Assembly: GCF_001553605.1 (NCBI RefSeq)
Contig: NZ_CP014229.1
Location: 3,190,501-3,254,500 of the forward strand
DNA: 64,000 bases
DNA from: Desulfovibrio fairfieldensis
Lineage (GTDB): Bacteria > Desulfobacterota > Desulfovibrionia > Desulfovibrionales > Desulfovibrionaceae
Direction: 5' to 3'
Shown here: piece by piece, positions 1 through 64,000 of the stretch
Layout of the letters: each line of letters starts with the position of its first letter
Numbering within the stretch: the stretch's first letter is position 1
The notes under the pieces: generated by a model
What the model saw: the letters and a program-made list of their open reading frames with translations, nothing else
Told to the model about the DNA's origin: nothing
The model's database searches: none
Program-made: the position numbers and the translations under genes

Positions 1-12
1 TTCCCTGGATAG

Positions 13-40
13 AAGGCCCCGGAAAACCGGGGCCTTTGTC
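13..40. terminator. Intrinsic terminator hairpin
   Basis: A perfect 8-bp stem (15-22 pairing with 27-34, GC only) with an AAAA loop is followed by TTT on the plus strand. It lies between whatever is to the left of the window and the 3' end of the convergent small gene at 50-559, so it may serve either direction. Confidence 0.6.
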
Positions 41-49
41 TCACAAGAT

Positions 50-559
50 TCAGGCTGTCAACGGCGCTTCCGCCGGTCTGAAATCCGCAAGGACAGAGCA
101 GACTTTACTCAAAACATGCACGGAAGTTTGCAGCCTGTCGCCGATCAGTTGAACGGTGAAGCCGTCAATATCCTCACCATCCTCGAAATGTTCCATGAGG
201 TAGGCCGTGACATAAAGATCGTCATGCACCTTATCGAGCAGGCCGGATAAATCCTCGGCTTTGTGCGCGGCAAGCGTTTCCTCCTCATATTTCAGCATAT
301 ACGACGGCACGCGGTAGCAGCGCAATTCGTGCGGCACTTCCCCGGCGGGCCCGGCGGCCTTGGGGGAAGCGGCGGCTGCCGTGTCCCGTTGCGCCGGTTC
401 CGGCTGTTCTTTTGCCGCAAAAACCAGCAAGGCCTGGGCCGCCTGTTGCAGCTTTTCGGCCAGATCCGTGAAGTGGGAGCAGGAAAAATCTGGAGACGCC
501 GCATCAGGCGGAGCAAATTGGGGCCGTGAGCGGCGTGCGCTCGGGGAAGAACTGGACAT
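50..559 (-). CDS. Hypothetical protein, 169 aa
   Basis: I do not recognise this family. The N-terminal 80 residues are Ser/Ala/Pro-rich and probably disordered. The C-terminal half (about residues 75-165) looks folded and helical, with a conserved-looking stretch ending in alternating hydrophobic and acidic residues (YEEETLAAHKAEDLSGLL, then DLYVTAYLMEHFEDGEDIDG). No signal peptide, membrane segment or catalytic motif is visible. It ends next to the hairpin at 13-40 and is divergent from the restriction cluster. The reading frame is long and its composition matches the neighbourhood, so I take it as a real gene of unknown function. Confidence 0.6.
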   Translation of the reverse strand: MSSSSPSARRSRPQFAPPDAASPDFSCSHFTDLAEKLQQAAQALLVFAAKEQPEPAQRDTAAAASPKAAGPAGEVPHELRCYRVPSYMLKYEEETLAAHKAEDLSGLLDKVHDDLYVTAYLMEHFEDGEDIDGFTVQLIGDRLQTSVHVLSKVCSVLADFRPAEAPLTA

Positions 560-1043
560 GGAGTACCTCTACGGTTTTTTGATTCGGAACTCTCAAAAAC
601 AGAAAGTTCCGGGTGCTCAAAACTGCCGCAGAGCAGCGGGCTATTTTCCGGCAAGCCGGTCTTGTATTTCGCCCACACCCGGAAAGAGCATACGGGAAGT
701 TACGCCGTGCCAAAGGCACAGCGCAAGAAAGCCCACAGTCTGTCGGGGTGGGAGCCGTCTACGGAAGGTGTTTTGAGCACCGGGAAGAAGGGAATCATAG
801 GCGCGGGGAACTGTCAACAGCGGGCAGGGCCGGGAAGACGCACGGCAGCAAGCCCTCCCGACGAATACTATCGCCAAGAACGCCATGGTCTGCAAGGGGT
901 AGATGGGCACGGTGGAGTACAGCTTTATTATCTTTAATCCAAATATAACATGGCGGCAACAACGCTCAGATAAATTTAGTTTTCAGGCTTGTTCTCCATA
1001 AATTATATACAACGACGCATTGAATATGATTGCAGAAATTGCA
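560..1043. other. Non-coding stretch left of the Fic remnant
   Basis: About 480 bases without a convincing gene. Short open frames exist on both strands but have no recognisable domain, ribosome binding site or coherent composition. The part next to 559 must hold the promoter of the small unknown gene. I could not place a clear -35/-10 pair. Confidence 0.4.
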
Positions 1044-1256
1044 TTACTGCCATTCTAAGAAGTGAATCATTTCATAACTCGTACTCCGTCCGCCGCTTTC
1101 CCCTTGTCGCAAGATGCCGTATTCCATCAGCTCCCGAATATCCCGCAAGGCGGTATCCGGCGAACACTTTGCCAGCTTGGCGTATTTGCCGCTGGTCAAG
1201 TGGGCGACCTCGACTTTCACATGAAGCTCATCCGCATACGTGTTCGGCCCAGGAGG
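1044..1256 (-). pseudogene. Remnant: C-terminal winged-helix end of a Fic-family protein
   Basis: Read on the minus strand, the frame between the stop at 1257-1259 and the TAA at 1044-1046 contains LTSGKYAKLAKCSPDTALRD, then IRELMEYGILRQ, then a GGRSTSYE end. This is the typical C-terminal winged-helix of Fic-domain (AMP-transferase) proteins, where the last strand carries the GGRSTxY signature. The catalytic HPFxxGNGR core is not present anywhere upstream on this strand, and a stop codon interrupts the frame directly before the fragment. It is therefore a relic of a lost gene next to the restriction cluster. The open frame just upstream (1260-1385, ending KEIDVSGYYAKKLVRTM) is another possible relic that I cannot assign. 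Confidence 0.6.
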
Positions 1257-1407
1257 TCACATTGTACGAACAAGCTTTTTCGCATAGTATCCGGACACGT
1301 CAATTTCCTTCTTGGTGAAGACTCGTACTCCACCCACTGGCCACCCAGTGAATGGGAAAGCCGGGTTACACAACACAGCCTAACCTTCCAATAGGGTCAA
1401 GCAGCTC

Positions 1408-4380
1408 ATGACAGAACAACAAATCGAACAAGAGCTGATAAAGAATCTGGCTGACCTCAAGTATGTTCACCGTCAGGACATCCGCGATCGTGCCGCGCTG
1501 GAGGCCAACTTCCGGGAGAAATTTGAAGCTCTGAACCGGGTACGCCTGACAGACGGCGAATTTTCACGCCTGCTGGAACAAATTATTATCCCAGATGTGT
1601 TCAGTGCCGCCCGGCTTTTGCGCGAACGCAACAGCTTTGAACGCGACGACGGCACGCCGCTCTTCTACACACTCGTCAATATCAAAGACTGGTGCAAGAA
1701 CACCTTTGAAGTTGTCAACCAACTCCGCATAAATACAGATTACAGCCACCACCGCTATGACGTCATATTGCTCATCAATGGCGTCCCTGTAGTGCAGATT
1801 GAGCTGAAAACGCTGGCTATCAGCCCGCGCCGGGCAATGCAGCAAATTGTTGACTACAAAAATGATCCCGGCAACGGCTACGGCAAAACCCTGCTCTGTT
1901 TTTTGCAATTATTCATTGTCAGCAACATGAGCGACACATGGTATTTTGCCAACAATAACAACCGCCATTTCAGTTTTGATGCGGATGAACGCTTTTTGCC
2001 ACTCTATCAGTTTGCCGGAGACGACAACAAAAAAATCACCCAGCTTGACCGTTTTGCAGACCATTTTCTGGCCAAATGTACGCTGGCAGAGATGATCAGC
2101 CGTTATATGGTGCTGGTGGCCAGCGAACAAAAGCTCATGGTTATGCGCCCTTATCAAATATATGCCGTCCAGGCCATTGTGGACTGCATTCACCAAAACT
2201 GCGGTAATGGGTACATCTGGCACACCACAGGCAGCGGCAAAACGCTGACCTCTTTCAAGGCGTCCACACTGCTCAAAGACAACCCGGACATAGAAAAGTG
2301 TCTGTTTGTGGTTGACCGCAAAGACCTTGACCGTCAGACGCGGGAAGAGTTCAATCGCTTTCAGGAGGGCTGTGTTGAGGCCAACACCAACACGGCTGCG
2401 CTGGTGCAGCGGCTGCTTTCCGATGATTACGCCGACAAGGTCATCGTCACCACCATTCAGAAACTGGGGCTTGCCCTCGATGCCGGCAACCCCGGCAACT
2501 ACAAGGAGCGCCTGAAACCGCTGCGCAACAAGCGCATGGTGTTCATTTTTGACGAATGTCACCGCTCTCAGTTTGGCGATAACCACAAAGCCATCAAAGA
2601 CTTTTTCCCAAACGCCCAATTGTTCGGCTTCACTGGAACCCCCATCTTTGAAGCAAACGCTTCCTATACGCAAATCACAGGGGAGCAAGGTTACTATAAA
2701 ACCACAGCAGATATTTTTCAGCGTGAGCTGCACGCCTATACCATCACCCATGCCATTGAAGACCGCAACGTGCTGCGTTTTCTTGTTGAATACTACAAGC
2801 CGGAGGACAAAGGCGTCTCCAAGCTCAACGAGTCGATGCGCAAGCGTGCTGTTGTGGAAGCTATACTGGACAAACACAATGCCTCCACCGCCCAGCGCAA
2901 ATTCAATGCGCTGTTTGCCACATCGGGCATCATTCACGCGATAGAGTATTACCAGCTTTTCAAAGAGGTTCAGGCAGAGCGCGCGGCGGCGGACAGCCAT
3001 TATGAACCGTTGAACATCGCCTGCGTGTTTTCCCCGCCCGCGGAAGGCAACAAAGATGTGCAGCAAATTCAGGAAGACCTGCCTCAGGAAAAGCTGGATA
3101 ACACCGAAGCCCCCGAAGAGAAAAAGGCTGCGCTCAAGGCTATCATTGCCGATTATAATGCCAGCTACAGCACCAATCACAGCATCAATGAATTTGACCT
3201 GTACTATCAGGACATACAAAAGCGCATCAAGGATCAGCAATATCCCAATGAGGACTTGCCTCACGCGCAAAAGATCGACGTCACCATTGTGGTGGATATG
3301 CTGCTCACAGGTTTTGACTCCAAATTTCTCAACACCTTGTATGTGGACAAAAACCTCAAGCATCATGGCTTGATTCAGGCATTTTCGCGCACTAATCGCG
3401 TACTGAACGACACCAAGCCCTATGGCAAGATTCTGGACTTCCGCCAGCAGGAAAAGGCCGTTGATACTGCCATAGCCATGTTTTCCGGTGAAAAGTCCGA
3501 CACAGCGAGAGAGATTTGGCTTGTCGATCCCGCCCCTGCCGTCATTACCAAATTGGAAAGCGCAGTCACGCAGCTGGATGCCTTCATGCACTCCCAGGGC
3601 CTGACGTGCGCCCCGGAAGACGTGAACAATCTGAAGGGTGACGAAGCCCGCTGCCAGTTCATCAATCTGTTCAAAGAGGTCAAGCGCCTGAAAACCCAGC
3701 TTGACCAGTACACCGACCTCACCCCGGAACACGCCGAAACCATAGAAAAGCTCATCCCTCCCGATCAATTGCAGGGCTTGCAGGGGGTGTACCTGGAAAC
3801 TGCCCAACGCCTGAAAGCCCAGCAGGAAAAGAAGGATGGCAAGGCCGACCCCGCTGCTGATGCGGTGCAGCAATTGGAATTTGAGTTTGTGCTCTTTTCC
3901 TCCGCAGTGATCGACTATGATTATATCATGAAGCTCATTGCCGGATATACCCAGGCTGTTCCGGGCAAGCAGTCCATGACCCGCGACGAACTCATCGGCC
4001 TTATCCAGGCCGATGCCAAATTTGTGGACGAGCGCGACGATATTGCCGCCTATATCAAGACGTTGAGCACTGACAAGGGGATGAGTGAGGCCGCTATCCG
4101 TGAAGGCTACGAGCAGTTTAAAACCGAGAAAACTGCGCAAGATCTGGCCGCCATTGCCGCCAGGCACGGTCTTGAGGCGACCTCTATGCAAGGTTTCGTG
4201 GACAGCATCATGCAGCGCATGATCTTTGACGGTGAGCAGCTCAGCGACCTGCTGGCGCCTCTGGGCCTGGGCTGGAAGGCCCGCACCCAGAAGGAACTGG
4301 CCCTGATGGAAGACCTTATCCCCCTGCTGCATAAGCTTGCCAAGGGGCGCGACATTTCGGGGCTGGGAGCCTATGAGTAA
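1408..4380 (+). CDS. hsdR: Type I restriction enzyme, R (translocase/endonuclease) subunit
   Basis: The motor and nuclease subunit of a Type I restriction-modification enzyme, which loads on unmethylated target DNA, translocates with ATP and cuts at a distance. The protein is 990 aa, normal for HsdR. The N-terminal nuclease domain has the PD-(D/E)xK pattern (D118, then E132-x-K134 in VVQIELKT). The superfamily 2 helicase part has Walker A HTTGSGKT (about residue 272) and a DECH box (D382). The C-terminal third is the helical HsdS/HsdM-binding region. It overlaps the next gene, hsdS, by 8 bases (hsdS ATG at 4373, hsdR stop at 4378-4380), indicating translational coupling. The ribosome binding site is weak (AGGGTC near 1393). 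No frame damage is seen, so it is probably functional. Confidence 0.95.
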   Translation: MTEQQIEQELIKNLADLKYVHRQDIRDRAALEANFREKFEALNRVRLTDGEFSRLLEQIIIPDVFSAARLLRERNSFERDDGTPLFYTLVNIKDWCKNTFEVVNQLRINTDYSHHRYDVILLINGVPVVQIELKTLAISPRRAMQQIVDYKNDPGNGYGKTLLCFLQLFIVSNMSDTWYFANNNNRHFSFDADERFLPLYQFAGDDNKKITQLDRFADHFLAKCTLAEMISRYMVLVASEQKLMVMRPYQIYAVQAIVDCIHQNCGNGYIWHTTGSGKTLTSFKASTLLKDNPDIEKCLFVVDRKDLDRQTREEFNRFQEGCVEANTNTAALVQRLLSDDYADKVIVTTIQKLGLALDAGNPGNYKERLKPLRNKRMVFIFDECHRSQFGDNHKAIKDFFPNAQLFGFTGTPIFEANASYTQITGEQGYYKTTADIFQRELHAYTITHAIEDRNVLRFLVEYYKPEDKGVSKLNESMRKRAVVEAILDKHNASTAQRKFNALFATSGIIHAIEYYQLFKEVQAERAAADSHYEPLNIACVFSPPAEGNKDVQQIQEDLPQEKLDNTEAPEEKKAALKAIIADYNASYSTNHSINEFDLYYQDIQKRIKDQQYPNEDLPHAQKIDVTIVVDMLLTGFDSKFLNTLYVDKNLKHHGLIQAFSRTNRVLNDTKPYGKILDFRQQEKAVDTAIAMFSGEKSDTAREIWLVDPAPAVITKLESAVTQLDAFMHSQGLTCAPEDVNNLKGDEARCQFINLFKEVKRLKTQLDQYTDLTPEHAETIEKLIPPDQLQGLQGVYLETAQRLKAQQEKKDGKADPAADAVQQLEFEFVLFSSAVIDYDYIMKLIAGYTQAVPGKQSMTRDELIGLIQADAKFVDERDDIAAYIKTLSTDKGMSEAAIREGYEQFKTEKTAQDLAAIAARHGLEATSMQGFVDSIMQRMIFDGEQLSDLLAPLGLGWKARTQKELALMEDLIPLLHKLAKGRDISGLGAYE

Positions 4381-5728
4381 GGTGAAAATGATGAGTGCAA
4401 AAGACAAAAAGAAAGGCGCTCTGGTACCGCGTTTGCGCTTTCCTGAATTTATTGGGGATAGGGAGTGGGACTGTGCACAGATGGGTGATATATACGCCTT
4501 TAAAAAGAACAATTCTTTTTCTAGGGATATGTTGAATTATAATGCTGGTGATGTAAAAAATATTCACTACGGGGATATTCACAAAAAATTTTCTTCACAT
4601 TTTTATGCAGAAAATGAAAATATTCCCTTTGTAAATTGTAATATAAATTTAGGAAGCATATCAGAAGATTGTCTTTGTACAGCTGGTGATATTATTTTTG
4701 CAGATGCCTCTGAGGACATAAAAGATATTGGAAAATGCATTGAGATTATCTCCAATAATAAAGAACGTATCTTATCCGGTTTACACACGATTTTTACACG
4801 TCAGTTTAGTAGCACAGTGGTAATTGGATTTGGCGGGTATTTGTTTCAAAGCCCCAGAGTGAGGGCGCAAATCCAAAAAGAGGCTCAGGGTACAAAAATT
4901 TTAGGAATATCTTCTGGAAGGTTAGCAACGATCTCAATTAGTTTTCCTTTTGCTAAGGGAGAACAGCAAAAAATTGCCGACTGCCTTTCCTCCCTTGATG
5001 AACGCATTGCCGCCGAAACCAATAAGCTCGACGCCCTCAAGGCTCATAAAAAAGGGCTGCTCAAGCAGCTTTTTCCGGCGGAGGGCGAAACGCTGCCGCA
5101 GTTGCGCTTTCCTGAGTTTCAGGATGCGGGGGAGTGGAATAAAACAAGATTGAACAACTGTGTCTCAATTCATGCTGGACTAAATGTAGAGCAAGTGAAT
5201 TACCCAACAGACTATAAAGTTACGAGAATAGAAACCATTTCTACACAAAAAATAGACAATTATAAAGTAGGTTATATTCATCCGTTCCAAGGGATGACAG
5301 CCTACAAACTTAATGTCGGAGATATTTTATTTAGTAATATTAATAGTATAGAGCATATTGGAAAAAGTGTCTTTATTGATAAGGATTATGGCATATATCA
5401 TGGAATGAATCTTCTGCGCTTAGTCGCAACAAGTCAACCTAGAATTGCAAAATTTTTATTTTACTACATAAATACATCTAGTGTCCGTGAGTCTTTTAGA
5501 AGACGAGCAAATAAAGCTGTAAACCAAGCAAGCATCAACCAGACTGAACTTGGTAAAACTGTTATTTATATCCCTATATATAAAAAAGAGCAACAACGCA
5601 TCGCCAACTGCCTGTCCTCTCTTGACGAACTCATCGCCGCCCAAACACAAAAGATTAACCTACTCAAAGATCACAAGAAAGGACTTATGCAACAGCTTTT
5701 CCCAGTCCTTAACGAGGCCCAGGTATGA
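4373..5728 (+). CDS. hsdS: Type I restriction-modification specificity subunit
   Basis: The DNA-recognition subunit shared by the methylase and restriction complexes. Start chosen at ATG 4373 (GGGAG just upstream; 451 aa); ATG 4391 is possible. Two target-recognition domains are each followed by a conserved helical spacer: the first ends QQKIADCLSSLDERIAAE...KKGLLKQLFP, the second QQRIANCLSSLDELIAAQ...KKGLMQQLFP. The two halves also begin with similar blocks (LVPRLRFPEF and TLPQLRFPEF). The recognition domains (about 4480-4950 and 5150-5590) are strikingly A+T-rich compared with the GC-rich spacers, the usual sign that they are exchanged horizontally. The stop overlaps the following ATG by 4 bases. 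Confidence 0.93.
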   Translation: MSKVKMMSAKDKKKGALVPRLRFPEFIGDREWDCAQMGDIYAFKKNNSFSRDMLNYNAGDVKNIHYGDIHKKFSSHFYAENENIPFVNCNINLGSISEDCLCTAGDIIFADASEDIKDIGKCIEIISNNKERILSGLHTIFTRQFSSTVVIGFGGYLFQSPRVRAQIQKEAQGTKILGISSGRLATISISFPFAKGEQQKIADCLSSLDERIAAETNKLDALKAHKKGLLKQLFPAEGETLPQLRFPEFQDAGEWNKTRLNNCVSIHAGLNVEQVNYPTDYKVTRIETISTQKIDNYKVGYIHPFQGMTAYKLNVGDILFSNINSIEHIGKSVFIDKDYGIYHGMNLLRLVATSQPRIAKFLFYYINTSSVRESFRRRANKAVNQASINQTELGKTVIYIPIYKKEQQRIANCLSSLDELIAAQTQKINLLKDHKKGLMQQLFPVLNEAQV

Positions 5729-6834
5729 GTAATACCCCGAAAATTTGGGAATACCCCACCTTGAGCAAGCTGGTGACACGCCTTCGGGATGACCTGAATA
5801 ACGCAAATTATGTATTGCTGTTCGCCTATAACGGCACAGGCAAAACCCGCCTTTCCATGGAATTCAAGAATGCCGGAAAAAGAGACGTTTCCAGCGATAC
5901 ACTCTATTTCAACGCCTACACCGAAGACCTCTTTTCCTGGGACAATGATCTTCAAAGCGATGCGGAGCGTTATTTACGCCTCAACACAGTCTCCAAGTTT
6001 TTTTCCGGCTTCAAAGAGCTGGCGTTGGAAGAAAAAATTTTTTCGTACCTCGAACGCTATGCGGATTTTGACTTCAAGATTGACTATGAACAGTGGTCGA
6101 TTTCGTTCTCGCGTGGGGAAGAAGAAAACATCAAGATTTCTCGTGGCGAAGAGAATATTTTTATCTGGTGTATTTTCCTTGCCATTTGCACCCTTGTCAT
6201 TGAAGGACACGAGTCCTATGCATGGGTGAAATATATCTATATTGATGACCCCATATCATCTCTGGATGATAATAACGCCATTGCTGTAGCTACAGACCTC
6301 ATCAATACACTAAAAAAACCAGAAAATACAACAAAGTGTATCATTTCCTCCCATCATGGATTGTTTTTCAATGTGCTGTGGAACGAATTCAAACGCTCAC
6401 GTACAAACTATAACACTTATTTCTTTTACCGCTCGGCACAAGGCGAAAAGTACTCCTTGCAAAGAACGGACGAAGCGCCCTTCTTTCATCATGTGGCCAT
6501 GCTCAGCGAGTTGCAACAGGCTATGGAAAGCAATCAAATCTACACGCATCATTTCAATGCCTTGCGCAGCATTATGGAAAAAACAGCCGTTTTCTTTGGC
6601 TACAAAGATTTTTCATCGTGCATTCATGGCGTTGATGACGAAGTGCTGTATACACGCGCCCTCAATCTCTTAAGCCACGGCCAATACTCCATCTATACCC
6701 CGCGAGAGATGGTGGACGACACCAAAGAGCTTTTTAAAAGTATTTTCACGGCTTTTCTGAGCCGCTACCGATTTGAAATTCCCCAACTCACCAAACAAAT
6801 TGCCAACACCCCCACCCCCAAGGAACAGCCATGA
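5725..6834 (+). CDS. prrC: PrrC-type anticodon nuclease (tRNA-Lys-cleaving ACNase)
   Basis: In the PrrC family an ABC-like NTPase is held silent by a Type I RM complex; when a phage inhibitor disables the RM enzyme, PrrC cuts tRNA-Lys in the anticodon loop and stops infection. The 369-aa protein has Walker A AYNGTGKTRLS (34-44), the PrrC-specific block FNAYTEDLFSWDNDLQ (62-77), an ABC signature-like SRGEE (139-143), Walker B and D-loop IYIDDPISSLDD (171-182) and H-loop His210/His211. The C-terminal nuclease half keeps the R-x3-E pair (R281, E285 in LRSIMEKT) and a His (H318), matching the Arg320/Glu324/His356 triad known for E. coli PrrC. It is translationally coupled to hsdS (4-base overlap) and hsdM (4-base overlap), so it is made with its RM partner. 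The family call is strong; activity and tRNA target are inferred. Confidence 0.9.
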   Translation: MSNTPKIWEYPTLSKLVTRLRDDLNNANYVLLFAYNGTGKTRLSMEFKNAGKRDVSSDTLYFNAYTEDLFSWDNDLQSDAERYLRLNTVSKFFSGFKELALEEKIFSYLERYADFDFKIDYEQWSISFSRGEEENIKISRGEENIFIWCIFLAICTLVIEGHESYAWVKYIYIDDPISSLDDNNAIAVATDLINTLKKPENTTKCIISSHHGLFFNVLWNEFKRSRTNYNTYFFYRSAQGEKYSLQRTDEAPFFHHVAMLSELQQAMESNQIYTHHFNALRSIMEKTAVFFGYKDFSSCIHGVDDEVLYTRALNLLSHGQYSIYTPREMVDDTKELFKSIFTAFLSRYRFEIPQLTKQIANTPTPKEQP

Positions 6835-8438
6835 CCGAACAAAACCAAAAACAACTGGGCGCTGTCCTTTGGAGCATTGCCGATACCTTGCGCGGAGCCA
6901 TGGATGCGGACGACTTCCGTGACTATATGCTTGCCTTTCTCTTTTTGCGCTACCTGTCCGACAATTATGAAGTCGCGGCCAAAAAGGAATTGGGAAACGA
7001 GTACCCCGATGCCGGCACACAGCCCGGCGTAACGCCCTTGCGCATCTGGTATGCCGCCAATCAGGCCGACGTGCCGGAGTTTGAAAAGCTCATGCGCCGT
7101 CGCGTACATTACGTCATCAAGCCGGAGTATCTCTGGGACAGTATTGCCGAGATGGCGCGCACGCAGGATGGGGAATTGCTGAACACCCTTCAGTACGGCT
7201 TCAAATATATTGAAAATGAATCCTTCGACAGCACCTTTCAGGGGCTGTTTTCAGAAATCAATCTCACTTCCGAGAAGCTTGGCAAGCGCAACCCCGAGCG
7301 CAATGAGAAACTTTGTGATATTATAAAGAAAATTGCCGAAGGCTTGTCCAGCTTCTCCAGTGAGGGCGATACGCTGGGCGATGCCTATGAATATCTGATC
7401 GACAAATTCGCGGCAGGCTCCGGCAAAAAAGCCGGCGAATTCTATACACCACACGAAATATCCAGCATTTTATCAGGGATAGTGACGCTGGACAGCCAGG
7501 ATCCCAGCACCGGCCCCAAAAAACATCTTGCCAGCGTGCTTGATTTCGCCTGCGGCTCCGGTTCGCTTTTGCTCAATGTACGGGGGCGCATGGGAGCGCA
7601 AGGCATAGGCAAAATCTACGGTCAGGAAAAGAACGTCACCACCTACAACCTGGCGCGCATGAACATGTTGCTGCATGGCGTGAAAGACTCGGAATTTGAG
7701 ATATTCCACGGCGACACCCTGACCAACGACTGGGACATGCTGCGCGAAACCAATCCCGCGAAAAAGCCCTATTTCGATGCCGTGGTGGCCAATCCCCCTT
7801 TCAGCTACCGTTGGAATCCCAGTGAGGCGCTGGGCGAAGATGTGCGTTTCAAAAATTATGGACTGGCTCCGAAATCCGCCGCAGACTTCGCCTTTTTGCT
7901 GCACGGCTTCCACTACCTGAAGCGGGAAGGCACTATGGCCATTATCCTGCCGCATGGCGTGCTGTTCCGTGGCGGCGCGGAGGAACGCATCCGCCGCAAA
8001 CTGCTTGAAGACGGCAACATAGACACCATTATCGGGCTGCCCGCCAACCTTTTTTACTCCACGGGCATTCCCGTGTGCGTCCTTGTGCTCAAAAAGTGTA
8101 AAAAGTCTGATGACGTGCTCTTCATCAATGCCTCTGAGCATTTTGAAAAGGGTAAACGGCAAAATAGACTCTCTACGGAACACATAAAAAAAATTGTAGA
8201 TACCTATCAGTTCCGCACAGAAGAAGAACGATATTCTAAATGTGTCAGCATGGAAGAAATTTCCGAAAACGGCTACAATCTGAATATTTCCAGATACGTC
8301 AGCACAGCAACGCCGGAAAAGGAAATTGACCTTGCCGATGTTCATAAAAAAATGATGGCGGTGGATGCGCAAATCAAAGCCGCCACGGAAAAACACAATG
8401 CGTTTTTGAAAGAGCTGGGTCTGCCCCTTTTGCCATAG
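6831..8438 (+). CDS. hsdM: Type I restriction-modification methyltransferase subunit
   Basis: N6-adenine methylase of the Type I system, working with HsdS to modify host sites and with HsdS and HsdR to restrict. The 535-aa length is typical. It has the N-terminal HsdM helical domain (opening LGAVLWSIADTLRGAMDADD), SAM-binding motif I FACGSGSLLL (about residues 240-250) and catalytic motif IV NPPF (N321). The ATG overlaps the stop of the anticodon nuclease gene by 4 bases, making hsdR-hsdS-prrC-hsdM one transcriptional unit. In the classical E. coli prr locus prrC lies between the S and R genes, so the order here is different. Confidence 0.95.
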   Translation: MTEQNQKQLGAVLWSIADTLRGAMDADDFRDYMLAFLFLRYLSDNYEVAAKKELGNEYPDAGTQPGVTPLRIWYAANQADVPEFEKLMRRRVHYVIKPEYLWDSIAEMARTQDGELLNTLQYGFKYIENESFDSTFQGLFSEINLTSEKLGKRNPERNEKLCDIIKKIAEGLSSFSSEGDTLGDAYEYLIDKFAAGSGKKAGEFYTPHEISSILSGIVTLDSQDPSTGPKKHLASVLDFACGSGSLLLNVRGRMGAQGIGKIYGQEKNVTTYNLARMNMLLHGVKDSEFEIFHGDTLTNDWDMLRETNPAKKPYFDAVVANPPFSYRWNPSEALGEDVRFKNYGLAPKSAADFAFLLHGFHYLKREGTMAIILPHGVLFRGGAEERIRRKLLEDGNIDTIIGLPANLFYSTGIPVCVLVLKKCKKSDDVLFINASEHFEKGKRQNRLSTEHIKKIVDTYQFRTEEERYSKCVSMEEISENGYNLNISRYVSTATPEKEIDLADVHKKMMAVDAQIKAATEKHNAFLKELGLPLLP

Positions 8439-8470
8439 GGAAGCACACTATCTTTTACAAGGAATAGTTC

Positions 8471-9379
8471 ATGGCCCAAATTACCAATAAGCGCCTTGGG
8501 GAGCTGGTACAGACCCTTTTTCGTATTCTGGAAAAGCAGCCGGAAGGCATGAAGGCTAAAGAGGCCCTGGCGGCGCTGGCTGATTCCGTCACGCTTACAG
8601 AGTATGAAGCGGGCAGCTATGAAAGCGGGCGCCGCTTTGAAAAGATCGTGCGCTTTGCCACCGTTGATACAGTACGCGCAGGTTGGCTCATCAAGGATGA
8701 CGGGATATGGACCCTGACTGGAGAGGGAGCGAAGGCCCTGAAGCTCTTCAAGGACCCTGAAGTATTCCACAAGATGGCCGCCCAGCTGTATCGTCAATGG
8801 TATAAACAGCACAAGGGGCGGCAAGCCGAAAATCAATGCGCTGCTTCCTCCGAATCGGAAGATGTTGAGGATGAAAGCGAAAAAAGCGTCAGTGTTTCCT
8901 ACGAGGAAGCCAGGGAACAGGCACAGGAGACAATCGACGCTTTTTTACATGCCATGGATCCCTATGATTTTCAGAAACTAGTAGCAGAGCTGCTCAAGGC
9001 CATCGGCTACCATGTGACGTGGATCGCGCCTCCGGGCAAAGACGGCGGCGTGGACATCCTGGCATACACAGATCCACTGGGTACTCAGGGACCGCGCATC
9101 AAGGTGCAGGTCAAGCAACAATGCAAAGCCGTAACCGAGCCGGATCTCAAATCATTCATGGCAAATATCGGCCAGCATGACAGCGGCATCTTTTTCTGCA
9201 CAGGGGGGTTCACCAAGGATGCCGAGGCCTACGCCCGCAGTCAGGAAAGCAAGCGCATCATGCTTGTGGACAGTGCCAAACTTGTCCAGCTCTGGTCGGA
9301 CAACATCCCGCGCTTGAGCGATCAGGCATGGCAGCGACTGCCCCTTACGCCCATCTTTTTTCTGACCCCGGAGAAATGA
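8471..9379 (+). CDS. Mrr-like restriction endonuclease with N-terminal winged helix
   Basis: 302 aa. The C-terminal half is an Mrr_cat domain of the PD-(D/E)xK superfamily: GGVDILAY (D195) followed by the Q-x-K catalytic strand KVQVKQQ (Q213, K215), then an FFCTGGFT strand. The N-terminal about 110 residues resemble the winged-helix domain that fuses to Mrr (HxxW-like region, then GDGIWTLTGEG-type wing). The call implies a modification-dependent nuclease acting on methylated foreign DNA. It starts 32 bases after hsdM and ends overlapping the ATG of the next open frame, so it is probably part of the same operon. Whether the substrate is methylated DNA cannot be read from the sequence. Confidence 0.8.
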   Translation: MAQITNKRLGELVQTLFRILEKQPEGMKAKEALAALADSVTLTEYEAGSYESGRRFEKIVRFATVDTVRAGWLIKDDGIWTLTGEGAKALKLFKDPEVFHKMAAQLYRQWYKQHKGRQAENQCAASSESEDVEDESEKSVSVSYEEAREQAQETIDAFLHAMDPYDFQKLVAELLKAIGYHVTWIAPPGKDGGVDILAYTDPLGTQGPRIKVQVKQQCKAVTEPDLKSFMANIGQHDSGIFFCTGGFTKDAEAYARSQESKRIMLVDSAKLVQLWSDNIPRLSDQAWQRLPLTPIFFLTPEK

Positions 9380-9781
9380 CAATGCCTTGGGAAACGATTT
9401 TGGGGGCGGCCATAGGCGGATTGTTCACCCTTTTGGGAAGTATTGTCGCCTTGCGGCACCGAGGAATGGGAACGCCAGGAGGGGCGAAGAAAGGAAGAAC
9501 GCAGTTTCGAGCTGAAACGGCAAGCCTACCAGAATTATCTTGCCGTGATTGCGCAATCGTCCCGAATTCCCATCAAGCCCATGGAGTTTAAAGCCACGCT
9601 TGCACTTCTGGAGTTGAGTGGATCCGCAAAGGTTTCTCAACTGGCCTCCGAGTTTGCCCTGTATATTGAATCTTGCATAACACATGAGATGCAGCCAACG
9701 ACACAAGACGAAATACTGACAGCATCAAATCGGCTTGCTGCGGCAATCCTGTCTGACTTCCGTTCACATATTGCCTCATGA
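9376..9781 (+). pseudogene. Small membrane-anchored protein gene, split by a frameshift
   Basis: ATG 9376 overlaps the TGA of the mrr-like gene. The first frame gives a clean N-terminal membrane segment (ILGAAIGGLFTLLGSIVAL) up to about 9455 and then turns into unlikely sequence. The neighbouring frame takes over at about 9460 with a charged helical region (EEWERQEGRRKEERSFELKR) and runs to a stop at 9779-9781. Together they would make an ordinary protein of about 130 aa: one membrane helix followed by a cytoplasmic coiled part, a form common as accessory genes of defence islands. A single-base change in the G-rich run near 9450-9480 explains the split. It may be a real lesion, a sequencing error or programmed frameshifting; I favour a lesion or error. 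Confidence 0.6.
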
Positions 9782-9824
9782 AATCTGGTAGTAGTCCCTT
9801 TCCTGGTTAGGAATAGGTTAGGAA

Positions 9825-9863
9825 ATGAAAAAAGCGCTTATGGTTAGGATTCCATAAGCGCTT
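9825..9863 (-). terminator. Terminator of the tRNA-fMet gene
   Basis: A perfect 12-bp inverted repeat, AAGCGCTTATGG (9832-9843) with CCATAAGCGCTT (9852-9863), and an 8-base loop. On the minus strand it is followed by TTTTTTCAT, placing it directly 3' of the tRNA. Confidence 0.8.
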
Positions 9864-9871
9864 GAATTTCT

Positions 9872-9948
<77 letters not shown>

Positions 9949-9980
9949 CCATGTGGCGACATGTCATATCGCGAGAAAGA

Positions 9981-10009
9981 GATATAGTCCTGCGGGTGGA
10001 TTCTGTCAA
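9981..10009 (-). promoter_or_regulatory. Sigma-70-type promoter of tRNA-fMet
   Basis: On the minus strand there is a perfect TTGACA (10004-10009), a 17-base spacer and TATATC (9981-9986), placing transcription start about 25 bases upstream of the tRNA 5' end at 9948. Confidence 0.7.
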
Positions 10010-10256
10010 GCAAAGTCGCGCATTTTATTTCCGGCTCGTCATTTTTTCAGCGCCATCCCCCAAAAGCCGTTCCCCGCCTTCCGCTCAAGCCTGCCGCGCG
10101 GCGGTTCGCCTCCCCCGATCTCGGCCGCGCCGGGCGGCAATTGCCAAGCCCGGTCCGTCGGGCTATAGTTTATCCATATAAATATGGGCTCGCCCACCGC
10201 GTCCTTCTCCGGGCCCCGTGGCCGCCCGTCAAACCGCAGCCGCAGGATTCCGCGTC

Positions 10257-11327
10257 ATGCTCACCCTTATCCTGGCCGTCGGCATAGCCGTTCTGGTCTC
10301 GTTTTCCTGTTCGCTCACCGAGGCGGCCCTGTACGCCGTGCCCTGGTCCTCCATTGAACGCTTGCGCCGCATGGGCCGCCCCGTGGGCGAACTGCTCTAT
10401 AAAATGCGCACTGAGGTGGACAAGCCCATTGCCGCCATCCTGACCCTGAACACCGTGGCCAACACCGCCGGCTCCACCATTGCGGGCGCGGCTTTTCTGG
10501 CGGTCTTCGGCGCGGAGCACATGGCGCTCTTTGCCCTGGCCTTCACCGTCGTGATCCTGGCCTTCGGCGAAATCGTGCCCAAAACCCTGGGCGTGGCCTA
10601 TGCCACGCCCCTAGCCAGCGCCCTGGCCCGCCCCCTGGCCCTGACCATCAAGCTGCTTTCGCCGCTGCTCTGGCTCACAAGCCTGCTCACCCGCCTGATG
10701 TCGCCGCCCTCCAGCGCGCCGCAGATTTCCGAGGACGACATCTGCGCCGTGACCAGCCTTTCGCGCCAGGCCGGGCGCATCCAGCCCTATGAGGAAAATT
10801 TCATCCGCAACGTGCTGACCCTGGATCAGAAACGCGTGCATGAGATCATGACCCCGCGTACCGTGGTCTTTTCCCTGCCCGAGGACATCACCGTGGAAGA
10901 GGCCTACAAGGACCCGCGCATCTGGCATTTCAGCCGCATTCCGGTCTACGGCGAGAACAACGAGGACCTGGTGGGCCTGGTGGAGCGCCGCACCCTGGGC
11001 CGCTGCCTCAAGGAGGACAAGGAAGGCACGCGCCTGTCCGAAATCATGCGGCCCTTGCATTTCGTGCAGGAAAGCCAGACCCTGGACGTGCTGCTGCGCG
11101 AACTGCTCAAGGCCAGGGTGCATCTGTTCGCCGTGCTGGACGAATACGGCGGCCTGGCCGGAGTTGTTTCGCTGGAGGACGTGCTGGAGGAAATTCTGGG
11201 CAGCGAGATCATGGACGAAAGCGACAATGTGGCGGATCTGCGCGCCCTGGCCCGCGACCGCCGCAAGGCCCTGACCCGCAAGGCTCCCCAGGACAAGCCC
11301 GCCGCGCCGACCGCGCCCACCAGGTAA
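10257..11327 (+). CDS. CNNM / CBS-domain membrane protein (HlyC/CorC-type)
   Basis: Membrane protein of the CNNM (DUF21) family, implicated in Mg2+/metal efflux or tolerance. Start taken as ATG 10257, giving 356 aa; GTG 10218 in frame would add 13 unconvincing residues. Order: CNNM transmembrane domain (about 1-165, four hydrophobic segments, with the family stretch ALYAVPWSSIERLRRMGRP and FGEIVPKTLGVAYATPLA), acidic helix bundle, then a CBS pair (about 185-310, containing MTPRTVVFSLPEDI and LFAVLDEYGGLAGVVSLEDV). The C-terminal CorC/HlyC domain found in longer homologues is missing; the chain ends with a basic Pro/Ala tail. It stands alone between the tRNA and the ccm genes. Confidence 0.88.
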   Translation: MLTLILAVGIAVLVSFSCSLTEAALYAVPWSSIERLRRMGRPVGELLYKMRTEVDKPIAAILTLNTVANTAGSTIAGAAFLAVFGAEHMALFALAFTVVILAFGEIVPKTLGVAYATPLASALARPLALTIKLLSPLLWLTSLLTRLMSPPSSAPQISEDDICAVTSLSRQAGRIQPYEENFIRNVLTLDQKRVHEIMTPRTVVFSLPEDITVEEAYKDPRIWHFSRIPVYGENNEDLVGLVERRTLGRCLKEDKEGTRLSEIMRPLHFVQESQTLDVLLRELLKARVHLFAVLDEYGGLAGVVSLEDVLEEILGSEIMDESDNVADLRALARDRRKALTRKAPQDKPAAPTAPTR

Positions 11328-11398
11328 GTCCCCGGCGCGCGCCTCCGGGTTTGCCTGGCCCGCAATGTCCGCGCGAAACGGGCGGCACCGCAAATATT

Positions 11399-11443
11399 GA
11401 TAACAATTCTTATCTTGTCAGAAAAATCGAAATGGGCTAGGGT
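11399..11443 (+). promoter_or_regulatory. Probable ccmE promoter with overlapping GATAA/TTATC palindrome
   Basis: TTGTCA (11415-11420), 17 bases, TAGGGT (11438-11443). Immediately upstream is the palindrome GATAACAATTCTTATC (11399-11414), which resembles half of a Fur-box array. The distance to the ccmE ATG is about 40 bases. The promoter call is moderate; the Fur reading is speculative. Confidence 0.45.
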
Positions 11444-11481
11444 ACCCCATCTTCACTCAGCGCAACACTGGAGTGACTCGC

Positions 11482-11895
11482 ATGGCCCGCAAAAAAAATA
11501 CTTCCATCTATGTGGCGGCGCTGTTCCTTTTCCTGGGCGGCGTAGGCTATCTGGTTTATTCCGGCTTTTCGGAAAACAGCGTTTACTTCCTGAACGTGGC
11601 CGAAGCCAAGGCCGCCACGCCGGACAAGCTGACCGCGGCCCGGCTGTTCGGCACTGTGGCAAGCCGGGGCATTGAAAAGCACCGGGGCGGACCGGGCGTC
11701 ACCTTCAGCCTGGAAGACAAGGACAACGCCAGCCAGACCATCGTGGTCAACTACAGCGGCGCTGTGCCCGACACGTTCAAGGCCGGGGCGGAAGTCATCG
11801 TGGAAGGCGGCATGGGGCCGGGTGGGCACTTTGCGGCCAAGACCCTGATGACCAAGTGTCCTTCCAAGTACCAGAAGGAAAACCGTACAAGCTAG
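11482..11895 (+). CDS. ccmE: Cytochrome c maturation heme chaperone CcmE, cysteine type
   Basis: Periplasmic membrane-anchored heme chaperone that receives heme from CcmC and passes it to CcmF. Start at ATG 11482 with CTGGAG upstream (137 aa); an in-frame GTG at 11473 is less likely. There is an N-terminal anchor (about 8-27) and an OB-fold (about 35-115). The heme-attachment motif is CPSKY (C126-x3-Y130) instead of the usual HxxxY. A natural Ccm system with CxxxY CcmE and no CcmG/CcmH has been described for D. desulfuricans, and this locus matches it. It is followed by a repeat and a possible terminator before ccmF. Confidence 0.92.
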   Translation: MARKKNTSIYVAALFLFLGGVGYLVYSGFSENSVYFLNVAEAKAATPDKLTAARLFGTVASRGIEKHRGGPGVTFSLEDKDNASQTIVVNYSGAVPDTFKAGAEVIVEGGMGPGGHFAAKTLMTKCPSKYQKENRTS

Positions 11896-12042
11896 AGCAA
11901 TTCAACTTTGAGAAAGTGCATTCTCGAAGTTTTTAAGACGCTCACTCCGGCGTTTAATCGCGCAAATAAATTGCGCTTACGCCTCCGTGGCGGGCGTCTG
12001 CTCCCGCAGCCGCCGGAGCAATTTCAAAGTGAAATTGCTCCG
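11894..12042. repeat. Intergenic palindromic repeat (MITE-like), about 150 bp
   Basis: The left end AGAGCAATTCAACTTTGA and the reverse complement of the right end, GGAGCAATTTCACTTTGA, nearly match, so the element has imperfect terminal inverted repeats. Its right end also contains the small palindrome AGCAATTTCAAAGTGAAATTGCT, which occurs again at 57377. It lies between ccmE and ccmF. Confidence 0.55.
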
Positions 12043-12048
12043 GCCACG

Positions 12049-12079
12049 CGGTGCCCCCCAACACGGGGCGCTGTTTTTT
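12049..12079 (+). terminator. Possible intrinsic terminator between ccmE and ccmF
   Basis: Stem CGGTGCCCC / GGGGCGCTG (two G-T wobbles, loop of 7) followed by TTTTTT (12074-12079). If active, it separates ccmE transcription from the ccmFABC genes or attenuates it. Confidence 0.45.
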
Positions 12080-12168
12080 CCCGTCACGTCACTTGAACCG
12101 GGCGGACCGGGATGAGCCGGGCGGACCAGCCGGGTTGTCCCGCCGTCATCCACGCGTAAAGGAGCCCC

Positions 12169-14097
<1,929 letters not shown>

Positions 14098-14114
14098 AGC
14101 CGGGAGGCCCGCGC

Positions 14115-14837
14115 GTGCTTGAACTCGACCGTGTCGCCAAGCTCTACGGCGTCAAAGTGATCTTCAAGGAAGTGAGCTGCGCCTTCACGGCGGGCAGCGT
14201 CTCGCTGTTGGTGGGCGGCAACGGCGCGGGCAAAAGCACCCTGATGCGGATCATGGCCGGCTTGTCGCGCCCCAGCGCGGGCCGCGTGCGGCAGGCGGAA
14301 TCCGGCACGCGTTCCGGCGGCCTCCGCCTGGGCTATCTCGGGCACGCCACCTTTCTCTACCCCGGCCTCACGGCACTGGAGAATCTGGCTTTCTGGCGCA
14401 CGGCCCACGGCCTGCGCCTGTCCCGGTCCGACTTGCTGACCGGGTTGGAGCGGGTGGGCCTGGCCGCCCACGCCCACGAGCGCGCGGGCGTTTTTTCGCG
14501 CGGCATGGCCCAGCGCCTGAACCTGGCGCGGGTGCTCATGATTGAGCCGGACCTCCTGCTGCTGGACGAGCCGGGCACCGGGCTGGACGCGGCCTCCCTG
14601 GCCCTGCTGCGCCGTGAGGTACGGGACGCCCGGCAGCGTGGGGCCTGCGTGGTGCTCATCAGCCACGATCTGGCCGGGGACGCGCCCCTGGCCGACCGCC
14701 TGCTGGCCCTGGCGGAGCGCAAACTGGTCTATGACGGCGCGCCCTCGGACTTCACGGGCTTTCATCCCGCGCCGGACACGGCTGCCGCGGACAATACGGA
14801 TAAGGCGGATAGGGGAGGCCCGGCATGCTGCGCCTGA
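14115..14837 (+). CDS. ccmA: Heme exporter ATP-binding protein CcmA
   Basis: ABC ATPase of the CcmABCD complex that releases holo-CcmE from CcmC. 240 aa. Walker A GGNGAGKSTL (about 35-44), signature region FSRGMAQRLNLARVL, Walker B and D-loop LLLLDEPGTGLD, H-loop VLISHDL. The start is GTG 14115 preceded by GGGAGG at 14102-14107. The last 40 residues are a low-complexity tail. Its end overlaps ccmB by 13 bases, so the ABC pair is translationally coupled. Confidence 0.93.
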   Translation: MLELDRVAKLYGVKVIFKEVSCAFTAGSVSLLVGGNGAGKSTLMRIMAGLSRPSAGRVRQAESGTRSGGLRLGYLGHATFLYPGLTALENLAFWRTAHGLRLSRSDLLTGLERVGLAAHAHERAGVFSRGMAQRLNLARVLMIEPDLLLLDEPGTGLDAASLALLRREVRDARQRGACVVLISHDLAGDAPLADRLLALAERKLVYDGAPSDFTGFHPAPDTAAADNTDKADRGGPACCA

Positions 14838-15502
14838 CCCTGGCCGTGGCCCGCAAGGATCTCTCCCTGACCCTGGCCAGGGGCAGCGGTCTGATCCAGG
14901 CCCTTTTGCTGGGCCTGCTGCTGCTTTTCGTGTTCAGCCTCTCCCAGGGCATCGGCGAGCGCATGAGCCCGCAGGCCGCCGCCGCCGTGTTCTGGCTGAG
15001 TTCGGCCTTCTGCCAGGTGTTGATCTTCAACCAGCTCTACGCCCTGGAAGAGGCCAACAACGCCCGCCTGGGCCTGTTGCTCTGCCCCGCCCCCATCCAG
15101 GGCGTCTGGCTGGGCAAGGCGGCGGCGGGCCTGACCCTGCTGCTGCTGGCCCAGGTCATCTTTTTGCCCGCGTCCGTGATTTTTCTGGGCCAGGAGCTGG
15201 GCGGGCCGCCGCTGCCGGGCCTGGCGGCCCTGCTGCTGGTGGATCTGGGCATGTGCGCCCTGGGTTCCCTGCTGGGGGCTCTGGCCCAGGGGCAGGCGGC
15301 GCGCGAATCCCTGCTGAGCATCGTGCTTTTTCCGCTGCTCACGCCCCTGCTGCTGGCCGGTATCGGCGTGGGTGCGCAGACGCTGGGGGCCGCCTCCCCG
15401 GACGGGCCCGGCGGCTGGCTGGGCGTGGCCTGCGCCTTTGACGCGGTCTTTCTGGGGGCCGGTCTGTTGCTGTTCAGCTTCATCTACACGGGGGACGAAT
15501 AA
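14825..15502 (+). CDS. ccmB: Heme exporter permease CcmB
   Basis: Integral membrane partner of CcmA. 225 aa with about six hydrophobic segments; the N-terminus (LTLAVARKDLSLTLARGSG) and the FSLSQGIGERMS and CALGSLLGAL stretches are typical of the family. It starts inside the end of ccmA, and its stop codon is immediately followed by the ccmC ATG. Confidence 0.92.
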   Translation: MLRLTLAVARKDLSLTLARGSGLIQALLLGLLLLFVFSLSQGIGERMSPQAAAAVFWLSSAFCQVLIFNQLYALEEANNARLGLLLCPAPIQGVWLGKAAAGLTLLLLAQVIFLPASVIFLGQELGGPPLPGLAALLLVDLGMCALGSLLGALAQGQAARESLLSIVLFPLLTPLLLAGIGVGAQTLGAASPDGPGGWLGVACAFDAVFLGAGLLLFSFIYTGDE

Positions 15503-16174
15503 ATGCCGCAACTCCTGGCCCTGCTGGGCGGACTGGCCTTTGCCTGCTGCCAGTGGCTGATCTATGTCTATGCCCCGGAAGAGGCCACTCTGGGTCTGAT
15601 CCAGAAAATCTTCTACATCCACCTGCCCCTGGCCTGGTGGGCGCTGATCAGCTTTTTCACGGTCTTTCTGGGTTCCATCGCCTATCTGTTGCGCCGCGCG
15701 CCCGGCGCGGACAGACTCTGCGCCGCCGCCGCCGAGGTGGGCGTGCTGCTCAGCGGCCTGGCCCTGGTCACCGGCATGCTCTGGGCGCGCAAGTCCTGGG
15801 GCGTCTGGTGGACCTGGGACCCGCGCCTGACCACCACCCTGATCATGTGGTTCGTCTATGCGGGCTATCTGGTGCTGCGCGGCCTGGATCTGCCGCCGCA
15901 GCGCAAGAGCCTGGTCTGCGCCGTGGTGGGCGTGGTGGCCTTTCTGGACGTGCCTCTGGTCTTCATTTCGGCCCGGATCTGGCGCTCGATCCATCCGGCG
16001 GTTTTCGCGGCCAAGGGCGGCGGCCTGGAGCCGGAAATGAAGATGACGGTCATTGCCTGCGTGCTTTCTTTCGGTCTGCTCTGGGCCGGGCTGGTCTGGC
16101 TGCGCAAATGCCAGCTCGATTTACGCGCCCGCCTCGACGCATTGGCCGCCAATGCCGACAACCCGGCGGCGTAA
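15503..16174 (+). CDS. ccmC: Heme delivery protein CcmC
   Basis: Loads heme onto CcmE at the outer face of the inner membrane. 223 aa, six membrane helices. WWD motif WGVWWTWDPRLT (about residues 97-108) is flanked by conserved histidines (FYIHLPLAWW upstream, SIHPAVF downstream) that bind heme axially. The ATG directly abuts the ccmB stop (TAAATG), so expression is coupled. Confidence 0.94.
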   Translation: MPQLLALLGGLAFACCQWLIYVYAPEEATLGLIQKIFYIHLPLAWWALISFFTVFLGSIAYLLRRAPGADRLCAAAAEVGVLLSGLALVTGMLWARKSWGVWWTWDPRLTTTLIMWFVYAGYLVLRGLDLPPQRKSLVCAVVGVVAFLDVPLVFISARIWRSIHPAVFAAKGGGLEPEMKMTVIACVLSFGLLWAGLVWLRKCQLDLRARLDALAANADNPAA

Positions 16175-16207
16175 ACGCCGCAGCGAACTCTCCCTCGGAG
16201 GACAAGT

Positions 16208-16345
16208 ATGGATACCCTCACCTGGATCGTCATCGCCAATGCCGCCGTCTGGATCGGCCTCGGCGCGTATCTGGCCTTTCTGGCCGCGCAGCAGCGCGCT
16301 CTGGCGGCCCGCCTGAGCCAATGGGAGATGCTCAACCATGACTGA
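16208..16345 (+). CDS. ccmD: Small CcmD-like membrane protein (45 aa)
   Basis: A very short gene found by reading the gap after ccmC. ATG 16208 is preceded by GGAGGAC and the frame closes at TGA 16343-16345. The product has one transmembrane helix (about WIVIANAAVWIGLGAYLAFL) followed by a short basic/polar tail (QQRALAARLSQWEM), the architecture of CcmD, which stabilises the CcmABC-CcmE complex. Position right after ccmC supports the call; sequence similarity alone cannot prove it at this size. The next gene starts 8 bases before its stop. Confidence 0.75.
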   Translation: MDTLTWIVIANAAVWIGLGAYLAFLAAQQRALAARLSQWEMLNHD

Positions 16346-17009
16346 TCTGCCCAAGCTCAACACTCCGGCGCGCGCGCTGGCCCTGCTGCTGGCCCTGAGT
16401 CTGGCGGCCATGCTGGTGATTTCCCTTACGGAACGCTTCAAGCATCCGCAGATCACCGTGCACGTGCAGCCCGCGCCCCAGGCTCCGGCGGGCATGGGCG
16501 GCGACGCCATCGGCGCGCTCATGCAGGAAGTCGCCAAAAATCCCCAAAACGTGGACGCCCTGGTCCACCTGGTCGAAGCCCTGATGACCGCCCAGAACTG
16601 GGAGGCCGCCGAGACTTTCGCCCAGCGCGCCAGCACCCTGGATGTGAACAATCCCCAACCGCTCTATCTGTTGGGCGTCATCAAGCACAACCAGGGCAAG
16701 CACAAGGAAGCCGCCGAACTTCTGGAAAAAGTGGTGGCCCTGCATGACAACGCCTCGGTGCGTTACAGCCTGGGCGTGCTCTACATCCATTTCCTCAACG
16801 ACCCGGCGCGCGGCGTGGAACATCTCAGCGCGGGCCTGCATGACCCCAAGGCCGGTGAGGATCTCAAGAAGGGCATCCGCGAGGAGCTGGAAAAAGCCCC
16901 GCTGTCCCATGCCGGCGGCGCGGAAAACAACACGCCGGATCAGCCGGTCCGGCAGGACAAGATGGATAAAAAGGCAAAAAAAACCAATGGGAAGGACGCG
17001 CGACCCTGA
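16338..17009 (+). CDS. Membrane-anchored TPR protein of the ccm cluster (CcmI/CcmH-like role)
   Basis: 223 aa. One N-terminal membrane helix (about 12-28), a Pro/Ala linker, then three to four tetratricopeptide repeats (about 55-165: LMQEVAKNPQNVDALVHLVE..., LYLLGVIKHNQGKHKEAAEL..., SVRYSLGVLYIHFL...), ending in a Lys-rich tail. TPR proteins in ccm operons (CcmI) hold apocytochrome c for CcmF. Here no CcmH/CcmG is encoded, so this protein and the next are the natural candidates for that task (inference). The ATG overlaps the CcmD-like gene. Confidence 0.8.
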   Translation: MTDLPKLNTPARALALLLALSLAAMLVISLTERFKHPQITVHVQPAPQAPAGMGGDAIGALMQEVAKNPQNVDALVHLVEALMTAQNWEAAETFAQRASTLDVNNPQPLYLLGVIKHNQGKHKEAAELLEKVVALHDNASVRYSLGVLYIHFLNDPARGVEHLSAGLHDPKAGEDLKKGIREELEKAPLSHAGGAENNTPDQPVRQDKMDKKAKKTNGKDARP

Positions 17010-17142
17010 ACCGCCTCCCGTCAATGCCGCAGTTGCCAGGCCCGCTTCTTGACCATAAGTTGCGGGCTTGCCTCTTTTTTTTTCAGGTTGTAGGTTGACC
17101 GCAAAGACTTTGACCGCGCCCCCCCACATTATTGAGGAGCTT

Positions 17143-17901
17143 ATGGCCCGCCGTAAAAGCAAGAAAAGTCCTGAAACGGAAGCGGCTTCGCCGCGCGACG
17201 CGCTGACGCGCCCCACTCCCGACGCCCTTGGCAGTGCATCTCCCGCAGCCTCTTCGGAGGCCGCGCCTTCCGGCATGGTGCGCAAAAGCACCTGCATCAT
17301 GGGCATGCTGCTGACGCTGGCGCTGGGCCTGTATCTGGGCGGCCTGCTGCCCGGCCTGATCAACGGTCACGGCCCGGCCGTTACGACCCACCCCGCCACG
17401 GCGCAGCCGGAAGCCGCGCCTCCCGCTCCCGCGGCCCAGCAGGCGGCCAGGCCCGCGCAGGACAATCCGCCGCCCATGCCCCCGGAACTGGCCCAAAAAA
17501 TTGCCGAGCTGGAAAAAACCCTGCTGGCCGATCCCAAGGACGCCGCCCGCTGGGCGGCCCTGGGCAATCTGTATTTCGACACGGGCCAGGCCAAACAGGC
17601 CATCTCGGCCTATGAGCGTTCCCTGACTTTCGCGCCGGGCAATCCCGACGTGCTTACGGATCTGGGCATCATGTACCGCGAGGCCGGAGCCTACGAACAG
17701 GCCGTGGACAGCTTCCGCAAGGCCTCGGCCGCCCGGCCCGGCCATGAAAACGCCCTGTTCAACGAGGGCGTGGTGCTCTATTACGATCTGCACCGCAAAG
17801 ACGAAGCCGTGCAGGCCTGGCAAAGCCTGCTGAAGGCCAATCCCGGCGCGCGTTCGCCGGACGGGCAGCCGGTGTCCGAATTGATCAAGCATCTGCATTA
17901 G
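17143..17901 (+). CDS. Membrane-anchored TPR protein, second of the ccm cluster
   Basis: Start at ATG 17143 with a strong GAGGAG 6 bases upstream, giving 252 aa; a longer frame exists upstream but lacks a ribosome binding site. A cytoplasmic basic N-terminus is followed by a membrane helix (about 52-72), a Pro/Ala-rich linker, then three TPR units (about 130-235, for example WAALGNLYFDTGQAKQAISA, LTDLGIMYREAGAYEQAVDS, LFNEGVVLYYDLHRKDEA). This resembles the C-terminal TPR half of CcmI/CcmH. It is the last gene before a 174-base gap in which I see no feature. Confidence 0.78.
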   Translation: MARRKSKKSPETEAASPRDALTRPTPDALGSASPAASSEAAPSGMVRKSTCIMGMLLTLALGLYLGGLLPGLINGHGPAVTTHPATAQPEAAPPAPAAQQAARPAQDNPPPMPPELAQKIAELEKTLLADPKDAARWAALGNLYFDTGQAKQAISAYERSLTFAPGNPDVLTDLGIMYREAGAYEQAVDSFRKASAARPGHENALFNEGVVLYYDLHRKDEAVQAWQSLLKANPGARSPDGQPVSELIKHLH

Positions 17902-18075
17902 GGCTGTCAGAGATGATGCCCGCGCTGCCCGGCGGACGCGCGGATGCCGCACGCAACGTTGAACGCCCGGCGTTGCAGCGTTGCTCCGGTTTAAGCCCGT
18001 AACGGCTCGCCGGACGTCACGCGGAGACGGAACCGCGCGGCGTTCATGCAAAGTTATATGACAGGCGGAAACACT

Positions 18076-21000
18076 ATGGCATATGTTTTTTCCGGCACGG
18101 CCCGTTTCCGGGTTTCGGCCGCTGTTCTTCTGTTTTGCGCGCTCTGCTTCGGCTGGGGCGGCGCCCCGGCCCAGACCATGCTGCCCGCCGCGCCCACCAC
18201 GTCCAGCACGCCCCTTTTGCCCTACCTCGACTATCTGCTGGATGAAACCGGCACCATGGATGTGGAGGAAGCCGCCGCTCCGGACAAGGCCGGGGACTAT
18301 CGGCCTCTGGCGCTCAAGGATCTGCCGCGCGAAACCGGGGTCATGTGGCTGCGCTTCACCCTGGCTCCCCTGCCGGAGGGCGCCCGGCCCGCCACGCTCT
18401 TGCTGGACATGGGCGAAAGCGTGCCCGGCATGCCCATGCTTTATGAACCCGTGTCCAACAGCCTGAGCGGCGCGCTGGAATGGCGCGAATCCAGCCCGGC
18501 CCAGCGTAATGTGCTGCTTCTGCCCGAGGCGGGCAAGGGACCTCTGACCTGCTATATCCGCCTGGACGGTCTGCCCGGCCTGTGGTTCGCGCCCATGCTG
18601 CGCACCCCGCAGGACGCGGCCACCAATTGGGGCAGCCTGTCGCGCACAGCGGCCATTCTGGCCTTGGGCGTGGTCATGCTGCTCTGCCTTTTGCGCGGCC
18701 TGTCCGAAAAGGGCCAGTGGCGCGTCTGGACGGCCCTGTACGTGGGCGTGGCCCTGGGTCAAGGCCTCATGGGCATGCCCGCCTCCGGTTCCGGCCATAT
18801 CGGCCTGGGCGAGTCTGGGGCCGTGCTGGCGCCGGGTGTGGCCCTGATGCTGCTGCCCCATGTGGGCCGCCATCTGATGCGTACCCGTGAGCGTTCGCGC
18901 GCCCTGGACATCCAGCTCCTCCTGCTCTCCCTGCCCGGCGCGGTCCTGGCCCTGCTGCCTCTGGTGCCGAACTTCGGCTGGCTGACCCGCTATCTGGATC
19001 TCTGGCCCCTGGGTACCCTGATTTTCGTACCCACCGCCCTGGGAGCCTGGATCATGGGCCTGGGCGGAGCCAAGCGTTTTCTGCTGGGCTGCCTTCTGCC
19101 GCCGCTCTTTGTGGCCGGGGGCATGCTGGGCCTGGACAGCGGCTTTGCCCCCAACCTCCTGGCCTCCGCCCCGCTCTGGGGCACGGCTCTCAGTGCTTTG
19201 ATCATCGCCGCCACCAGGGCCCCGCACGACACGGCCGTTGCACAGGCCGACTCCACGGCGGCCAAGGCCGTGCGCAGAGAGGCCGACGGCACCATCACCC
19301 TGGACCAGCCTCTGGACGATCCCAATCTGCGGCTGATCCCGCCGGGACCGCCCATGCCCTCGGATGATTCGGAGGCGGACGCATCCGCCGCGCGCCCTGA
19401 TCCTCAGACCGCGCCGCACGCCGGTCTGCTCTCCGATCTTTCGCCCAACTTTCCGCCCAATCTTCTGGAAGACGCGTTGCGCCTGCCCCTGGACCGCCTG
19501 ATGCGGGAAGGCGCGGCTCTGGGCCATTGCGCCCTGCCTCCGGCAGTACGCCAATACGCGGAAAACATGCTGGGCGCGGCCCGCCAGATGGCGGATATTG
19601 TCAGCAATCCCAAACAATTGAATCAGGAACGGCCCACCACCGAAGCCGCCGCGCCTTTCAATCTGCAGCATCTGATGCGCGAAGCCCATGACGCCGTGGC
19701 TCCGGCGGCGGAAAGCGCGGGCATCGGCCTGGCCTGGTACATGCCGCCCCATCTGGGCCATATGTACGAGGGCGAAGCCGGAGCTCTGAACGAAACCCTC
19801 TGCCTGCTGCTGGAAAGCGCGGTGCGCGCCACCAAACACGGAGCCGTGCATTTTTCGGTGCGCCGCGTGCCGGAAAGCGCCGATGCCGGGCATCTGCTCT
19901 TCACCGTCACGGACACGGGTTCGGGCATGCCGCCCAAGGAGCGTTCCAGCCTGGCCCTGACCCGCGCCTGGGAACTGGCGGGCGCGCACAAGGGATTTCT
20001 GGGCGTGGAGTGCAGCCCCCACGGCACCACGATCGCTTTTACCTTGCACCTCAAATATCTGGAACGGGACGACAGCGAGGACGCGCCCGTGGAACGCAGG
20101 CAACCACTGGTCCTGGTCGCGGCGGAAAACGCGCTGGATCGCCAGATGCTGGCCCGCATGCTGGACGGCATGCCCTGCCGCAACGCTGAAGCGCGCAGCT
20201 TGAGCGAGGCCCTGCAACTGCACAAGGGCGAGGTCGCGCTCCTGCTGATAGCGCAGGGCAAGCTGGCCTCTCCGGCGGCGGGCGATATTCTGCGCAAGTT
20301 CCGCGAACTGGCGGCGACAGCGGGCCTGCCTTTCTGCAAGGCCCTGGCCGTCACTGTGGACGACAGCCAGTGGGACCGCCTGGCTGACGCCGGTTTCACC
20401 CATGCCCTGCTGGAGCCGGTGGACAGCGAAGCCCTTTGCCAGACCGTACGGGAAATTCTGGATGCCGCCGCGGCCGCGCGGACAGCCGATGAAACAGGAC
20501 AGGAAGCCGTACCCGCGGAACCCGCCGGGCAAACCGGCACGGCCTCGACAGATATGACGGCGGCGGCTCCTGAAGCAGCCGCGCCTTCCGTCGCAACGGC
20601 GGGAGCACCGGCCGGACGGCCGCCTCTGCCGGATCTGTTCGGCAACGAGGACGGCCACGGCGCCTCTCCCCTGAAAATACCGGATCTGACGGCCCTGCCC
20701 GATCTGTTGAGCTTTGCGGAATCCCTGCGCGGCCCCCTGGTCGGTCCGGGAGAGGATAAAACATCCGGCAAACCCGCGGGCGGCCTGTTCAGCGGCCTGC
20801 CGGAAAACGGCGATCCCCTGCCGGACATTGACCTGCCTCCGGCGGAAGCCGGTCTGACCCCGGTCAGCCGTCTGAACGCGTCCCACAAGACCGCGCAAGA
20901 GCAGCCGGACATTCCGGCGGGCCTGTTCGTCAATCCCTACGCACCCGACGATCTGGTTATGACCGCGACGTCCAAAACCACGGCGGTCGAATCCGAAAGC

Positions 21001-22896
21001 AACGAGGCCCCGGTTCCCGCATCTTCTCCGGAAGACGCCGCCATGCAGGCGGAATTTTCTGTGGCCGCTGGCCTGGAAGGACCGGTCTGGGGTGAGGAAG
21101 AGCCTGCGGAGTCCGATACGGCCCAAGAGACAAACGATGCCGCTCCGGAAGACGCCCCATCCACGGAAGATCTGGCTGACGGCAGCGTTATGGCAGCGGA
21201 AAACCCGGTTTCAAGTACCGAGGAAACTCCTGCGGAGCCCGCCCCAGTCGTTGCTGCCGCTGATGCAGCCGAGGAAAAAACGGCGGACGCGGTGAAGAAC
21301 GCGCCGCCCGTTGAAGCTTCCCAGGCTGTTGTCTCCGTACCGGAAGTCGACATTGAGGCCGCGCAGTCTGCCGCTGAAGGCGCTTCCGCCGCTCCGGAAT
21401 TGCCGGAAGAGCCGGAAACAGCCGCCCCCGTGGAGGTGACCGCGCCGGAAGAAGTTGTTGCGGAAACGTCCGTGCCGGAGAGCAAAGCAGCGGCAGCCGT
21501 GCCGCCGGCCCCGGAAAAGCCCGTGGAGCCGGAACAGCCCCGTAAGCCTGCCTTCCGGCCTGTCACGTTTGCCGCGCGGCCGGGCGCCACCATTGTCCCC
21601 ATCCGGCCCAAAGCCGCGCCCAAGGCCGCAGCCGTGCCGGAAGTGCCGGAAGCCAAGCCCACTGTCACGGCCAGCGCCACAGGCTCCTACACCAGCCCCC
21701 GGCAGAACACGCCCGGCGAGTGGGTGGGCGAGCCCATGCCCATCGGCAGCCCCCTGTCTTCCCGTTCGCAGGACGCGGAAGACGTGTCCCCCACCGAAAA
21801 CGCTGTGCGTCGCGGACCACGCATCACGATCAGATCCGTTCCGACCACAACCGCCCGGCGGGACACGGAGAACACCGCGGATACCGCCAAGAACGTCTAT
21901 ACCAGTCCCAGTCTGAGCACGCCCGGCGAATGGGTGGGGGAACCCATGCCCATATCTCCCAAAGCCACAGCTGACAGACCAGCTCCGCCCAGGCGCAACG
22001 GCCCGGAAGAAGCCCTCCGGCAGGTGAACAAGGCCGGTCTGGATCTGAGCCTGACCAACGCCCAGGTTGCCGCGCGGCGCGCCGCAACCGTGCCCGCGAC
22101 GCCGGAACCGACGGCAGTGGAAAAGCCCGCAGCGGCAGCCCCTGGTCCCACCGGCACCGAAGAACGGCCCGCACCCGCGCTCACTCCCGCAACGTCCCAG
22201 CCGCAGGAAGCCCCGGCGGGCATGCCCGTGCGGGAGACCAGTCCGGTTTCGCCGTCCGTTCCGGAGACCACCGCTGCCGCAACGGCGGCCGATTCAGACG
22301 GTTCCGGAGGGCTGAACGGTTCCATTATGGACTTTATCGCCGGAGCTGAGCCCGTAAAAAAAGAAGTGCCGCCCCTGGCCGCGCTTATTGCGGAAGTTTC
22401 CGGCCCCTCACCCGCCCCCGCGCCGCCTGCTCCGCCCCCGGCGGAAGAACCCCGGCGGACCATGAGCAGCCCGACCCCGGAAAAAACAGTTCAGGGCCGT
22501 TTGCAGATGCCCTTGCCGGAACCCCGGCCCGTGGCCGGGACAAACGAAGCCCGACCCGCAACGGACAGAGCGGCCCCTGTGCCGCCGCCTCCCGCGCCCG
22601 CAACGCCGCCGCAGCCGGGGCCTGACAAGACCATCCTGCAACTGGTGGAACGCCTGGACGCGGCCATGGAAGACGCCCAGCAGGCTTTCCAGAGCCGACG
22701 AGGCTATATGGTGGGCGAGGCCGCCGGGCGTATCGCGGCGGAGTCGGACGCCTTCGGCTTCCGGGTTCTGGCCCGTATGGCCCGCTGTGTGGAGCGGGCG
22801 GCCAAGGCCAACGACATGAACGCGCTCAAGGATCTGCTGCCCGAACTGGCCGTGGCCGTGGAACGCAACCGTATCGCGCTTACCCCGCGCAAATAA
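18076..22896 (+). CDS. Giant 7TMR-DISM hybrid kinase-like protein with all phosphorelay residues lost
   Basis: About 1606 aa from ATG 18076 (GGCGGA upstream); ATG 18046 or 18058 would add 10 or 6 residues. Order: signal peptide (about 1-34); periplasmic DISMED-like domain (about 45-185); seven membrane helices (about 190-385); degenerate HisKA helices (about 450-525); HATPase_c-like domain (about 530-670); receiver-like domain (677-796); about 700 residues rich in Pro, Ala and Glu; Hpt-like helical bundle (1519-1606). Every catalytic position I can place is changed. The HisKA phospho-His is D466 (EDALRLPLD against SHEIRTPLN), the N-box Asn is S581, the receiver acidic pair reads AAE, its phospho-Asp is replaced (LLLIAQG, about 726), its Lys is Glu (LLEPVD), and the Hpt His is G1551. 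Only the G1 box DTGSGMP (613-619) survives. The reading frame is intact over 4.8 kb, so it is kept, probably as a non-phosphorylating sensor or scaffold. Confidence 0.75.
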   Translation: MAYVFSGTARFRVSAAVLLFCALCFGWGGAPAQTMLPAAPTTSSTPLLPYLDYLLDETGTMDVEEAAAPDKAGDYRPLALKDLPRETGVMWLRFTLAPLPEGARPATLLLDMGESVPGMPMLYEPVSNSLSGALEWRESSPAQRNVLLLPEAGKGPLTCYIRLDGLPGLWFAPMLRTPQDAATNWGSLSRTAAILALGVVMLLCLLRGLSEKGQWRVWTALYVGVALGQGLMGMPASGSGHIGLGESGAVLAPGVALMLLPHVGRHLMRTRERSRALDIQLLLLSLPGAVLALLPLVPNFGWLTRYLDLWPLGTLIFVPTALGAWIMGLGGAKRFLLGCLLPPLFVAGGMLGLDSGFAPNLLASAPLWGTALSALIIAATRAPHDTAVAQADSTAAKAVRREADGTITLDQPLDDPNLRLIPPGPPMPSDDSEADASAARPDPQTAPHAGLLSDLSPNFPPNLLEDALRLPLDRLMREGAALGHCALPPAVRQYAENMLGAARQMADIVSNPKQLNQERPTTEAAAPFNLQHLMREAHDAVAPAAESAGIGLAWYMPPHLGHMYEGEAGALNETLCLLLESAVRATKHGAVHFSVRRVPESADAGHLLFTVTDTGSGMPPKERSSLALTRAWELAGAHKGFLGVECSPHGTTIAFTLHLKYLERDDSEDAPVERRQPLVLVAAENALDRQMLARMLDGMPCRNAEARSLSEALQLHKGEVALLLIAQGKLASPAAGDILRKFRELAATAGLPFCKALAVTVDDSQWDRLADAGFTHALLEPVDSEALCQTVREILDAAAAARTADETGQEAVPAEPAGQTGTASTDMTAAAPEAAAPSVATAGAPAGRPPLPDLFGNEDGHGASPLKIPDLTALPDLLSFAESLRGPLVGPGEDKTSGKPAGGLFSGLPENGDPLPDIDLPPAEAGLTPVSRLNASHKTAQEQPDIPAGLFVNPYAPDDLVMTATSKTTAVESESNEAPVPASSPEDAAMQAEFSVAAGLEGPVWGEEEPAESDTAQETNDAAPEDAPSTEDLADGSVMAAENPVSSTEETPAEPAPVVAAADAAEEKTADAVKNAPPVEASQAVVSVPEVDIEAAQSAAEGASAAPELPEEPETAAPVEVTAPEEVVAETSVPESKAAAAVPPAPEKPVEPEQPRKPAFRPVTFAARPGATIVPIRPKAAPKAAAVPEVPEAKPTVTASATGSYTSPRQNTPGEWVGEPMPIGSPLSSRSQDAEDVSPTENAVRRGPRITIRSVPTTTARRDTENTADTAKNVYTSPSLSTPGEWVGEPMPISPKATADRPAPPRRNGPEEALRQVNKAGLDLSLTNAQVAARRAATVPATPEPTAVEKPAAAAPGPTGTEERPAPALTPATSQPQEAPAGMPVRETSPVSPSVPETTAAATAADSDGSGGLNGSIMDFIAGAEPVKKEVPPLAALIAEVSGPSPAPAPPAPPPAEEPRRTMSSPTPEKTVQGRLQMPLPEPRPVAGTNEARPATDRAAPVPPPPAPATPPQPGPDKTILQLVERLDAAMEDAQQAFQSRRGYMVGEAAGRIAAESDAFGFRVLARMARCVERAAKANDMNALKDLLPELAVAVERNRIALTPRK
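21688..21744 (+). repeat. In-protein motif copy 1, YTSP-x3-TPGEWVGEPMPI
   Basis: A 19-residue segment in the disordered part of the giant kinase-like protein, repeated 210 bases later. The surrounding Pro/Ala/Glu sequence is not conserved between the copies, which argues for a functional short linear motif. Confidence 0.7.
21898..21954 (+). repeat. In-protein motif copy 2, YTSP-x3-TPGEWVGEPMPI
   Basis: Second copy. It is identical to copy 1 at 16 of 19 residues, differing only at the three x positions, although synonymous bases differ, so selection acts on the protein. Confidence 0.7.
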
Positions 22897-22918
22897 GCGC
22901 GCCCTGATAAAGCGGACG

Positions 22919-22950
22919 ACAGCCCGTTCCCTGTGGGAGCGGGCTGTTTC
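22919..22950 (+). terminator. Terminator after the giant kinase-like gene
   Basis: Stem CAGCCCGTTCCC / GGGAGCGGGCTG (one wobble) followed by TTTCCGTT, 24 bases after the stop codon. Confidence 0.65.
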
Positions 22951-22982
22951 CGTTCAAAACGCTTTTCATCATGAAGTTGTTT

Positions 22983-23131
22983 TAGGGTCTGTTAACACTA
23001 TAGAATTTTTGTTCGCCTGCAAGGAAGATAAACCTGCTTTGAGGGAGTGTACTCTTCTGGTACTCGACCGAAAAAGCAGGTGAAATCTGACGCGGCAGGA
23101 GGGCAAAAAGGCATAGCGTTAACAGGCTCTA
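22983..23131. mobile_element. MITE-like element with IS5-type ends, about 149 bp
   Basis: The ends TAGGGTCTGTTAACACTAT and (reverse complement) TAGAGCCTGTTAACGCTAT match at 16 of 19 positions, and both begin with TA. Ends of the form GRGYCTGTT are typical of IS5-family (IS427/IS1031-type) elements, which leave short TA/TNA duplications. There is no coding capacity; the interior has a hairpin (CCTGCTTT ... AAAGCAGG). It is probably a deletion derivative mobilised by a transposase elsewhere. Confidence 0.65.
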
Positions 23132-23198
23132 GAGCATTTCAACTTTGAACGGTGAGGCGCACGGTCTTCGCGGACGACGAAATCAAGCGGCACCAACG

Positions 23199-23502
23199 CA
23201 GGGCAGACGCATCTGATTCCAGCCTTTGCAGACCTCTTATTTGCCGTGATAATCCGTCAAAACCAGCCTGTTATGCGCTGGCTGCGTCATCTGGCGCTTT
23301 TTGCTGCTCACGTACTTGAGTACGCTGCGCGCAAAAAGCGCCATTTTCCTTGCCCGCGCGCAAAAATCTTAGTTTTTAGGATTCTCCCGGCACCAGCCAT
23401 CCGCCTGCGCTTCGCTCTGTCGGAGCAAAGGTGGCTTCGCCCCTTTTTGCTCGTTCTCCGATCTATCGGGGAATAAAGACTTTTTTAGATGCGTCTGTCC
23501 TG
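23199..23502. mobile_element. MITE-like element copy 1, 304 bp, with 16-bp TIRs and 10-bp target duplication
   Basis: The terminal inverted repeats are CAGGGCAGACGCATCT (23199-23214) and AGATGCGTCTGTCCTG (23487-23502), with one mismatch. The direct repeat GGCACCAACG flanks it exactly (23189-23198 and 23503-23512), a target-site duplication that fixes the borders. The core holds a long palindrome (GGCGCTTTTTGC ... GCAAAAAGCGCC). It has no coding capacity. A second copy in the opposite orientation is at 25635-25983. Confidence 0.82.
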
Positions 23503-23600
23503 GGCACCAACGGGCAAAGGCTTGCGCAAAACGCGGCGGCATGCGAAAATACCACGGCCCAGGCAGGAATACCGCCACTGAGGGCAGACAAGGAGTAAAC

Positions 23601-24023
23601 ATGTACAAAAAAGTTCTTCTGCCGGTGAGCGGCAAAAAACACGGCGAACGCGCCCATCAGGCTCTTAAACATGCCTTGGGTCTCTGCTCCGGCGAGATCA
23701 TCCTGCTGCACGTCACTGAGCCGCTGTCGCAGATCGTGGGCGGCGAAGCCCATACCGAACTGAAGCGCGAGGAAGCCGCCAAAGGCCTGACTCTGCTCTG
23801 CCCGCTTATCGAAATTCTGGAAAAAGACGGCGTCAGCTTTCACACCCGCGTGGAAGAGGGCACCCCGGCGGAAACCATTGTACGCGTGGCTGATGAGGAA
23901 AACGCGGATCTGATCGTCATGTTCACCGACGGACGCGACGGCCTCGGCGATCTGCTGATCGGTTCCATCACCGAGCGCGTGCTGCGCAATACAGATACCC
24001 CTCTGCTGGCCGTGCGCCACTAG
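23601..24023 (+). CDS. Universal stress protein (UspA family)
   Basis: 140 aa, starting at ATG 23601 with AAGGAG seven bases upstream. A single Usp domain with alternating strands and helices: N-terminal KKVLLPVSGKKHGERA, the ADLIVMFTDGRDGLGDLLIGS loop that corresponds to the ATP-binding G-x2-G-x9-G-S region, and the closing TDTPLLAVRH strand. The likely role is ATP-binding stress regulation; the ligand is not proven by sequence. It stands between two inverted MITE copies together with the cardiolipin synthase gene. Confidence 0.88.
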   Translation: MYKKVLLPVSGKKHGERAHQALKHALGLCSGEIILLHVTEPLSQIVGGEAHTELKREEAAKGLTLLCPLIEILEKDGVSFHTRVEEGTPAETIVRVADEENADLIVMFTDGRDGLGDLLIGSITERVLRNTDTPLLAVRH

Positions 24024-24110
24024 AGCGGTTCCGGCTCAGGCGGAAAGGGCCCGCGTTCCTTTCGCTCCTCGCCTCTCCGGCGAAGGGCGGCGGGGCCGTC
24101 AGCGTCCGTG

Positions 24111-25553
24111 ATGTCCCGTGATGCCGAAGAGCGCCTTGTGCTGATACTGCTGGAAACTCTGGGCCTGCTGGCCGTCCACATCCTCTCCTGGGTGGCGGTC
24201 TGCCATGCGCTGCTGACCAAGCGAGACCCGCGCTCGGCCTTGGGCTGGACCGCCACGGCCCTGCTCCTGCCCATACTGGGGCCGTTGCTTTACGCACTTT
24301 TCGGCATCAGCCGGGCCGAGAGCCGGGCCGACAAGATCATGCGGCAGCAGGCCGCCCTGGAGCCCGAATACGCCCATCCGCCCTGCCCCGTGCGGCCGCC
24401 GGAACAGGTGCCTGAAAATATTGCCCGCATGGCGCACCTGGGCCGCCGCCTGACGGACCAGCACCTCTGCGGCGGCAATGCGCTCCGTCCGCTGCGCAAC
24501 GGCGACGAGGCCTATCCGGCCATGCTTGAGGCCATCGCGGCGGCACGGAACCACGTTTTTCTGGCTACCTACATCTTCAATGCCGGCAAGGTGGGCGCGG
24601 CCTTTACCGAAGCCCTGGCCGCGGCGGCCGCGCGCGGCGTGGACGTGCGCGTGCTGGTGGACGGCATCGGCACGCTCTACTCCTGGCGCAAACCCTGGAA
24701 GAAGCTCGCCGCGCGGGGCATCAGAACCGCGCTTTTCCTGCCCCCCAAGCTCTTCCCTCCCAATCTGAGCATCAATCTGCGCAATCACCGCAAGGTGCTG
24801 GTCTGCGACGACATCGGCTTTACCGGCGGCATGAACATTTCCGACGACAATCTCCAGAGCCTGCGGAAAAGCTGCGTGCAGGATGTGCATTTCCGTTGTC
24901 TGGGGCCCATCGTCAATCAGCTGCGACGCGCCTTCCTGCTCAACTGGGGCTTTTCCACCGGCGAATACACGCCCCTGCCGCCCAGCTCCACCGAGCCCAG
25001 GGGCGAAAGCCGCTGCCGCATCGTCATCGACGGCCCCGGCTCGGACGCGGACGTGCTCAACGATCTTTTCTGCGGGGTCATCAACACGGCCCGGAGTTCA
25101 GTACGGATCATGACCCCGTACTTCCTGCCCTCGCACGACCTCATGTCCAGCCTGCGCTCGGCGGGCCAGCGCGGTGTGGACGTGCGCGTGGTGCTGCCCG
25201 CCAAAAACAATCTGCCGTATGTGCACTGGGCCACGTTCCGCCTGCTGCCGGCCCTGCTCAGCGCTGGGGTGCGGGTCTGGTACCAGCCGCCGCCCTTTGC
25301 CCATACCAAGCTGCTGGCCGTGGACGGCTATTACAGCCAGATCGGCTCGGCCAATCTGGACGCCCGCAGCCTGCGCCTGAACTTCGAACTGAATATGGAA
25401 GTCTTTAATCCCGCCTTCCACGGCCTGCTGGCCGGGCATATCGACACCATCATCAGCCGGAGCCGCGAAATCAGCCTTGAGGATCTGAAACGCCAATCCC
25501 TGCCGGTCAAGCTGCGCAACGCGGCCTGCTGGATTTTTTCGCCCTATCTGTAG
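24111..25553 (+). CDS. cls: Cardiolipin synthase (phospholipase D family)
   Basis: Makes cardiolipin from phosphatidylglycerol at the inner membrane. 480 aa from ATG 24111; the preceding GTG is also in frame. Two N-terminal membrane helices (PLDc_N, about 8-60) precede two PLD domains, each with the HxK(x)4D catalytic motif: HRKVLVCD (H226, K228, D233) and HTKLLAVD (H398, K400, D405), the latter followed by GSANLDARS. Length and layout are those of ClsA. No clear ribosome binding site precedes the start, and it lies 87 bases after the stress-protein gene. Confidence 0.93.
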   Translation: MSRDAEERLVLILLETLGLLAVHILSWVAVCHALLTKRDPRSALGWTATALLLPILGPLLYALFGISRAESRADKIMRQQAALEPEYAHPPCPVRPPEQVPENIARMAHLGRRLTDQHLCGGNALRPLRNGDEAYPAMLEAIAAARNHVFLATYIFNAGKVGAAFTEALAAAAARGVDVRVLVDGIGTLYSWRKPWKKLAARGIRTALFLPPKLFPPNLSINLRNHRKVLVCDDIGFTGGMNISDDNLQSLRKSCVQDVHFRCLGPIVNQLRRAFLLNWGFSTGEYTPLPPSSTEPRGESRCRIVIDGPGSDADVLNDLFCGVINTARSSVRIMTPYFLPSHDLMSSLRSAGQRGVDVRVVLPAKNNLPYVHWATFRLLPALLSAGVRVWYQPPPFAHTKLLAVDGYYSQIGSANLDARSLRLNFELNMEVFNPAFHGLLAGHIDTIISRSREISLEDLKRQSLPVKLRNAACWIFSPYL

Positions 25554-25592
25554 GCAACAAAACTTCGTTCCGAACTCCATATGTTGTTAAAA

Positions 25593-25629
25593 CCCCACAA
25601 AGGCCGTCGGCATTGCCGACGGCTTGGGG
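25593..25629. terminator. Strong hairpin after cardiolipin synthase gene
   Basis: Inner stem GCCGTCGGC / GCCGACGGC (25603-25611, 25615-25623) with an ATT loop, and an outer CCCC / GGGG stem. There is no U-run on the plus strand, but TTTT follows on the minus strand. It probably works as a terminator or RNA 3' stabiliser. Confidence 0.45.
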
Positions 25630-25634
25630 TGTGA

Positions 25635-25983
25635 CAGGCAGGCGCATCTAAAGCAGATTACCTTTGAAACGCTGTCAGCATGTCTCTGATTGCATTATTT
25701 TAACTAGTTAATAGTGATACTGATCGCGCTGCGGAGTTGAGCAAAGCCCCCTTTGCTCCGCCGAAGCCAAGCGCAGGCGGATGGCTGGTGCCGGGAGAAT
25801 CCTAAAAAATAAGATTTTTCGGCGCGGGCGGCGTCATCTGGCGCTTTTTGCTGCTCACGTACTTGAGTACGCTGCGCGCAAAAAGCGCCAGATGACGCCG
25901 CCCGCGCCGAAAAGGCTGGTTTTGACGGATAATCGCGGCAAATAAGAGGCAAGCAAAAACCGGAATTAGATACGTCTGCCCTG
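25635..25983. mobile_element. MITE-like element copy 2, 349 bp, inverted relative to copy 1
   Basis: Ends CAGGCAGGCGCATCT (25635-25649) and AGATACGTCTGCCCTG (25968-25983). The interior matches the reverse complement of copy 1 over more than 200 bp, including the palindromic core, which here is longer. Flanks TGGGGTGTGA (25625-25634) and AGAGGTGTGA (25984-25993) match at 8 of 10 positions, a decayed target duplication of the same length as at copy 1. An extra 80 bp or so sits near the left end. Confidence 0.75.
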
Positions 25984-26019
25984 AGAGGTGTGAAGGAACC
26001 CCTTCCCTCACAACGGTTT

Positions 26020-27846
26020 TTATTCCACCGTAACGCTCTTGGCCAGGTTACGCGGCTGATCCACATCCTTGCCCAGATAATCGGCGGTTTCATAGCTGAA
26101 GAGCTGAAGCGCGGGCAGGGCCATGAAACCGGCCAGAGGCGCGGGCAGAGCCGGGATGATCCAGGGGTCGTCCACGGCCAGGTCCAGCCCCGGATTGGTC
26201 AGGGCGATGACCTTGCCCTGGCGGGCCTGCACTTCCACGATATTGGATTTGACCTTGGGGAAGAGCGCGTCGTCCAGGGCCAGGGCAAAGGTGGGAAAGG
26301 CCGGGTCAATAAGCGCGATGGGCCCGTGCTTCATTTCACCGGCGGCATAGCCTTCGGCGTGGATGTAGGACAGTTCCTTGAGCTTGAGGGCGCCTTCCAG
26401 GGCCAGGGGGAAGCAATGCCCCCGCCCGAGATAGAAGAAATTGCGAGCCTGGGCGTATTTGCGCGACAGCTCGCGGGCCTTGTCGTGCATGCCCGGCAAC
26501 TGGGATTCCAGCAGGGCGGGCAGGGATTCCAGCAGGCCGATGAGCTCACGCCGCCGCTCCTGCGGCAGCGCATTTTGACGCCCGCCCCAGTACAGGGCCA
26601 TGAGGGCCAGAGTGAGCATCTGGCTGCACATGGCCTTGGTGGAGGCCACGCTGATTTCCGGCCCGGCCTGGGTGTAGATAACGGCCGAAGCCTCGCGCGC
26701 GATGGACGAGCCCACCACATTGCAAAGGCCCAGCACGGCCACGCCGCGCTCGCGCGCGATGCGCAGAGCCGCCAGGGTGTCGGCGGTTTCGCCGCTCTGG
26801 CTGATGACCAGAACCATGTCCTCTTTGTCCAGAATCAGGCTGTCGCGGTAGCGGAATTCCGAGGCGATTTCCACCTGCACCGGCACCCCGGCCCAGTGTT
26901 CCAGCAGATGGCGGCCCCAGAGCCCGGAATGATAGGAGGTGCCGCAGGCCACGATGTGCAGGCGGCGCGGCACGGGCAGCGCATCCAGTTCAGGCAGCAG
27001 GGCCGCGTCGCGGCCCGCGTTGATCCGGCCCGCCAGGCCGTCGGTAATCACGCGCGGCTGCTCGAAAATCTCCTTGAGCATGAAATGGCGGTAGCCGCCC
27101 TTTTGCGCGGCCTGCATGTCCCACTGGATGGTCTGCACCTCATGCTCCACCGGAGTCAGGTCCGCCAGACGCAGGATTTCATAGTGCGTGGCCGTGGCCC
27201 GCACCACCTCGCCGTCCTCCAGAAAGACCACCTGCCGGGTATAGGGCAGAAAGGCCGGGATGTCCGAGGCCACAAAATTTTCGCCCGTGCCTAGGCCGAA
27301 AATCAACGGCGCGGACATGCGCGCGGCGTAGATGGTTTCCGGCTCGCCGCGATCCATGAGGCAGACGGCATAGGCCCCGTGGGCCTCACGCAGGGCCGCC
27401 GCAAAGGCGTGCAGCAGATCGGGCTCGCTTTTGCGACGCTCGGCGATCAGATTGACCAGCACCTCGGTGTCGGTTTCAGAGTGGAAGACATAGCCCTTGG
27501 CCGTGAGTTCGGCCTTGATTTCCTGGTAGTTTTCAATGATGCCGTTGTGCACCAGGGCCAGAGAGGCATCGTTGCTCAGATGGGGATGGGCGTTGCGCTC
27601 CGCCGGCACGCCGTGCGTGGCCCAGCGGGTGTGCCCCATGGCGCAGGTGGCCGTGGAAACCGGCTCCTGGGCCAGCTTTTCCTCCAAGGCCGCCAGCTTG
27701 CCCTTGGCCCGCACCACGCGCAGAGCGCCCTGGCGCACAAAGGCCACGCCGGCCGAATCATAACCCCGGTATTCCAGACGGCGCAGGCCCTCCACCACCA
27801 CGGGCACGGCGGGCCGGTGGCCCGCATATCCGATAATGCCGCACAT
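26020..27846 (-). CDS. glmS: Glutamine--fructose-6-phosphate aminotransferase (isomerizing)
   Basis: First step of hexosamine synthesis for peptidoglycan and LPS. 608 aa, the standard length. The N-terminal class II glutaminase begins MCGIIGYAG, with Cys2 as the nucleophile after Met removal; the family block RRLEYRGYDSAGVAF follows. Two SIS sugar-isomerase domains occupy about 285-600 (ACGTSYHSGLWGRHLLE, SQSGETADTLAALR, GRGHCFPLALEGALKLKELS) and the C-terminus is DQPRNLAKSVTVE. No glmS ribozyme-like sequence was noticed upstream. Confidence 0.97.
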   Translation of the reverse strand: MCGIIGYAGHRPAVPVVVEGLRRLEYRGYDSAGVAFVRQGALRVVRAKGKLAALEEKLAQEPVSTATCAMGHTRWATHGVPAERNAHPHLSNDASLALVHNGIIENYQEIKAELTAKGYVFHSETDTEVLVNLIAERRKSEPDLLHAFAAALREAHGAYAVCLMDRGEPETIYAARMSAPLIFGLGTGENFVASDIPAFLPYTRQVVFLEDGEVVRATATHYEILRLADLTPVEHEVQTIQWDMQAAQKGGYRHFMLKEIFEQPRVITDGLAGRINAGRDAALLPELDALPVPRRLHIVACGTSYHSGLWGRHLLEHWAGVPVQVEIASEFRYRDSLILDKEDMVLVISQSGETADTLAALRIARERGVAVLGLCNVVGSSIAREASAVIYTQAGPEISVASTKAMCSQMLTLALMALYWGGRQNALPQERRRELIGLLESLPALLESQLPGMHDKARELSRKYAQARNFFYLGRGHCFPLALEGALKLKELSYIHAEGYAAGEMKHGPIALIDPAFPTFALALDDALFPKVKSNIVEVQARQGKVIALTNPGLDLAVDDPWIIPALPAPLAGFMALPALQLFSYETADYLGKDVDQPRNLAKSVTVE

Positions 27847-27906
27847 ATCTCTTACTCCCGCAAGACCCGCTCGCTATGAGGGGTCGTTTAGACTTAAGAC
27901 TTCATC

Positions 27907-28033
27907 AGAGCATTTTGCGCTTGAAATTATCGCTTAGCGGCGAAGTAAATTTGCCTTGCGATAATTTCGCGGTGCGGATTTTCACGGAAAATCCACACAG
28001 AGCGTTAAGATATTTTCAATATCAAAACGCTCT
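27907..28033. repeat. MITE-like intergenic repeat, 127 bp
   Basis: Ends AGAGCATTTTG and CAAAACGCTCT form an 11-bp inverted pair with one mismatch. The interior contains nested inverted repeats (GCGAAATTATCGC-like and GAGCGTT...AACGCTC). It lies between glmS and ppiD and shares the AGAGCA start with the repeats at 11894 and 23130. Confidence 0.5.
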
Positions 28034-28045
28034 AACCGGTACAGT

Positions 28046-28101
28046 GAAAAAACGGGCATGGCCCAAGGAAGTACGTTCCGGTACAACCTGGGCCATGCCC
28101 G
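28046..28101 (-). terminator. Terminator of the ppiD-like gene
   Basis: 13-bp stem (28053-28065 with 28089-28101, core GGGCATGGCCCA) and a 23-base loop, followed on the minus strand by TTTTTT. It lies about 90 bases after the gene's stop codon. Confidence 0.7.
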
Positions 28102-28190
28102 GCGTGCGACGCAGCCCAGAGGGCCGCCGGTTTCGCTCCGCACCGCGCGCGGACCGGCGGCCCGGCTTCAAATGCTTGGAAAACTCTTCT

Positions 28191-30113
28191 CTACAGATTG
28201 ACGCGATCCACAATATCCGTATTCAGCACTTCCACCTTGGCCTTGGAGGCAAGGTTCTGGATGAAGACCTGATACAGACCGTCCACCCGTTCGCGGGCCA
28301 CGCCGTTGGCCATCAGGTCGCGCACGGTATTCCACTCCTGCGGATCGGGCGGCAGCACGGCGTCCACGCGGCAGAGCAGTGCGCCCGGACCTTCGCTTTT
28401 GCCGTCCACGGCATAGGCCGATGGCAGCCAGGTTCCGGGCTTGGCGGTAAAGACGGCTTCGGCCAGAGCCTCATCGGGGTTGAAATCCGCCAGATTCCCG
28501 CCACGATCCATGGCCGGGGCGGTCTTGATGTCCAGGCTCGCCTTCAGGGGCTGGGGCAGGGGACCGTCCTTCAATTCCTTGCGACGGGCCGCGGCGCTTT
28601 CCACGGCGGCCTTGAGGGCCTTTTCGGCGGTCAGCTTGGCCACAATGGCGCTCTTCACCGCGTCGAGCGGCTGGGTGGACGCGGGTTCAGCCTTGATGAT
28701 CCGGGCCACCAGATATTTGTCCCCGGCCTCCAGGGCCGTGTCCACGGGCGCGCCCGTAGCGGTGGCGATAAGAGCGGAGGCTCCGGCCGGAGTTACGCCC
28801 AGCTTTTGCTCCAGTTCGCTCTGGCTGAGCAGGCCGCTCTGTTCCGCCTTGAGGCCGAAACGGGCAGCGCTCTCGGCCAGCGGCTTGCCCAGAATATTGT
28901 CTTCGATCAGGCTGTCCAGCACATCGTGCAGCTTGTCCGCGCCCTGTTCCTGCGCCATGGCCTGGCGCACTTCCTGGGCAGCGTCCTTGAAGGTCTTGAG
29001 GCCGCCGGGCTTCTTGTCTTCCACCTTGATGATGTGCAGGCCGAAAGGACTGCGCACGGGCTCGGACACCTGCCCGGCCTTCAGGGCAAAGGCCGCGTCT
29101 TCAAAAGGCTTTACCGTCTTGCCGCGGGCAATCCAGCCCAGTTCGCCGCCGGGACCGGCCGCATTGGGGCCGTTATGGGCATCGGCCACGGCCGCGAAAT
29201 CCTTGCCGCTCTTGAGCTCGGCCTGGATTTTCGCCACTTCTTCGCGGGCCTTTTTCTCCGCGTCGGCCGGGGCGTTTTCAGCCAGAGGCACCAGAATGTG
29301 CGCGGCCTTGACCTGCGCGGGCTCTTCAAAACGGCTCTTGTTGGCCTCGTACCATTTCCGGGCATCCGCCTCGCTGACGCTCTCGGGCTTGACCAGCCCG
29401 CCGGGCGTCACGCTGACATAGGCCACGTCCACTTTGGGCGGAATGGCAAAATCTTTCTTGTGGGCATCATAATAGGCCGTCACGTCCTGATCCGTGACCT
29501 TGACCTCGCCGGAAAAATTCTTGGCCGGAATGAACAGATAGTCCACCACCCGTTTTTCCCGCAGGAAATTATAGCGGTTTTGGGCTTCGTCCGGGTCCAC
29601 CCAGACCGGCGCGGTGACCAGGGTAAAAATCTTTTCGCGCAGCAGCTGATCGCTCATATCCTTCTCATACTGGGCCGGGCTGATCCGCTGGGCGGCCAGC
29701 ACACGCGTGTAGGCTTCGGGATCGAAGCGGCCCTGGGCATCCTGGAAGGATTTGATCCGTCCCACGGCCTGGCGCAGTTCCAGCGGCGTCACACTGACGC
29801 CCGCGCGCGCGGCCTCCTGGGCCAGCAGGGTTTGTTGGATCAGATCGCGCAGCACTTGGCGGCCCAGATGCTGCTCCTTGAGCTGCTCGCGGGTAGCGCC
29901 GGGATTATTGCGCAGGATCGATTCCTCCGCATTGCGGTAGGCCTGCTCAAACTGCTGGACCAGAATGGGATCGCCGTTGACGATGGCCACCACATTGGCG
30001 GAGTTCCTGTCGTTGAAACTGCCCACTCCCCAGAACACGAAGACCAGGATGATGACGCCGAAAGCCACTTTGACGCCGAAAGACTGTGCGTTGGAACGGA
30101 TATAATCGAGCAT
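28191..30113 (-). CDS. ppiD: Periplasmic peptidyl-prolyl isomerase / chaperone, PpiD type
   Basis: Membrane-anchored folding factor facing the periplasm. Start at ATG 30113 with GGAG upstream (640 aa). One N-terminal transmembrane helix (about 13-32, VAFGVIILVFVFWGVGSF) is followed by a SurA_N_3-like helical domain (about 35-170) and a central parvulin rotamase domain (about 270-370, with AAHILVPL, GELGWIARGKTVKPFEDAAF and SPFGLHIIKVED). A second long helical region with a degenerate C-terminal rotamase-like part ends the protein. Length and order match PpiD. It lies alone between two repeat or regulatory regions. Confidence 0.9.
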   Translation of the reverse strand: MLDYIRSNAQSFGVKVAFGVIILVFVFWGVGSFNDRNSANVVAIVNGDPILVQQFEQAYRNAEESILRNNPGATREQLKEQHLGRQVLRDLIQQTLLAQEAARAGVSVTPLELRQAVGRIKSFQDAQGRFDPEAYTRVLAAQRISPAQYEKDMSDQLLREKIFTLVTAPVWVDPDEAQNRYNFLREKRVVDYLFIPAKNFSGEVKVTDQDVTAYYDAHKKDFAIPPKVDVAYVSVTPGGLVKPESVSEADARKWYEANKSRFEEPAQVKAAHILVPLAENAPADAEKKAREEVAKIQAELKSGKDFAAVADAHNGPNAAGPGGELGWIARGKTVKPFEDAAFALKAGQVSEPVRSPFGLHIIKVEDKKPGGLKTFKDAAQEVRQAMAQEQGADKLHDVLDSLIEDNILGKPLAESAARFGLKAEQSGLLSQSELEQKLGVTPAGASALIATATGAPVDTALEAGDKYLVARIIKAEPASTQPLDAVKSAIVAKLTAEKALKAAVESAAARRKELKDGPLPQPLKASLDIKTAPAMDRGGNLADFNPDEALAEAVFTAKPGTWLPSAYAVDGKSEGPGALLCRVDAVLPPDPQEWNTVRDLMANGVARERVDGLYQVFIQNLASKAKVEVLNTDIVDRVNL

Positions 30114-30299
30114 GCGTACTCCGGAATGCCGAATTGTCCTCTTGCCCGCAGCGAAGGCCGCCAAAAGCAAGGGCGCTGACAGAAGCGGAAAGTATAAGCG
30201 CCTTTGCGCGGAAACTCAAGAAAAGGAAGGCCCGCGCGCCGTCGAGGCCTCAACCTGTTTGTGACTGAGGCTCGCAGGCGGCGGATATTTTAAAACGGC

Positions 30300-31934
30300 C
30301 TACGGCGTGATGCCCAGCTTGCGCAGCCTGTGTTGCAGGGTGGAGCGGGGCACGCCCAGCAGGGCGGCGGCACCGCGCGGTCCGGACAAACGCCCCCCGG
30401 TCAGGCGCAAGGCCTCCAGAATATGGGCGCGCTCGTTTTCTTCCAGAGTGGGCAGGGCCGGACCCGAACATGACCCGGCCCCCGCATGCAACGGGCGGCC
30501 TTCCACCGCCGAGACGGCTTCCGGCGAGGCCGGGGCAGGCGCCTCCGTCTCCGCCGACGGCTCCCACTCATGCAGGGCATCGCGCACAAAGCTCTCGGTC
30601 ACCGCCCCGTCCAGGGAGTGCAGCAAAAGGCGGCTGATCACATTGCGCAATTCGCGGATATTGCCCGGCCAGTCATGATCGCAGAGATCGCTCAGCACCC
30701 CCCTGGACAGGCGCGGCGGCCGCAGATCCCATTGCCGGGAAAACTGGCTGATGAAGTATTCAACCAGAATGGGAATGTCGTTCTTTCGTTGCCGCAACGG
30801 CGGCAGACGCAGGATGACCGAGGCCAGGCGGTAAAAGAGATCACGCCGCAAGCGGCCTTCAACCAGGGCCTTTTCCAGGTCTATGTTGGTGGCGGACAGC
30901 ACGCGGATATCCACGCCGATGGAGCGCGCCTCGCCCACCCGCTCAAAGGAGTTCTCCTCCATGACCTGCAGGAGCTTGCTCTGCATATCCGGCGAAAGCT
31001 CGCCGATTTCATCCAGAAACAAGGTTCCGCTCTGGGCCATTTCAATCCGGCCGATGCGCTTGGCGTAGGCCCCGGTGAACGCGCCCTTGGCATAGCCGAA
31101 CATCTCGCTCTCAAACAAGGTCGGGGCCAGGGACGGGCAGTTCACCTTGACGAAATTGGCCGCCCGCCTGGGGCTGCTCCGGTGCAGCCAGCGGGCCAGC
31201 ATGCTCTTGCCCGTGCCGGTCTCGCCGATGATCAGCACCGGAATATGCAGCTTGGCGACCTTGCGCGCCACGGACATGACCCGGGCCATGTCCTGGGTTT
31301 CCAGCAGGCGGTCCACCAGCCGAGTGGCGGTGCCGTCCGCATCGTCCTCACCCGGCGAATTCAGGGCAGCCTGCTGCGCCGCCTTGGCCCTGGCCCGGCG
31401 CTCTTCGGTGAGCACCACAAACAAAAAAATCGTCAATACCGGACACAGTTCCAACAAAAAATTCAGAATCTCCACCACATTGTCCGGCTGACGCACAAAG
31501 GAAACGTGCAGGGTGCCGACGACTTCGCGGTTCAGGATCAGAGGCAGGGCGATGGTGGCGTTGAGCCCGGCTGAGGCCAGAGACGAGGCCCCGCCGCCCC
31601 AGCCCAGCGAAGTCAGATCGTTGATGACTACGGGCTTGCGGGTCTGGATGGCCTGCCAGGCCACGGTATTCTGGGCGATGCGCGTGTTGGAGAACATTTC
31701 CACCACGGTACCGTCCGCCGAGGTAAAGGAATTCAGAAATTCCCGCTCCGCGTCATAAAGATTGATGCTGAAACGATCATAAACGAAAAGCGTACGAAAC
31801 TCTTTGGAAAGAAAGGAAAAAAGCCCGCTACGGTCCATATTGCCGGGAACCAGCCTGGACAGGCGGTGAATAATCTGGGCCGCAGCCAGCAATGGGCTCC
31901 CCAAGCAGACGCTGCCATCGTTTCGTTCCTGCAT
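30300..31934 (-). CDS. Sigma-54-dependent activator with GAF sensor domain
   Basis: 544 aa from ATG 31934, preceded by GGAGGTGGGG; an in-frame ATG at 31955 is less likely. Order: GAF domain (about 20-170), a hydrophobic helix (about ILNFLLELCPVLTIFLFVVL), AAA+ sigma-54 interaction domain (about 205-440) with Walker A GETGTGKS, the sigma-54 contact loop GAFTGA (intact), Walker B GTLFLDEIGEL and DWPGNIRELRN, and a C-terminal Fis-type helix-turn-helix (GPRGAAALLGVPRSTLQHRL). It is divergent from the TauE/SLC13 operon. Since that operon and the next each have a -24/-12 promoter, this is the likely activator of both. The hydrophobic segment between GAF and AAA+ may tie it to the membrane. The ligand is unknown. 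Confidence 0.92.
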   Translation of the reverse strand: MQERNDGSVCLGSPLLAAAQIIHRLSRLVPGNMDRSGLFSFLSKEFRTLFVYDRFSINLYDAEREFLNSFTSADGTVVEMFSNTRIAQNTVAWQAIQTRKPVVINDLTSLGWGGGASSLASAGLNATIALPLILNREVVGTLHVSFVRQPDNVVEILNFLLELCPVLTIFLFVVLTEERRARAKAAQQAALNSPGEDDADGTATRLVDRLLETQDMARVMSVARKVAKLHIPVLIIGETGTGKSMLARWLHRSSPRRAANFVKVNCPSLAPTLFESEMFGYAKGAFTGAYAKRIGRIEMAQSGTLFLDEIGELSPDMQSKLLQVMEENSFERVGEARSIGVDIRVLSATNIDLEKALVEGRLRRDLFYRLASVILRLPPLRQRKNDIPILVEYFISQFSRQWDLRPPRLSRGVLSDLCDHDWPGNIRELRNVISRLLLHSLDGAVTESFVRDALHEWEPSAETEAPAPASPEAVSAVEGRPLHAGAGSCSGPALPTLEENERAHILEALRLTGGRLSGPRGAAALLGVPRSTLQHRLRKLGITP

Positions 31935-31959
31935 GGCCCCACCTCCACCGCCCATATGA

Positions 31960-31981
31960 GGGCATTTTTTGCTGAAATGCC
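31960..31981 (+). promoter_or_regulatory. Candidate activator-binding site upstream of the TauE operon promoter
   Basis: GGGCATTTT-N3-CTGAA (31960-31976). The same motif occurs at 34477-34493 before the second sigma-54 promoter. Here it is also a near-palindrome, GGCATTT-N7-AAATGCC (31961-31981). Its last A lies exactly 104 bases before the T of the -24 box, as at the second promoter. It also lies just upstream of the activator gene itself, so autoregulation is possible. Confidence 0.6.
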
Positions 31982-32079
31982 GACAAAAGCGCTCAACTAC
32001 ACCGCGTTCTCATTGAACACGCAAACATTGAGAAGAAAAAACAGCAGGAAGTTCAAGCAACTACCGGATACCTCCAGTT

Positions 32080-32095
32080 TGGCACAGGGTTTGCT
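32080..32095 (+). promoter_or_regulatory. Sigma-54 (-24/-12) promoter of the TauE/SLC13 operon
   Basis: TGGCACAGGGTTTGCT fits the consensus TGGCACG-N4-TTGCW at every fixed position except the G after TGGCAC. Transcription would start near 32106, leaving a leader of about 175 bases before the TauE ATG. Confidence 0.82.
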
Positions 32096-32196
32096 CATAT
32101 TCAAGCATATTTGAACTTTATCATTCTTAAAAATGGGAGTCTATATGATTAATAAATAATATATAATTTTATATACAATTATATAAATATATATTG

Positions 32197-32216
32197 CTAT
32201 GGCATCTATGCCATAG
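32197..32216. promoter_or_regulatory. Perfect palindrome in the leader of the TauE operon
   Basis: CTATGGCAT-CT-ATGCCATAG, 9-bp arms, in an AT-rich stretch downstream of the sigma-54 start site. Its position suits a repressor operator or an RNA hairpin; nothing more can be said. Confidence 0.35.
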
Positions 32217-32280
32217 TTCTGGACTCTTGTTGTGCATTTTTATGAGTCATAACTTTTAACCTTCTCCGCGTGGTATAGTT

Positions 32281-33039
32281 ATGATCTCTTCCGACATTGT
32301 CATCATTGCTCTGGCCGGCTTTTTTTCAGGCATCATCAAAACCGGTGTGGGTGTGGGTTCCGGTATTTTCCTGCTGCCCACGCTGGCGCTGGGCTTCCCC
32401 GCCAAACTGGCTCTGGGCTTGGGCGCGCCGCTCCTGCTGGCTTCGGACGCCATCGGGCTACGCTATTACTGGAAGCAATGGCTGCCGCGAACCGAACTGG
32501 CACGGCTCTTTCTGGCCGCTCTGCCGGGCCTGATTCTGGGGGCTGTGCTGTTGCCCTTGATTCCGGGCGGGATCTTTCGCATCGGCGTGGGCGTCTTCGG
32601 CGTGTTTTACGCCCTCAGTCTGCTCTGGCCCCAATTTCCCGCCGCCGTTTTGCTGCGGCGGCTTTTCGGGGGACTCAACGCGCGTTACGCGGAGGAGGGC
32701 GCCTACATCTATGGTTTTCTGGGCGGCGTTTCCACCGTACTGGCCCATGCCGGCGGCCTGGTCTGGTCCCTGTACCTGATCACGGCCGCGCGTGACAGAC
32801 GCATCTTTGTGGGTACCACAATTATTCTCTTCTTTGTCACCAACATTTATAAGACAGTTTCCTACGTATATATCGGCATCATCGGCCCGGACGACCTGCT
32901 GAAAGTCATCCCGGCCATTCCTATGATTTTTCTGGGGTCCTATCTCGGCAATGTGATCAACAAACGATGTAATTATATTTTATTCAGAAAAATAGTTCTC
33001 TGTTTTATCCTCTTCATCTCCGTATCGCTGTGCATCTGA
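32281..33039 (+). CDS. TauE/SafE-family membrane permease (sulfite/organosulfonate type)
   Basis: 252 aa with about eight hydrophobic segments in two halves, each beginning with a Gly-rich helix (LAGFFSGIIKTGVGVGSGIF and YGFLGGVSTVLAHAGGLVW), the TauE/SafE pattern. Members export sulfite or sulfoacetate or move other organic anions. It is the first gene after the sigma-54 promoter at 32080 and is followed by a SLC13-type carrier. With SuyAB-like genes in the partner operon, sulfite or sulfonate handling is a reasonable but unproven guess. The ribosome binding site is weak. Confidence 0.85.
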   Translation: MISSDIVIIALAGFFSGIIKTGVGVGSGIFLLPTLALGFPAKLALGLGAPLLLASDAIGLRYYWKQWLPRTELARLFLAALPGLILGAVLLPLIPGGIFRIGVGVFGVFYALSLLWPQFPAAVLLRRLFGGLNARYAEEGAYIYGFLGGVSTVLAHAGGLVWSLYLITAARDRRIFVGTTIILFFVTNIYKTVSYVYIGIIGPDDLLKVIPAIPMIFLGSYLGNVINKRCNYILFRKIVLCFILFISVSLCI

Positions 33040-33120
33040 TTTTTGCACTCATGCGACGTATTTCATTTCCCTACTATTCTTGGCTGCTCGGGACACAACC
33101 TTCAATAACGGGGAAGTCTC

Positions 33121-34467
33121 ATGGAAAAATGTTTTCTCTTTTTACTTGTTCTTTGTGTTTCTCTGCTTCCGGAAACGGCCTGCGCCGCCAGCGCGCCACC
33201 ACCGCAAACCATCAACATGCCCCACGTCTATATTGTTTTCGGCGTGCTTCTCGTGGCTGCGGTGCTCTTTTTCACAGAATGGATTCCCTTGGCCGTGACC
33301 TCCATTCTGGTGCCCTGCGCGCTCTCCACCTTAGGGGTCATTACCGTCAAGGAGGCCTGGATCAGCTTCGGCGACACCAGCATTCTGACCATCGTGGGCC
33401 TGTTCATGCTGGGTGAGGCCACCTTCGCCACGGGCTTCGCCCAGCGCGTCGCGACCGTAATCATCAGCAAGGCCGGAGCCAGCGAAACCCGCCTGCTGGT
33501 CTTCGCCATTCTCCTCATCGCCTTCATGTCGGCCTTCCTGAACAACGCCGGCGTCACGGCCATCACCCTGCCCATGCTCATTTCCATTGCCCGCAAGGCA
33601 CACCTTTCACCTTCGCGCATATTGTTGCCCACAGCCTACGCGGCTAGCTTCGGCGGCTGTATCTCGCTTGTGGGCCAGGCACCGTCCATGGTGGCCAACG
33701 GCATTCTGGCCAAAATGGCGCCGGAATACGGCCAGTTCGCCTTTTTTGAATTCGCTTGGTACGGCCTGCCCCTGACCCTGATCGGCGCCGTCCTTTTTGC
33801 GCTGTTCCCCCGCTTTTTGGTACCTCCGGCCCGCGAGGACGTAGCCGAACTCAAGGAAATCGAAATTCCCGACGGCGGCGTGCACATGTGGATCGCAGGC
33901 GGGATCTATTTTCTCGTCATCATCTGTATGGCCACGGGCCTGGTGCCGCTGACCTCCGCCGCCATGCTGGGAGCCATGCTCTGCATCCTGACCCGCTGCA
34001 TGACCCTCAAACAGGCCCAGGCCGGCATCGACTGGACCACCGTCTGGCTGTTCGCGGGCATGCTGTCCATGAGCTTCGCCATGAACAAGTCCGGCGCGGC
34101 CACGCTGATAGCCCACTTCGTCGTCAGCTATATCTCCGACCCCCTGTTTCTGTTCTGCACCCTTATGGCGGTTACCGGCATACTGACCAATATCATGTCC
34201 AACACGGCCACCACGGCCATCATGGTGCCGCTGGTCATTCCCATCGCCCTGGAGATGAACCTCAGTCCCCTGCCCTTTGTCATGGGCATCGCCATGAACG
34301 CCGCCGCCTGCTTCATGACGCCCATCGCCACGCCGTCCAACACCCTGGTGCTGCGGCCCGGCAACTACACTTTCTTTGATTATGTGCGTTACGGCTTTTT
34401 CTGGCAGGTCATAGCCTATGCCCTTTCCCTGCTGATCATCCCGCGTGTCTGGCCCTTCATGCCCTGA
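33121..34467 (+). CDS. SLC13/DASS-type anion transporter (dicarboxylate, sulfate or sulfonate)
   Basis: 448 aa, ion-transporter superfamily. An N-terminal signal-like segment is followed by about ten membrane helices. The two re-entrant substrate motifs are visible: NNAGVTAITLPM in the first half and SNTATTAIMVPLV in the second, equivalent to the SNT signatures of Na+/dicarboxylate symporters. GGGGAAG precedes the ATG. It is co-transcribed with the TauE-type gene and is presumably the importer of the substrate degraded by the downstream operon. The substrate cannot be chosen from sequence among C4-dicarboxylates, tartrate and sulfonates. Confidence 0.88.
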   Translation: MEKCFLFLLVLCVSLLPETACAASAPPPQTINMPHVYIVFGVLLVAAVLFFTEWIPLAVTSILVPCALSTLGVITVKEAWISFGDTSILTIVGLFMLGEATFATGFAQRVATVIISKAGASETRLLVFAILLIAFMSAFLNNAGVTAITLPMLISIARKAHLSPSRILLPTAYAASFGGCISLVGQAPSMVANGILAKMAPEYGQFAFFEFAWYGLPLTLIGAVLFALFPRFLVPPAREDVAELKEIEIPDGGVHMWIAGGIYFLVIICMATGLVPLTSAAMLGAMLCILTRCMTLKQAQAGIDWTTVWLFAGMLSMSFAMNKSGAATLIAHFVVSYISDPLFLFCTLMAVTGILTNIMSNTATTAIMVPLVIPIALEMNLSPLPFVMGIAMNAAACFMTPIATPSNTLVLRPGNYTFFDYVRYGFFWQVIAYALSLLIIPRVWPFMP

Positions 34468-34476
34468 AGGATTCAC

Positions 34477-34493
34477 GGGCATTTTCGCCTGAA
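34477..34493 (+). promoter_or_regulatory. Candidate activator-binding site upstream of the second sigma-54 promoter
   Basis: GGGCATTTT-N3-CTGAA, identical at all 14 fixed positions to the site at 31960-31976 and at the same 104-base distance from its -24 box. It lies just after the SLC13 gene stop. Confidence 0.6.
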
Positions 34494-34596
34494 TACGGGC
34501 ACAACTCCGCCCCTATTTGGGCAGGAGAGAAGAACAAAGATGGTGACAAATTCATAAAATGAATAAAAATCAATATATTACAGTAAAAAATATGAC

Positions 34597-34612
34597 TGGC
34601 ACCATCTTTGCT
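34597..34612 (+). promoter_or_regulatory. Sigma-54 (-24/-12) promoter of the redox/lyase operon
   Basis: TGGCACCATCTTTGCT fits the consensus except for the base after TGGCAC. Start of transcription is expected near 34623, 37 bases before the flavoprotein ATG, which has AGAGGTAG upstream. An 11-bp inverted repeat (CAAAGATGGTG at 34535-34545 with CACCATCTTTG at 34600-34610) overlaps the promoter. Confidence 0.85.
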
Positions 34613-34659
34613 TTTTTTAGGCAACGCAGCTGCCGCAATGTTTTACAGAGGTAGAGCTT

Positions 34660-36387
34660 ATGAATGCGGACTACAAAGTGGATTTACTGGTGCTGGGCAT
34701 GGGCGCCGCGGCGCAACTGGCGGCCATCTATGCCCATGATGCCGACCCGGACCTGAACATCCTCATTGCCACCAAGGCGCTGAAGGGCAAAGGCGGATGC
34801 AGCCGCATGGTTCAAGGCGGCTTCAACGTGGTGCTCGACCCCGGCGATTCCCATGAAAAGCATCTCATGGATACGCTCAAGGGCGGGCAGTACATCAACG
34901 ATCAGGACCTGGCCCTGGCTCTGGTGGAGCAGGCCACGCCCACGGTCAAGGAGCTGGAAACCGTCTGCGGCTGTTTTTTCGACCGCCGTCCCGACGGGCA
35001 CATCCATCAGAAGGCCTTCGCCGGCCAGTGCTTTGACCGCACCGTGCACAAGGGCGACCTGACGGGCATTGAGATCATCAGCCGCACCACAGAGCAGGTC
35101 TTCAAGCGCCGGATCCCGGTACTCGAGGAAACCCGCGCCGTGGAGCTGCTGCTGGATGCCGAGGGAACCACGGTCACCGGCGCGCTGCTTTACAATATGC
35201 GCACCGGCGCGTTCATCACCGTGGAGGCCGCGGCCACCCTGGTGGCCACCGGCGGCGGCCCCACCCAGTACCGCTTCCATGCCCCCGGACCGGAAAAGTC
35301 CGCCGACGGCATCGCCATGCTGTACCGGGCGGGCGCGCTGATGCGCGACATGGAAATGATCCAGTTCCACCCCACGGGCCTGATCATTCCCGGCAGCGTG
35401 GTGGCCGGCGCACTGCTGGAAGAAGGCCTGCGCGGCGCGGGCGCCCATCTCTACAACGGCGCGGGCGAGCGCTACATGCTCAAGTACGCGCCGGACGTGG
35501 CCGAACGCGCCACCCGCGATGTGGTCAGCCGTTCCGCCTATCTGGAAATGATGGCCGGGCGCGCCTGTCCCGAGGGCGGCGTGCGTATCGACGCGGCCCA
35601 CCTCGGCGCGGATTTTGTGCTCAAAAGCTTTCCCGGCATGGCTGAACGTTGCGCCCAGTTCAAATACGATCTGGCCCACGGCATGGTGCCCGTGTCGCCC
35701 TCGGCCCACTTCTTCATGGGCGGGGCCGCCATCGGCGTGGACTGCCGGGCCTCTCTGGACAAACTCTTCGTCGCCGGCGAGGACGCGGGCGGCGTGCACG
35801 GGGCCAACCGTCTGGGCGGCAACGGCATCGGTGAATCCTGCGTCTACGGCCGCCTGGCCGGAAAGTCCATCGCAGCCTACCTGTCCAAGCCGGAAAACCG
35901 CCGCATCAAGGACAGCGCGCCCGGCATGGCCAAAGAGGCCATGGCCCGCATCAGCGCGCCGCTCACCCGCAAGGGGGGCACCTCGCCTTTCGCCAATCGC
36001 CGCGAAATCCAGGAAACCAACTGGGTCAAGGTGGGCGTGGTGCGCAAGGAATCCGCCCTGGAAGAGGCCCTCGACGACTTCGCCGGCCTGCGCCGGGATG
36101 TGGAACGGGCCGGCGTGAGCGGAGGTCGAGCCTACAACATGCTCTTCAACACCCATCTGGACACCCTGAACATGATCGACGTTTCCGTCATGGCCGCCGT
36201 TTCCGCGCTGCAGCGCCAGGAAACCAGGGGAGCGCACACGCGCGAGGACTTCCCCGAACAACGCGACGACTACGGTCTGTTCAACACCTTCATGCGGCGC
36301 GGCGACGACGGTCTGCCGGTCTTTGAAAAGAAGGATGTGGTCTTCAAGCACAAGTCGCTTGAGGCCTGCCAGAAGCACAAAAAGTAA
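34660..36387 (+). CDS. Fumarate reductase/succinate dehydrogenase-type flavoprotein, non-covalent FAD form
   Basis: 575 aa catalytic flavoprotein of the FrdA/SdhA/NadB superfamily. Features: N-terminal dinucleotide fold VLGMGAAAQLAA, substrate motif MIQFHPTGL (H237), catalytic-Arg loop RATRDVVSR, SAHFFMGG and the FAD-binding GGVHGANRLGGNGIGES. The stretch that normally supplies the His for covalent FAD (SHTxxAxGG) reads GCSRMVQGG with Cys47 at that place, so FAD should be non-covalent, as in L-aspartate oxidase and thiol:fumarate reductase. A C-terminal helical domain is present. It heads an operon with a membrane anchor, an iron-sulfur/Rieske fusion and cytochrome b-c. Direction and even substrate (fumarate, succinate or a related dicarboxylate) are open. 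Confidence 0.85.
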   Translation: MNADYKVDLLVLGMGAAAQLAAIYAHDADPDLNILIATKALKGKGGCSRMVQGGFNVVLDPGDSHEKHLMDTLKGGQYINDQDLALALVEQATPTVKELETVCGCFFDRRPDGHIHQKAFAGQCFDRTVHKGDLTGIEIISRTTEQVFKRRIPVLEETRAVELLLDAEGTTVTGALLYNMRTGAFITVEAAATLVATGGGPTQYRFHAPGPEKSADGIAMLYRAGALMRDMEMIQFHPTGLIIPGSVVAGALLEEGLRGAGAHLYNGAGERYMLKYAPDVAERATRDVVSRSAYLEMMAGRACPEGGVRIDAAHLGADFVLKSFPGMAERCAQFKYDLAHGMVPVSPSAHFFMGGAAIGVDCRASLDKLFVAGEDAGGVHGANRLGGNGIGESCVYGRLAGKSIAAYLSKPENRRIKDSAPGMAKEAMARISAPLTRKGGTSPFANRREIQETNWVKVGVVRKESALEEALDDFAGLRRDVERAGVSGGRAYNMLFNTHLDTLNMIDVSVMAAVSALQRQETRGAHTREDFPEQRDDYGLFNTFMRRGDDGLPVFEKKDVVFKHKSLEACQKHKK

Positions 36388-36417
36388 GTTTTGAAACGTA
36401 CTCTAATGGGGGAAATA

Positions 36418-36756
36418 ATGAATACGCCTGAACTTGATTACAGAAAGCCCATGCAGTGGGGGGAAATTGATCCGTACCGGCGCGGGCGGGCGCATGTGGG
36501 CATGTGGGCCTGGCTGCTGCAACGCGTCAGCGCCGTTTTTGTCGTCGTGCTGCTGATCCTGCATCTCTGCTTCACCTACAAGCCCTATATTCAGTTTCTT
36601 CTGCTGCTGGCCGTAACCCTGCACGCCTCTCTGGGCATCCGCGTCATCCTTCTGGACTTCAACCTCGCCAAAATAACCTCGGCGCGCCGTCTGGTGCCCT
36701 GGACGCTGGGCCTGGGTCTCATCGCCGCGCTGATTGCCTGGTTTGCCATCTACTAA
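36418..36756 (+). CDS. Succinate dehydrogenase/fumarate reductase-type membrane anchor
   Basis: 112 aa from ATG 36418 (GGGGGAAATA upstream; an in-frame TTG/ATG lies 15-30 bases earlier). Three transmembrane helices. The N-terminal GMWAWLLQRVSAVFVVVLL is the typical WxxQRxSG start of SdhC/SdhD, followed by HLCFTY in helix I and LHASLGIRVILLDF in helix II, whose histidines could bind heme b and whose RxxxxD is typical of SdhD. Only one such subunit is encoded, so the anchor is smaller than in the usual two-subunit form. It lies between the flavoprotein and the fused iron-sulfur/Rieske gene, 11 bases before the latter. Confidence 0.85.
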   Translation: MNTPELDYRKPMQWGEIDPYRRGRAHVGMWAWLLQRVSAVFVVVLLILHLCFTYKPYIQFLLLLAVTLHASLGIRVILLDFNLAKITSARRLVPWTLGLGLIAALIAWFAIY

Positions 36757-36767
36757 AGGAGGACGCC

Positions 36768-38078
36768 ATGCAATCTTCAAGCAATACGCGCACGGTACGG
36801 ATATTCCGCTACGACCCCGAAAAGGGCGGAGACGGGAGCTTTCAGAGCTACACGCTGGAAATCCCAAATCCCGACACCACCACTATTCTGGACGTGCTGC
36901 TGCGCATCCAGAAGGAACAGGACCCAAGCATTGCCTTCCGCTTCGCCTGCCGCGTGAACATGTGCGGCTCCTGCGGCATGGTCATCAACGGTCGCGAGGG
37001 CCTGGCCTGCAAAACCAACGTCTGCGACCTGCCCTCTGGCCAGGACATCACCCTGCGGCCGCTGAACCACTTCCCTATCGTCAAGGATCTGGTGGTGGAC
37101 ATGGGCCCGTTTTTCGCCAAGTACGAAGAAGCCCTGCCCTTCTTCGAACCGCTTGAAAAACGCGCCGAGCCCTACGTCATCAAGCCGGACGACAAAAACC
37201 GGGTGGACATCGGCATGGCCACGGACTGCATCGCCTGCGGCTGCTGCGTGTCGAGCTGCACCATGGTGGACAACCATGAAGGCTATTGCGGCCCGGCGGC
37301 CCTCAACCGCGCTTTCACCCTGCTGGCCGACGAACGCGACGCGCTCTTTGAGCCGCGCCTGACCAGAGCACTGGACAGCTGCTACAACTGCCGCACCGAA
37401 TTCAATTGCACGGAAGTCTGTCCCAAGTCCATCAGCGGCACACGGGCCATCAAGTACATCCAGCGCCTGGCCCTGAAAAACCTCAAGGCCGTCAAGCCCC
37501 TTCCACCGCATCCCGCCGAGACGGCCAAGAGCACCCCGGCCCAAGCGGCCCAAGTGATCCAGGCGGCTCAAACCGATCAGGCGGCCGCCGTCCCGCCGCG
37601 CGCCTGCTACGCCTCCGACGCATCCCGCCGTTCCTTTCTCAAAAGCGCCACCGGTCTGGTGGGCGCGGGAATCGTGATTTCCCTGGGGGCCGTTCTGGGC
37701 GTCAGCGCCGTGGGTCCCACCCTGGCGGATCAACCCCGCCAGTGGGTGGATGCCGGTCCGGAAAAGGACTTTCCGGTGGGCGATATCACCAGTGTCACCC
37801 TACATTACAAGCGCAGCCAGGCCTTCCACGCCGAAAACAAGGAAGTGCCGGTGCTGGTGCGCCGCGATTCCGAACAGGACTTCATCTGCTTCAGCAGCAG
37901 TTGCCCGCATCTGGGCTGCGCCGTGAGCTGGGACGAGCTTTCCCGGCGCTTCAAGTGCGCCTGCCACGGCGGAGCCTTTGACAGGGACGGCAAGGTCATT
38001 GCCGGGCCGCCGCCGTCGCCGCTGGTCCGTCTGCCCTGGAAACTGGACAACGGCATTCTTAAGGTGGAGGTGGTCTAA
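36768..38078 (+). CDS. Fusion: fumarate-reductase-type iron-sulfur subunit + Tat-dependent Rieske protein
   Basis: 436 aa from ATG 36768 with AAAGGAGG upstream. Residues 1-245 are a normal FrdB/SdhB subunit: plant-type [2Fe-2S] cysteines C61, C66, C69, C81; ferredoxin-type CIACGCCVSSC (154-164); and C205, C208, C214, C218 in CYNCRTEFNCTEVCPK. A Pro/Ala linker (about 246-282) leads to a twin-arginine motif SRRSFLK (286-292), one hydrophobic helix (295-319) and a Rieske domain with both cluster boxes intact, CPHLGC (379-384) and CACHGG (397-402). The N-terminal half must lie in the cytoplasm and the Rieske half outside, so one chain would span from a fumarate-reductase head to a cytochrome b. 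The frame is continuous, with no slippery site, and the next gene overlaps by one base. Confidence 0.92.
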   Translation: MQSSSNTRTVRIFRYDPEKGGDGSFQSYTLEIPNPDTTTILDVLLRIQKEQDPSIAFRFACRVNMCGSCGMVINGREGLACKTNVCDLPSGQDITLRPLNHFPIVKDLVVDMGPFFAKYEEALPFFEPLEKRAEPYVIKPDDKNRVDIGMATDCIACGCCVSSCTMVDNHEGYCGPAALNRAFTLLADERDALFEPRLTRALDSCYNCRTEFNCTEVCPKSISGTRAIKYIQRLALKNLKAVKPLPPHPAETAKSTPAQAAQVIQAAQTDQAAAVPPRACYASDASRRSFLKSATGLVGAGIVISLGAVLGVSAVGPTLADQPRQWVDAGPEKDFPVGDITSVTLHYKRSQAFHAENKEVPVLVRRDSEQDFICFSSSCPHLGCAVSWDELSRRFKCACHGGAFDRDGKVIAGPPPSPLVRLPWKLDNGILKVEVV

Positions 38079-39523
38079 TGAGCTTCCGAAGTGACATCGG
38101 CTGGGACAAGTATCTCAAGCCCTTCCTGTACAAAAGGCTGCCGGACCGCACCGGCTGGAGCGCCGTGCTGGGCACCCTCTGCGCCCTGACCTTCATTGTT
38201 CTGGTGATGACCGGCATGATTCTGGCCTTCTACTATGTGCCGTCGCCGGACAAGGCCTGGGATTCCGTGCGGTACATCAGCAATGACGTGCCCCTGGGCA
38301 AAATCCTGCGCGGGCTGCACCACTGGGGCGCGGGTCTGATGGTCTTTCTGGTCTTCTGCCATCTCATGGTGACCTATGTGCACGGCTCCTACGCCAAGCC
38401 CCGGCAGCTGACCTGGATCACCGGCGTCTGCCTCTTTCTGGTCACCCTGGGCCTGGGCTTCACCGGCTACCTGCTGCCCTGGGACATGAAGGCCTACTGG
38501 GCCACGGTGGTGGGGGCCAACATTCCCAACCAGTATCCCGGCGTGGGCAATTACATCACCCGCTTCATCCTGGGCGGCAACGACATCTCGGGCTTCACGC
38601 TCTCGCGCTTCTATTCCGTGCACACCCTGATTCTGCCTGCCTGTCTTCTGCTGATCATGGCCATGCACATCTATCTGATCCGCATCCACAATATCTCCGA
38701 CCCGCGCGAGCGGCTGGCCGGCGAGGCTCTGCCGCCCGCCGACGGCAAGCCCTACCGCTTCTATCCTGAGCACATCAACCGCACCACCCTGGCTTTCGGA
38801 CTCATTTTCGCGGGCCTGGTGCTGCTGGCCCACTATGCGCCGCCGCATATGGAAGCCAGGGCGGGCACCTTTATTCCCGATTATCTGCCCCGGCCCGAAT
38901 GGTACTATATGTGGCTCTTCCAGCTGCTGACTTACTTCACCGGCTCCTGGGAGATGATCGGCAGTCTCTTCCTCTTCGGCGGCGGGCTCTTCCTGCTCTT
39001 CGGCGTGCCCTTCTTCAGCGAAAGCAGGCTCAAGGGCGTGGGCAACAGGCCCGTGTCCCTGGCCGTGGCCGCCACCTTCATGGTCTGCATCGTTTATCTC
39101 ACGCTCATGGCCTACTCCGAGGCCGCACCCTACAACAAGTTCCTCATGCTGCCGGACAGGCCCATGAGCGAACAGGCCAAGCGCGGCATGTTTCTCTATG
39201 CCGAACGGGAATGCTCTTACTGCCACAACATCATGGGCAAGGGCGGCCATCGCACCGGGCCGGACATGAGCAATATGATCAAAAAGGGCAGAAGCGCCCG
39301 GTACCTGGCGGATTACGTCAAGAATCCGCTCAAAGTATACTCGTCGTCCACCATGCCGGCCTATGACCTCACGCCCGAACAACTCAAGGATCTGGCGGCT
39401 TTTTTGCTGGCCTTGGATTTCAGGGGCGCGAAGGCTGTTGAAAAGCCTGTGTCCGAAATTCTCGGAACAACCAAGGCCGGACAGCAAACAGGGCAAACGG
39501 ACGCCGTCGCGTCCGGCTCATAA
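38078..39523 (+). CDS. Cytochrome b (b6-like) fused to a C-terminal cytochrome c domain
   Basis: 481 aa. The N-terminal half has heme b ligands H81/H95 and H182/H197; the 15-residue spacing of the second pair is the cytochrome b6 pattern. GYLLPWD and the Qo-site PEWY motif (273-276) mark a quinol-oxidising cytochrome b. After the last helices (about 325-345) comes a c-type domain with one CxxCH (CSYCH, 379-383) and a distal Met in STMPAYD (about 426). The ATG overlaps the stop of the Rieske fusion (TAATG). Together they would form the core of a menaquinol:cytochrome c reductase with its own tethered cytochrome c. No separate cytochrome c gene is present. Confidence 0.92.
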   Translation: MSFRSDIGWDKYLKPFLYKRLPDRTGWSAVLGTLCALTFIVLVMTGMILAFYYVPSPDKAWDSVRYISNDVPLGKILRGLHHWGAGLMVFLVFCHLMVTYVHGSYAKPRQLTWITGVCLFLVTLGLGFTGYLLPWDMKAYWATVVGANIPNQYPGVGNYITRFILGGNDISGFTLSRFYSVHTLILPACLLLIMAMHIYLIRIHNISDPRERLAGEALPPADGKPYRFYPEHINRTTLAFGLIFAGLVLLAHYAPPHMEARAGTFIPDYLPRPEWYYMWLFQLLTYFTGSWEMIGSLFLFGGGLFLLFGVPFFSESRLKGVGNRPVSLAVAATFMVCIVYLTLMAYSEAAPYNKFLMLPDRPMSEQAKRGMFLYAERECSYCHNIMGKGGHRTGPDMSNMIKKGRSARYLADYVKNPLKVYSSSTMPAYDLTPEQLKDLAAFLLALDFRGAKAVEKPVSEILGTTKAGQQTGQTDAVASGS

Positions 39524-39535
39524 GGAGGACTTTGT

Positions 39536-40417
39536 ATGGACAGCTTTGATTACACCATCGTGGAAGAAGCGGCCAAGCAGTGCTACATCAAGGCGCTCTG
39601 CGATCTGCCGCCCGATGTGCGCGCAGCCCTGAAAAAAGCCTATGAGAGGGAAACCCAGCCCGCTGCCCGCAGCGTTTTCGAGGCCATGTTCAAGGCCATC
39701 GAGATCGCGGACAGCAAAAAGACCCTGCTCTGCCAGGATACTGGCCTGCCCATCTACAAAGTGCGCATCGGCTCGGCCCACGCCTGGAACGGCGCGAAAA
39801 TCAAGGCCGCCCTCTACGAAGGGGCCAAACGCGCCACCCAGGAGTTTCCTTTCCGCAGCAGTTCCACCCACACCATCACCCGGGTCAACCCCCAGACTTC
39901 GGTGGGACCGGGCCTGCCCGTGACCTACTTCGACTTTGACGGGGAAAGCGCGGACCTGGACATTCTGATGATTCCCAAGGGTTCAGGTTCGGAGAACATG
40001 AGCAAGATGAAGATGTTCTACCCGCAGCACGGCATCAAGGCCGTGAAGAAGTTCATTCTGGACACGGTCATTGAAAGCGGCGCCAACCCCTGCCCTCCGG
40101 GCATCATCGGCGTGGGCCTGGGCGGCACCGCCGACCTGGTCATGAAGCTGGCCAAGGACGCCATCGCGCGGCCCGTGGGCCAACGCAATCCCGACCCCCT
40201 GCTGGCCGAAATGGAAGAAGAGCTGGAAGAGGCCATCAACGCCACGGGGCGCGGGCCCATGGGGCTGGGCGGCGACGTGTCCTGTCTCGCCGTGCATATT
40301 GAGAGCGCCTATACCCACATCACCCAGAATCCCGTGGCCGTGAACACGCAATGCTGGCCCGCGCGCCGAGCTCGCGCCGTGATCACGCCCGCCGGCCAGG
40401 TGTCCTACGGTTATTAA
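39536..40417 (+). CDS. Class I fumarase / L-tartrate dehydratase, alpha subunit
   Basis: 293 aa iron-sulfur hydro-lyase subunit. The three [4Fe-4S] ligands are visible: C66 (LCQDTG), C186 (NPCPPGIIGVGLGG) and C273 (NTQCWPARRA). GGAGG lies six bases before the ATG. Paired with the beta subunit encoded next, it would interconvert fumarate and malate, or dehydrate L-tartrate to oxaloacetate as TtdAB does. The two activities cannot be told apart here. The neighbouring fumarate-reductase-like genes favour fumarase. Confidence 0.92.
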   Translation: MDSFDYTIVEEAAKQCYIKALCDLPPDVRAALKKAYERETQPAARSVFEAMFKAIEIADSKKTLLCQDTGLPIYKVRIGSAHAWNGAKIKAALYEGAKRATQEFPFRSSSTHTITRVNPQTSVGPGLPVTYFDFDGESADLDILMIPKGSGSENMSKMKMFYPQHGIKAVKKFILDTVIESGANPCPPGIIGVGLGGTADLVMKLAKDAIARPVGQRNPDPLLAEMEEELEEAINATGRGPMGLGGDVSCLAVHIESAYTHITQNPVAVNTQCWPARRARAVITPAGQVSYGY

Positions 40418-40427
40418 GGAGGCAATC

Positions 40428-41021
40428 ATGAGCAAGATTCATCATCTCACGTCGCCTTTTTCCGAGGAAGTTATCCGGAGCCTGCATGCCGGCGACATCA
40501 TCTACTTTGACGGTCCGCTGTTCGGCATCCGCGATCTGACCCAGATTCACATTTTCGACCACAACAATCCCCCGCCGGTGAGTTTGGAGGGCATGCCCTG
40601 CATCCACACCGCGCCAAGCCTGCGCAAGGTCGGCGACAAATGGGAGAAAATCTGCGTGGGCACCACCACCAGCACCCGAATGGAGCGCTTCACGCCCGGA
40701 CTCATCGGCCAGTACGGGGTACGGGCCGTCATCGGCAAGGGCGGACTGTACCAGGACAGCCTGGAGGCCATGAAAAAATACGGGGCCGTGTACCTGGCCA
40801 TTGTAGGCGGCGCGGCGGCTCTGGAAACCGAACAGATCGAGGAAGTGGAACAGGTCTATTTCGAAGAGCTGCATCCCGAAGCCCTTTACCGCTTCCGAGT
40901 GAAAAACTTCGGACCGCTGACCGTGGCCATGGACAGCCACGGCGTGCATCTCTACGAGCGGGTCAGCGAAAAAATCAGGGAAAAACTGCCCGACATCTAC
41001 GCCAGACTCGGCGTGTCGTAG
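40428..41021 (+). CDS. Class I fumarase / L-tartrate dehydratase, beta subunit
   Basis: 197 aa, the C-terminal (beta-alpha swivelling) domain of class I fumarases as a separate subunit. Recognisable blocks are LHAGDIIYFDGPLFGIRDL, the TSTRMERFTPGLI loop and VIGKGGLYQD, which bind the substrate carboxylates. AAGGAGG precedes the ATG, 10 bases after the alpha subunit. A gap of 89 bases without visible signal follows before the UxaA-family pair. Confidence 0.92.
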   Translation: MSKIHHLTSPFSEEVIRSLHAGDIIYFDGPLFGIRDLTQIHIFDHNNPPPVSLEGMPCIHTAPSLRKVGDKWEKICVGTTTSTRMERFTPGLIGQYGVRAVIGKGGLYQDSLEAMKKYGAVYLAIVGGAAALETEQIEEVEQVYFEELHPEALYRFRVKNFGPLTVAMDSHGVHLYERVSEKIREKLPDIYARLGVS

Positions 41022-41110
41022 GCAGAAATCTTGCCTTCCGGCCAGGGCGGGTATCTCCCGAACAGCGGCATGCGTAACGGCCGGAGCATGCGCAACCCTT
41101 TGGAGGACAT

Positions 41111-41395
41111 ATGGGCGTTGATTTTGTTGTTCACGAAAAAGGCGACGGCGTGGGCGTTGTGGTCGTGGAAGGATTGAAAAAGGGACAGGAATGCACCGGC
41201 TGGATCATGCAGGAGGATGAGCTGATCACCTTTCAGGTTCTGGACGACATCCCGATTGGTCACAAAGTGGCCCTGCACAATTTCGCGGTCAATGACACGG
41301 TCGTCAAATACGGTACGGACATCGGCAAGGTGGTCAAGCCCATCAAGCAGGGCGAACACCTTCATGTGCACAACGTCAAAACCAAGAGGTGGTAG
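41111..41395 (+). CDS. UxaA-family lyase small subunit (SuyA-like, SAF domain)
   Basis: 94 aa SAF-domain protein (VVHEKGDGVGVVVVEGLKKG at the start, IPIGHKVAL in the middle, HLHVHNVKTKRW at the end). This is the N-terminal domain of altronate dehydratase, here as a separate gene, as in (2R)-sulfolactate sulfo-lyase SuyA. TTTGGAGG precedes the ATG. It is encoded three bases before the large subunit, with which it would form an alpha/beta enzyme splitting off water or sulfite from a hydroxy acid. From memory the whole chain looks closer to SuyA than to UxaA, but I could not align it. Confidence 0.75.
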   Translation: MGVDFVVHEKGDGVGVVVVEGLKKGQECTGWIMQEDELITFQVLDDIPIGHKVALHNFAVNDTVVKYGTDIGKVVKPIKQGEHLHVHNVKTKRW

Positions 41396-41398
41396 AAC

Positions 41399-42559
41399 AT
41401 GAATAAGAAATTCTGGGGTTACAGAAGGGAAAACGGCCGCGTGGGTATCCGCAACCACGTTGTTCTGCTGCCTCTGGACGATCTGTCCAATGCGGCCTGC
41501 CAGGCGGTGGCCAACAACATCAAGGGCACCCTGGCCCTGCCGCACCATTACGGCCGCCTGCAGTTCGGCGAGGATCTGGACCTGCATTTCAGAACCCTGA
41601 TCGGCGCGGGCTGCAATCCCAACGTGGCCGCAGTGGTGGTCATCGGCATCGAGCCGGTCTGGACGCAGCAGATCGTGGACGGCATCGCCAAAACCGGCAA
41701 ACCCGTAGCCGGTTTCTCCATTGAGAAGAACGGCGACCTGAACACCATCGCCGCTGCCTCCCGCAAGGCCAAGGAATTCCTTCAGCAGGTCACCGATTAC
41801 CAGCGTGTGGAATGCGATATCAAAGAGCTCTGGGTCTCCTGCAAATGCGGCGAATCGGACACCACCTCGGGCATTGCCTCCAATCCCACGGTGGGCAACG
41901 CCTTTGACAAGCTCTGGGAAGCCGGGGCCACCACCCTGTTCGGCGAAACCACGGAAATCACGGGCGGCGAACATCTGGTGGCCGCGCGCTGCGTCAATGA
42001 GGACGTGAAAAAAAAGTTCATGTACTTTTTCGACCGCTACGCCAAGGTGGTGGACGACCACAAAACCAATGACCTCTGCGACTCCCAGCCCACCAAGGGC
42101 AATATCGAAGGCGGTCTGACCACCATTGAGGAAAAGGCTCTGGGCAACATCCAGAAAATAGGCCGCAAGGCTCCTGTGATGGGCTGCCTGGACAAGGCCG
42201 AAAGCCCCAGCGGGCCTGGCCTGTGGTTCATGGACTCCTCTTCCGCCGCAGCGGAAATGGTCACCCTGGCGGCGGCCTCGGGTTTTGTGGTGCACTTCTT
42301 CCCCACGGGCCAGGGCAACGTGATCGGCAATCCCATTCTGCCGGTCATCAAACTCTCGGCCAATCCGCGTACCGTGCGCACCATGAGCGAGCACATCGAC
42401 GTGGACGTGACCGGTCTGCTCCAGCGTGAATACGATCTGAACGCGGCGGGCGACAAGCTCCTGGAAATGATGGTCCGCACCTGCAACGGCCGCAATACCA
42501 GCGCCGAGGCCCTGGGCCATCGCGAGTTCGTCATGACCCGCCTGTACGAAAGCGCCTGA
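41399..42559 (+). CDS. UxaA-family lyase large subunit (SuyB-like)
   Basis: 386 aa, the length of SuyB (sulfolactate sulfo-lyase beta) and of the catalytic part of altronate dehydratase. Features: [17 protein letters not shown] at the N-terminus (family signature GRVGxRNxV), cysteines in [11 protein letters not shown] and MGCLDKAE, which may hold an iron centre, [20 protein letters not shown] and a C-terminal [14 protein letters not shown]. If it is SuyAB, the reaction would be sulfolactate to pyruvate and sulfite; sulfite is a respiratory acceptor in this lineage and a TauE-type permease is co-regulated. Other sugar-acid or hydroxy-dicarboxylate dehydratase activities remain possible. Confidence 0.78.
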
Positions 42560-42735
42560 TGCTGTTCCACAGCCGCCGCGCCGCGCCCTCCCATGTCCCG
42601 AGCGCAAACCACGCGCGGACGCGGCGGCCAAGGACATCCCCGTTTCCGTTCCTGTGCGCGGACGCGGGGATGCCCCGGCGGGCATGTTTCTGCTGCCCGC
42701 CGGGGACCGAGCAACCATCCGTCACAGGAACAGCC

Positions 42736-43416
42736 ATGAGTACCCTACGATACAGAATCATGCCGCACAGTGAAGAAGCGCCTTTCTCTCTGCCGGAACT
42801 CTTTGCGGACCTGGCCGTGGCCGACATCTGCGACGCCCTGGGCCGCAACGCCGCCCTGCCCTCGGCCATCAAGCCTCTGGGCGTCGCTCGCCTGCTGGGC
42901 ACGGCCTACACGGTCAATCTGCCCGCCGGTGAAAACCTGTTGCTCTACTACGCTGTGGATAATGCCCGGCCCGGCGATGTGCTGGCCGTGGCCTGCGACG
43001 GATACGAAGACCGCGCCGTGTGCGGCGAGATCATGGCCGCTCTGGCCCGCAAGCGGGGCTTGGCCGGTTTTGTGGTGGACGGGGCGGTGCGGGACGCGGA
43101 CGCCCTGCGGGCCATGGACTTTCCGGTCTACGCCCGCGCGGTTTCACCCAACGGTCCGTACAAGGACGGCTGCGGCGAAATCAACGCGCCCATTGCCATG
43201 GGCAATGCGGTGATCAGGCCGGGCGACATACTGGTGGCCGACGGCGACGGCATTGTGGCCGTCAGCCGGGACGAAGCCGAATCCGCGGCCATACAGGCCC
43301 GCGCCATCCGGGATACCGGCTTGCGTAAGCTCAAATCCATTGAAAAAACCGGTAAGCTGGATTTCACCTGGCTGTACGAAAAACTGGCGGCCGGTTCCTG
43401 CGCTATCTTTGACTGA
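42736..43416 (+). CDS. RraA-family protein (HMG/oxaloacetate aldolase-like)
   Basis: 226 aa from ATG 42736 with AGGAA upstream; the open frame extends further 5' but with improbable sequence. The RraA / demethylmenaquinone-methyltransferase-like fold is recognisable by ADICDALGRN, the central GFVVDGAVRDADAL (family GxxxDGAxRD with the metal-binding D) and PGDILVADGDGIVAV. Many members are metal-dependent 4-hydroxy-4-methyl-2-oxoglutarate aldolases that also decarboxylate oxaloacetate to pyruvate, which would suit a pathway from C4 acids. It is the last gene of the operon, before a strong terminator. There are 176 bases between it and the lyase gene in which I see nothing. Confidence 0.83.
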   Translation: MSTLRYRIMPHSEEAPFSLPELFADLAVADICDALGRNAALPSAIKPLGVARLLGTAYTVNLPAGENLLLYYAVDNARPGDVLAVACDGYEDRAVCGEIMAALARKRGLAGFVVDGAVRDADALRAMDFPVYARAVSPNGPYKDGCGEINAPIAMGNAVIRPGDILVADGDGIVAVSRDEAESAAIQARAIRDTGLRKLKSIEKTGKLDFTWLYEKLAAGSCAIFD

Positions 43417-43469
43417 CGCCAGACCTTCCCGCCGAATTGGAAGCTGAGGGGGAACATCCTTCAACAGCA

Positions 43470-43510
43470 GGCCGGTTTCCGCATAATACGGAAACCGGCC
43501 GTTGTTTTTT
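43470..43510 (+). terminator. Strong terminator closing the sigma-54 operon
   Basis: 12-bp perfect stem GGCCGGTTTCCG (43470-43481) / CGGAAACCGGCC (43489-43500) with a 7-base loop, followed by GTTGTTTTTT. Confidence 0.88.
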
Positions 43511-43807
43511 ACAAAGCGACATCAACAGGCCCCTCTTGCCCCGCGCATTTTCTCCTCCGGGCCCCTCCCGCCGGGCAAACGCGATTCGAAAACGCCGATA
43601 TTCTCCATGCGGTCGCGGCAGCTACTTGCTTTCTCTCCTACAGGATACATTATATAGAAATTATAGTCTTTTTTTTGACCACCCAGCCTGAACGGCGTGA
43701 TGACAGACTAAAAATATGCCGTTTTCTTGGGGAGCTTCAGAACATAACCGGATCTGACGCAGGCGTGTTCAGACAGTTTTCAGATAAAAAATTTCCCGGA
43801 GATTCAG
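43511..43807. other. Non-coding gap before the DUF421 gene
   Basis: About 300 bases with no gene I can support; a 84-codon frame crossing it begins inside the terminator and has no family signature. The AT-rich part near 43640-43690 probably holds the promoter of the next gene pair. Confidence 0.4.
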
Positions 43808-44506
43808 ATGGATCAGGCCATAATGGATTCACTTGTTGTATACGGAAACATCGCCGTAAAACTGGCCGTGGGCTTGACCGCTTTTATTCTGTTATTGCGG
43901 ACGACCAATCGCGGCCAACTGACGCAGATGACGCCTGTGGACCTCATCGGCAACTTTGTGCTGGGCGGCATTATCGGCGGCGTTATTTATAATCCGGACA
44001 TTCACATCATAAAATTCATCATCGTGCTGGCGCTGTGGGAGATTCTTGTGATCTCCGTCAATTCATTGCGCATGCATACTGAATCCGGGCGAAAAATGAT
44101 TGTGGGCTCGCCCACTCCTATTGTGATCAAGGGAGAATATCTGCAGGACAAATTTCAACAGGCCGGACTTGATATTGCCGACTTTGCGACCCTGGCGCGA
44201 ATGCAGGGCATTCATTCACTCCATGACATATGGAATGCGCAGCTTGAACCCAACGGTCAGGTCACCATCCAGAAAAAGGATGAACCCAAAAGGGCAATTA
44301 TTCTTGTAAGCAACGGCGTTATCGATGAAAATGCCATGAAGCTGATCGAAAAAGATGAGGAATGGCTGAAACAGGAATTGAATAAAAACGGCTGTGATTC
44401 ATGCAAAGATATTTTCTTTGCTGAATGGAACGAAGATACGGACGCTGAAGGAAAAAAATTCGGAAACCTCTATATCATTACGTGCGAAAAAAAAGAAGGA
44501 CAATAA
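43808..44506 (+). CDS. DUF421 (YetF/YcaP-type) membrane protein
   Basis: 232 aa. Three N-terminal membrane helices (about 12-85, with family block RTTNRGQLTQMTPVDLIGNFVLGGIIGG) are followed by the DUF421 cytoplasmic domain (about 90-165: GSPTPIVIKGEYLQ, ADFATLARMQGIHSLHDIWNAQLEPNGQVTI) and a longer acidic C-terminal extension with one CDSC pair. A ribosome binding site CGGAGA precedes the ATG. The family is widespread and of uncertain function, possibly in spore or stress membrane biology. It is followed after one base by a second small membrane-protein gene, so they are co-transcribed. Confidence 0.85.
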   Translation: MDQAIMDSLVVYGNIAVKLAVGLTAFILLLRTTNRGQLTQMTPVDLIGNFVLGGIIGGVIYNPDIHIIKFIIVLALWEILVISVNSLRMHTESGRKMIVGSPTPIVIKGEYLQDKFQQAGLDIADFATLARMQGIHSLHDIWNAQLEPNGQVTIQKKDEPKRAIILVSNGVIDENAMKLIEKDEEWLKQELNKNGCDSCKDIFFAEWNEDTDAEGKKFGNLYIITCEKKEGQ

Positions 44507-44507
44507 A

Positions 44508-44759
44508 ATGGGCATTATATCCTGGATTATTTTTGGCCTGGTCGCCGGCGCCATTGCGAAATTCATTTTGCCGGGACGTCTTGAACGCGGCTTTATTGTG
44601 ACATCCCTGTTAGGAATCGTCGGCGCATGTGTCGGCGGATTCATCGGCACATGGCTTGGTTTCGGCAAAGTAACCGGATTTAACCTGCCGAGCTTTTTTG
44701 TGGCCGTACTGGGAGCGCTTCTCGTCTTGATCATCCACGGCAAACTTACATCGAGATAA
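44508..44759 (+). CDS. GlsB/YeaQ/YmgE-family stress-response membrane protein
   Basis: 83 aa from ATG 44508. Three membrane helices with the Gly-rich family pattern: MGIISWIIFGLVAGAIAKF, ILPGR, then TSLLGIVGACVGGFIGTWL, then FFVAVLGALLVLIIHGKL. Often annotated as transglycosylase-associated protein; the function is unknown, and expression is usually stress-linked. It starts directly after the DUF421 stop. Confidence 0.88.
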   Translation: MGIISWIIFGLVAGAIAKFILPGRLERGFIVTSLLGIVGACVGGFIGTWLGFGKVTGFNLPSFFVAVLGALLVLIIHGKLTSR

Positions 44760-44791
44760 TGCGGCCAGAGCAGCATACCGGAGCGCTGTCA

Positions 44792-45190
44792 ATGAATCCA
44801 TATCATGAAGGCGTTGACAAGAGCATGTCTCCGCATGAAGAGCCCGTCAGGCGCGCTTCAGAGCCGGTTTTTGCCAATGCCGGGGCAACAGCTACGCCGA
44901 CTACCCGGCATTTCACCTGGCGTCGCCCAGCGGCTGGATGAACGCCCTCAACGGGCTCATTTACTATCGCGAAAGACTTATGCTGCGGCCTGCATTGACC
45001 ACACGTCGGTGAAAGTCTTTGCGGGCGACGGGCAAACAGAGGGCTGCCACAGCTTGAGCTGCAGATTCTATTTTGACGGCATGGGAAAATGTGTCGATTT
45101 TTTTACGATTGAGGGCGGAGTGCGGCTTGAGCGTCTGAGCAGTTGGGAACTACTGGCCCTGCGGAAAAGTGCCCCTCAGGGCGTGACGGT
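44792..45190 (+). pseudogene. Decayed GH32 sucrose-6-phosphate hydrolase / invertase
   Basis: Three frames each carry part of one GH32 protein. The start MNPYHEGVDKSMS (ATG 44792, GGAG upstream) is in the first. Then comes PAFHLASPSGWMNALNGLIYY in a second frame (from about 44893), where the invertase signature WMNDPNG has become WMNALNG and the catalytic nucleophile Asp is gone. Last, the C-terminal beta-sandwich end IDHTSVKVFAGDGQT ... FFTIEGGVRLERLSSWEL lies in a third frame (from about 44990). About 350 residues between the second and third parts are deleted. The gene is thus dead through two frameshifts, a deletion and active-site loss. Confidence 0.8.
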
Positions 45191-45218
45191 GCCTCCCGTA
45201 ACGGAGGCAAACGCCCCG

Positions 45219-46706
45219 TCAGTCCACGGGATGGCCCAGGGAACGGTATTCGTTGAGCTTGTTGCGCAGAGTGCGCACCGAGATGCCCAACAGTTCGGCG
45301 GCCTGGGTGCGGTTGCCGGAGGTGGCTTCCAGGCCCTTGATGATCATGATCCGCTCCATTTCGTGCAGTGGAATTACCGGCCCGGCAAACTGCTCCGCCG
45401 GGGTATTGGAGCCTGCCTGAACGGGTGCGGCGGTAGCCGTCCGCTCCGCCGGCGACGCGGAGGCGGCGGAGGGTCCGGCGGTTTCGACGCCCCCGTCCTC
45501 CGGGAGGCTGTCTTCCTCAAACAGGGGCCAGGCCTCGTTTTCCAGCAGAAAATGGCAGGGCTCCACCGGACGGCCGTTGGCCAGCAGTACGGCGCGCTCC
45601 ATAAGGTTTTGCAGCTCGCGCACGTTGCCGGGAAAATCGTAATTTTTCAGCCAGCTCACAGCGGCTTCGGACAGGGATACGGGCGGCAGCTTATATTCGC
45701 GCACATACAGGTCCACGAAAAAGCGGGCCAGTTCCAGCACGTCGTCGCCGCGTTCGCGCAGGGAGGGCAGGCGCAGGGGAATGACATTGAGCCGGAAATA
45801 CAGATCCTGACGGAATTTGCCCTGCTTGACCCAGTCTTCCAGATCGCGGTTGGTGGTGGCAAGCACGCGCACGTCCACCCGCACGGTTTCCGCGCCGCCC
45901 ACCCGGTCGATCTCGCCTTCCTGAAGCACACGCAGCAATTTGGCCTGCAAGGCCAGATCCATTTCGGAAATTTCGTCCAGCAGCAGGGTGCCCCCGCTGG
46001 CCAACTCAAACTTGCCGAGTTTGCGGGCAATAGCTCCGGTAAAGGCTCCCTTTTCATGGCCGAACAATTCGCTTTCCAGCAGATGTTCAGGCAGGGCCGC
46101 GCAGTTCACGGCCACAAAGGGACCGCGCGCGCGTTTGCTCATGGCGTGCAGATAGCGCGCGAACATTTCCTTGCCCGTGCCCGACTCGCCGGTGATCAGC
46201 ACCGTGGCCTTGGAAGCCGCCACCTGCCGGGCCAGCTGCAAGACCCTGGCAATGGCCGGATGCCGCCCCACGATGCGCGGGCCGCCCTGGCCTTCGGCAT
46301 ACTGCGGCCGATGTCCGCCAAAGGTGCTGGAAGCAGGCACGGACGCGGCTTTGCGCGGCTCGCGGGCCACGGCCATGATCCGTTCCACATCCAGAGGTTC
46401 CAACCAGTAGTCGCGCGCGCCCAGACCGAGCAGGCGTTCGGCTTCTTCCGGGCTGCCCTTGTCGGTGGTGACGATGACCGGCGGGAAATTGGGGTCTTCC
46501 GCGCTCACGGCCAGCAGATCCTCCACCCGGAAGCCGGGAAGGGAAGGCCGCGCGAAAATCACGCCGGGACCGGACTTGCGGATAAAGACCGAAGCCCCTT
46601 TGAGATTTTCGGCAATGCCCAGCTCATAGCCAGCATCCCGCAGAGGCGGGAAAATGCCGGTAATGGCCTGGGCCGGCGCGAGAAAAAGCAGACGACGGGT
46701 CGACAT
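45219..46706 (-). CDS. Sigma-54-dependent regulator with phosphorylation-deficient receiver domain
   Basis: 495 aa from ATG 46706; 14 more residues are possible from 46748. Order: receiver-like domain (about 1-115), AAA+ domain (about 140-375) with Walker A GESGTGKE, sigma-54 loop GAFTGA and Walker B GTLLLDEISEM, a Pro/Ala linker, and a Fis helix-turn-helix (NRTQAAELLGISVRTLRNKL). The closing domain resembles NtrC/FlrC-type regulators. The receiver lacks the N-terminal acidic pair (STRRLLFLAPAQA) and has Ala or Arg where the phospho-Asp is expected (VIFARPSLPG), so it should act without phosphorylation. Its target is not evident; larB is divergent. Confidence 0.9.
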   Translation of the reverse strand: MSTRRLLFLAPAQAITGIFPPLRDAGYELGIAENLKGASVFIRKSGPGVIFARPSLPGFRVEDLLAVSAEDPNFPPVIVTTDKGSPEEAERLLGLGARDYWLEPLDVERIMAVAREPRKAASVPASSTFGGHRPQYAEGQGGPRIVGRHPAIARVLQLARQVAASKATVLITGESGTGKEMFARYLHAMSKRARGPFVAVNCAALPEHLLESELFGHEKGAFTGAIARKLGKFELASGGTLLLDEISEMDLALQAKLLRVLQEGEIDRVGGAETVRVDVRVLATTNRDLEDWVKQGKFRQDLYFRLNVIPLRLPSLRERGDDVLELARFFVDLYVREYKLPPVSLSEAAVSWLKNYDFPGNVRELQNLMERAVLLANGRPVEPCHFLLENEAWPLFEEDSLPEDGGVETAGPSAASASPAERTATAAPVQAGSNTPAEQFAGPVIPLHEMERIMIIKGLEATSGNRTQAAELLGISVRTLRNKLNEYRSLGHPVD

Positions 46707-46815
46707 GGGCCTTTTTGTACCGTGTCGCGTGCCACAATGCAACAGCACGGCCTGAATACGGCCTAATTACTGGGAAAAAGCTGACAACGCCTCCGGCCTG
46801 ACGTATACAGGCCGC

Positions 46816-47589
46816 ATGCAGAAAAGCGTAATCAGGCATATTCTGACCCTGGTGGCTGAGGGCGGTCTTTCGACGGACAAGGCCTTGGATCAATTGAGTT
46901 TTGAAACCGCGCAAGATGCCTTGCACGGCCTGAATCTGGACCCGCAACGCGAACTGCGCAGCGGGCTGGGAGAAGTTATCTTCGCCCAGGGCAAGAGCGA
47001 CGAAACCCTGCTGGCCGCCGTGGATGGCCTTTCCCGCCACGGGCCGGTGCTGGTCAGCCGCGTCAGCCGTGAACAGGCCGGGCTGCTGCGCAGCATGTTT
47101 CCGGCGGGCCTGCACTGGCCTGAAGCCGGGCTGTTTTCCCTGGGCGGTCCGGAACATCTGGAACAACAGATGACCCCGCCCTGGCCGCAATCCGGCGCGG
47201 CCCTGGTGGTTTCCGCCGGAGCCGCGGACATGGCCGTGGCCCTGGAAGCCTTCGGCGCGCTGGCGTTCTGGGGTTGTGACTGCGGTTGCGTCACGGATGT
47301 GGGCGTGGCCGGGCTGCACCGTCTGAGCCCGCACCTGCGGGCCCTGCACGAAGCACGGGTGATCATCGCCGTGGCCGGCATGGAAGGAGCCCTGCCCGGC
47401 GTGCTGGCGGGCCTTACCCCCGCTCCCGTACTGGCCGTGCCCACTTCGGTGGGCTACGGCGTGGGCGCGCACGGCTTCGCGGCGCTCTCCACCATGCTCT
47501 GCACTTGTGTGCCCGGCGTGGCCGTGCTCAATATCGATAACGGCTTCGGCGCGGCGGCCTTTGCGGCCAAAGTGCTGGGAAGAAAGTAA
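46816..47589 (+). CDS. larB: Nickel-pincer cofactor biosynthesis protein LarB (AIR-carboxylase-like)
   Basis: 257 aa. The C-terminal two thirds match the PurE/AIR-carboxylase fold of LarB: ALVVSAGAADMAVALEA, CGCVTDVGVAGLHRL, VIIAVAGMEGALPGVLAGL, VPTSVGYGVGAHG and the ending CVPGVAVLNIDNGFGAAAFAA. In the known pathway LarB carboxylates and hydrolyses nicotinic acid adenine dinucleotide for the cofactor of lactate racemase and related enzymes. larC and larE are not in this window, so they must lie elsewhere if the pathway is complete. It is divergent from the sigma-54 regulator with about 110 bases between. Confidence 0.9.
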   Translation: MQKSVIRHILTLVAEGGLSTDKALDQLSFETAQDALHGLNLDPQRELRSGLGEVIFAQGKSDETLLAAVDGLSRHGPVLVSRVSREQAGLLRSMFPAGLHWPEAGLFSLGGPEHLEQQMTPPWPQSGAALVVSAGAADMAVALEAFGALAFWGCDCGCVTDVGVAGLHRLSPHLRALHEARVIIAVAGMEGALPGVLAGLTPAPVLAVPTSVGYGVGAHGFAALSTMLCTCVPGVAVLNIDNGFGAAAFAAKVLGRK

Positions 47590-47697
47590 AAAAGACCGGT
47601 TCCACAGTACGGCGGCCCAAACTGTCCGTGCGGATACACAGCCTGAAACACGAAAAAACTGTCTCTAACTCATTGTTATAGAACAGAAAATTCATTG

Positions 47698-49230
47698 CTA
47701 CGCCGCTGTGCCGTGAGCCTGTTGCGGGGCGTCCAGCATCACCGCTCTGTTTTTTCCGCTTGTTTTCGCCTGATACAGGGCCTTATCGGCAATCCGTATA
47801 CAGTCAGAGAGCGAAACGTCGATCGTGCTCTGTATATGGCACATGCCGACGCTGACTGTTACCACACCGCCTTCGGCATCCGGCAATGCCTCATTTTTCA
47901 CCAGGCGGCAAATCTTGTTGCCCAGTTCCAGAGTGAACTTGCGTTCAACCAAAAAAATGACAGCAATGAATTCTTCCCCGCCATACCGTATGACATAGCC
48001 GTTATGGCCATCAATAGCTTTTTTAAGCGTGGCGGCTATCCGGCGCAGGCAGTCGTCCCCCTTCAGATGTCCATAGAAGTCGTTATATTTCTTGAAATTA
48101 TCAATATCGAGCATAAACAGTGCCGCTTGACCGGAGGCTCTGATCGGGTACTTCCATTCCTCGGCCAGACCGGTTTCAATGAAACGGCGGTTCAGTAAGC
48201 CGGTAAGGGCGTCATGATTGGCGATGATCTCCAGCTTTTTATTGATTTCAGCATTTTTTTTCATGCTGGAGATAATCCAGTAAATAATCAATGCAGTGAG
48301 CAGAAAAACCACGGAAAGACAAATTTTTAACGCGGGCCCCTTGGAAATAGAAGCAAAAAAGACGGATTGCGTCATGGAAGCAAGTTCTTCTTCCCGCAAA
48401 CCGCCAAACAGCACCCACCCCACGGACGGGACAGGTTCATATATTACATAGACCAAGCCGTTTTTCCAATAATACGTTCCGATTCCCTTTTTGCCGTCAA
48501 GTCCTTTCCGCTCCAGCTCCAGGATGGAACGCGTCGTCGCATCCTCCTGTCCGCCGAGTATTTTTTTGGCGTTATATTGTGAAGTGACCCACTCCATATG
48601 GTGTGGGTCACTGACCGCGATATCCGTCCCTTCCGCGTTGATGATGTAGGATTCTCCAGTATTGACGAAGCGGATGCTTTGAATCAGCCGGCAGAATATA
48701 TAGCCGTTTTTTTCGATGCTCAGCACACCCGCAATTTTTCCGTTCCGTATCACCGGCGCCGAATAGCAAATCACAAATTCATTATCTTCATTGAAGTATG
48801 GTCCATAGACGGCGATATCCCCGCCAAAGGCGGCACGGATATCCGGCCGGTCATTTATGATCCGCTCTCGGCCGTCTGATGCCATGGTTCGTGCTTCCGA
48901 AACGTAAACCATGCGCATGGCATCCTTGCCCGGGGAAAAACGGGGAAAGCGGGACCCGGATCCCTGGACGGCATCAGCAACATCAAAAAAAGCGGCGGAC
49001 ATGGCGGCTTCCTTGCGTCCGATTTCCAATTCGGACTCCACCATGTCCACGCCCTGCGCCACCATGGCTTGTACGAGTTTTATTGTATAATTGGTCAGAA
49101 GTGTCTGAAAATTATTTGATAACGTATAATATGCCGCAAAAATGATCACAATTACGGTCAGCAGAAAAATAAATCCGACCCGTATTCCCAAAAATATTGC
49201 CTGATTTTTATCTCTGATTTTCATGTCCAT
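47698..49230 (-). CDS. Membrane-bound diguanylate cyclase with periplasmic Cache sensor
   Basis: 510 aa. Two membrane helices (about 13-37 and 300-322) enclose a dCache-like periplasmic domain (about 45-285, with YGPYFNEDNEFVICYSAPVI and AGVLSIEKNGYIFCRLIQ). The C-terminal GGDEF domain (about 340-500) has the active motif RYGGEEF (GGEEF variant), the upstream NHDALTGLLNRR and the LDIDNFKKYNDFYGHLKGD block. No clear RxxD inhibitory site was placed. It should make c-di-GMP in response to an extracellular ligand. There is no HAMP domain between membrane and GGDEF. The A+T content is higher than in the neighbours. Confidence 0.93.
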   Translation of the reverse strand: MDMKIRDKNQAIFLGIRVGFIFLLTVIVIIFAAYYTLSNNFQTLLTNYTIKLVQAMVAQGVDMVESELEIGRKEAAMSAAFFDVADAVQGSGSRFPRFSPGKDAMRMVYVSEARTMASDGRERIINDRPDIRAAFGGDIAVYGPYFNEDNEFVICYSAPVIRNGKIAGVLSIEKNGYIFCRLIQSIRFVNTGESYIINAEGTDIAVSDPHHMEWVTSQYNAKKILGGQEDATTRSILELERKGLDGKKGIGTYYWKNGLVYVIYEPVPSVGWVLFGGLREEELASMTQSVFFASISKGPALKICLSVVFLLTALIIYWIISSMKKNAEINKKLEIIANHDALTGLLNRRFIETGLAEEWKYPIRASGQAALFMLDIDNFKKYNDFYGHLKGDDCLRRIAATLKKAIDGHNGYVIRYGGEEFIAVIFLVERKFTLELGNKICRLVKNEALPDAEGGVVTVSVGMCHIQSTIDVSLSDCIRIADKALYQAKTSGKNRAVMLDAPQQAHGTAA

Positions 49231-49328
49231 AGCGTTTTCAGGCAGTGAAAAATTTTCAAAATGGTGAAGAACCGCTTATTAGACTTGCTGATAAAGCATA
49301 CTCGTTGTGCATTTTCCCGTCAAAACCC

Positions 49329-49353
49329 AAAAAATGTCCCCTTTTGGGACGTT
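49329..49353 (-). terminator. Probable terminator of the small gene at 49401-49685
   Basis: Stem AATGTCCC / GGGACGTT (one wobble) with a short T/C loop; on the minus strand it is followed by ATTTTTTGGG. It lies about 50 bases beyond the stop. Confidence 0.5.
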
Positions 49354-49400
49354 CTTTTCTTGCTGATTCCTGTCCGAGCGGCCCGCATTTTAGACATGGT

Positions 49401-49685
49401 CTAACTGTATGCGCTGACCACGTTGCCCATATCCTGCATATTTTCCGCCGCGGCCCGCCACTGATCCTGCATGAAGGAAGCCGCACTGGCCGCGTCGGCC
49501 AGTTGTGCGGCGGCGGCCGTGCTGTCGCTGACTACGGACGGCGTGTAGGAAATCACCAGCGCGTCGCCGGGCGGCGTATCCTGCACCACGGACAGACCCT
49601 GGGATATGGGATCAAAGAAGATCATACGGCCCTCCCCCGCTTCTTTCATGAAGCGGTCCGGCCGGATACGGACATTGCCCGGCAT
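49401..49685 (-). CDS. Hypothetical protein, 94 aa
   Basis: No family recognised. The product begins MPGNVRIRPDRFMKEAG and ends with an Ala-rich helix (TAAAAQLADAASAASFMQDQW). It looks soluble, with no signal peptide or membrane segment. A GGCAGG stretch precedes the ATG at a usable distance, and a hairpin with U-run follows the stop, so a real small gene is likely. It sits between the diguanylate cyclase and the M23 peptidase genes on the same strand. Confidence 0.5.
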   Translation of the reverse strand: MPGNVRIRPDRFMKEAGEGRMIFFDPISQGLSVVQDTPPGDALVISYTPSVVSDSTAAAAQLADAASAASFMQDQWRAAAENMQDMGNVVSAYS

Positions 49686-49799
49686 GACGCCTGCCTGCGT
49701 TGCCGAAGATGTCTTCTCCCCAAACTACAGCATGTTGCGTTTGAAATATATATAACATTTCAAACGTAAATTGTTCTGGAAGGGTGTATTCCGAAAAGT

Positions 49800-51494
49800 C
49801 TAGCTCCGACGGCGGCGTTTTTTGGGTTCCGGCTTTTTCTCCTTTTCCGCATCCGGCGCATTGTCGGTAAGCACGGCATTTTCCGGCACCACGCTGTCCA
49901 CCGTATACTCGGCCAGGGGCTTGCGGTCTTTCAGATAAGCCAGTTCTTCGGCCACGACTTTTTCAAAGGCGGCCATGTGCCTGGCGGAAACCGGCTCGCC
50001 GCGCGGATTGATGGCCTTGGTGGGATTGATGAACTTGCCGTTCTGGCGCAGACGGAAATCCAGATGCGGCCCGGTGGACAAACCCGTGCTGCCCACAAAG
50101 CCGATAACCTGGCCCTGGCGCACGCGCTGGCCCTGGCGCAGACCCCGGGCATAGCCGGAAAGGTGCGAATACATGGATTCCAGCCCGGCCACGTGCTTGA
50201 CGATGATCTGGTTGCCGTAACCGCCGCCCCAGCTTCTTTTGGTGACCACGCCTTCGCCCACGGCCTTGACCGGCGTACCGGTGGGCGCGCCGTAATCCAC
50301 TCCCATATGCGGACGGCTGTAGCCCAGAATAGGGTGCTTGCGGCTCGACGTGAAGCGGGAAGTCACACGGGTAAAGGCCAGGGGAGCCTGCAACAACGTT
50401 TTACGCAGGTTTTCGCCCTTGCGGTTGTAATACTGGGCCCGGCCAGAACCGTCCCGGAAAAGATAGGCCTCGAACGTTTTGCCCTTATTGGTGAAATGCG
50501 CGGCCAGAACGCGGCCGTAGCCTTTATATTCTCCCTCGCGATAGCGTTTCTCCACCAGCACGGAAAAACTGTCGCCCTCCTGCAGATCACGGATAAAGTT
50601 GATTTCCGCGCCGAAAAGGTCAGCCAGTTGCAGCGCCATTTGCGGGCTTTCGCCCACATCGGCCACGGCCTGGAAGAGATTGTCGCTGATGGTGGCTTCC
50701 ACCGTGCTGAGCAGGGTGACGTATTCAATGGCCTCCACCCTGGCCACGGGCTCTTCGACGCCCTCCACCACCAGACGGCGGCGGCTGTCGATTTCGTATT
50801 CAAAACGCTTGACCCGGCCCGAAGCAGAGTCCGTGACGATCACATAGGGCTGGCCCTCGCGGAAGGAACGCATGGAAAACACCTGGCGAGCCGCGCTGAT
50901 ATACTGGTAGATGCCTTCGCTGCCCGTATTTTCCAAAATTTTACTGATGGTGTCGCCCTTTTCCACCGTGCCTTTGACCACTTCCTCACCCGGGGCGTCA
51001 TCGGGCTGCGCCTCTTCGATCAAGCCCGTGGAAGGCGCTTGCGCAGACGTCTCCGCACCGGGCACGGCCGTGTCCGGCGGCAGGGAGGTTTCCTCACCGG
51101 AAACGCTGTCGGAAACATCCGGCTGGGCCTCTGGAAGCCGGGACCGATCGGCGGGATCAGAAGCGGAAGTCTGAACGGCCACAGCCTCGGGCGCACGCCC
51201 GGCCTCTTCAGAAACAGCTGTGCCCATCCCGTTTTTATCCGCCTGCGGCGGACCGGGCCGCGCGGGCGGAACAGACGACACCTGTTGTCCGCTTGCATCC
51301 GCGCTTGGGTCTTGCCGAACCTTCTGATCCTGTTGCGCCTCCCGGCCCGTTCGCTGCGTCGATTGTTCCGAGACCTGTTCAGCCGCCTGTTCGGGCGCGG
51401 CATCGGGCGTAAAGCCGGTTCTGCCGGCATGCTGTACCAGCACGCCGCCCACCAGAAAAATAAAAAAAACTCCCACCAGCCAGAGTCGTTTCAT
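49800..51494 (-). CDS. Murein DD-endopeptidase, M23 family, membrane-anchored
   Basis: 564 aa from ATG 51494 with GGAG six bases upstream. An N-terminal membrane anchor (about 4-20) is followed by a long Ala/Glu/Pro/Gln-rich linker (about 25-180), an OapA/LysM-like domain (about 185-345: EKGDTISKILENTGSEG, VEATISDNLFQAVADVGES, INFIRDLQEGDSFSVLVEKRY) and a lytic M23 domain (about 390-500). The Zn ligands are visible in PHMGVDYGAPTG (H, D), SHLSGYARGL and HLDFRLRQNG. The C-terminus is very basic. It resembles MepM/YebA-type hydrolases that open peptidoglycan cross-links for growth. It is divergent from dnaA across the probable origin. Confidence 0.92.
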   Translation of the reverse strand: MKRLWLVGVFFIFLVGGVLVQHAGRTGFTPDAAPEQAAEQVSEQSTQRTGREAQQDQKVRQDPSADASGQQVSSVPPARPGPPQADKNGMGTAVSEEAGRAPEAVAVQTSASDPADRSRLPEAQPDVSDSVSGEETSLPPDTAVPGAETSAQAPSTGLIEEAQPDDAPGEEVVKGTVEKGDTISKILENTGSEGIYQYISAARQVFSMRSFREGQPYVIVTDSASGRVKRFEYEIDSRRRLVVEGVEEPVARVEAIEYVTLLSTVEATISDNLFQAVADVGESPQMALQLADLFGAEINFIRDLQEGDSFSVLVEKRYREGEYKGYGRVLAAHFTNKGKTFEAYLFRDGSGRAQYYNRKGENLRKTLLQAPLAFTRVTSRFTSSRKHPILGYSRPHMGVDYGAPTGTPVKAVGEGVVTKRSWGGGYGNQIIVKHVAGLESMYSHLSGYARGLRQGQRVRQGQVIGFVGSTGLSTGPHLDFRLRQNGKFINPTKAINPRGEPVSARHMAAFEKVVAEELAYLKDRKPLAEYTVDSVVPENAVLTDNAPDAEKEKKPEPKKRRRRS

Positions 51495-51811
51495 CGGCAA
51501 CTCCATTTAATAACTATATCCGGCCCTCAGGGCCTTGTCCAGTTGACCCGCGCGGCTGGCGGAGCAAGGCTTTGAGATGATCGGATTCTTCCTTTTTTCA
51601 TCCGATGCGCGCCTTGTACGCACCCTATCCACAATTGTCCACAGGATGCGCTGGCCTGCGGGCAAGACTTGTTTCAGCAAAGTTTTTATGGTACAAAGAC
51701 ACTTTGTTTCCATACGACGAAAGAAAGGCTCAAGGCCTTGTCCGCGCCCGGCAGCGCGCGGCCCGGGAGCTTATCCACAGGCCGGCGCGCAGGCGCCGAC
51801 GGCGCGACGTC
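51495..51811. promoter_or_regulatory. Probable origin/dnaA control region with three DnaA boxes
   Basis: 317 bases between the divergent M23 peptidase and dnaA. DnaA-box-like sites: CTATCCACA (51625-51633), TTGTCCACA (51635-51643) and a perfect TTATCCACA (51772-51780). A 7-bp palindrome (ATCGGAT ... ATCCGAT) encloses a T-rich run at about 51579-51606 that could be part of an unwinding element. This fits either oriC itself or dnaA autoregulation; the AT-rich unwinding region is less extensive than usual. Confidence 0.6.
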
Positions 51812-53185
51812 ATGCTGAAAAATGAATTGCGGCACATACTGAACCAGGACGGCACGCAGGAAGCGGAAGCCTGGTTCGAATGTCTGACCCTCCGGCAGGA
51901 GGACGATACGTTGCGGGTTGTTTTTCCCCATACGTATTTCGCCGCCTGGTTCTCGCGCCATAAACGCAACGTCTTTGAAGAGGCCCTCAGCCGCCATTTT
52001 ACTGACAAGAGCCTGCCGCGCGTGGTTTACGAACACTGCGGGCCATCCCCCCAGGTCAGCGCTCCTCAGGCCTCTTCCGGCCGGGAAGGTTCAGAGGGCG
52101 AGCCGCAGGCCGGGCCGGACGACGCGCGTAACGCGGAAGACAATTTCGCCTCATTTATCAGCAACGCCAAAAACGCCTTCCCTCTGGCCGCGGCTAAGGA
52201 AATTGCTGAAAGCGATGTGGGCGAGGCCTACAACCCCTTTTTGCTCTGCGGGCGCAGCGGTACGGGTAAAACCCATTTGCTGCGGGCTCTGGCCAAGTCT
52301 TTCGCGCGGCGCGGCTCCGGAAAAACAGCTTCCAGACGGATCATCTGTCAGAATGCCGCGCGCTTCTGCGCCGAAGACACGCCCTGGGCACGCCGTCCGG
52401 AATTGTTCTGGCAACAGTGCGACGCCCTGTTGCTGGACGATCTGCAGGATCTGGCCGGGCAGGCGGCCTGGCAGCAAAAACTGATCGCCTGCATGGACGC
52501 CTGTCCCCCGGTTCCCCGGCAAAATGCGGATGTTCCGACTCCGGTCGGAATGGAGTACGGGTTGAGCGACGGGCCGCGCCAGATGATCTTCGCCCACGCA
52601 GGGCCGGCCCAGGCCCTGAAGGATCTGGACGAGCGCCTGCGTTCCCGCCTGGAAAGCGGCCTGGTGGTGGAGCTGCTGGAACCGGACCTGGATGTGCGCC
52701 TGCGTTATCTGCAGGCTCTCTGCAAGGAGAGACGGCTGAATCTGGGGCGCGACCAGTTGCTCTATCTGGCGCAGCGTTGCGCCCAGTTCCGCCTGCTTCA
52801 GGGCCTGCTGCTGAAAGTGGCGGCATTTGCCGCCGTGCACGGCAGAAATCTGACCCCGGCGGACCTGGAAAACATCGTGCGCACCGGCGGAGCGGACAGA
52901 CCGCCCGGCTGCCGGGAAATTCTGGGCGAAGTGGCCCGAGGCCTGAATCTGCGGCCTGAAGACATTCTGGGTGGCAAACGCAGGCCTGATCTGGTCCTGG
53001 CCCGGCAGGTGGCCATGTACCTCTGCCGCCAGAAGCTGGGTTTGTCCTACCCGGAGCTGGGCCGGGCCTTTGGCGGAAAAGACCACAGTACGGTCATCCA
53101 TGCCATTAAAAAGATTAAGAAATTGCTGGTTAGTGACAAAGATGTGCAGCGTCTGGTGACGCAATTGGAAACAACGGCCCTGTAA
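51812..53185 (+). CDS. dnaA: Chromosomal replication initiator protein DnaA
   Basis: 457 aa from ATG 51812; the frame is open upstream but without family sequence. Domain I (about 1-80, starting MLKNELRHILNQ, ending SRHFTDK) and a short acidic domain II are followed by the AAA+ domain III with Walker A GRSGTGKTHL (G147-L156), Walker B LLLDDLQDL and sensor regions. The C-terminal DNA-binding domain IV has the DnaA signature QKLGLSYPELGRAFGGKDHS followed by TVIHAIKKI. The first helix of domain I is divergent from the usual pattern, and no good ribosome binding site is seen before the start. dnaN follows after 147 bases. Confidence 0.95.
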   Translation: MLKNELRHILNQDGTQEAEAWFECLTLRQEDDTLRVVFPHTYFAAWFSRHKRNVFEEALSRHFTDKSLPRVVYEHCGPSPQVSAPQASSGREGSEGEPQAGPDDARNAEDNFASFISNAKNAFPLAAAKEIAESDVGEAYNPFLLCGRSGTGKTHLLRALAKSFARRGSGKTASRRIICQNAARFCAEDTPWARRPELFWQQCDALLLDDLQDLAGQAAWQQKLIACMDACPPVPRQNADVPTPVGMEYGLSDGPRQMIFAHAGPAQALKDLDERLRSRLESGLVVELLEPDLDVRLRYLQALCKERRLNLGRDQLLYLAQRCAQFRLLQGLLLKVAAFAAVHGRNLTPADLENIVRTGGADRPPGCREILGEVARGLNLRPEDILGGKRRPDLVLARQVAMYLCRQKLGLSYPELGRAFGGKDHSTVIHAIKKIKKLLVSDKDVQRLVTQLETTAL

Positions 53186-53332
53186 GCGGCCCTTCCGGCC
53201 TGCGCACATTGGAAAATGTGCGCGCCGTTCCTTGTCCGGGCATTATGCTGATCATAAAAAAGTAAAATATTTCAAAGAGTTTTGTGAGTTGCGCACAAAG
53301 GAACAGACCTTAATAATATTCAAGGAAAGCAT

Positions 53333-56948
<3,616 letters not shown>

Positions 56949-56949
56949 G

Positions 56950-57045
56950 GAAGCGCTGGTTGATGGTCTTTTTGCCCTGTGCCGTGTTGCTCACCCAGCA
57001 GCTTAACGGCCTCGGCAAAACAAAAATTTTCATTGATCACACTTC
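56950..57045. repeat. MITE-like repeat copy A, about 96 bp, after gyrB
   Basis: Starts GGAAGCGCTGGTTGATGGTC and ends with its imperfect inverse (CATTGATCACACTTC). The left half matches the start of the repeat at 57518 (GGAAGCACTGATTACTGGTC, then CTTTTTGC in both) and the right half the end of that copy. It begins two bases after the gyrB stop and partly overlaps the upstream region of the small membrane-protein gene. Confidence 0.55.
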
Positions 57046-57068
57046 TCAAAACGGAACTACGCATAGGA

Positions 57069-57377
57069 ATGGAAAACAGCAAACAACCCTCCACAGGCTG
57101 GCTGTCCTGGCTTATAGCTGTGGGCGGCTGGCTGACCTGCGCGGCCATGTGTCTTTTTTTGACAGTCAGTCTGGAGGGCTGGCCCAAGGCCTATAATTTT
57201 GTCCTTCCGGCGGTCATAGCCATATTGTTCAGCAATATTGTCGTGTTTCTCTTCATGTCTTCACGTTTCGGCGAACATGCCGGAATTCTGTTCCGGGCCG
57301 TGAGCCGCGTGTGCATGGCCGAAGGCGTGCTGTTGCTGCTGCTCTTTGCAGGGGGCAGATTTTTTATCGGAACTTAA
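57069..57377 (+). CDS. Small membrane protein between gyrB and gyrA
   Basis: 102 aa from ATG 57069, in frame to 57377. Three hydrophobic segments (about WLSWLIAVGGWLTCAAMCLF, FVLPAVIAILFSNIVVFLF, EGVLLLLLFAGG) connected by short basic loops. I recognise no family. A weak AGGA lies directly before the start. It lies between two copies of a mobile-looking repeat, but the coding composition is coherent, and its position makes co-transcription with gyrB plausible. Confidence 0.6.
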   Translation: MENSKQPSTGWLSWLIAVGGWLTCAAMCLFLTVSLEGWPKAYNFVLPAVIAILFSNIVVFLFMSSRFGEHAGILFRAVSRVCMAEGVLLLLLFAGGRFFIGT

Positions 57378-57516
57378 AGCAATTTCAAAGTGAAATTGCT
57401 TTAACGCCGCACACGGTGCGGCGCGCCGCAACGCGGCATGGATTCTGGCGGAAACCACGTTTTTCGCCAGAATGCCAACTTTGAAATTTGTAAAATTTCA
57501 AAGTTAATCTGTTCTA
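57374..57516. repeat. Intergenic palindromic repeat region
   Basis: Left border TAAAGCAATTTCAAAGTGAAATTGCTTTA is a perfect palindrome whose core recurs at 12018-12040. The right border AACTTTGAAATT ... AAATTTCAAAGTT is another. Between them are GC-rich hairpins (GCCGCACACGGTGCGGC, TTCTGGCG ... CGCCAGAA). The region overlaps the stop of the small membrane-protein gene and may also act as its terminator. Confidence 0.5.
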
Positions 57517-57517
57517 G

Positions 57518-57640
57518 GGAAGCACTGATTACTGGTCTTTTTGCTCTCTGCCTGCGCGTGAACGGCTCAAGCAAGCCGCTGGCGCGGCCACGGCTAGTGA
57601 TCTTGGCAGAGAATAAAAATCTTCATTAACCGGTGTTTAG
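57518..57640. repeat. MITE-like repeat copy B, about 120 bp, before gyrA
   Basis: Starts GGAAGCACTGATTACTGGTC and closes with the imperfect inverse ending AACCGGTGTTTAG. It resembles copy A at 56950 in both ends but has a different, GC-rich middle. No coding capacity. Confidence 0.5.
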
Positions 57641-57703
57641 ATGTAGTCACTATACCCTGCCGCGTTGGGCGGCCACGGTTGATATTCTACCCGCGAGGCG
57701 AAC

Positions 57704-60277
57704 GTGTCTGAAGCGCAAGACGGACAGCATCCGCAAATCAACATAGAAAAAGAACTCCGCCAGTCCTATCTGGAGTACTCCCTTTCGGTCATCATCGGGC
57801 GCGCCATTCCGGACGCCCGTGACGGCCTGAAGCCCGTGCACCGGCGGATCATGTTCGCCCAGTACGAGCTGGCAAACAATTACAACCGCCCGCACAAGAA
57901 GTCCGCGCGCATCGTCGGCGACGTCATCGGTAAATATCACCCGCACGGCGATTCGGCGGTCTATGACGCCTTGGTGCGCCTGGCGCAGGAATTTTCCATG
58001 CGCGATCCCCTGGTGGACGGCCAGGGCAACTTCGGCTCCATCGACGGCGACTCTGCGGCGGCAATGCGCTACACGGAAGTGCGCATGTCCCGGCTGGCCC
58101 AGGAATTCCTGGGCGACCTGGACAAGAATACCGTGGATTTCCGGCCCAACTACGACAATACCCTGCAGGAACCCTCGGTGATGCCCACCAAGGTGCCCAA
58201 TCTGCTGCTCAACGGTTCGTCGGGCATTGCCGTGGGCATGGCCACCAATATTCCGCCGCACAACCTGGGCGAACTCTGTGACGCGCTGCAGCTTCTGCTG
58301 GACAATCCCCAGTGCAGCGTGGACGACCTCATGGAGTACGTGAAGGGGCCGGACTTCCCCACCGCCGGTTTTGTCTACGCGGGCAAGGGACTGTACGACG
58401 CCTACCATACGGGCCGGGGCACGGTAAAAATGCGCGGCCGGGTGGAAATCGAGGAGCGCAAAAAAGGCCTCCAGTCCGTGGTCATCAGGGAAATTCCCTT
58501 TGGCCTGAACAAATCCAGCCTGGTGGAAAAAATCGCGGCCCTGGTCAATGACCGCAAGATCGACGGCATTGCGGATTTGCGCGATGAATCGGACCGCAAG
58601 GGCATCCGCATCGTCATTGACCTCAAGCGCGGCGTGATTCCGGATATTGTGGTCAATGCCCTGTATAAATTCACGCCCCTGGAATCCAGCTTCGGCATCA
58701 ATATGCTGGCTGTGGTGGACAACCGGCCGGTGCTGCTTACTCTTAAAAGCGCACTGAGCTGCTTTGTGGACCACCGGCGCGAAGTGGTCATTCGCCGTAC
58801 CCGTTACGATCTGGAAAAAGCCGAAGCCCGGGCCCATATTCTGGAAGGTCTGCGCATCGCCATAGACCATATCGACCAGGTGGTGGCCCTGATCCGCGCA
58901 TCGGCCAATCCTGAGGAAGCCCGCCAGGGCCTCATGGAAACCTTCGAGCTGTCCGAAATTCAGGCCAGGGCCATTCTGGACATGCGTCTGCAACGCCTCA
59001 CCGGTTTGCAGCGCGAGGAACTGCTGGCCGAATACAAGGATCTGCTCCAGAAAATCGAATTCTATAAGTCCGTGCTGGACAATTCGGAAGTGCTGCGCAG
59101 CGAGATGAAGCGCGAGATCCGCGAGATTCGGGAAACGTTCGTCACGCCCCGGCGCACGGAAGTGCTCACCGAGGCCTTGGGCGGCATCGACATCGAGGAC
59201 CTGATCCCGGACGATGAGGTGGTCATCACCCTGTCCCGCCGCGGGTACATGAAGCGCACCAATCTGGAAAATTACCAGCAGCAGAAGCGCGGCGGCAAGG
59301 GCATTGCGGCCCTGCACACCTCGGACGACGATTACGTGCAGGAATTCCTGACCACCACCAATCACCAGTATCTCTGTCTGTTCACCAACAAAGGCCGCAT
59401 GCACCAGCTCAAGGTGCATCAGGTGCCCGAGGGCAGCCGCACGGCCAAGGGCGTGCATATTAACAATCTGCTGCCGCTGGAAGAGGGCGAGTGGGTCACC
59501 ACGGTGCTGGCCCTGCGCGAGTTTGCCGAGGACAAGTATTTCCTCTTTGTGACCCGGCGCGGCATGGTCAAACGCTCTTCGGCCTCGCTCTATGCCCGCT
59601 GCCGTAAAACCGGACTCATGGCCGTGGGCCTGCGCGAGGACGACGAGCTGGTGGTGGTGCGGCCCATCCGCGAGGACAATCACATTGTACTGGCCACGGC
59701 GGACGGCTTTGCCATCCGCTTTTCCTGCGGTGACATCCGGCCCATGGGTCGGGTGGCCACTGGGGTCAAGGGCATTGCCCTGCGCCGCCAAGACAGTGTG
59801 GTGGCCGGGGTGGTTCTCAAGGATGTGGATCAGACCACGGAAATCATGTCCATTTCGGCCAACGGCTACGGCAAGCGCACCAGGGTGGATCTTTACCGCC
59901 TTCAGTCGCGCGGCGGCAAGGGCATCATCAACTTCAAGGTCACGGCCAAGACAGGCCCGGTGGTGGGCGCCATGCCCGTGCGGGATAACGACGGCCTGAT
60001 CCTGCTGACCTCGGCCAACAAGATTGTGCGCATCGGCGTGGACGAGGTGCGCAGCAAGGGCCGGGCCACCATGGGCGTGATGCTGGTACGCCTGGACGAA
60101 GGCGCGCGCGTGGTGGGCTTTGACCGTGTGGACGAGGGCGGCCAGATCGTACGTGATCTCAGCGTGGAGCTGGATGAGGCGGACGGCATGCCTTCCGTTG
60201 CCTCCGCCTCTGATTCCGCCGACGGCCGTGGCTCGAAGCCGGACGCGGAACCGAATCAGGATGGTGATGAGGACTAA
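57704..60277 (+). CDS. gyrA: DNA gyrase subunit A
   Basis: 857 aa from GTG 57704 with GAGGCGAAC upstream. Breakage-reunion domain with the catalytic Tyr in [10 protein letters not shown], and the quinolone region [16 protein letters not shown] keeping Ser and Asp at the positions equivalent to Ser83 and Asp87 of E. coli (wild-type form). The C-terminal beta-pinwheel has the GyrA box QQKRGGKG that wraps DNA. It ends in an acidic disordered tail whose last codons overlap the start of the next gene. Confidence 0.97.
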
Positions 60278-61076
60278 ACCGCGCCCGCGTTCGTGCCTGC
60301 TGCTGGCGGCCCTGGCTCTTTGGGCCTGCCTGGCGACCGGTTGCGAACAAGATGCGTTGCTGACCGACGACCTCGGCGCGGCGCGCGCGGCAATGGCCGA
60401 GCGCAACTGGCCTCTGGCCGAACGCCTGCTGGAACGTTATCTGCGCGAGGAGCGAAATCCGGACCAGCGCTGGGAGGCCTGGCAGCAGTTGTTGAGCGTG
60501 GTCAATTCCGCCAATCCGGAAGCCCGCGCCACTCTGGAATATCTGGAGGTCATGCTGGCGGAATTCGCGGACGACGACGCCCGCACCAAGGTTGTGCTGG
60601 AGCGCATGGGGCGGCTTAATGAAAGCCTGCGACATTATGACCGTGCGGCGGACGCCTGGAGCTCCTATATCGGGCTGGCCGGCCTGACGCCGGGGGAAAC
60701 CGTGGAGGGCTATCGTCGGCTGGCCGCCACGCAGTTCAGTCAGCGCCGTTTCGACGCCGGGGAGGAAACCCTGCAGCAATGCCTGGCCCTGCCTCTGGCG
60801 GATCACGACAAGATCATGTGCATGTATGATCTGGCGGACCAAAACATGGCCCGCGAGCACTGGCAGGAAGTGGCGGACCTCAGCCAGCAGATCCTGGACA
60901 GCGGGCCGGACAAGGAAGTGAGGGGCCTGGCTGGTTATCTGCTGGGTGATGCCCTGGAACAGCTGGGGCGGGGCGAGGAAGCCCTGAAACAATTTGAACT
61001 GGCGCGCGACGAATATCCCAATCCGTCGGTCATGGACAATCGCATTGCGCATTTGCGCAAAAAACTGAAGAAGTAG
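60264..61076 (+). CDS. TPR lipoprotein
   Basis: 270 aa from ATG 60264 (AGGA six bases upstream, inside the end of gyrA); ATG 60258 is an alternative. The N-terminal signal with basic residues and a hydrophobic core ends in a lipobox LATGC (Cys about 26), so it should be lipid-anchored. The rest is helical repeats of TPR type ([60 protein letters not shown]) similar to YbgF/BamD-like assembly proteins. The partner is unknown. The overlap with gyrA and the abutting purF start suggest one transcript. Confidence 0.82.
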
Positions 61077-62483
61077 ATGGTTATGATTCGGCACGAATGC
61101 GGTCTTTTCGGTATTTATGATCATGAGGACGCGGCCCGTCTGGCCTATTTCGGCCTCTACGCCCAGCAGCACCGGGGCCAGGAGAGCGCGGGCATCGTTA
61201 CCCTGGATACGGACGGCGTGCACGAGCACAAGGGCATGGGCCTGGTGCCTGACGTCTTTTCCGAGGCCGGCCTGCGCGCCCTCACCGGCCGGATAGCCGT
61301 GGGCCATGTGCGCTATTCCACCACGGGCCGTTCCTCCAGCTGCAATGCTCAGCCCTTCCTGGCCCACTACAAGGGACAGGACATTGTGCTGGCCCACAAC
61401 GGCAACCTGGTCAACGCCGGGGAACTGCGCGAGGAGCTGGAAAACGAGGGAGCCATTTTTTCCACGGGCAACGACACGGAAATATTCATGCATCTGCTGG
61501 TGCGGGCCCTGCGGCGGCACAATCTGCCCGAAGCCATCCGCGAAGCCTGTTCCCGTGTGCGCGGAGCCTACTGCCTGCTGATTCTGGCCGGTTCAACTCT
61601 GGTGGCCGTGCGCGATCCTTTCGGTTTCCATCCCCTGGCGCTGGGCCGTCTGGACGGCAAGCCGGTTTTCGCTTCGGAAACCTGCGCTTTCGACCTTCTG
61701 GAAGCCGAGTACGAGCGCTCCGTGGAACCCGGCGAAATGATTATTGTGGACGCCTCGGGCGAGCGCAGCGAACAGCTGCGCGGGCCGCTGCCCCAAAAAC
61801 CCCGCCAGTGCATCTTTGAGCTGGTTTATTTCGCCCGGCCTGATTCCTATGTCTTCAACGAGCAGGTCTACCTCTGCCGCAAGCAGATGGGCTGGCAGCT
61901 GGCCCATGAATCCACGCCGGACGTGGATTTTGTGCTGCCGTTCCCGGATTCCGGGGTCTATTCGGCGGTGGGCTTCGCCCAGTGCGCGGAACTGCCCTAT
62001 GAGCACGCCATGATCCGCAACCATTACGTGGGCCGCACGTTCATCCAGCCCACCCAGAGCATGCGCAATTTCGGGGTGCGGGTGAAAATCAATCCGGTGC
62101 GGGCCATGATCGAGGGCAAGAAAATCTGCATTGTGGACGACTCCATCGTGCGCGGTACCACCATGATCACTCGCGTGAAAAAGTTGCGTGAACTGGGCGC
62201 TAAGGAAGTGCACATCCGCATTTCCTGCCCGCCGGTGAAATATCCCTGCCATTACGGCATTGATTTTTCCTCGCGCGGCGAGCTTATCGCGGCCCAGTGC
62301 ACCCTGCCGGAGATTGTCAGCCGCCTGGATGTGGATTCCCTGCATTACTTGAGCATTGACGGCCTGCTGCGCTCGGTCATGCATTCGGACAGCTATTGCC
62401 TGGCCTGCTTTACCGGCGAATACCCCGTGCCCTGTGAGGAGTGCGACAAGTACAGGCTGGAGGGTCCCTGCGGCAGCCGCTAG
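61077..62483 (+). CDS. purF: Amidophosphoribosyltransferase, iron-sulfur type
   Basis: First committed step of purine synthesis (PRPP + glutamine to phosphoribosylamine). 468 aa; ATG 61077 abuts the previous stop (ATG 61083 possible). A short propeptide (MVMIRHE) precedes the nucleophile Cys in CGLFGIYDHED, and the FeS-type cysteines are present: C245 (QCIFELVYF), C391 (YPCHYG), C441 and C444 (YCLACF), matching the B. subtilis-type oxygen-sensitive enzyme with a [4Fe-4S] cluster. The PRPP loop is IVDDSIVRGTT. This suits an anaerobe. Confidence 0.95.
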   Translation: MVMIRHECGLFGIYDHEDAARLAYFGLYAQQHRGQESAGIVTLDTDGVHEHKGMGLVPDVFSEAGLRALTGRIAVGHVRYSTTGRSSSCNAQPFLAHYKGQDIVLAHNGNLVNAGELREELENEGAIFSTGNDTEIFMHLLVRALRRHNLPEAIREACSRVRGAYCLLILAGSTLVAVRDPFGFHPLALGRLDGKPVFASETCAFDLLEAEYERSVEPGEMIIVDASGERSEQLRGPLPQKPRQCIFELVYFARPDSYVFNEQVYLCRKQMGWQLAHESTPDVDFVLPFPDSGVYSAVGFAQCAELPYEHAMIRNHYVGRTFIQPTQSMRNFGVRVKINPVRAMIEGKKICIVDDSIVRGTTMITRVKKLRELGAKEVHIRISCPPVKYPCHYGIDFSSRGELIAAQCTLPEIVSRLDVDSLHYLSIDGLLRSVMHSDSYCLACFTGEYPVPCEECDKYRLEGPCGSR

Positions 62484-62574
62484 GGCCTGGCCAACCACGC
62501 GTCGCCGGTTGACGCCGTCGCGCCGACAAGATACAGGGCTGCACGGTCGAATACGGCCATCTGAAGAGGAAGAT

Positions 62575-63831
62575 ATGAACATCGCACGCATTAAGGGCTT
62601 TGCGGACATGTTTCCGCCGCAGAGCGATAACTTCACCCGCATGGAAAACTGCGCGCGGGATATTTTCGGCCGTTACGGTTTTGTGGAATTGCGCACGCCT
62701 CTCGTGGAGTTCACCGAACTCTTTCAGCGCTCCATCGGTGAGGAAACCGACGTGGTGCAAAAAGAGATGTACACCTTTCCGGACCGCAAGGGCCGCTCCC
62801 TGACCCTGCGGCCCGAAGCCACGGCCGGAGTCATGCGCGCCTACATCGAATCCGGGCTGAACAGCCGAGAGGCGGTCAGCCGCCTGTTCACCACCGGCCC
62901 CATGTTCCGCTACGAGCGCCCGCAGAAGGGCCGCATGCGCCAGTTCCACCAGATCAACTGCGAATGCCTGGGCACGCAGAGTCCCTTGGCCGACGCGGAA
63001 CTGATCATCATGCTGATGCGTTTTCTGCGTGCCCTGGGTCTGAAGGACCTGGGCCTCAAGCTCAATTCCCTGGGCTGTGCCGAATGCCGTCCGCGCTTCA
63101 AGGAAGCCCTGCTGGAATATTTGCGCGGCGTGGACCGCAATGCGCTCTGCCCGGACTGCGCCCGTCGGGTGGACAGCAATCCCCTGCGCGTGCTGGACTG
63201 CAAGCAGCCCGGCTGCCGTGCCCTGACGGACAACGCGCCAAAACTGCTGGACTACAATTGCCCGGAGTGCAAGGCTCACTTTGAAACCGTGCTGGAAATG
63301 CTGCGCACCGAGGATCTGCCTCTGGAGCTGGATCACCGCCTGGTGCGCGGTCTGGACTACTATTGCCGGACCACTTTTGAGGTGGTAAGCGGGAGCATCG
63401 GCGCGCAATCCGCTGTGGCCGGAGGCGGCCGCTATGATGGCCTGATCAAAAGCCTGGGCGGTCCGGACGTGCCGGGCGTGGGTTTTGCCTGCGGCATGGA
63501 GCGACTGGCTCTGCTGCTGGGCGACGACGCGGAAACGCGGCCGGATTTTTATCTTTTGGGCCTTGAGGAGGCCGGGCGCGCCCAGGCCTTTGCCCTGGCC
63601 CAGAAGCTGCGCGCCGCGGGCTTGCGCGGAGAAATGAATTTCAGCACGGGCGGCTTTAAAAGCCTCATGCGCCAGGCCGGGAAATCCGGCGCGCGCTTTT
63701 GCCTGATCATCGGGCCGGACGAAGCGGCTCAGAACAACGTGACCATCAAACATCTGGACAGCGGCGAGCAGCGGAGCATGCCGCAAGCCGACGCAATCCT
63801 TTATCTGCAAGCGGGAACAGCCAATGACTGA
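62575..63831 (+). CDS. hisS: Histidyl-tRNA synthetase
   Basis: 418 aa class II synthetase from ATG 62575 with GAGGAAG upstream. Motif 1 region around [17 protein letters not shown], motif 2 [16 protein letters not shown], the histidine-specific [15 protein letters not shown] and [14 protein letters not shown], motif 3 [15 protein letters not shown], and a C-terminal anticodon-binding domain (about 320-418). The zinc-like cysteine cluster in the middle ([31 protein letters not shown]) is more Cys-rich than in E. coli HisS. Its TGA overlaps the aspS start. Confidence 0.96.
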
Positions 63832-64000
63832 GCAAATGCAGGACGTACAGCTGGAACATCAGAAATTCGTTGAAGACCTGGGCGACTGGCAACGCAGTCA
63901 CACCTGCGGGCAGCTGACCCTGGCCGACGATCAGGCGGAGGTCTGCCTGATGGGCTGGGTGCAGTACCGGCGCGACCACGGCGGCCTGATTTTCGTGGAC
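63824..64000 (+). CDS. aspS: Aspartyl-tRNA synthetase, N-terminal part (cut by window end)
   Basis: 59 codons are visible. Starting ATG 63824 overlaps the hisS stop by 8 bases. After a 23-residue leader, the OB-fold anticodon domain begins: [17 protein letters not shown], then [19 protein letters not shown], the typical AspS opening. The leader is longer than in E. coli AspS; an in-frame ATG at 63836 could be the true start. hisS and aspS form a coupled pair. Confidence 0.9.

Follow-up and report, generated by a model that had tools for sequence, protein, structure and literature searches.

The window, the stretch of 64,000 nucleotides of the Desulfovibrio fairfieldensis genome that we analyzed, carries a unit of genes spanning approximately positions 30300 to 42559; the original prediction had confined it to 34660–39523, which is too short. 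The features of this unit, and the gene 3′ of it, are as follows:

30300–31955, minus strand: activator with GAF, sigma-54 interaction and Fis-HTH domains (Pfam PF00158, 9.4e-62; HTH_8)
32080–32094, plus strand: sigma-54 −24/−12 site upstream of the TauE and DASS genes (exact TGGCAC-N5-TTGC match)
32281–33039, plus strand: TauE/SafE-family exporter, for sulfite or sulfonate (Pfam PF01925, 1.5e-28)
33121–34467, plus strand: DASS/CitMHS-type anion transporter (Pfam PF03600, 2.9e-70)
34597–34611, plus strand: sigma-54 −24/−12 site shortly 5′ of the FrdA-like gene (exact TGGCAC-N5-TTGC match)
34660–36387, plus strand: candidate 3-sulfopropionate dehydrogenase, a FrdA/SdhA-like flavoprotein from a clade of its own (Pfam FAD_binding_2, Succ_DH_flav_C; E254, G389)
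36418–36756, plus strand: single Sdh_cyt-type membrane anchor with about three hydrophobic segments (Pfam PF01127, 6.7e-10)
36768–38078, plus strand: SdhB::Rieske fusion protein, 436 residues (Pfam domains, alignment)
37626–37631, plus strand: internal twin-arginine (Tat) motif, residues 287–288 (no variation across the 19 rows of alignment A2)
37902–37973, plus strand: Rieske boxes CPHLGC, residues 379–384, and CACHGG, 397–402 (Cys and His unchanged throughout the 19 A2 rows)
38078–39523, plus strand: b6-like cytochrome b with a subunit-IV-like part and a fused mono-heme cytochrome c (Pfam Cytochrome_B, Cytochrom_B_C, Cytochrom_C)
39536–40417, plus strand: alpha subunit of class I fumarase type, candidate 3-sulfoacrylate hydratase (Pfam PF05681, 3.8e-89)
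40428–41021, plus strand: class I fumarase-type beta subunit (Pfam PF05683, 2.4e-32)
41111–41395, plus strand: SuyA-like small subunit of sulfolactate sulfo-lyase, 94 residues (homologues beside SuyB elsewhere)
41399–42559, plus strand: SuyB, predicted catalytic subunit of (R)-3-sulfolactate sulfo-lyase (sequence identity)
42727–43416, plus strand: RraA-like protein 3′ of the operon, start not fixed (Pfam PF03737, 1e-45)

The fusion gene is an open reading frame that starts with an ATG 3′ of an AAGGAGG site and encodes, as had been claimed, a complete SdhB/FrdB subunit followed by a Tat-type Rieske protein (Fer2_3 at residues 9–116, Fer4_8 at 151–222, Rieske at 326–419). In the SdhB part, every ligand-position cysteine of the [2Fe-2S], [4Fe-4S] and [3Fe-4S] motifs is retained; they fall within the range originally given, 61–218, but number eleven (61, 66, 69, 81, 154, 157, 160, 164, 208, 214, 218) instead of nine. 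The ‘fourth-ligand’ site of the third cluster motif is a glutamate in all fused sequences (E211, invariant in A2). The twin arginines and both Rieske boxes were found where they had been predicted, and the single strongly hydrophobic segment seen in hydropathy, residues 291–320, directly follows the former. In the Rieske domain, both hydrogen-bond donors that raise the potential are absent (Ser to Gly, Tyr to Phe), which matches the expectation for a low-potential system. The internal Tat motif had been regarded as a topology puzzle; the motif is indeed internal, but the arrangement has a precedent in actinobacterial Rieske proteins, for which PMC5449189 describes an internal twin-arginine motif behind two Sec-inserted segments and export of the Rieske domain by Tat.

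The fusion is genuine and not the product of a sequencing error; a chance open reading frame was set aside as well. Our scan of named genomes returned 39 stretches matching a pattern, 20 of which encode a relative; not one of these takes the form of a complete, unfused gene. In 18 of them both domains are present essentially in full; the match in L054 ends at query residue 406 near a contig end, where the reading beyond is unrelated, and the sequence in L059 is cut by the contig at residue 251. Within the family of the window organism the fusion is present in 12 of 288 genomes, in one of them (G119) split over two contigs. The order FrdA, anchor, fusion, cytochrome b-c is constant across several phyla. 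A Rieske/cytochrome b unit of the clade-II nos type, seen in G027 beside a NosZ-like gene, is a different system and was set aside.

The partners of the fusion are all as described before: a FrdA-like protein, one small anchor and a b6-like cytochrome b that itself carries a CxxCH. The anchor more likely starts at ATG 36418 than at TTG 36391; numbered from the latter, R45, H58 and H78 are invariant in all 23 aligned rows. The cytochrome b-c has histidine pairs at 81/95 and 182/197, PEWY at 273 and CSYCH at 379, the only CxxCH that its gene encodes. All four histidines are invariant in 21 of 21 aligned rows, and H383 and M426 in the 19 rows extending that far; the L051 row runs through an N stretch into the next gene and its tail was left uncounted. 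The fusion loci have only one anchor gene between the FrdA and cytochrome genes, with gaps too short for another.

Compared to complex II (E. coli Sdh and Frd), the unit shares the flavoprotein family, the dicarboxylate-site His and Arg, the three SdhB cluster motifs and the Sdh_cyt anchor, but it lacks the flavinylation histidine, carries Thr254Glu and Ser404Gly, has a third cluster motif that reads CxxE and not Cxx(I/V/L), makes do with one anchor where complex II has two, and adds the Rieske fusion and the cytochrome b-c. With bc1 and b6f complexes, including b-c fused forms, it has in common the Rieske boxes with their disulfide cysteines, the 14/15 histidine spacing, PEWY and a mono-heme c domain with CxxCH and Met; it differs from them in the cytoplasmic SdhB at the Rieske N-terminus and in Gly and Phe replacing the Ser and Tyr hydrogen-bond donors. 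The constant company that the fusion keeps with these FrdA, anchor and cytochrome b-c genes makes a single conserved hybrid complex, as originally proposed, the simplest reading. Its rival, by which the Rieske/cytochrome b-c part would be a separate menaquinol:cytochrome c reductase tied covalently to the SdhB part for co-expression only, could draw on the heme pairs and PEWY, with which a normal Q cycle might run; we nevertheless consider it unlikely, as the FrdA clade of the family has no unfused version (fusion in 12 of 12 genomes) and as the annotated aerobic bacterial clusters of the clade have two anchors where the fusion loci have one in the interval from the FrdA to the cytochrome gene.

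The original prediction knew of no described complex of this make-up, and in general outline there is a parallel. For the Rieske/cytochrome b complexes of the anammox bacterium Kuenenia (Kustd1480-1485, Kuste4569-4574), PMC12954380 reports a proposed cytoplasmic NAD(P) oxidoreductase head; like the unit described here, they would connect the flavin and Fe-S cofactors of a cytoplasmic head to the b hemes of the core, with head and core genes encoded together. They differ in the kind of head, in a Rieske potential above +300 mV and in multiheme c, as opposed to a Frd-type head and one CxxCH, and the introduction and early discussion of that paper describe neither a Frd-type head nor an SdhB::Rieske fusion for them.

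The flavoprotein retains the dicarboxylate-site His and Arg (E. coli H242, R286, H354, R399). Every one of the 29 clade members in the comparison carries Thr254Glu and Ser404Gly (G389 of the window protein corresponds to E. coli SdhA position 404); the four ordinary homologues have neither. The flavinylation histidine (E. coli H45) is absent from all 29 clade rows aligned; in the window protein this column holds Cys in one alignment and Gly in another, shifted by one residue, and His in neither. The genome's own ordinary FrdA, E. coli SdhA and E. coli FrdA retain both this histidine and Thr254. The residue table leaves out L047 and L049 (fragments below 450 residues), L060 (a contig without FrdA) and L064–L073, which are mostly repeats of the same loci via other genomes, except that L065 and L071/L073 are further genomes. 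The best-scoring NCBIfam model was TfrA of methanogens, with a score below its cut-off. An assignment as NadB was dropped, given that NadB, though without flavinylation histidine, keeps Thr254 and Ser404. AlphaFold models of the flavoprotein (mean pLDDT 67.2, active-site stretches below 50) and of the fusion protein (61.5) were too weak for a test of the substrate pocket and for substrate-binding modelling.

Downstream, the two-gene UxaA-family pair at 41111–42559 is of the SuyAB type, with sulfolactate cleavage as its predicted activity. SuyB is 74.5% identical to a Cupriavidus pinatubonensis gene near hpsN/hpsO and 66.2% to a Paracoccus versutus gene adjoining a sulfate exporter, both annotated as ‘UxaA family hydrolase’, and is single-copy in the genome at E ≤ 1e-100. 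The SuyA-like protein has no Pfam match and a weak N-terminal match to TIGR03248; the same layout, a small UxaA gene ahead of a large one, occurs in L062 and L063. We take the C. pinatubonensis and P. versutus genes to be characterized SuyB types, an assignment that comes in part from PMC6278857. The same paper reports demonstrated cleavage of sulfolactate by SuyAB of Desulfovibrio sp. DF1, a sulfite respirer in which sulfite is likewise released from 3-sulfolactate, although there sulfolactate derives from DHPS via NAD-dependent dehydrogenases and here it would derive from Sdh-like oxidation and hydration. In Bilophila wadsworthia, SuyAB is induced on sulfolactate (PMC8667426).

The FumAB-like pair, with Fumerase and Fumerase_C domains, shares 37.6% (alpha) and 35.8% (beta) identity with the other FumAB of the genome; its alpha subunit scores 295.9 bits against the ‘fumarate hydratase’ model NF004885 (cut-off 276), by which an ordinary fumarase activity may hold. 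Upstream, the DASS/CitMHS-type transporter, at 170.3 bits under the TIGR00785 cut-off of 198.6, likely serves substrate uptake; transporter types vary by locus between TRAP, SDF, TctA and DASS. The GAF/sigma-54 activator is the probable regulator of the unit. Exact TGGCAC-N5-TTGC matches number two in the whole window, a slightly looser pattern occurs at most 600 bp upstream of 8 of 17 loci (4.3% of random stretches), and sigma-54 activators likewise flank L044, L045, L046, L050 and L053. The RraA-like gene is present in L032 and L034 too, and its link to the operon is uncertain.

The FrdA clade (E ≤ 1e-110) and the fusion (E ≤ 1e-60) occur in the identical 12 of 288 family genomes. SuyB (E ≤ 1e-100) is found in all 12 of these carriers versus 56 of the other 276 (Fisher p 1.4e-8); in G158, G173, G309 and the fragmented G119 it lies on another contig than the fusion. 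Of the 20 named carrier genomes 16 have SuyB; it was missing in G329, G337, G343 and G347, genomes of unstated completeness, the first with a contig-cut SuyA at the locus. Within the 20 loci themselves, SuyA/B occurs in 10, TauE in 6 and FumAB-like genes in 14, the contigs of the six loci without FumAB ending within the fusion or cytochrome gene or directly behind it. dsrA scored above the cut-off in 17 of 23 carriers, with partial matches in two more (background in an Acidobacteriota sample, 17/149); a convincing dsrA is absent from G336, G337, G343 and G344, also of unstated completeness.

3-Sulfopropionate is the sulfonate analogue of succinate, and 3-sulfolactate is an analogue of malate. 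We consider it fairly probable that the operon encodes an anaerobic 3-sulfopropionate pathway with a single hybrid complex that moves electrons uphill; gene content, conservation, residue changes and pathway-gene linkage are what we observed, and we infer which substrate is used, which way the pathway runs, that the proteins form one complex and that electrons go uphill. On the cytoplasmic side, the flavoprotein and the SdhB part would oxidize 3-sulfopropionate to 3-sulfoacrylate, which the FumAB-like hydratase would convert to 3-sulfolactate. SuyAB would cleave the latter into pyruvate and sulfite, the sulfite then being respired by DsrAB or exported via TauE. One hybrid membrane complex would take the electrons away: a cytoplasmic set of FAD and three Fe-S clusters plus the small anchor, to which the fusion would tie a Rieske/cytochrome b/cytochrome c core with periplasmic Rieske and c domains. 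Across the two transmembrane b hemes, the membrane potential would drive electrons uphill to menaquinone. The extra core likely meets an energetic need, because succinate-type electrons lie above menaquinone.

More tentatively, this complex II/III hybrid might run its Rieske/cytochrome b core backwards by electron confurcation and so be the missing anaerobic 3-sulfopropionate dehydrogenase, a possibility to which we give limited credence. Electrons from 3-sulfopropionate would pass through the SdhB clusters to the N-side b heme, and the membrane potential would move them outward to the b heme of the P side; there they would reduce menaquinone jointly with a second electron arriving from periplasmic cytochrome c through the low-potential Rieske centre. 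The enzyme would possibly have a Cys at the position of the flavinylation His and a third Fe-S cluster ligated by Glu.

Covalent flavin is required for succinate oxidation but dispensable for fumarate reduction. The missing histidine would thus suit a reverse pathway that starts with the dehydration of 3-sulfolactate and ends with 3-sulfopropionate, formed when the flavoprotein reduces 3-sulfoacrylate. This last step would be an electron sink resembling fumarate respiration, with menaquinol electrons supplied by the Rieske/cytochrome b core and flowing downhill. Such a direction seems quite improbable to us: SuyAB of the same operon would use up the sulfolactate, yielding sulfite, a better acceptor; a Rieske/b-c core would presumably be unneeded for downhill reduction; and the aerobic relatives of the flavoprotein adjoin sulfite exporters and, in some cases, sulfite-oxidizing genes, as in degradation clusters. 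Sulfite/sulfate exporters lie near the clade gene in 9 of 11 aerobic clusters and in none of four ordinary SdhA/NadB controls. The clusters were hand-picked among 460 plasmid records (nine out of the top 15, two from a sampled list), and so were the controls, from that sampled list. The relatives examined have plain Sdh partners and no Rieske fusion.

Substrates may differ within the clade, as suggested by its member in Sulfitobacter S190, which adjoins aconitase X without a sulfite exporter, and by R. jostii, with no TauE among nine ORFs scanned. Clusters with different lyases (argH-like in Haloarcula and Natribaculum, aconitase X near L142) and the varying transporters would fit breakdown of a different sulfonate or succinate analogue, such as sulfosuccinate or a further X-propionate, processed by the same oxidation-hydration-lyase logic. 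For the unit itself this has little probability, as SuyAB in sulfite reducers would fix sulfolactate, the hydration product of 3-sulfoacrylate, as the last intermediate.

The original identification as fumarate reductase found no support, the separate clade, the altered active-site residues, the linkage to sulfonate genes (SuyAB, TauE) and an ordinary Frd-Fum-DASS set at a separate locus of the same genome (L041), whose FrdA keeps His45, Thr254 and Ser404, all speaking against it. It is accordingly most doubtful that the operon encodes a regular C4-acid succinate dehydrogenase/fumarate reductase on a Rieske/cytochrome b unit, with a fumarase for malate and SuyAB as bystander: the FumA score, the neighboring DASS-type transporter and a dicarboxylate site that keeps its catalytic His, Arg and Glu agree with this reading, but it is opposed by the regular FrdAB, FumAB and DASS at L041, by the three residue changes in 29 of 29 clade members and by SuyB in 12 of 12 family carriers, sometimes on another contig.

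The proposed 3-sulfopropionate pathway has the same intermediates, sulfoacrylate and sulfolactate, as the route proposed for Roseovarius nubinhibens (J. Mayer thesis, cited in PMC11489063), which is, however, aerobic. Respiration of 3-sulfopropionate was reported for a gut bacterium in 2024 (PMC11489063); its mechanism in Bilophila (B. wadsworthia) is called unclear there and in a 2026 review (PMC12890257). The 20 named fusion loci include none from Bilophila, so our unit is probably not the Bilophila route. If our reading is true, the unit would provide candidate genes for 3-sulfopropionate respiration, a step between sulfoquinovose and hydrogen sulfide, and a respiratory complex in which parts of complex II and complex III share one polypeptide; the aerobic sister enzyme, without the extra core, would be a natural control for the purpose of that core, and both complex and genes would be accessible in culture, for instance in the strain Desulfovibrio cuneatus DSM 11391.

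The 436-codon gene at positions 36768-38078 is real, its reading frame being uninterrupted, and the genes flanking it match the description in the original prediction. The source genome is a single contig of 3.70 Mb. Pfam assigns three domains to the fusion protein:

Residues 9-116: SdhB-type 2Fe-2S domain
Residues 151-222: 4Fe-4S dicluster domain
Residues 326-419: Rieske domain

A twin-arginine motif (residues 287-288) stands immediately before the sole strongly hydrophobic segment (291-320). This internal Tat motif had been seen as a topology puzzle; actinobacterial Rieske proteins offer a precedent for an internal Tat signal, according to a passage of PMC5449189. The topology of the fusion would then be simple, with SdhB inside, one helix, and Rieske outside. 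Structure models of the fusion and of FrdA were too weak to use. Elsewhere in the window, a 1616-residue open reading frame (18046-22896) has as its sole match a weak HATPase_c hit (2e-5), and the stretch 1408-8438 begins with the following feature, after which come further open reading frames of about 370-535 residues:

1408-4380: R subunit of a type I restriction-modification system (EcoR124_C, HSDR_N)

A scan of named prokaryote genomes yielded 39 stretches matching a pattern. A relative is encoded in 20 of them, nearly all from metagenome-assembled genomes. These 20 loci belong to Desulfovibrionaceae (including D. cuneatus DSM 11391), Solidesulfovibrio, Desulfotignum, Desulfocapsaceae, Desulfobacterales, two Nitrospirae bins, one bin each of Acidobacteria and Sumerlaeota, and others. 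Both domains are essentially complete in a single frame in 18 of the 20; at locus L054 the match ends at residue 406, near the contig end, and at L059 the contig cuts the gene ahead of the Rieske domain. As to whether the fusion always sits with FrdA-like and cytochrome b-c genes, the order FrdA, anchor, fusion, cytochrome b-c is found wherever the contig reaches: FrdA and the anchor are present in 19/20 loci and the cytochrome in 18/20, the exceptions being contig ends. Within the window's family, the fusion occurs in 12 of 288 genomes and 7 of 44 genera (E ≤ 1e-60), and the FrdA-like protein in the identical set of 12 genomes (E ≤ 1e-110). We are almost certain that this is a conserved hybrid operon. 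In one metagenome contig (L047, 1-1456) the FrdA-like gene is interrupted, giving a two-piece match that lacks residues 317-363, probably through an assembly or sequencing fault.

The original prediction took the flavoprotein for a fumarate-reductase head, yet it is not an ordinary FrdA. In E. coli SdhA numbering, the flavinylation residue His45 is absent, Thr254 is replaced by Glu and Ser404 by Gly in all 20 fusion-operon FrdA proteins and all nine aerobic relatives compared, which also share an insertion after HPTG and retain H242, E255, R286, H354 and R399. At the three positions, His, Thr and Ser are retained in E. coli SdhA and FrdA as well as in the second FrdA encoded by this genome, and NadB has Ser, Thr and Ser. 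A maximum-likelihood tree built from 33 proteins supports, each at 100/99, the FrdA set of the fusion operons and the set joining it to the aerobic proteins; the placing of the outgroup is unsure because its branches are long. The nearest named relative of the window FrdA in the tree is from an uncultured Desulfovibrio. The same genome carries a second FrdAB with ordinary residues beside FumAB and a DASS transporter; this ordinary DASS - FumAB - FrdA - FrdB set (L041, G000:C1:3570000-3583000) is a paralogous control for the hybrid operon. The altered residues, the separate clade and the ordinary FrdAB elsewhere in the genome speak against an ordinary fumarate reductase.

The closest plasmid homologues of the window FrdA are 45-51% identical to it. 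From 460 plasmid records with a match we picked out 11 clusters: Methylobacterium (2), Paracoccus, Sulfitobacter (2), Pseudomonas, Cupriavidus, NT-25, Rhodococcus and two haloarchaea. FumAB is present in all nine bacterial clusters, and SdhB with two SdhC/D-type anchors in all seven annotated ones; the haloarchaeal clusters have SdhB and an argH-like lyase, with no anchor annotated. Sulfite/sulfate exporters lie near the FrdA-clade gene in 9/11 clusters, compared to 0/4 ordinary SdhA/NadB controls; none was found at the R. jostii locus L104 (nine open reading frames scanned) or at L142 of Sulfitobacter S190. UxaA pairs fall within the stretch at three plasmid loci, L106, L112 and L141, only that of L112 being close (68%), and P. 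versutus has SuyAB about 20 kb from the FrdA-clade gene on the same plasmid. None of nine aligned sister clusters has SdhB fused to Rieske. We thus see one dehydrogenase type, with plain partners in aerobes and with a Rieske/cytochrome b-c core in the anaerobic set. On the Haloarcula and Natribaculum plasmids (L106, L141), the FrdA-clade protein and SdhB occur with the UxaA pair and TauE, the argH-like lyase replacing FumAB. At L142 the FrdA-clade/FumAB cluster adjoins aconitase X and DUF126 and may serve a different substrate.

Succinate-type electrons lie at about +30 mV, by the textbook value. Menaquinone is placed at about -70 mV in a passage of PMC12954380. Menaquinone-linked oxidation costs energy because succinate-type electrons lie above menaquinone. 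In a di-heme membrane path, the membrane potential would pay for electron transfer to menaquinone. The anchor has two invariant histidines (H58, H78) and thus one heme at most, whereas cytochrome b retains both heme pairs; uphill transfer to menaquinone is a tentative reading. The Rieske domain reads CACHGGxF, with Gly and Phe at the Ser and Tyr positions. According to PMC12954380, loss of Ser or Tyr lowers the potential by ~130 or ~65 mV, respectively, in other Rieske proteins, although one high-potential protein described there does not follow the rule simply. Judged from these residues, the domain would fit a low-potential system. The third SdhB cluster motif is CxxE in the fused proteins, as against Cxx(I/V/L) in the three ordinary proteins compared and Cxx(H/Q) in 7/9 aerobic sisters, hinting at an altered electron exit. 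A proposal for anammox bacteria has a cytoplasmic flavin/Fe-S head wired to a Rieske/b core (PMC12954380, in part); there the head is of the NAD(P) type, whereas the hybrid operon has an FrdA-type head. In a same-genus genome, locus L035 (G027:C92:23000-32826) has a 584-residue Rieske open reading frame, lacking a Pfam match over its first ~470 residues, and two cytochrome b genes beside a NosZ-like gene (nos propeller, cupredoxin). This locus resembles clade II nitrous oxide reductase clusters.

Downstream of the cytochrome b-c gene lie a two-subunit class I fumarase-type enzyme, whose FumA also fits a fumarate hydratase model, and then SuyAB. FumAB-like genes are found in 14 of the 20 named loci, the contig ending in the other six. 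SuyA/B lies inside 10/20 loci (in one, only a contig-cut SuyA), in some of them upstream of FrdA, and SuyB occurs at some place in the genome in 16/20 named carriers. SuyB of the window shares 74.5% identity with a Cupriavidus pinatubonensis protein encoded near hpsN and hpsO, the genes for sulfopropanediol dehydrogenases, and 66.2% with a Paracoccus versutus protein whose gene adjoins a sulfate exporter; the other 38 matches among those listed, from 316 records with a match, reach 25.7-39.8%. Because of this gap, we group it with sulfolactate sulfo-lyase and not with sugar-acid dehydratases. SuyB occurs in 68/288 family genomes (E ≤ 1e-100), namely in 12/12 fusion carriers against 56/276 others (Fisher p = 1.4e-8). 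In most family carriers this reflects linkage; SuyB is on a different contig from the fusion in genomes G158, G173, G309 and the fragmented G119.

Upstream of the hybrid operon are genes for an exporter (TauE), a transporter of DASS type and a sigma-54 activator. The window's only two exact -24/-12 sites precede TauE and FrdA; its seven one-mismatch sites are no excess over chance. With a slightly looser pattern, the 600 bp preceding FrdA hold a site in 8/17 loci, near relatives counted too, compared to 4.3% of random stretches. TauE lies inside 6 of the 20 other loci, and TRAP, SDF or TctA transporters occur at other loci. Two other loci have Ldh_2 dehydrogenases, one together with a 2-hydroxyacid dehydrogenase, like the ComC/SlcC pair, whose role is to interconvert the enantiomers of sulfolactate (PMC6018796, in part).

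As to sulfite respiration, dsrA is above the cut-off in 17 of 23 carrier genomes and weak or absent in four; partial matches in genomes G008 (216/402 positions) and G328 (86/402) are probably contig cuts. In a sample of the Acidobacteriota carrier's phylum, dsrA is above the cut-off in 17/149 genomes, the carrier counted. 3-Sulfopropionate is to succinate as 3-sulfolactate is to malate. By this analogy, a full route results when an Sdh-like step is followed by a fumarase-like one and by SuyAB: 3-sulfopropionate would be oxidized, the product hydrated, and sulfolactate cleaved to pyruvate and sulfite. A thesis on the aerobe Roseovarius nubinhibens, cited by PMC11489063, reportedly gives the chain 3-sulfopropionate, sulfoacrylate, sulfolactate. 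The parts consulted of PMC11489063 show that Enterococcus gilvus makes 3-sulfopropionate and Bilophila wadsworthia uses it, and leave open whether sulfite reducers follow the R. nubinhibens-type route; a 2026 review passage calls the mechanism unclear (PMC12890257). Excerpts of further papers record SuyAB-dependent sulfolactate cleavage in Desulfovibrio (PMC6278857), induction of SuyAB in B. wadsworthia on sulfolactate (PMC8667426) and sulfite-reducing peatland Acidobacteria with suyAB (PMC6018796). In titles, abstracts and searched passages, with most subscription journals outside, we found neither the SdhB::Rieske fusion nor a role for the operon. We infer the substrate, direction, single-complex state and mechanism of the hybrid operon alike: a role in sulfonate metabolism is likely, and 3-sulfopropionate would, with somewhat less assurance, be its specific substrate.
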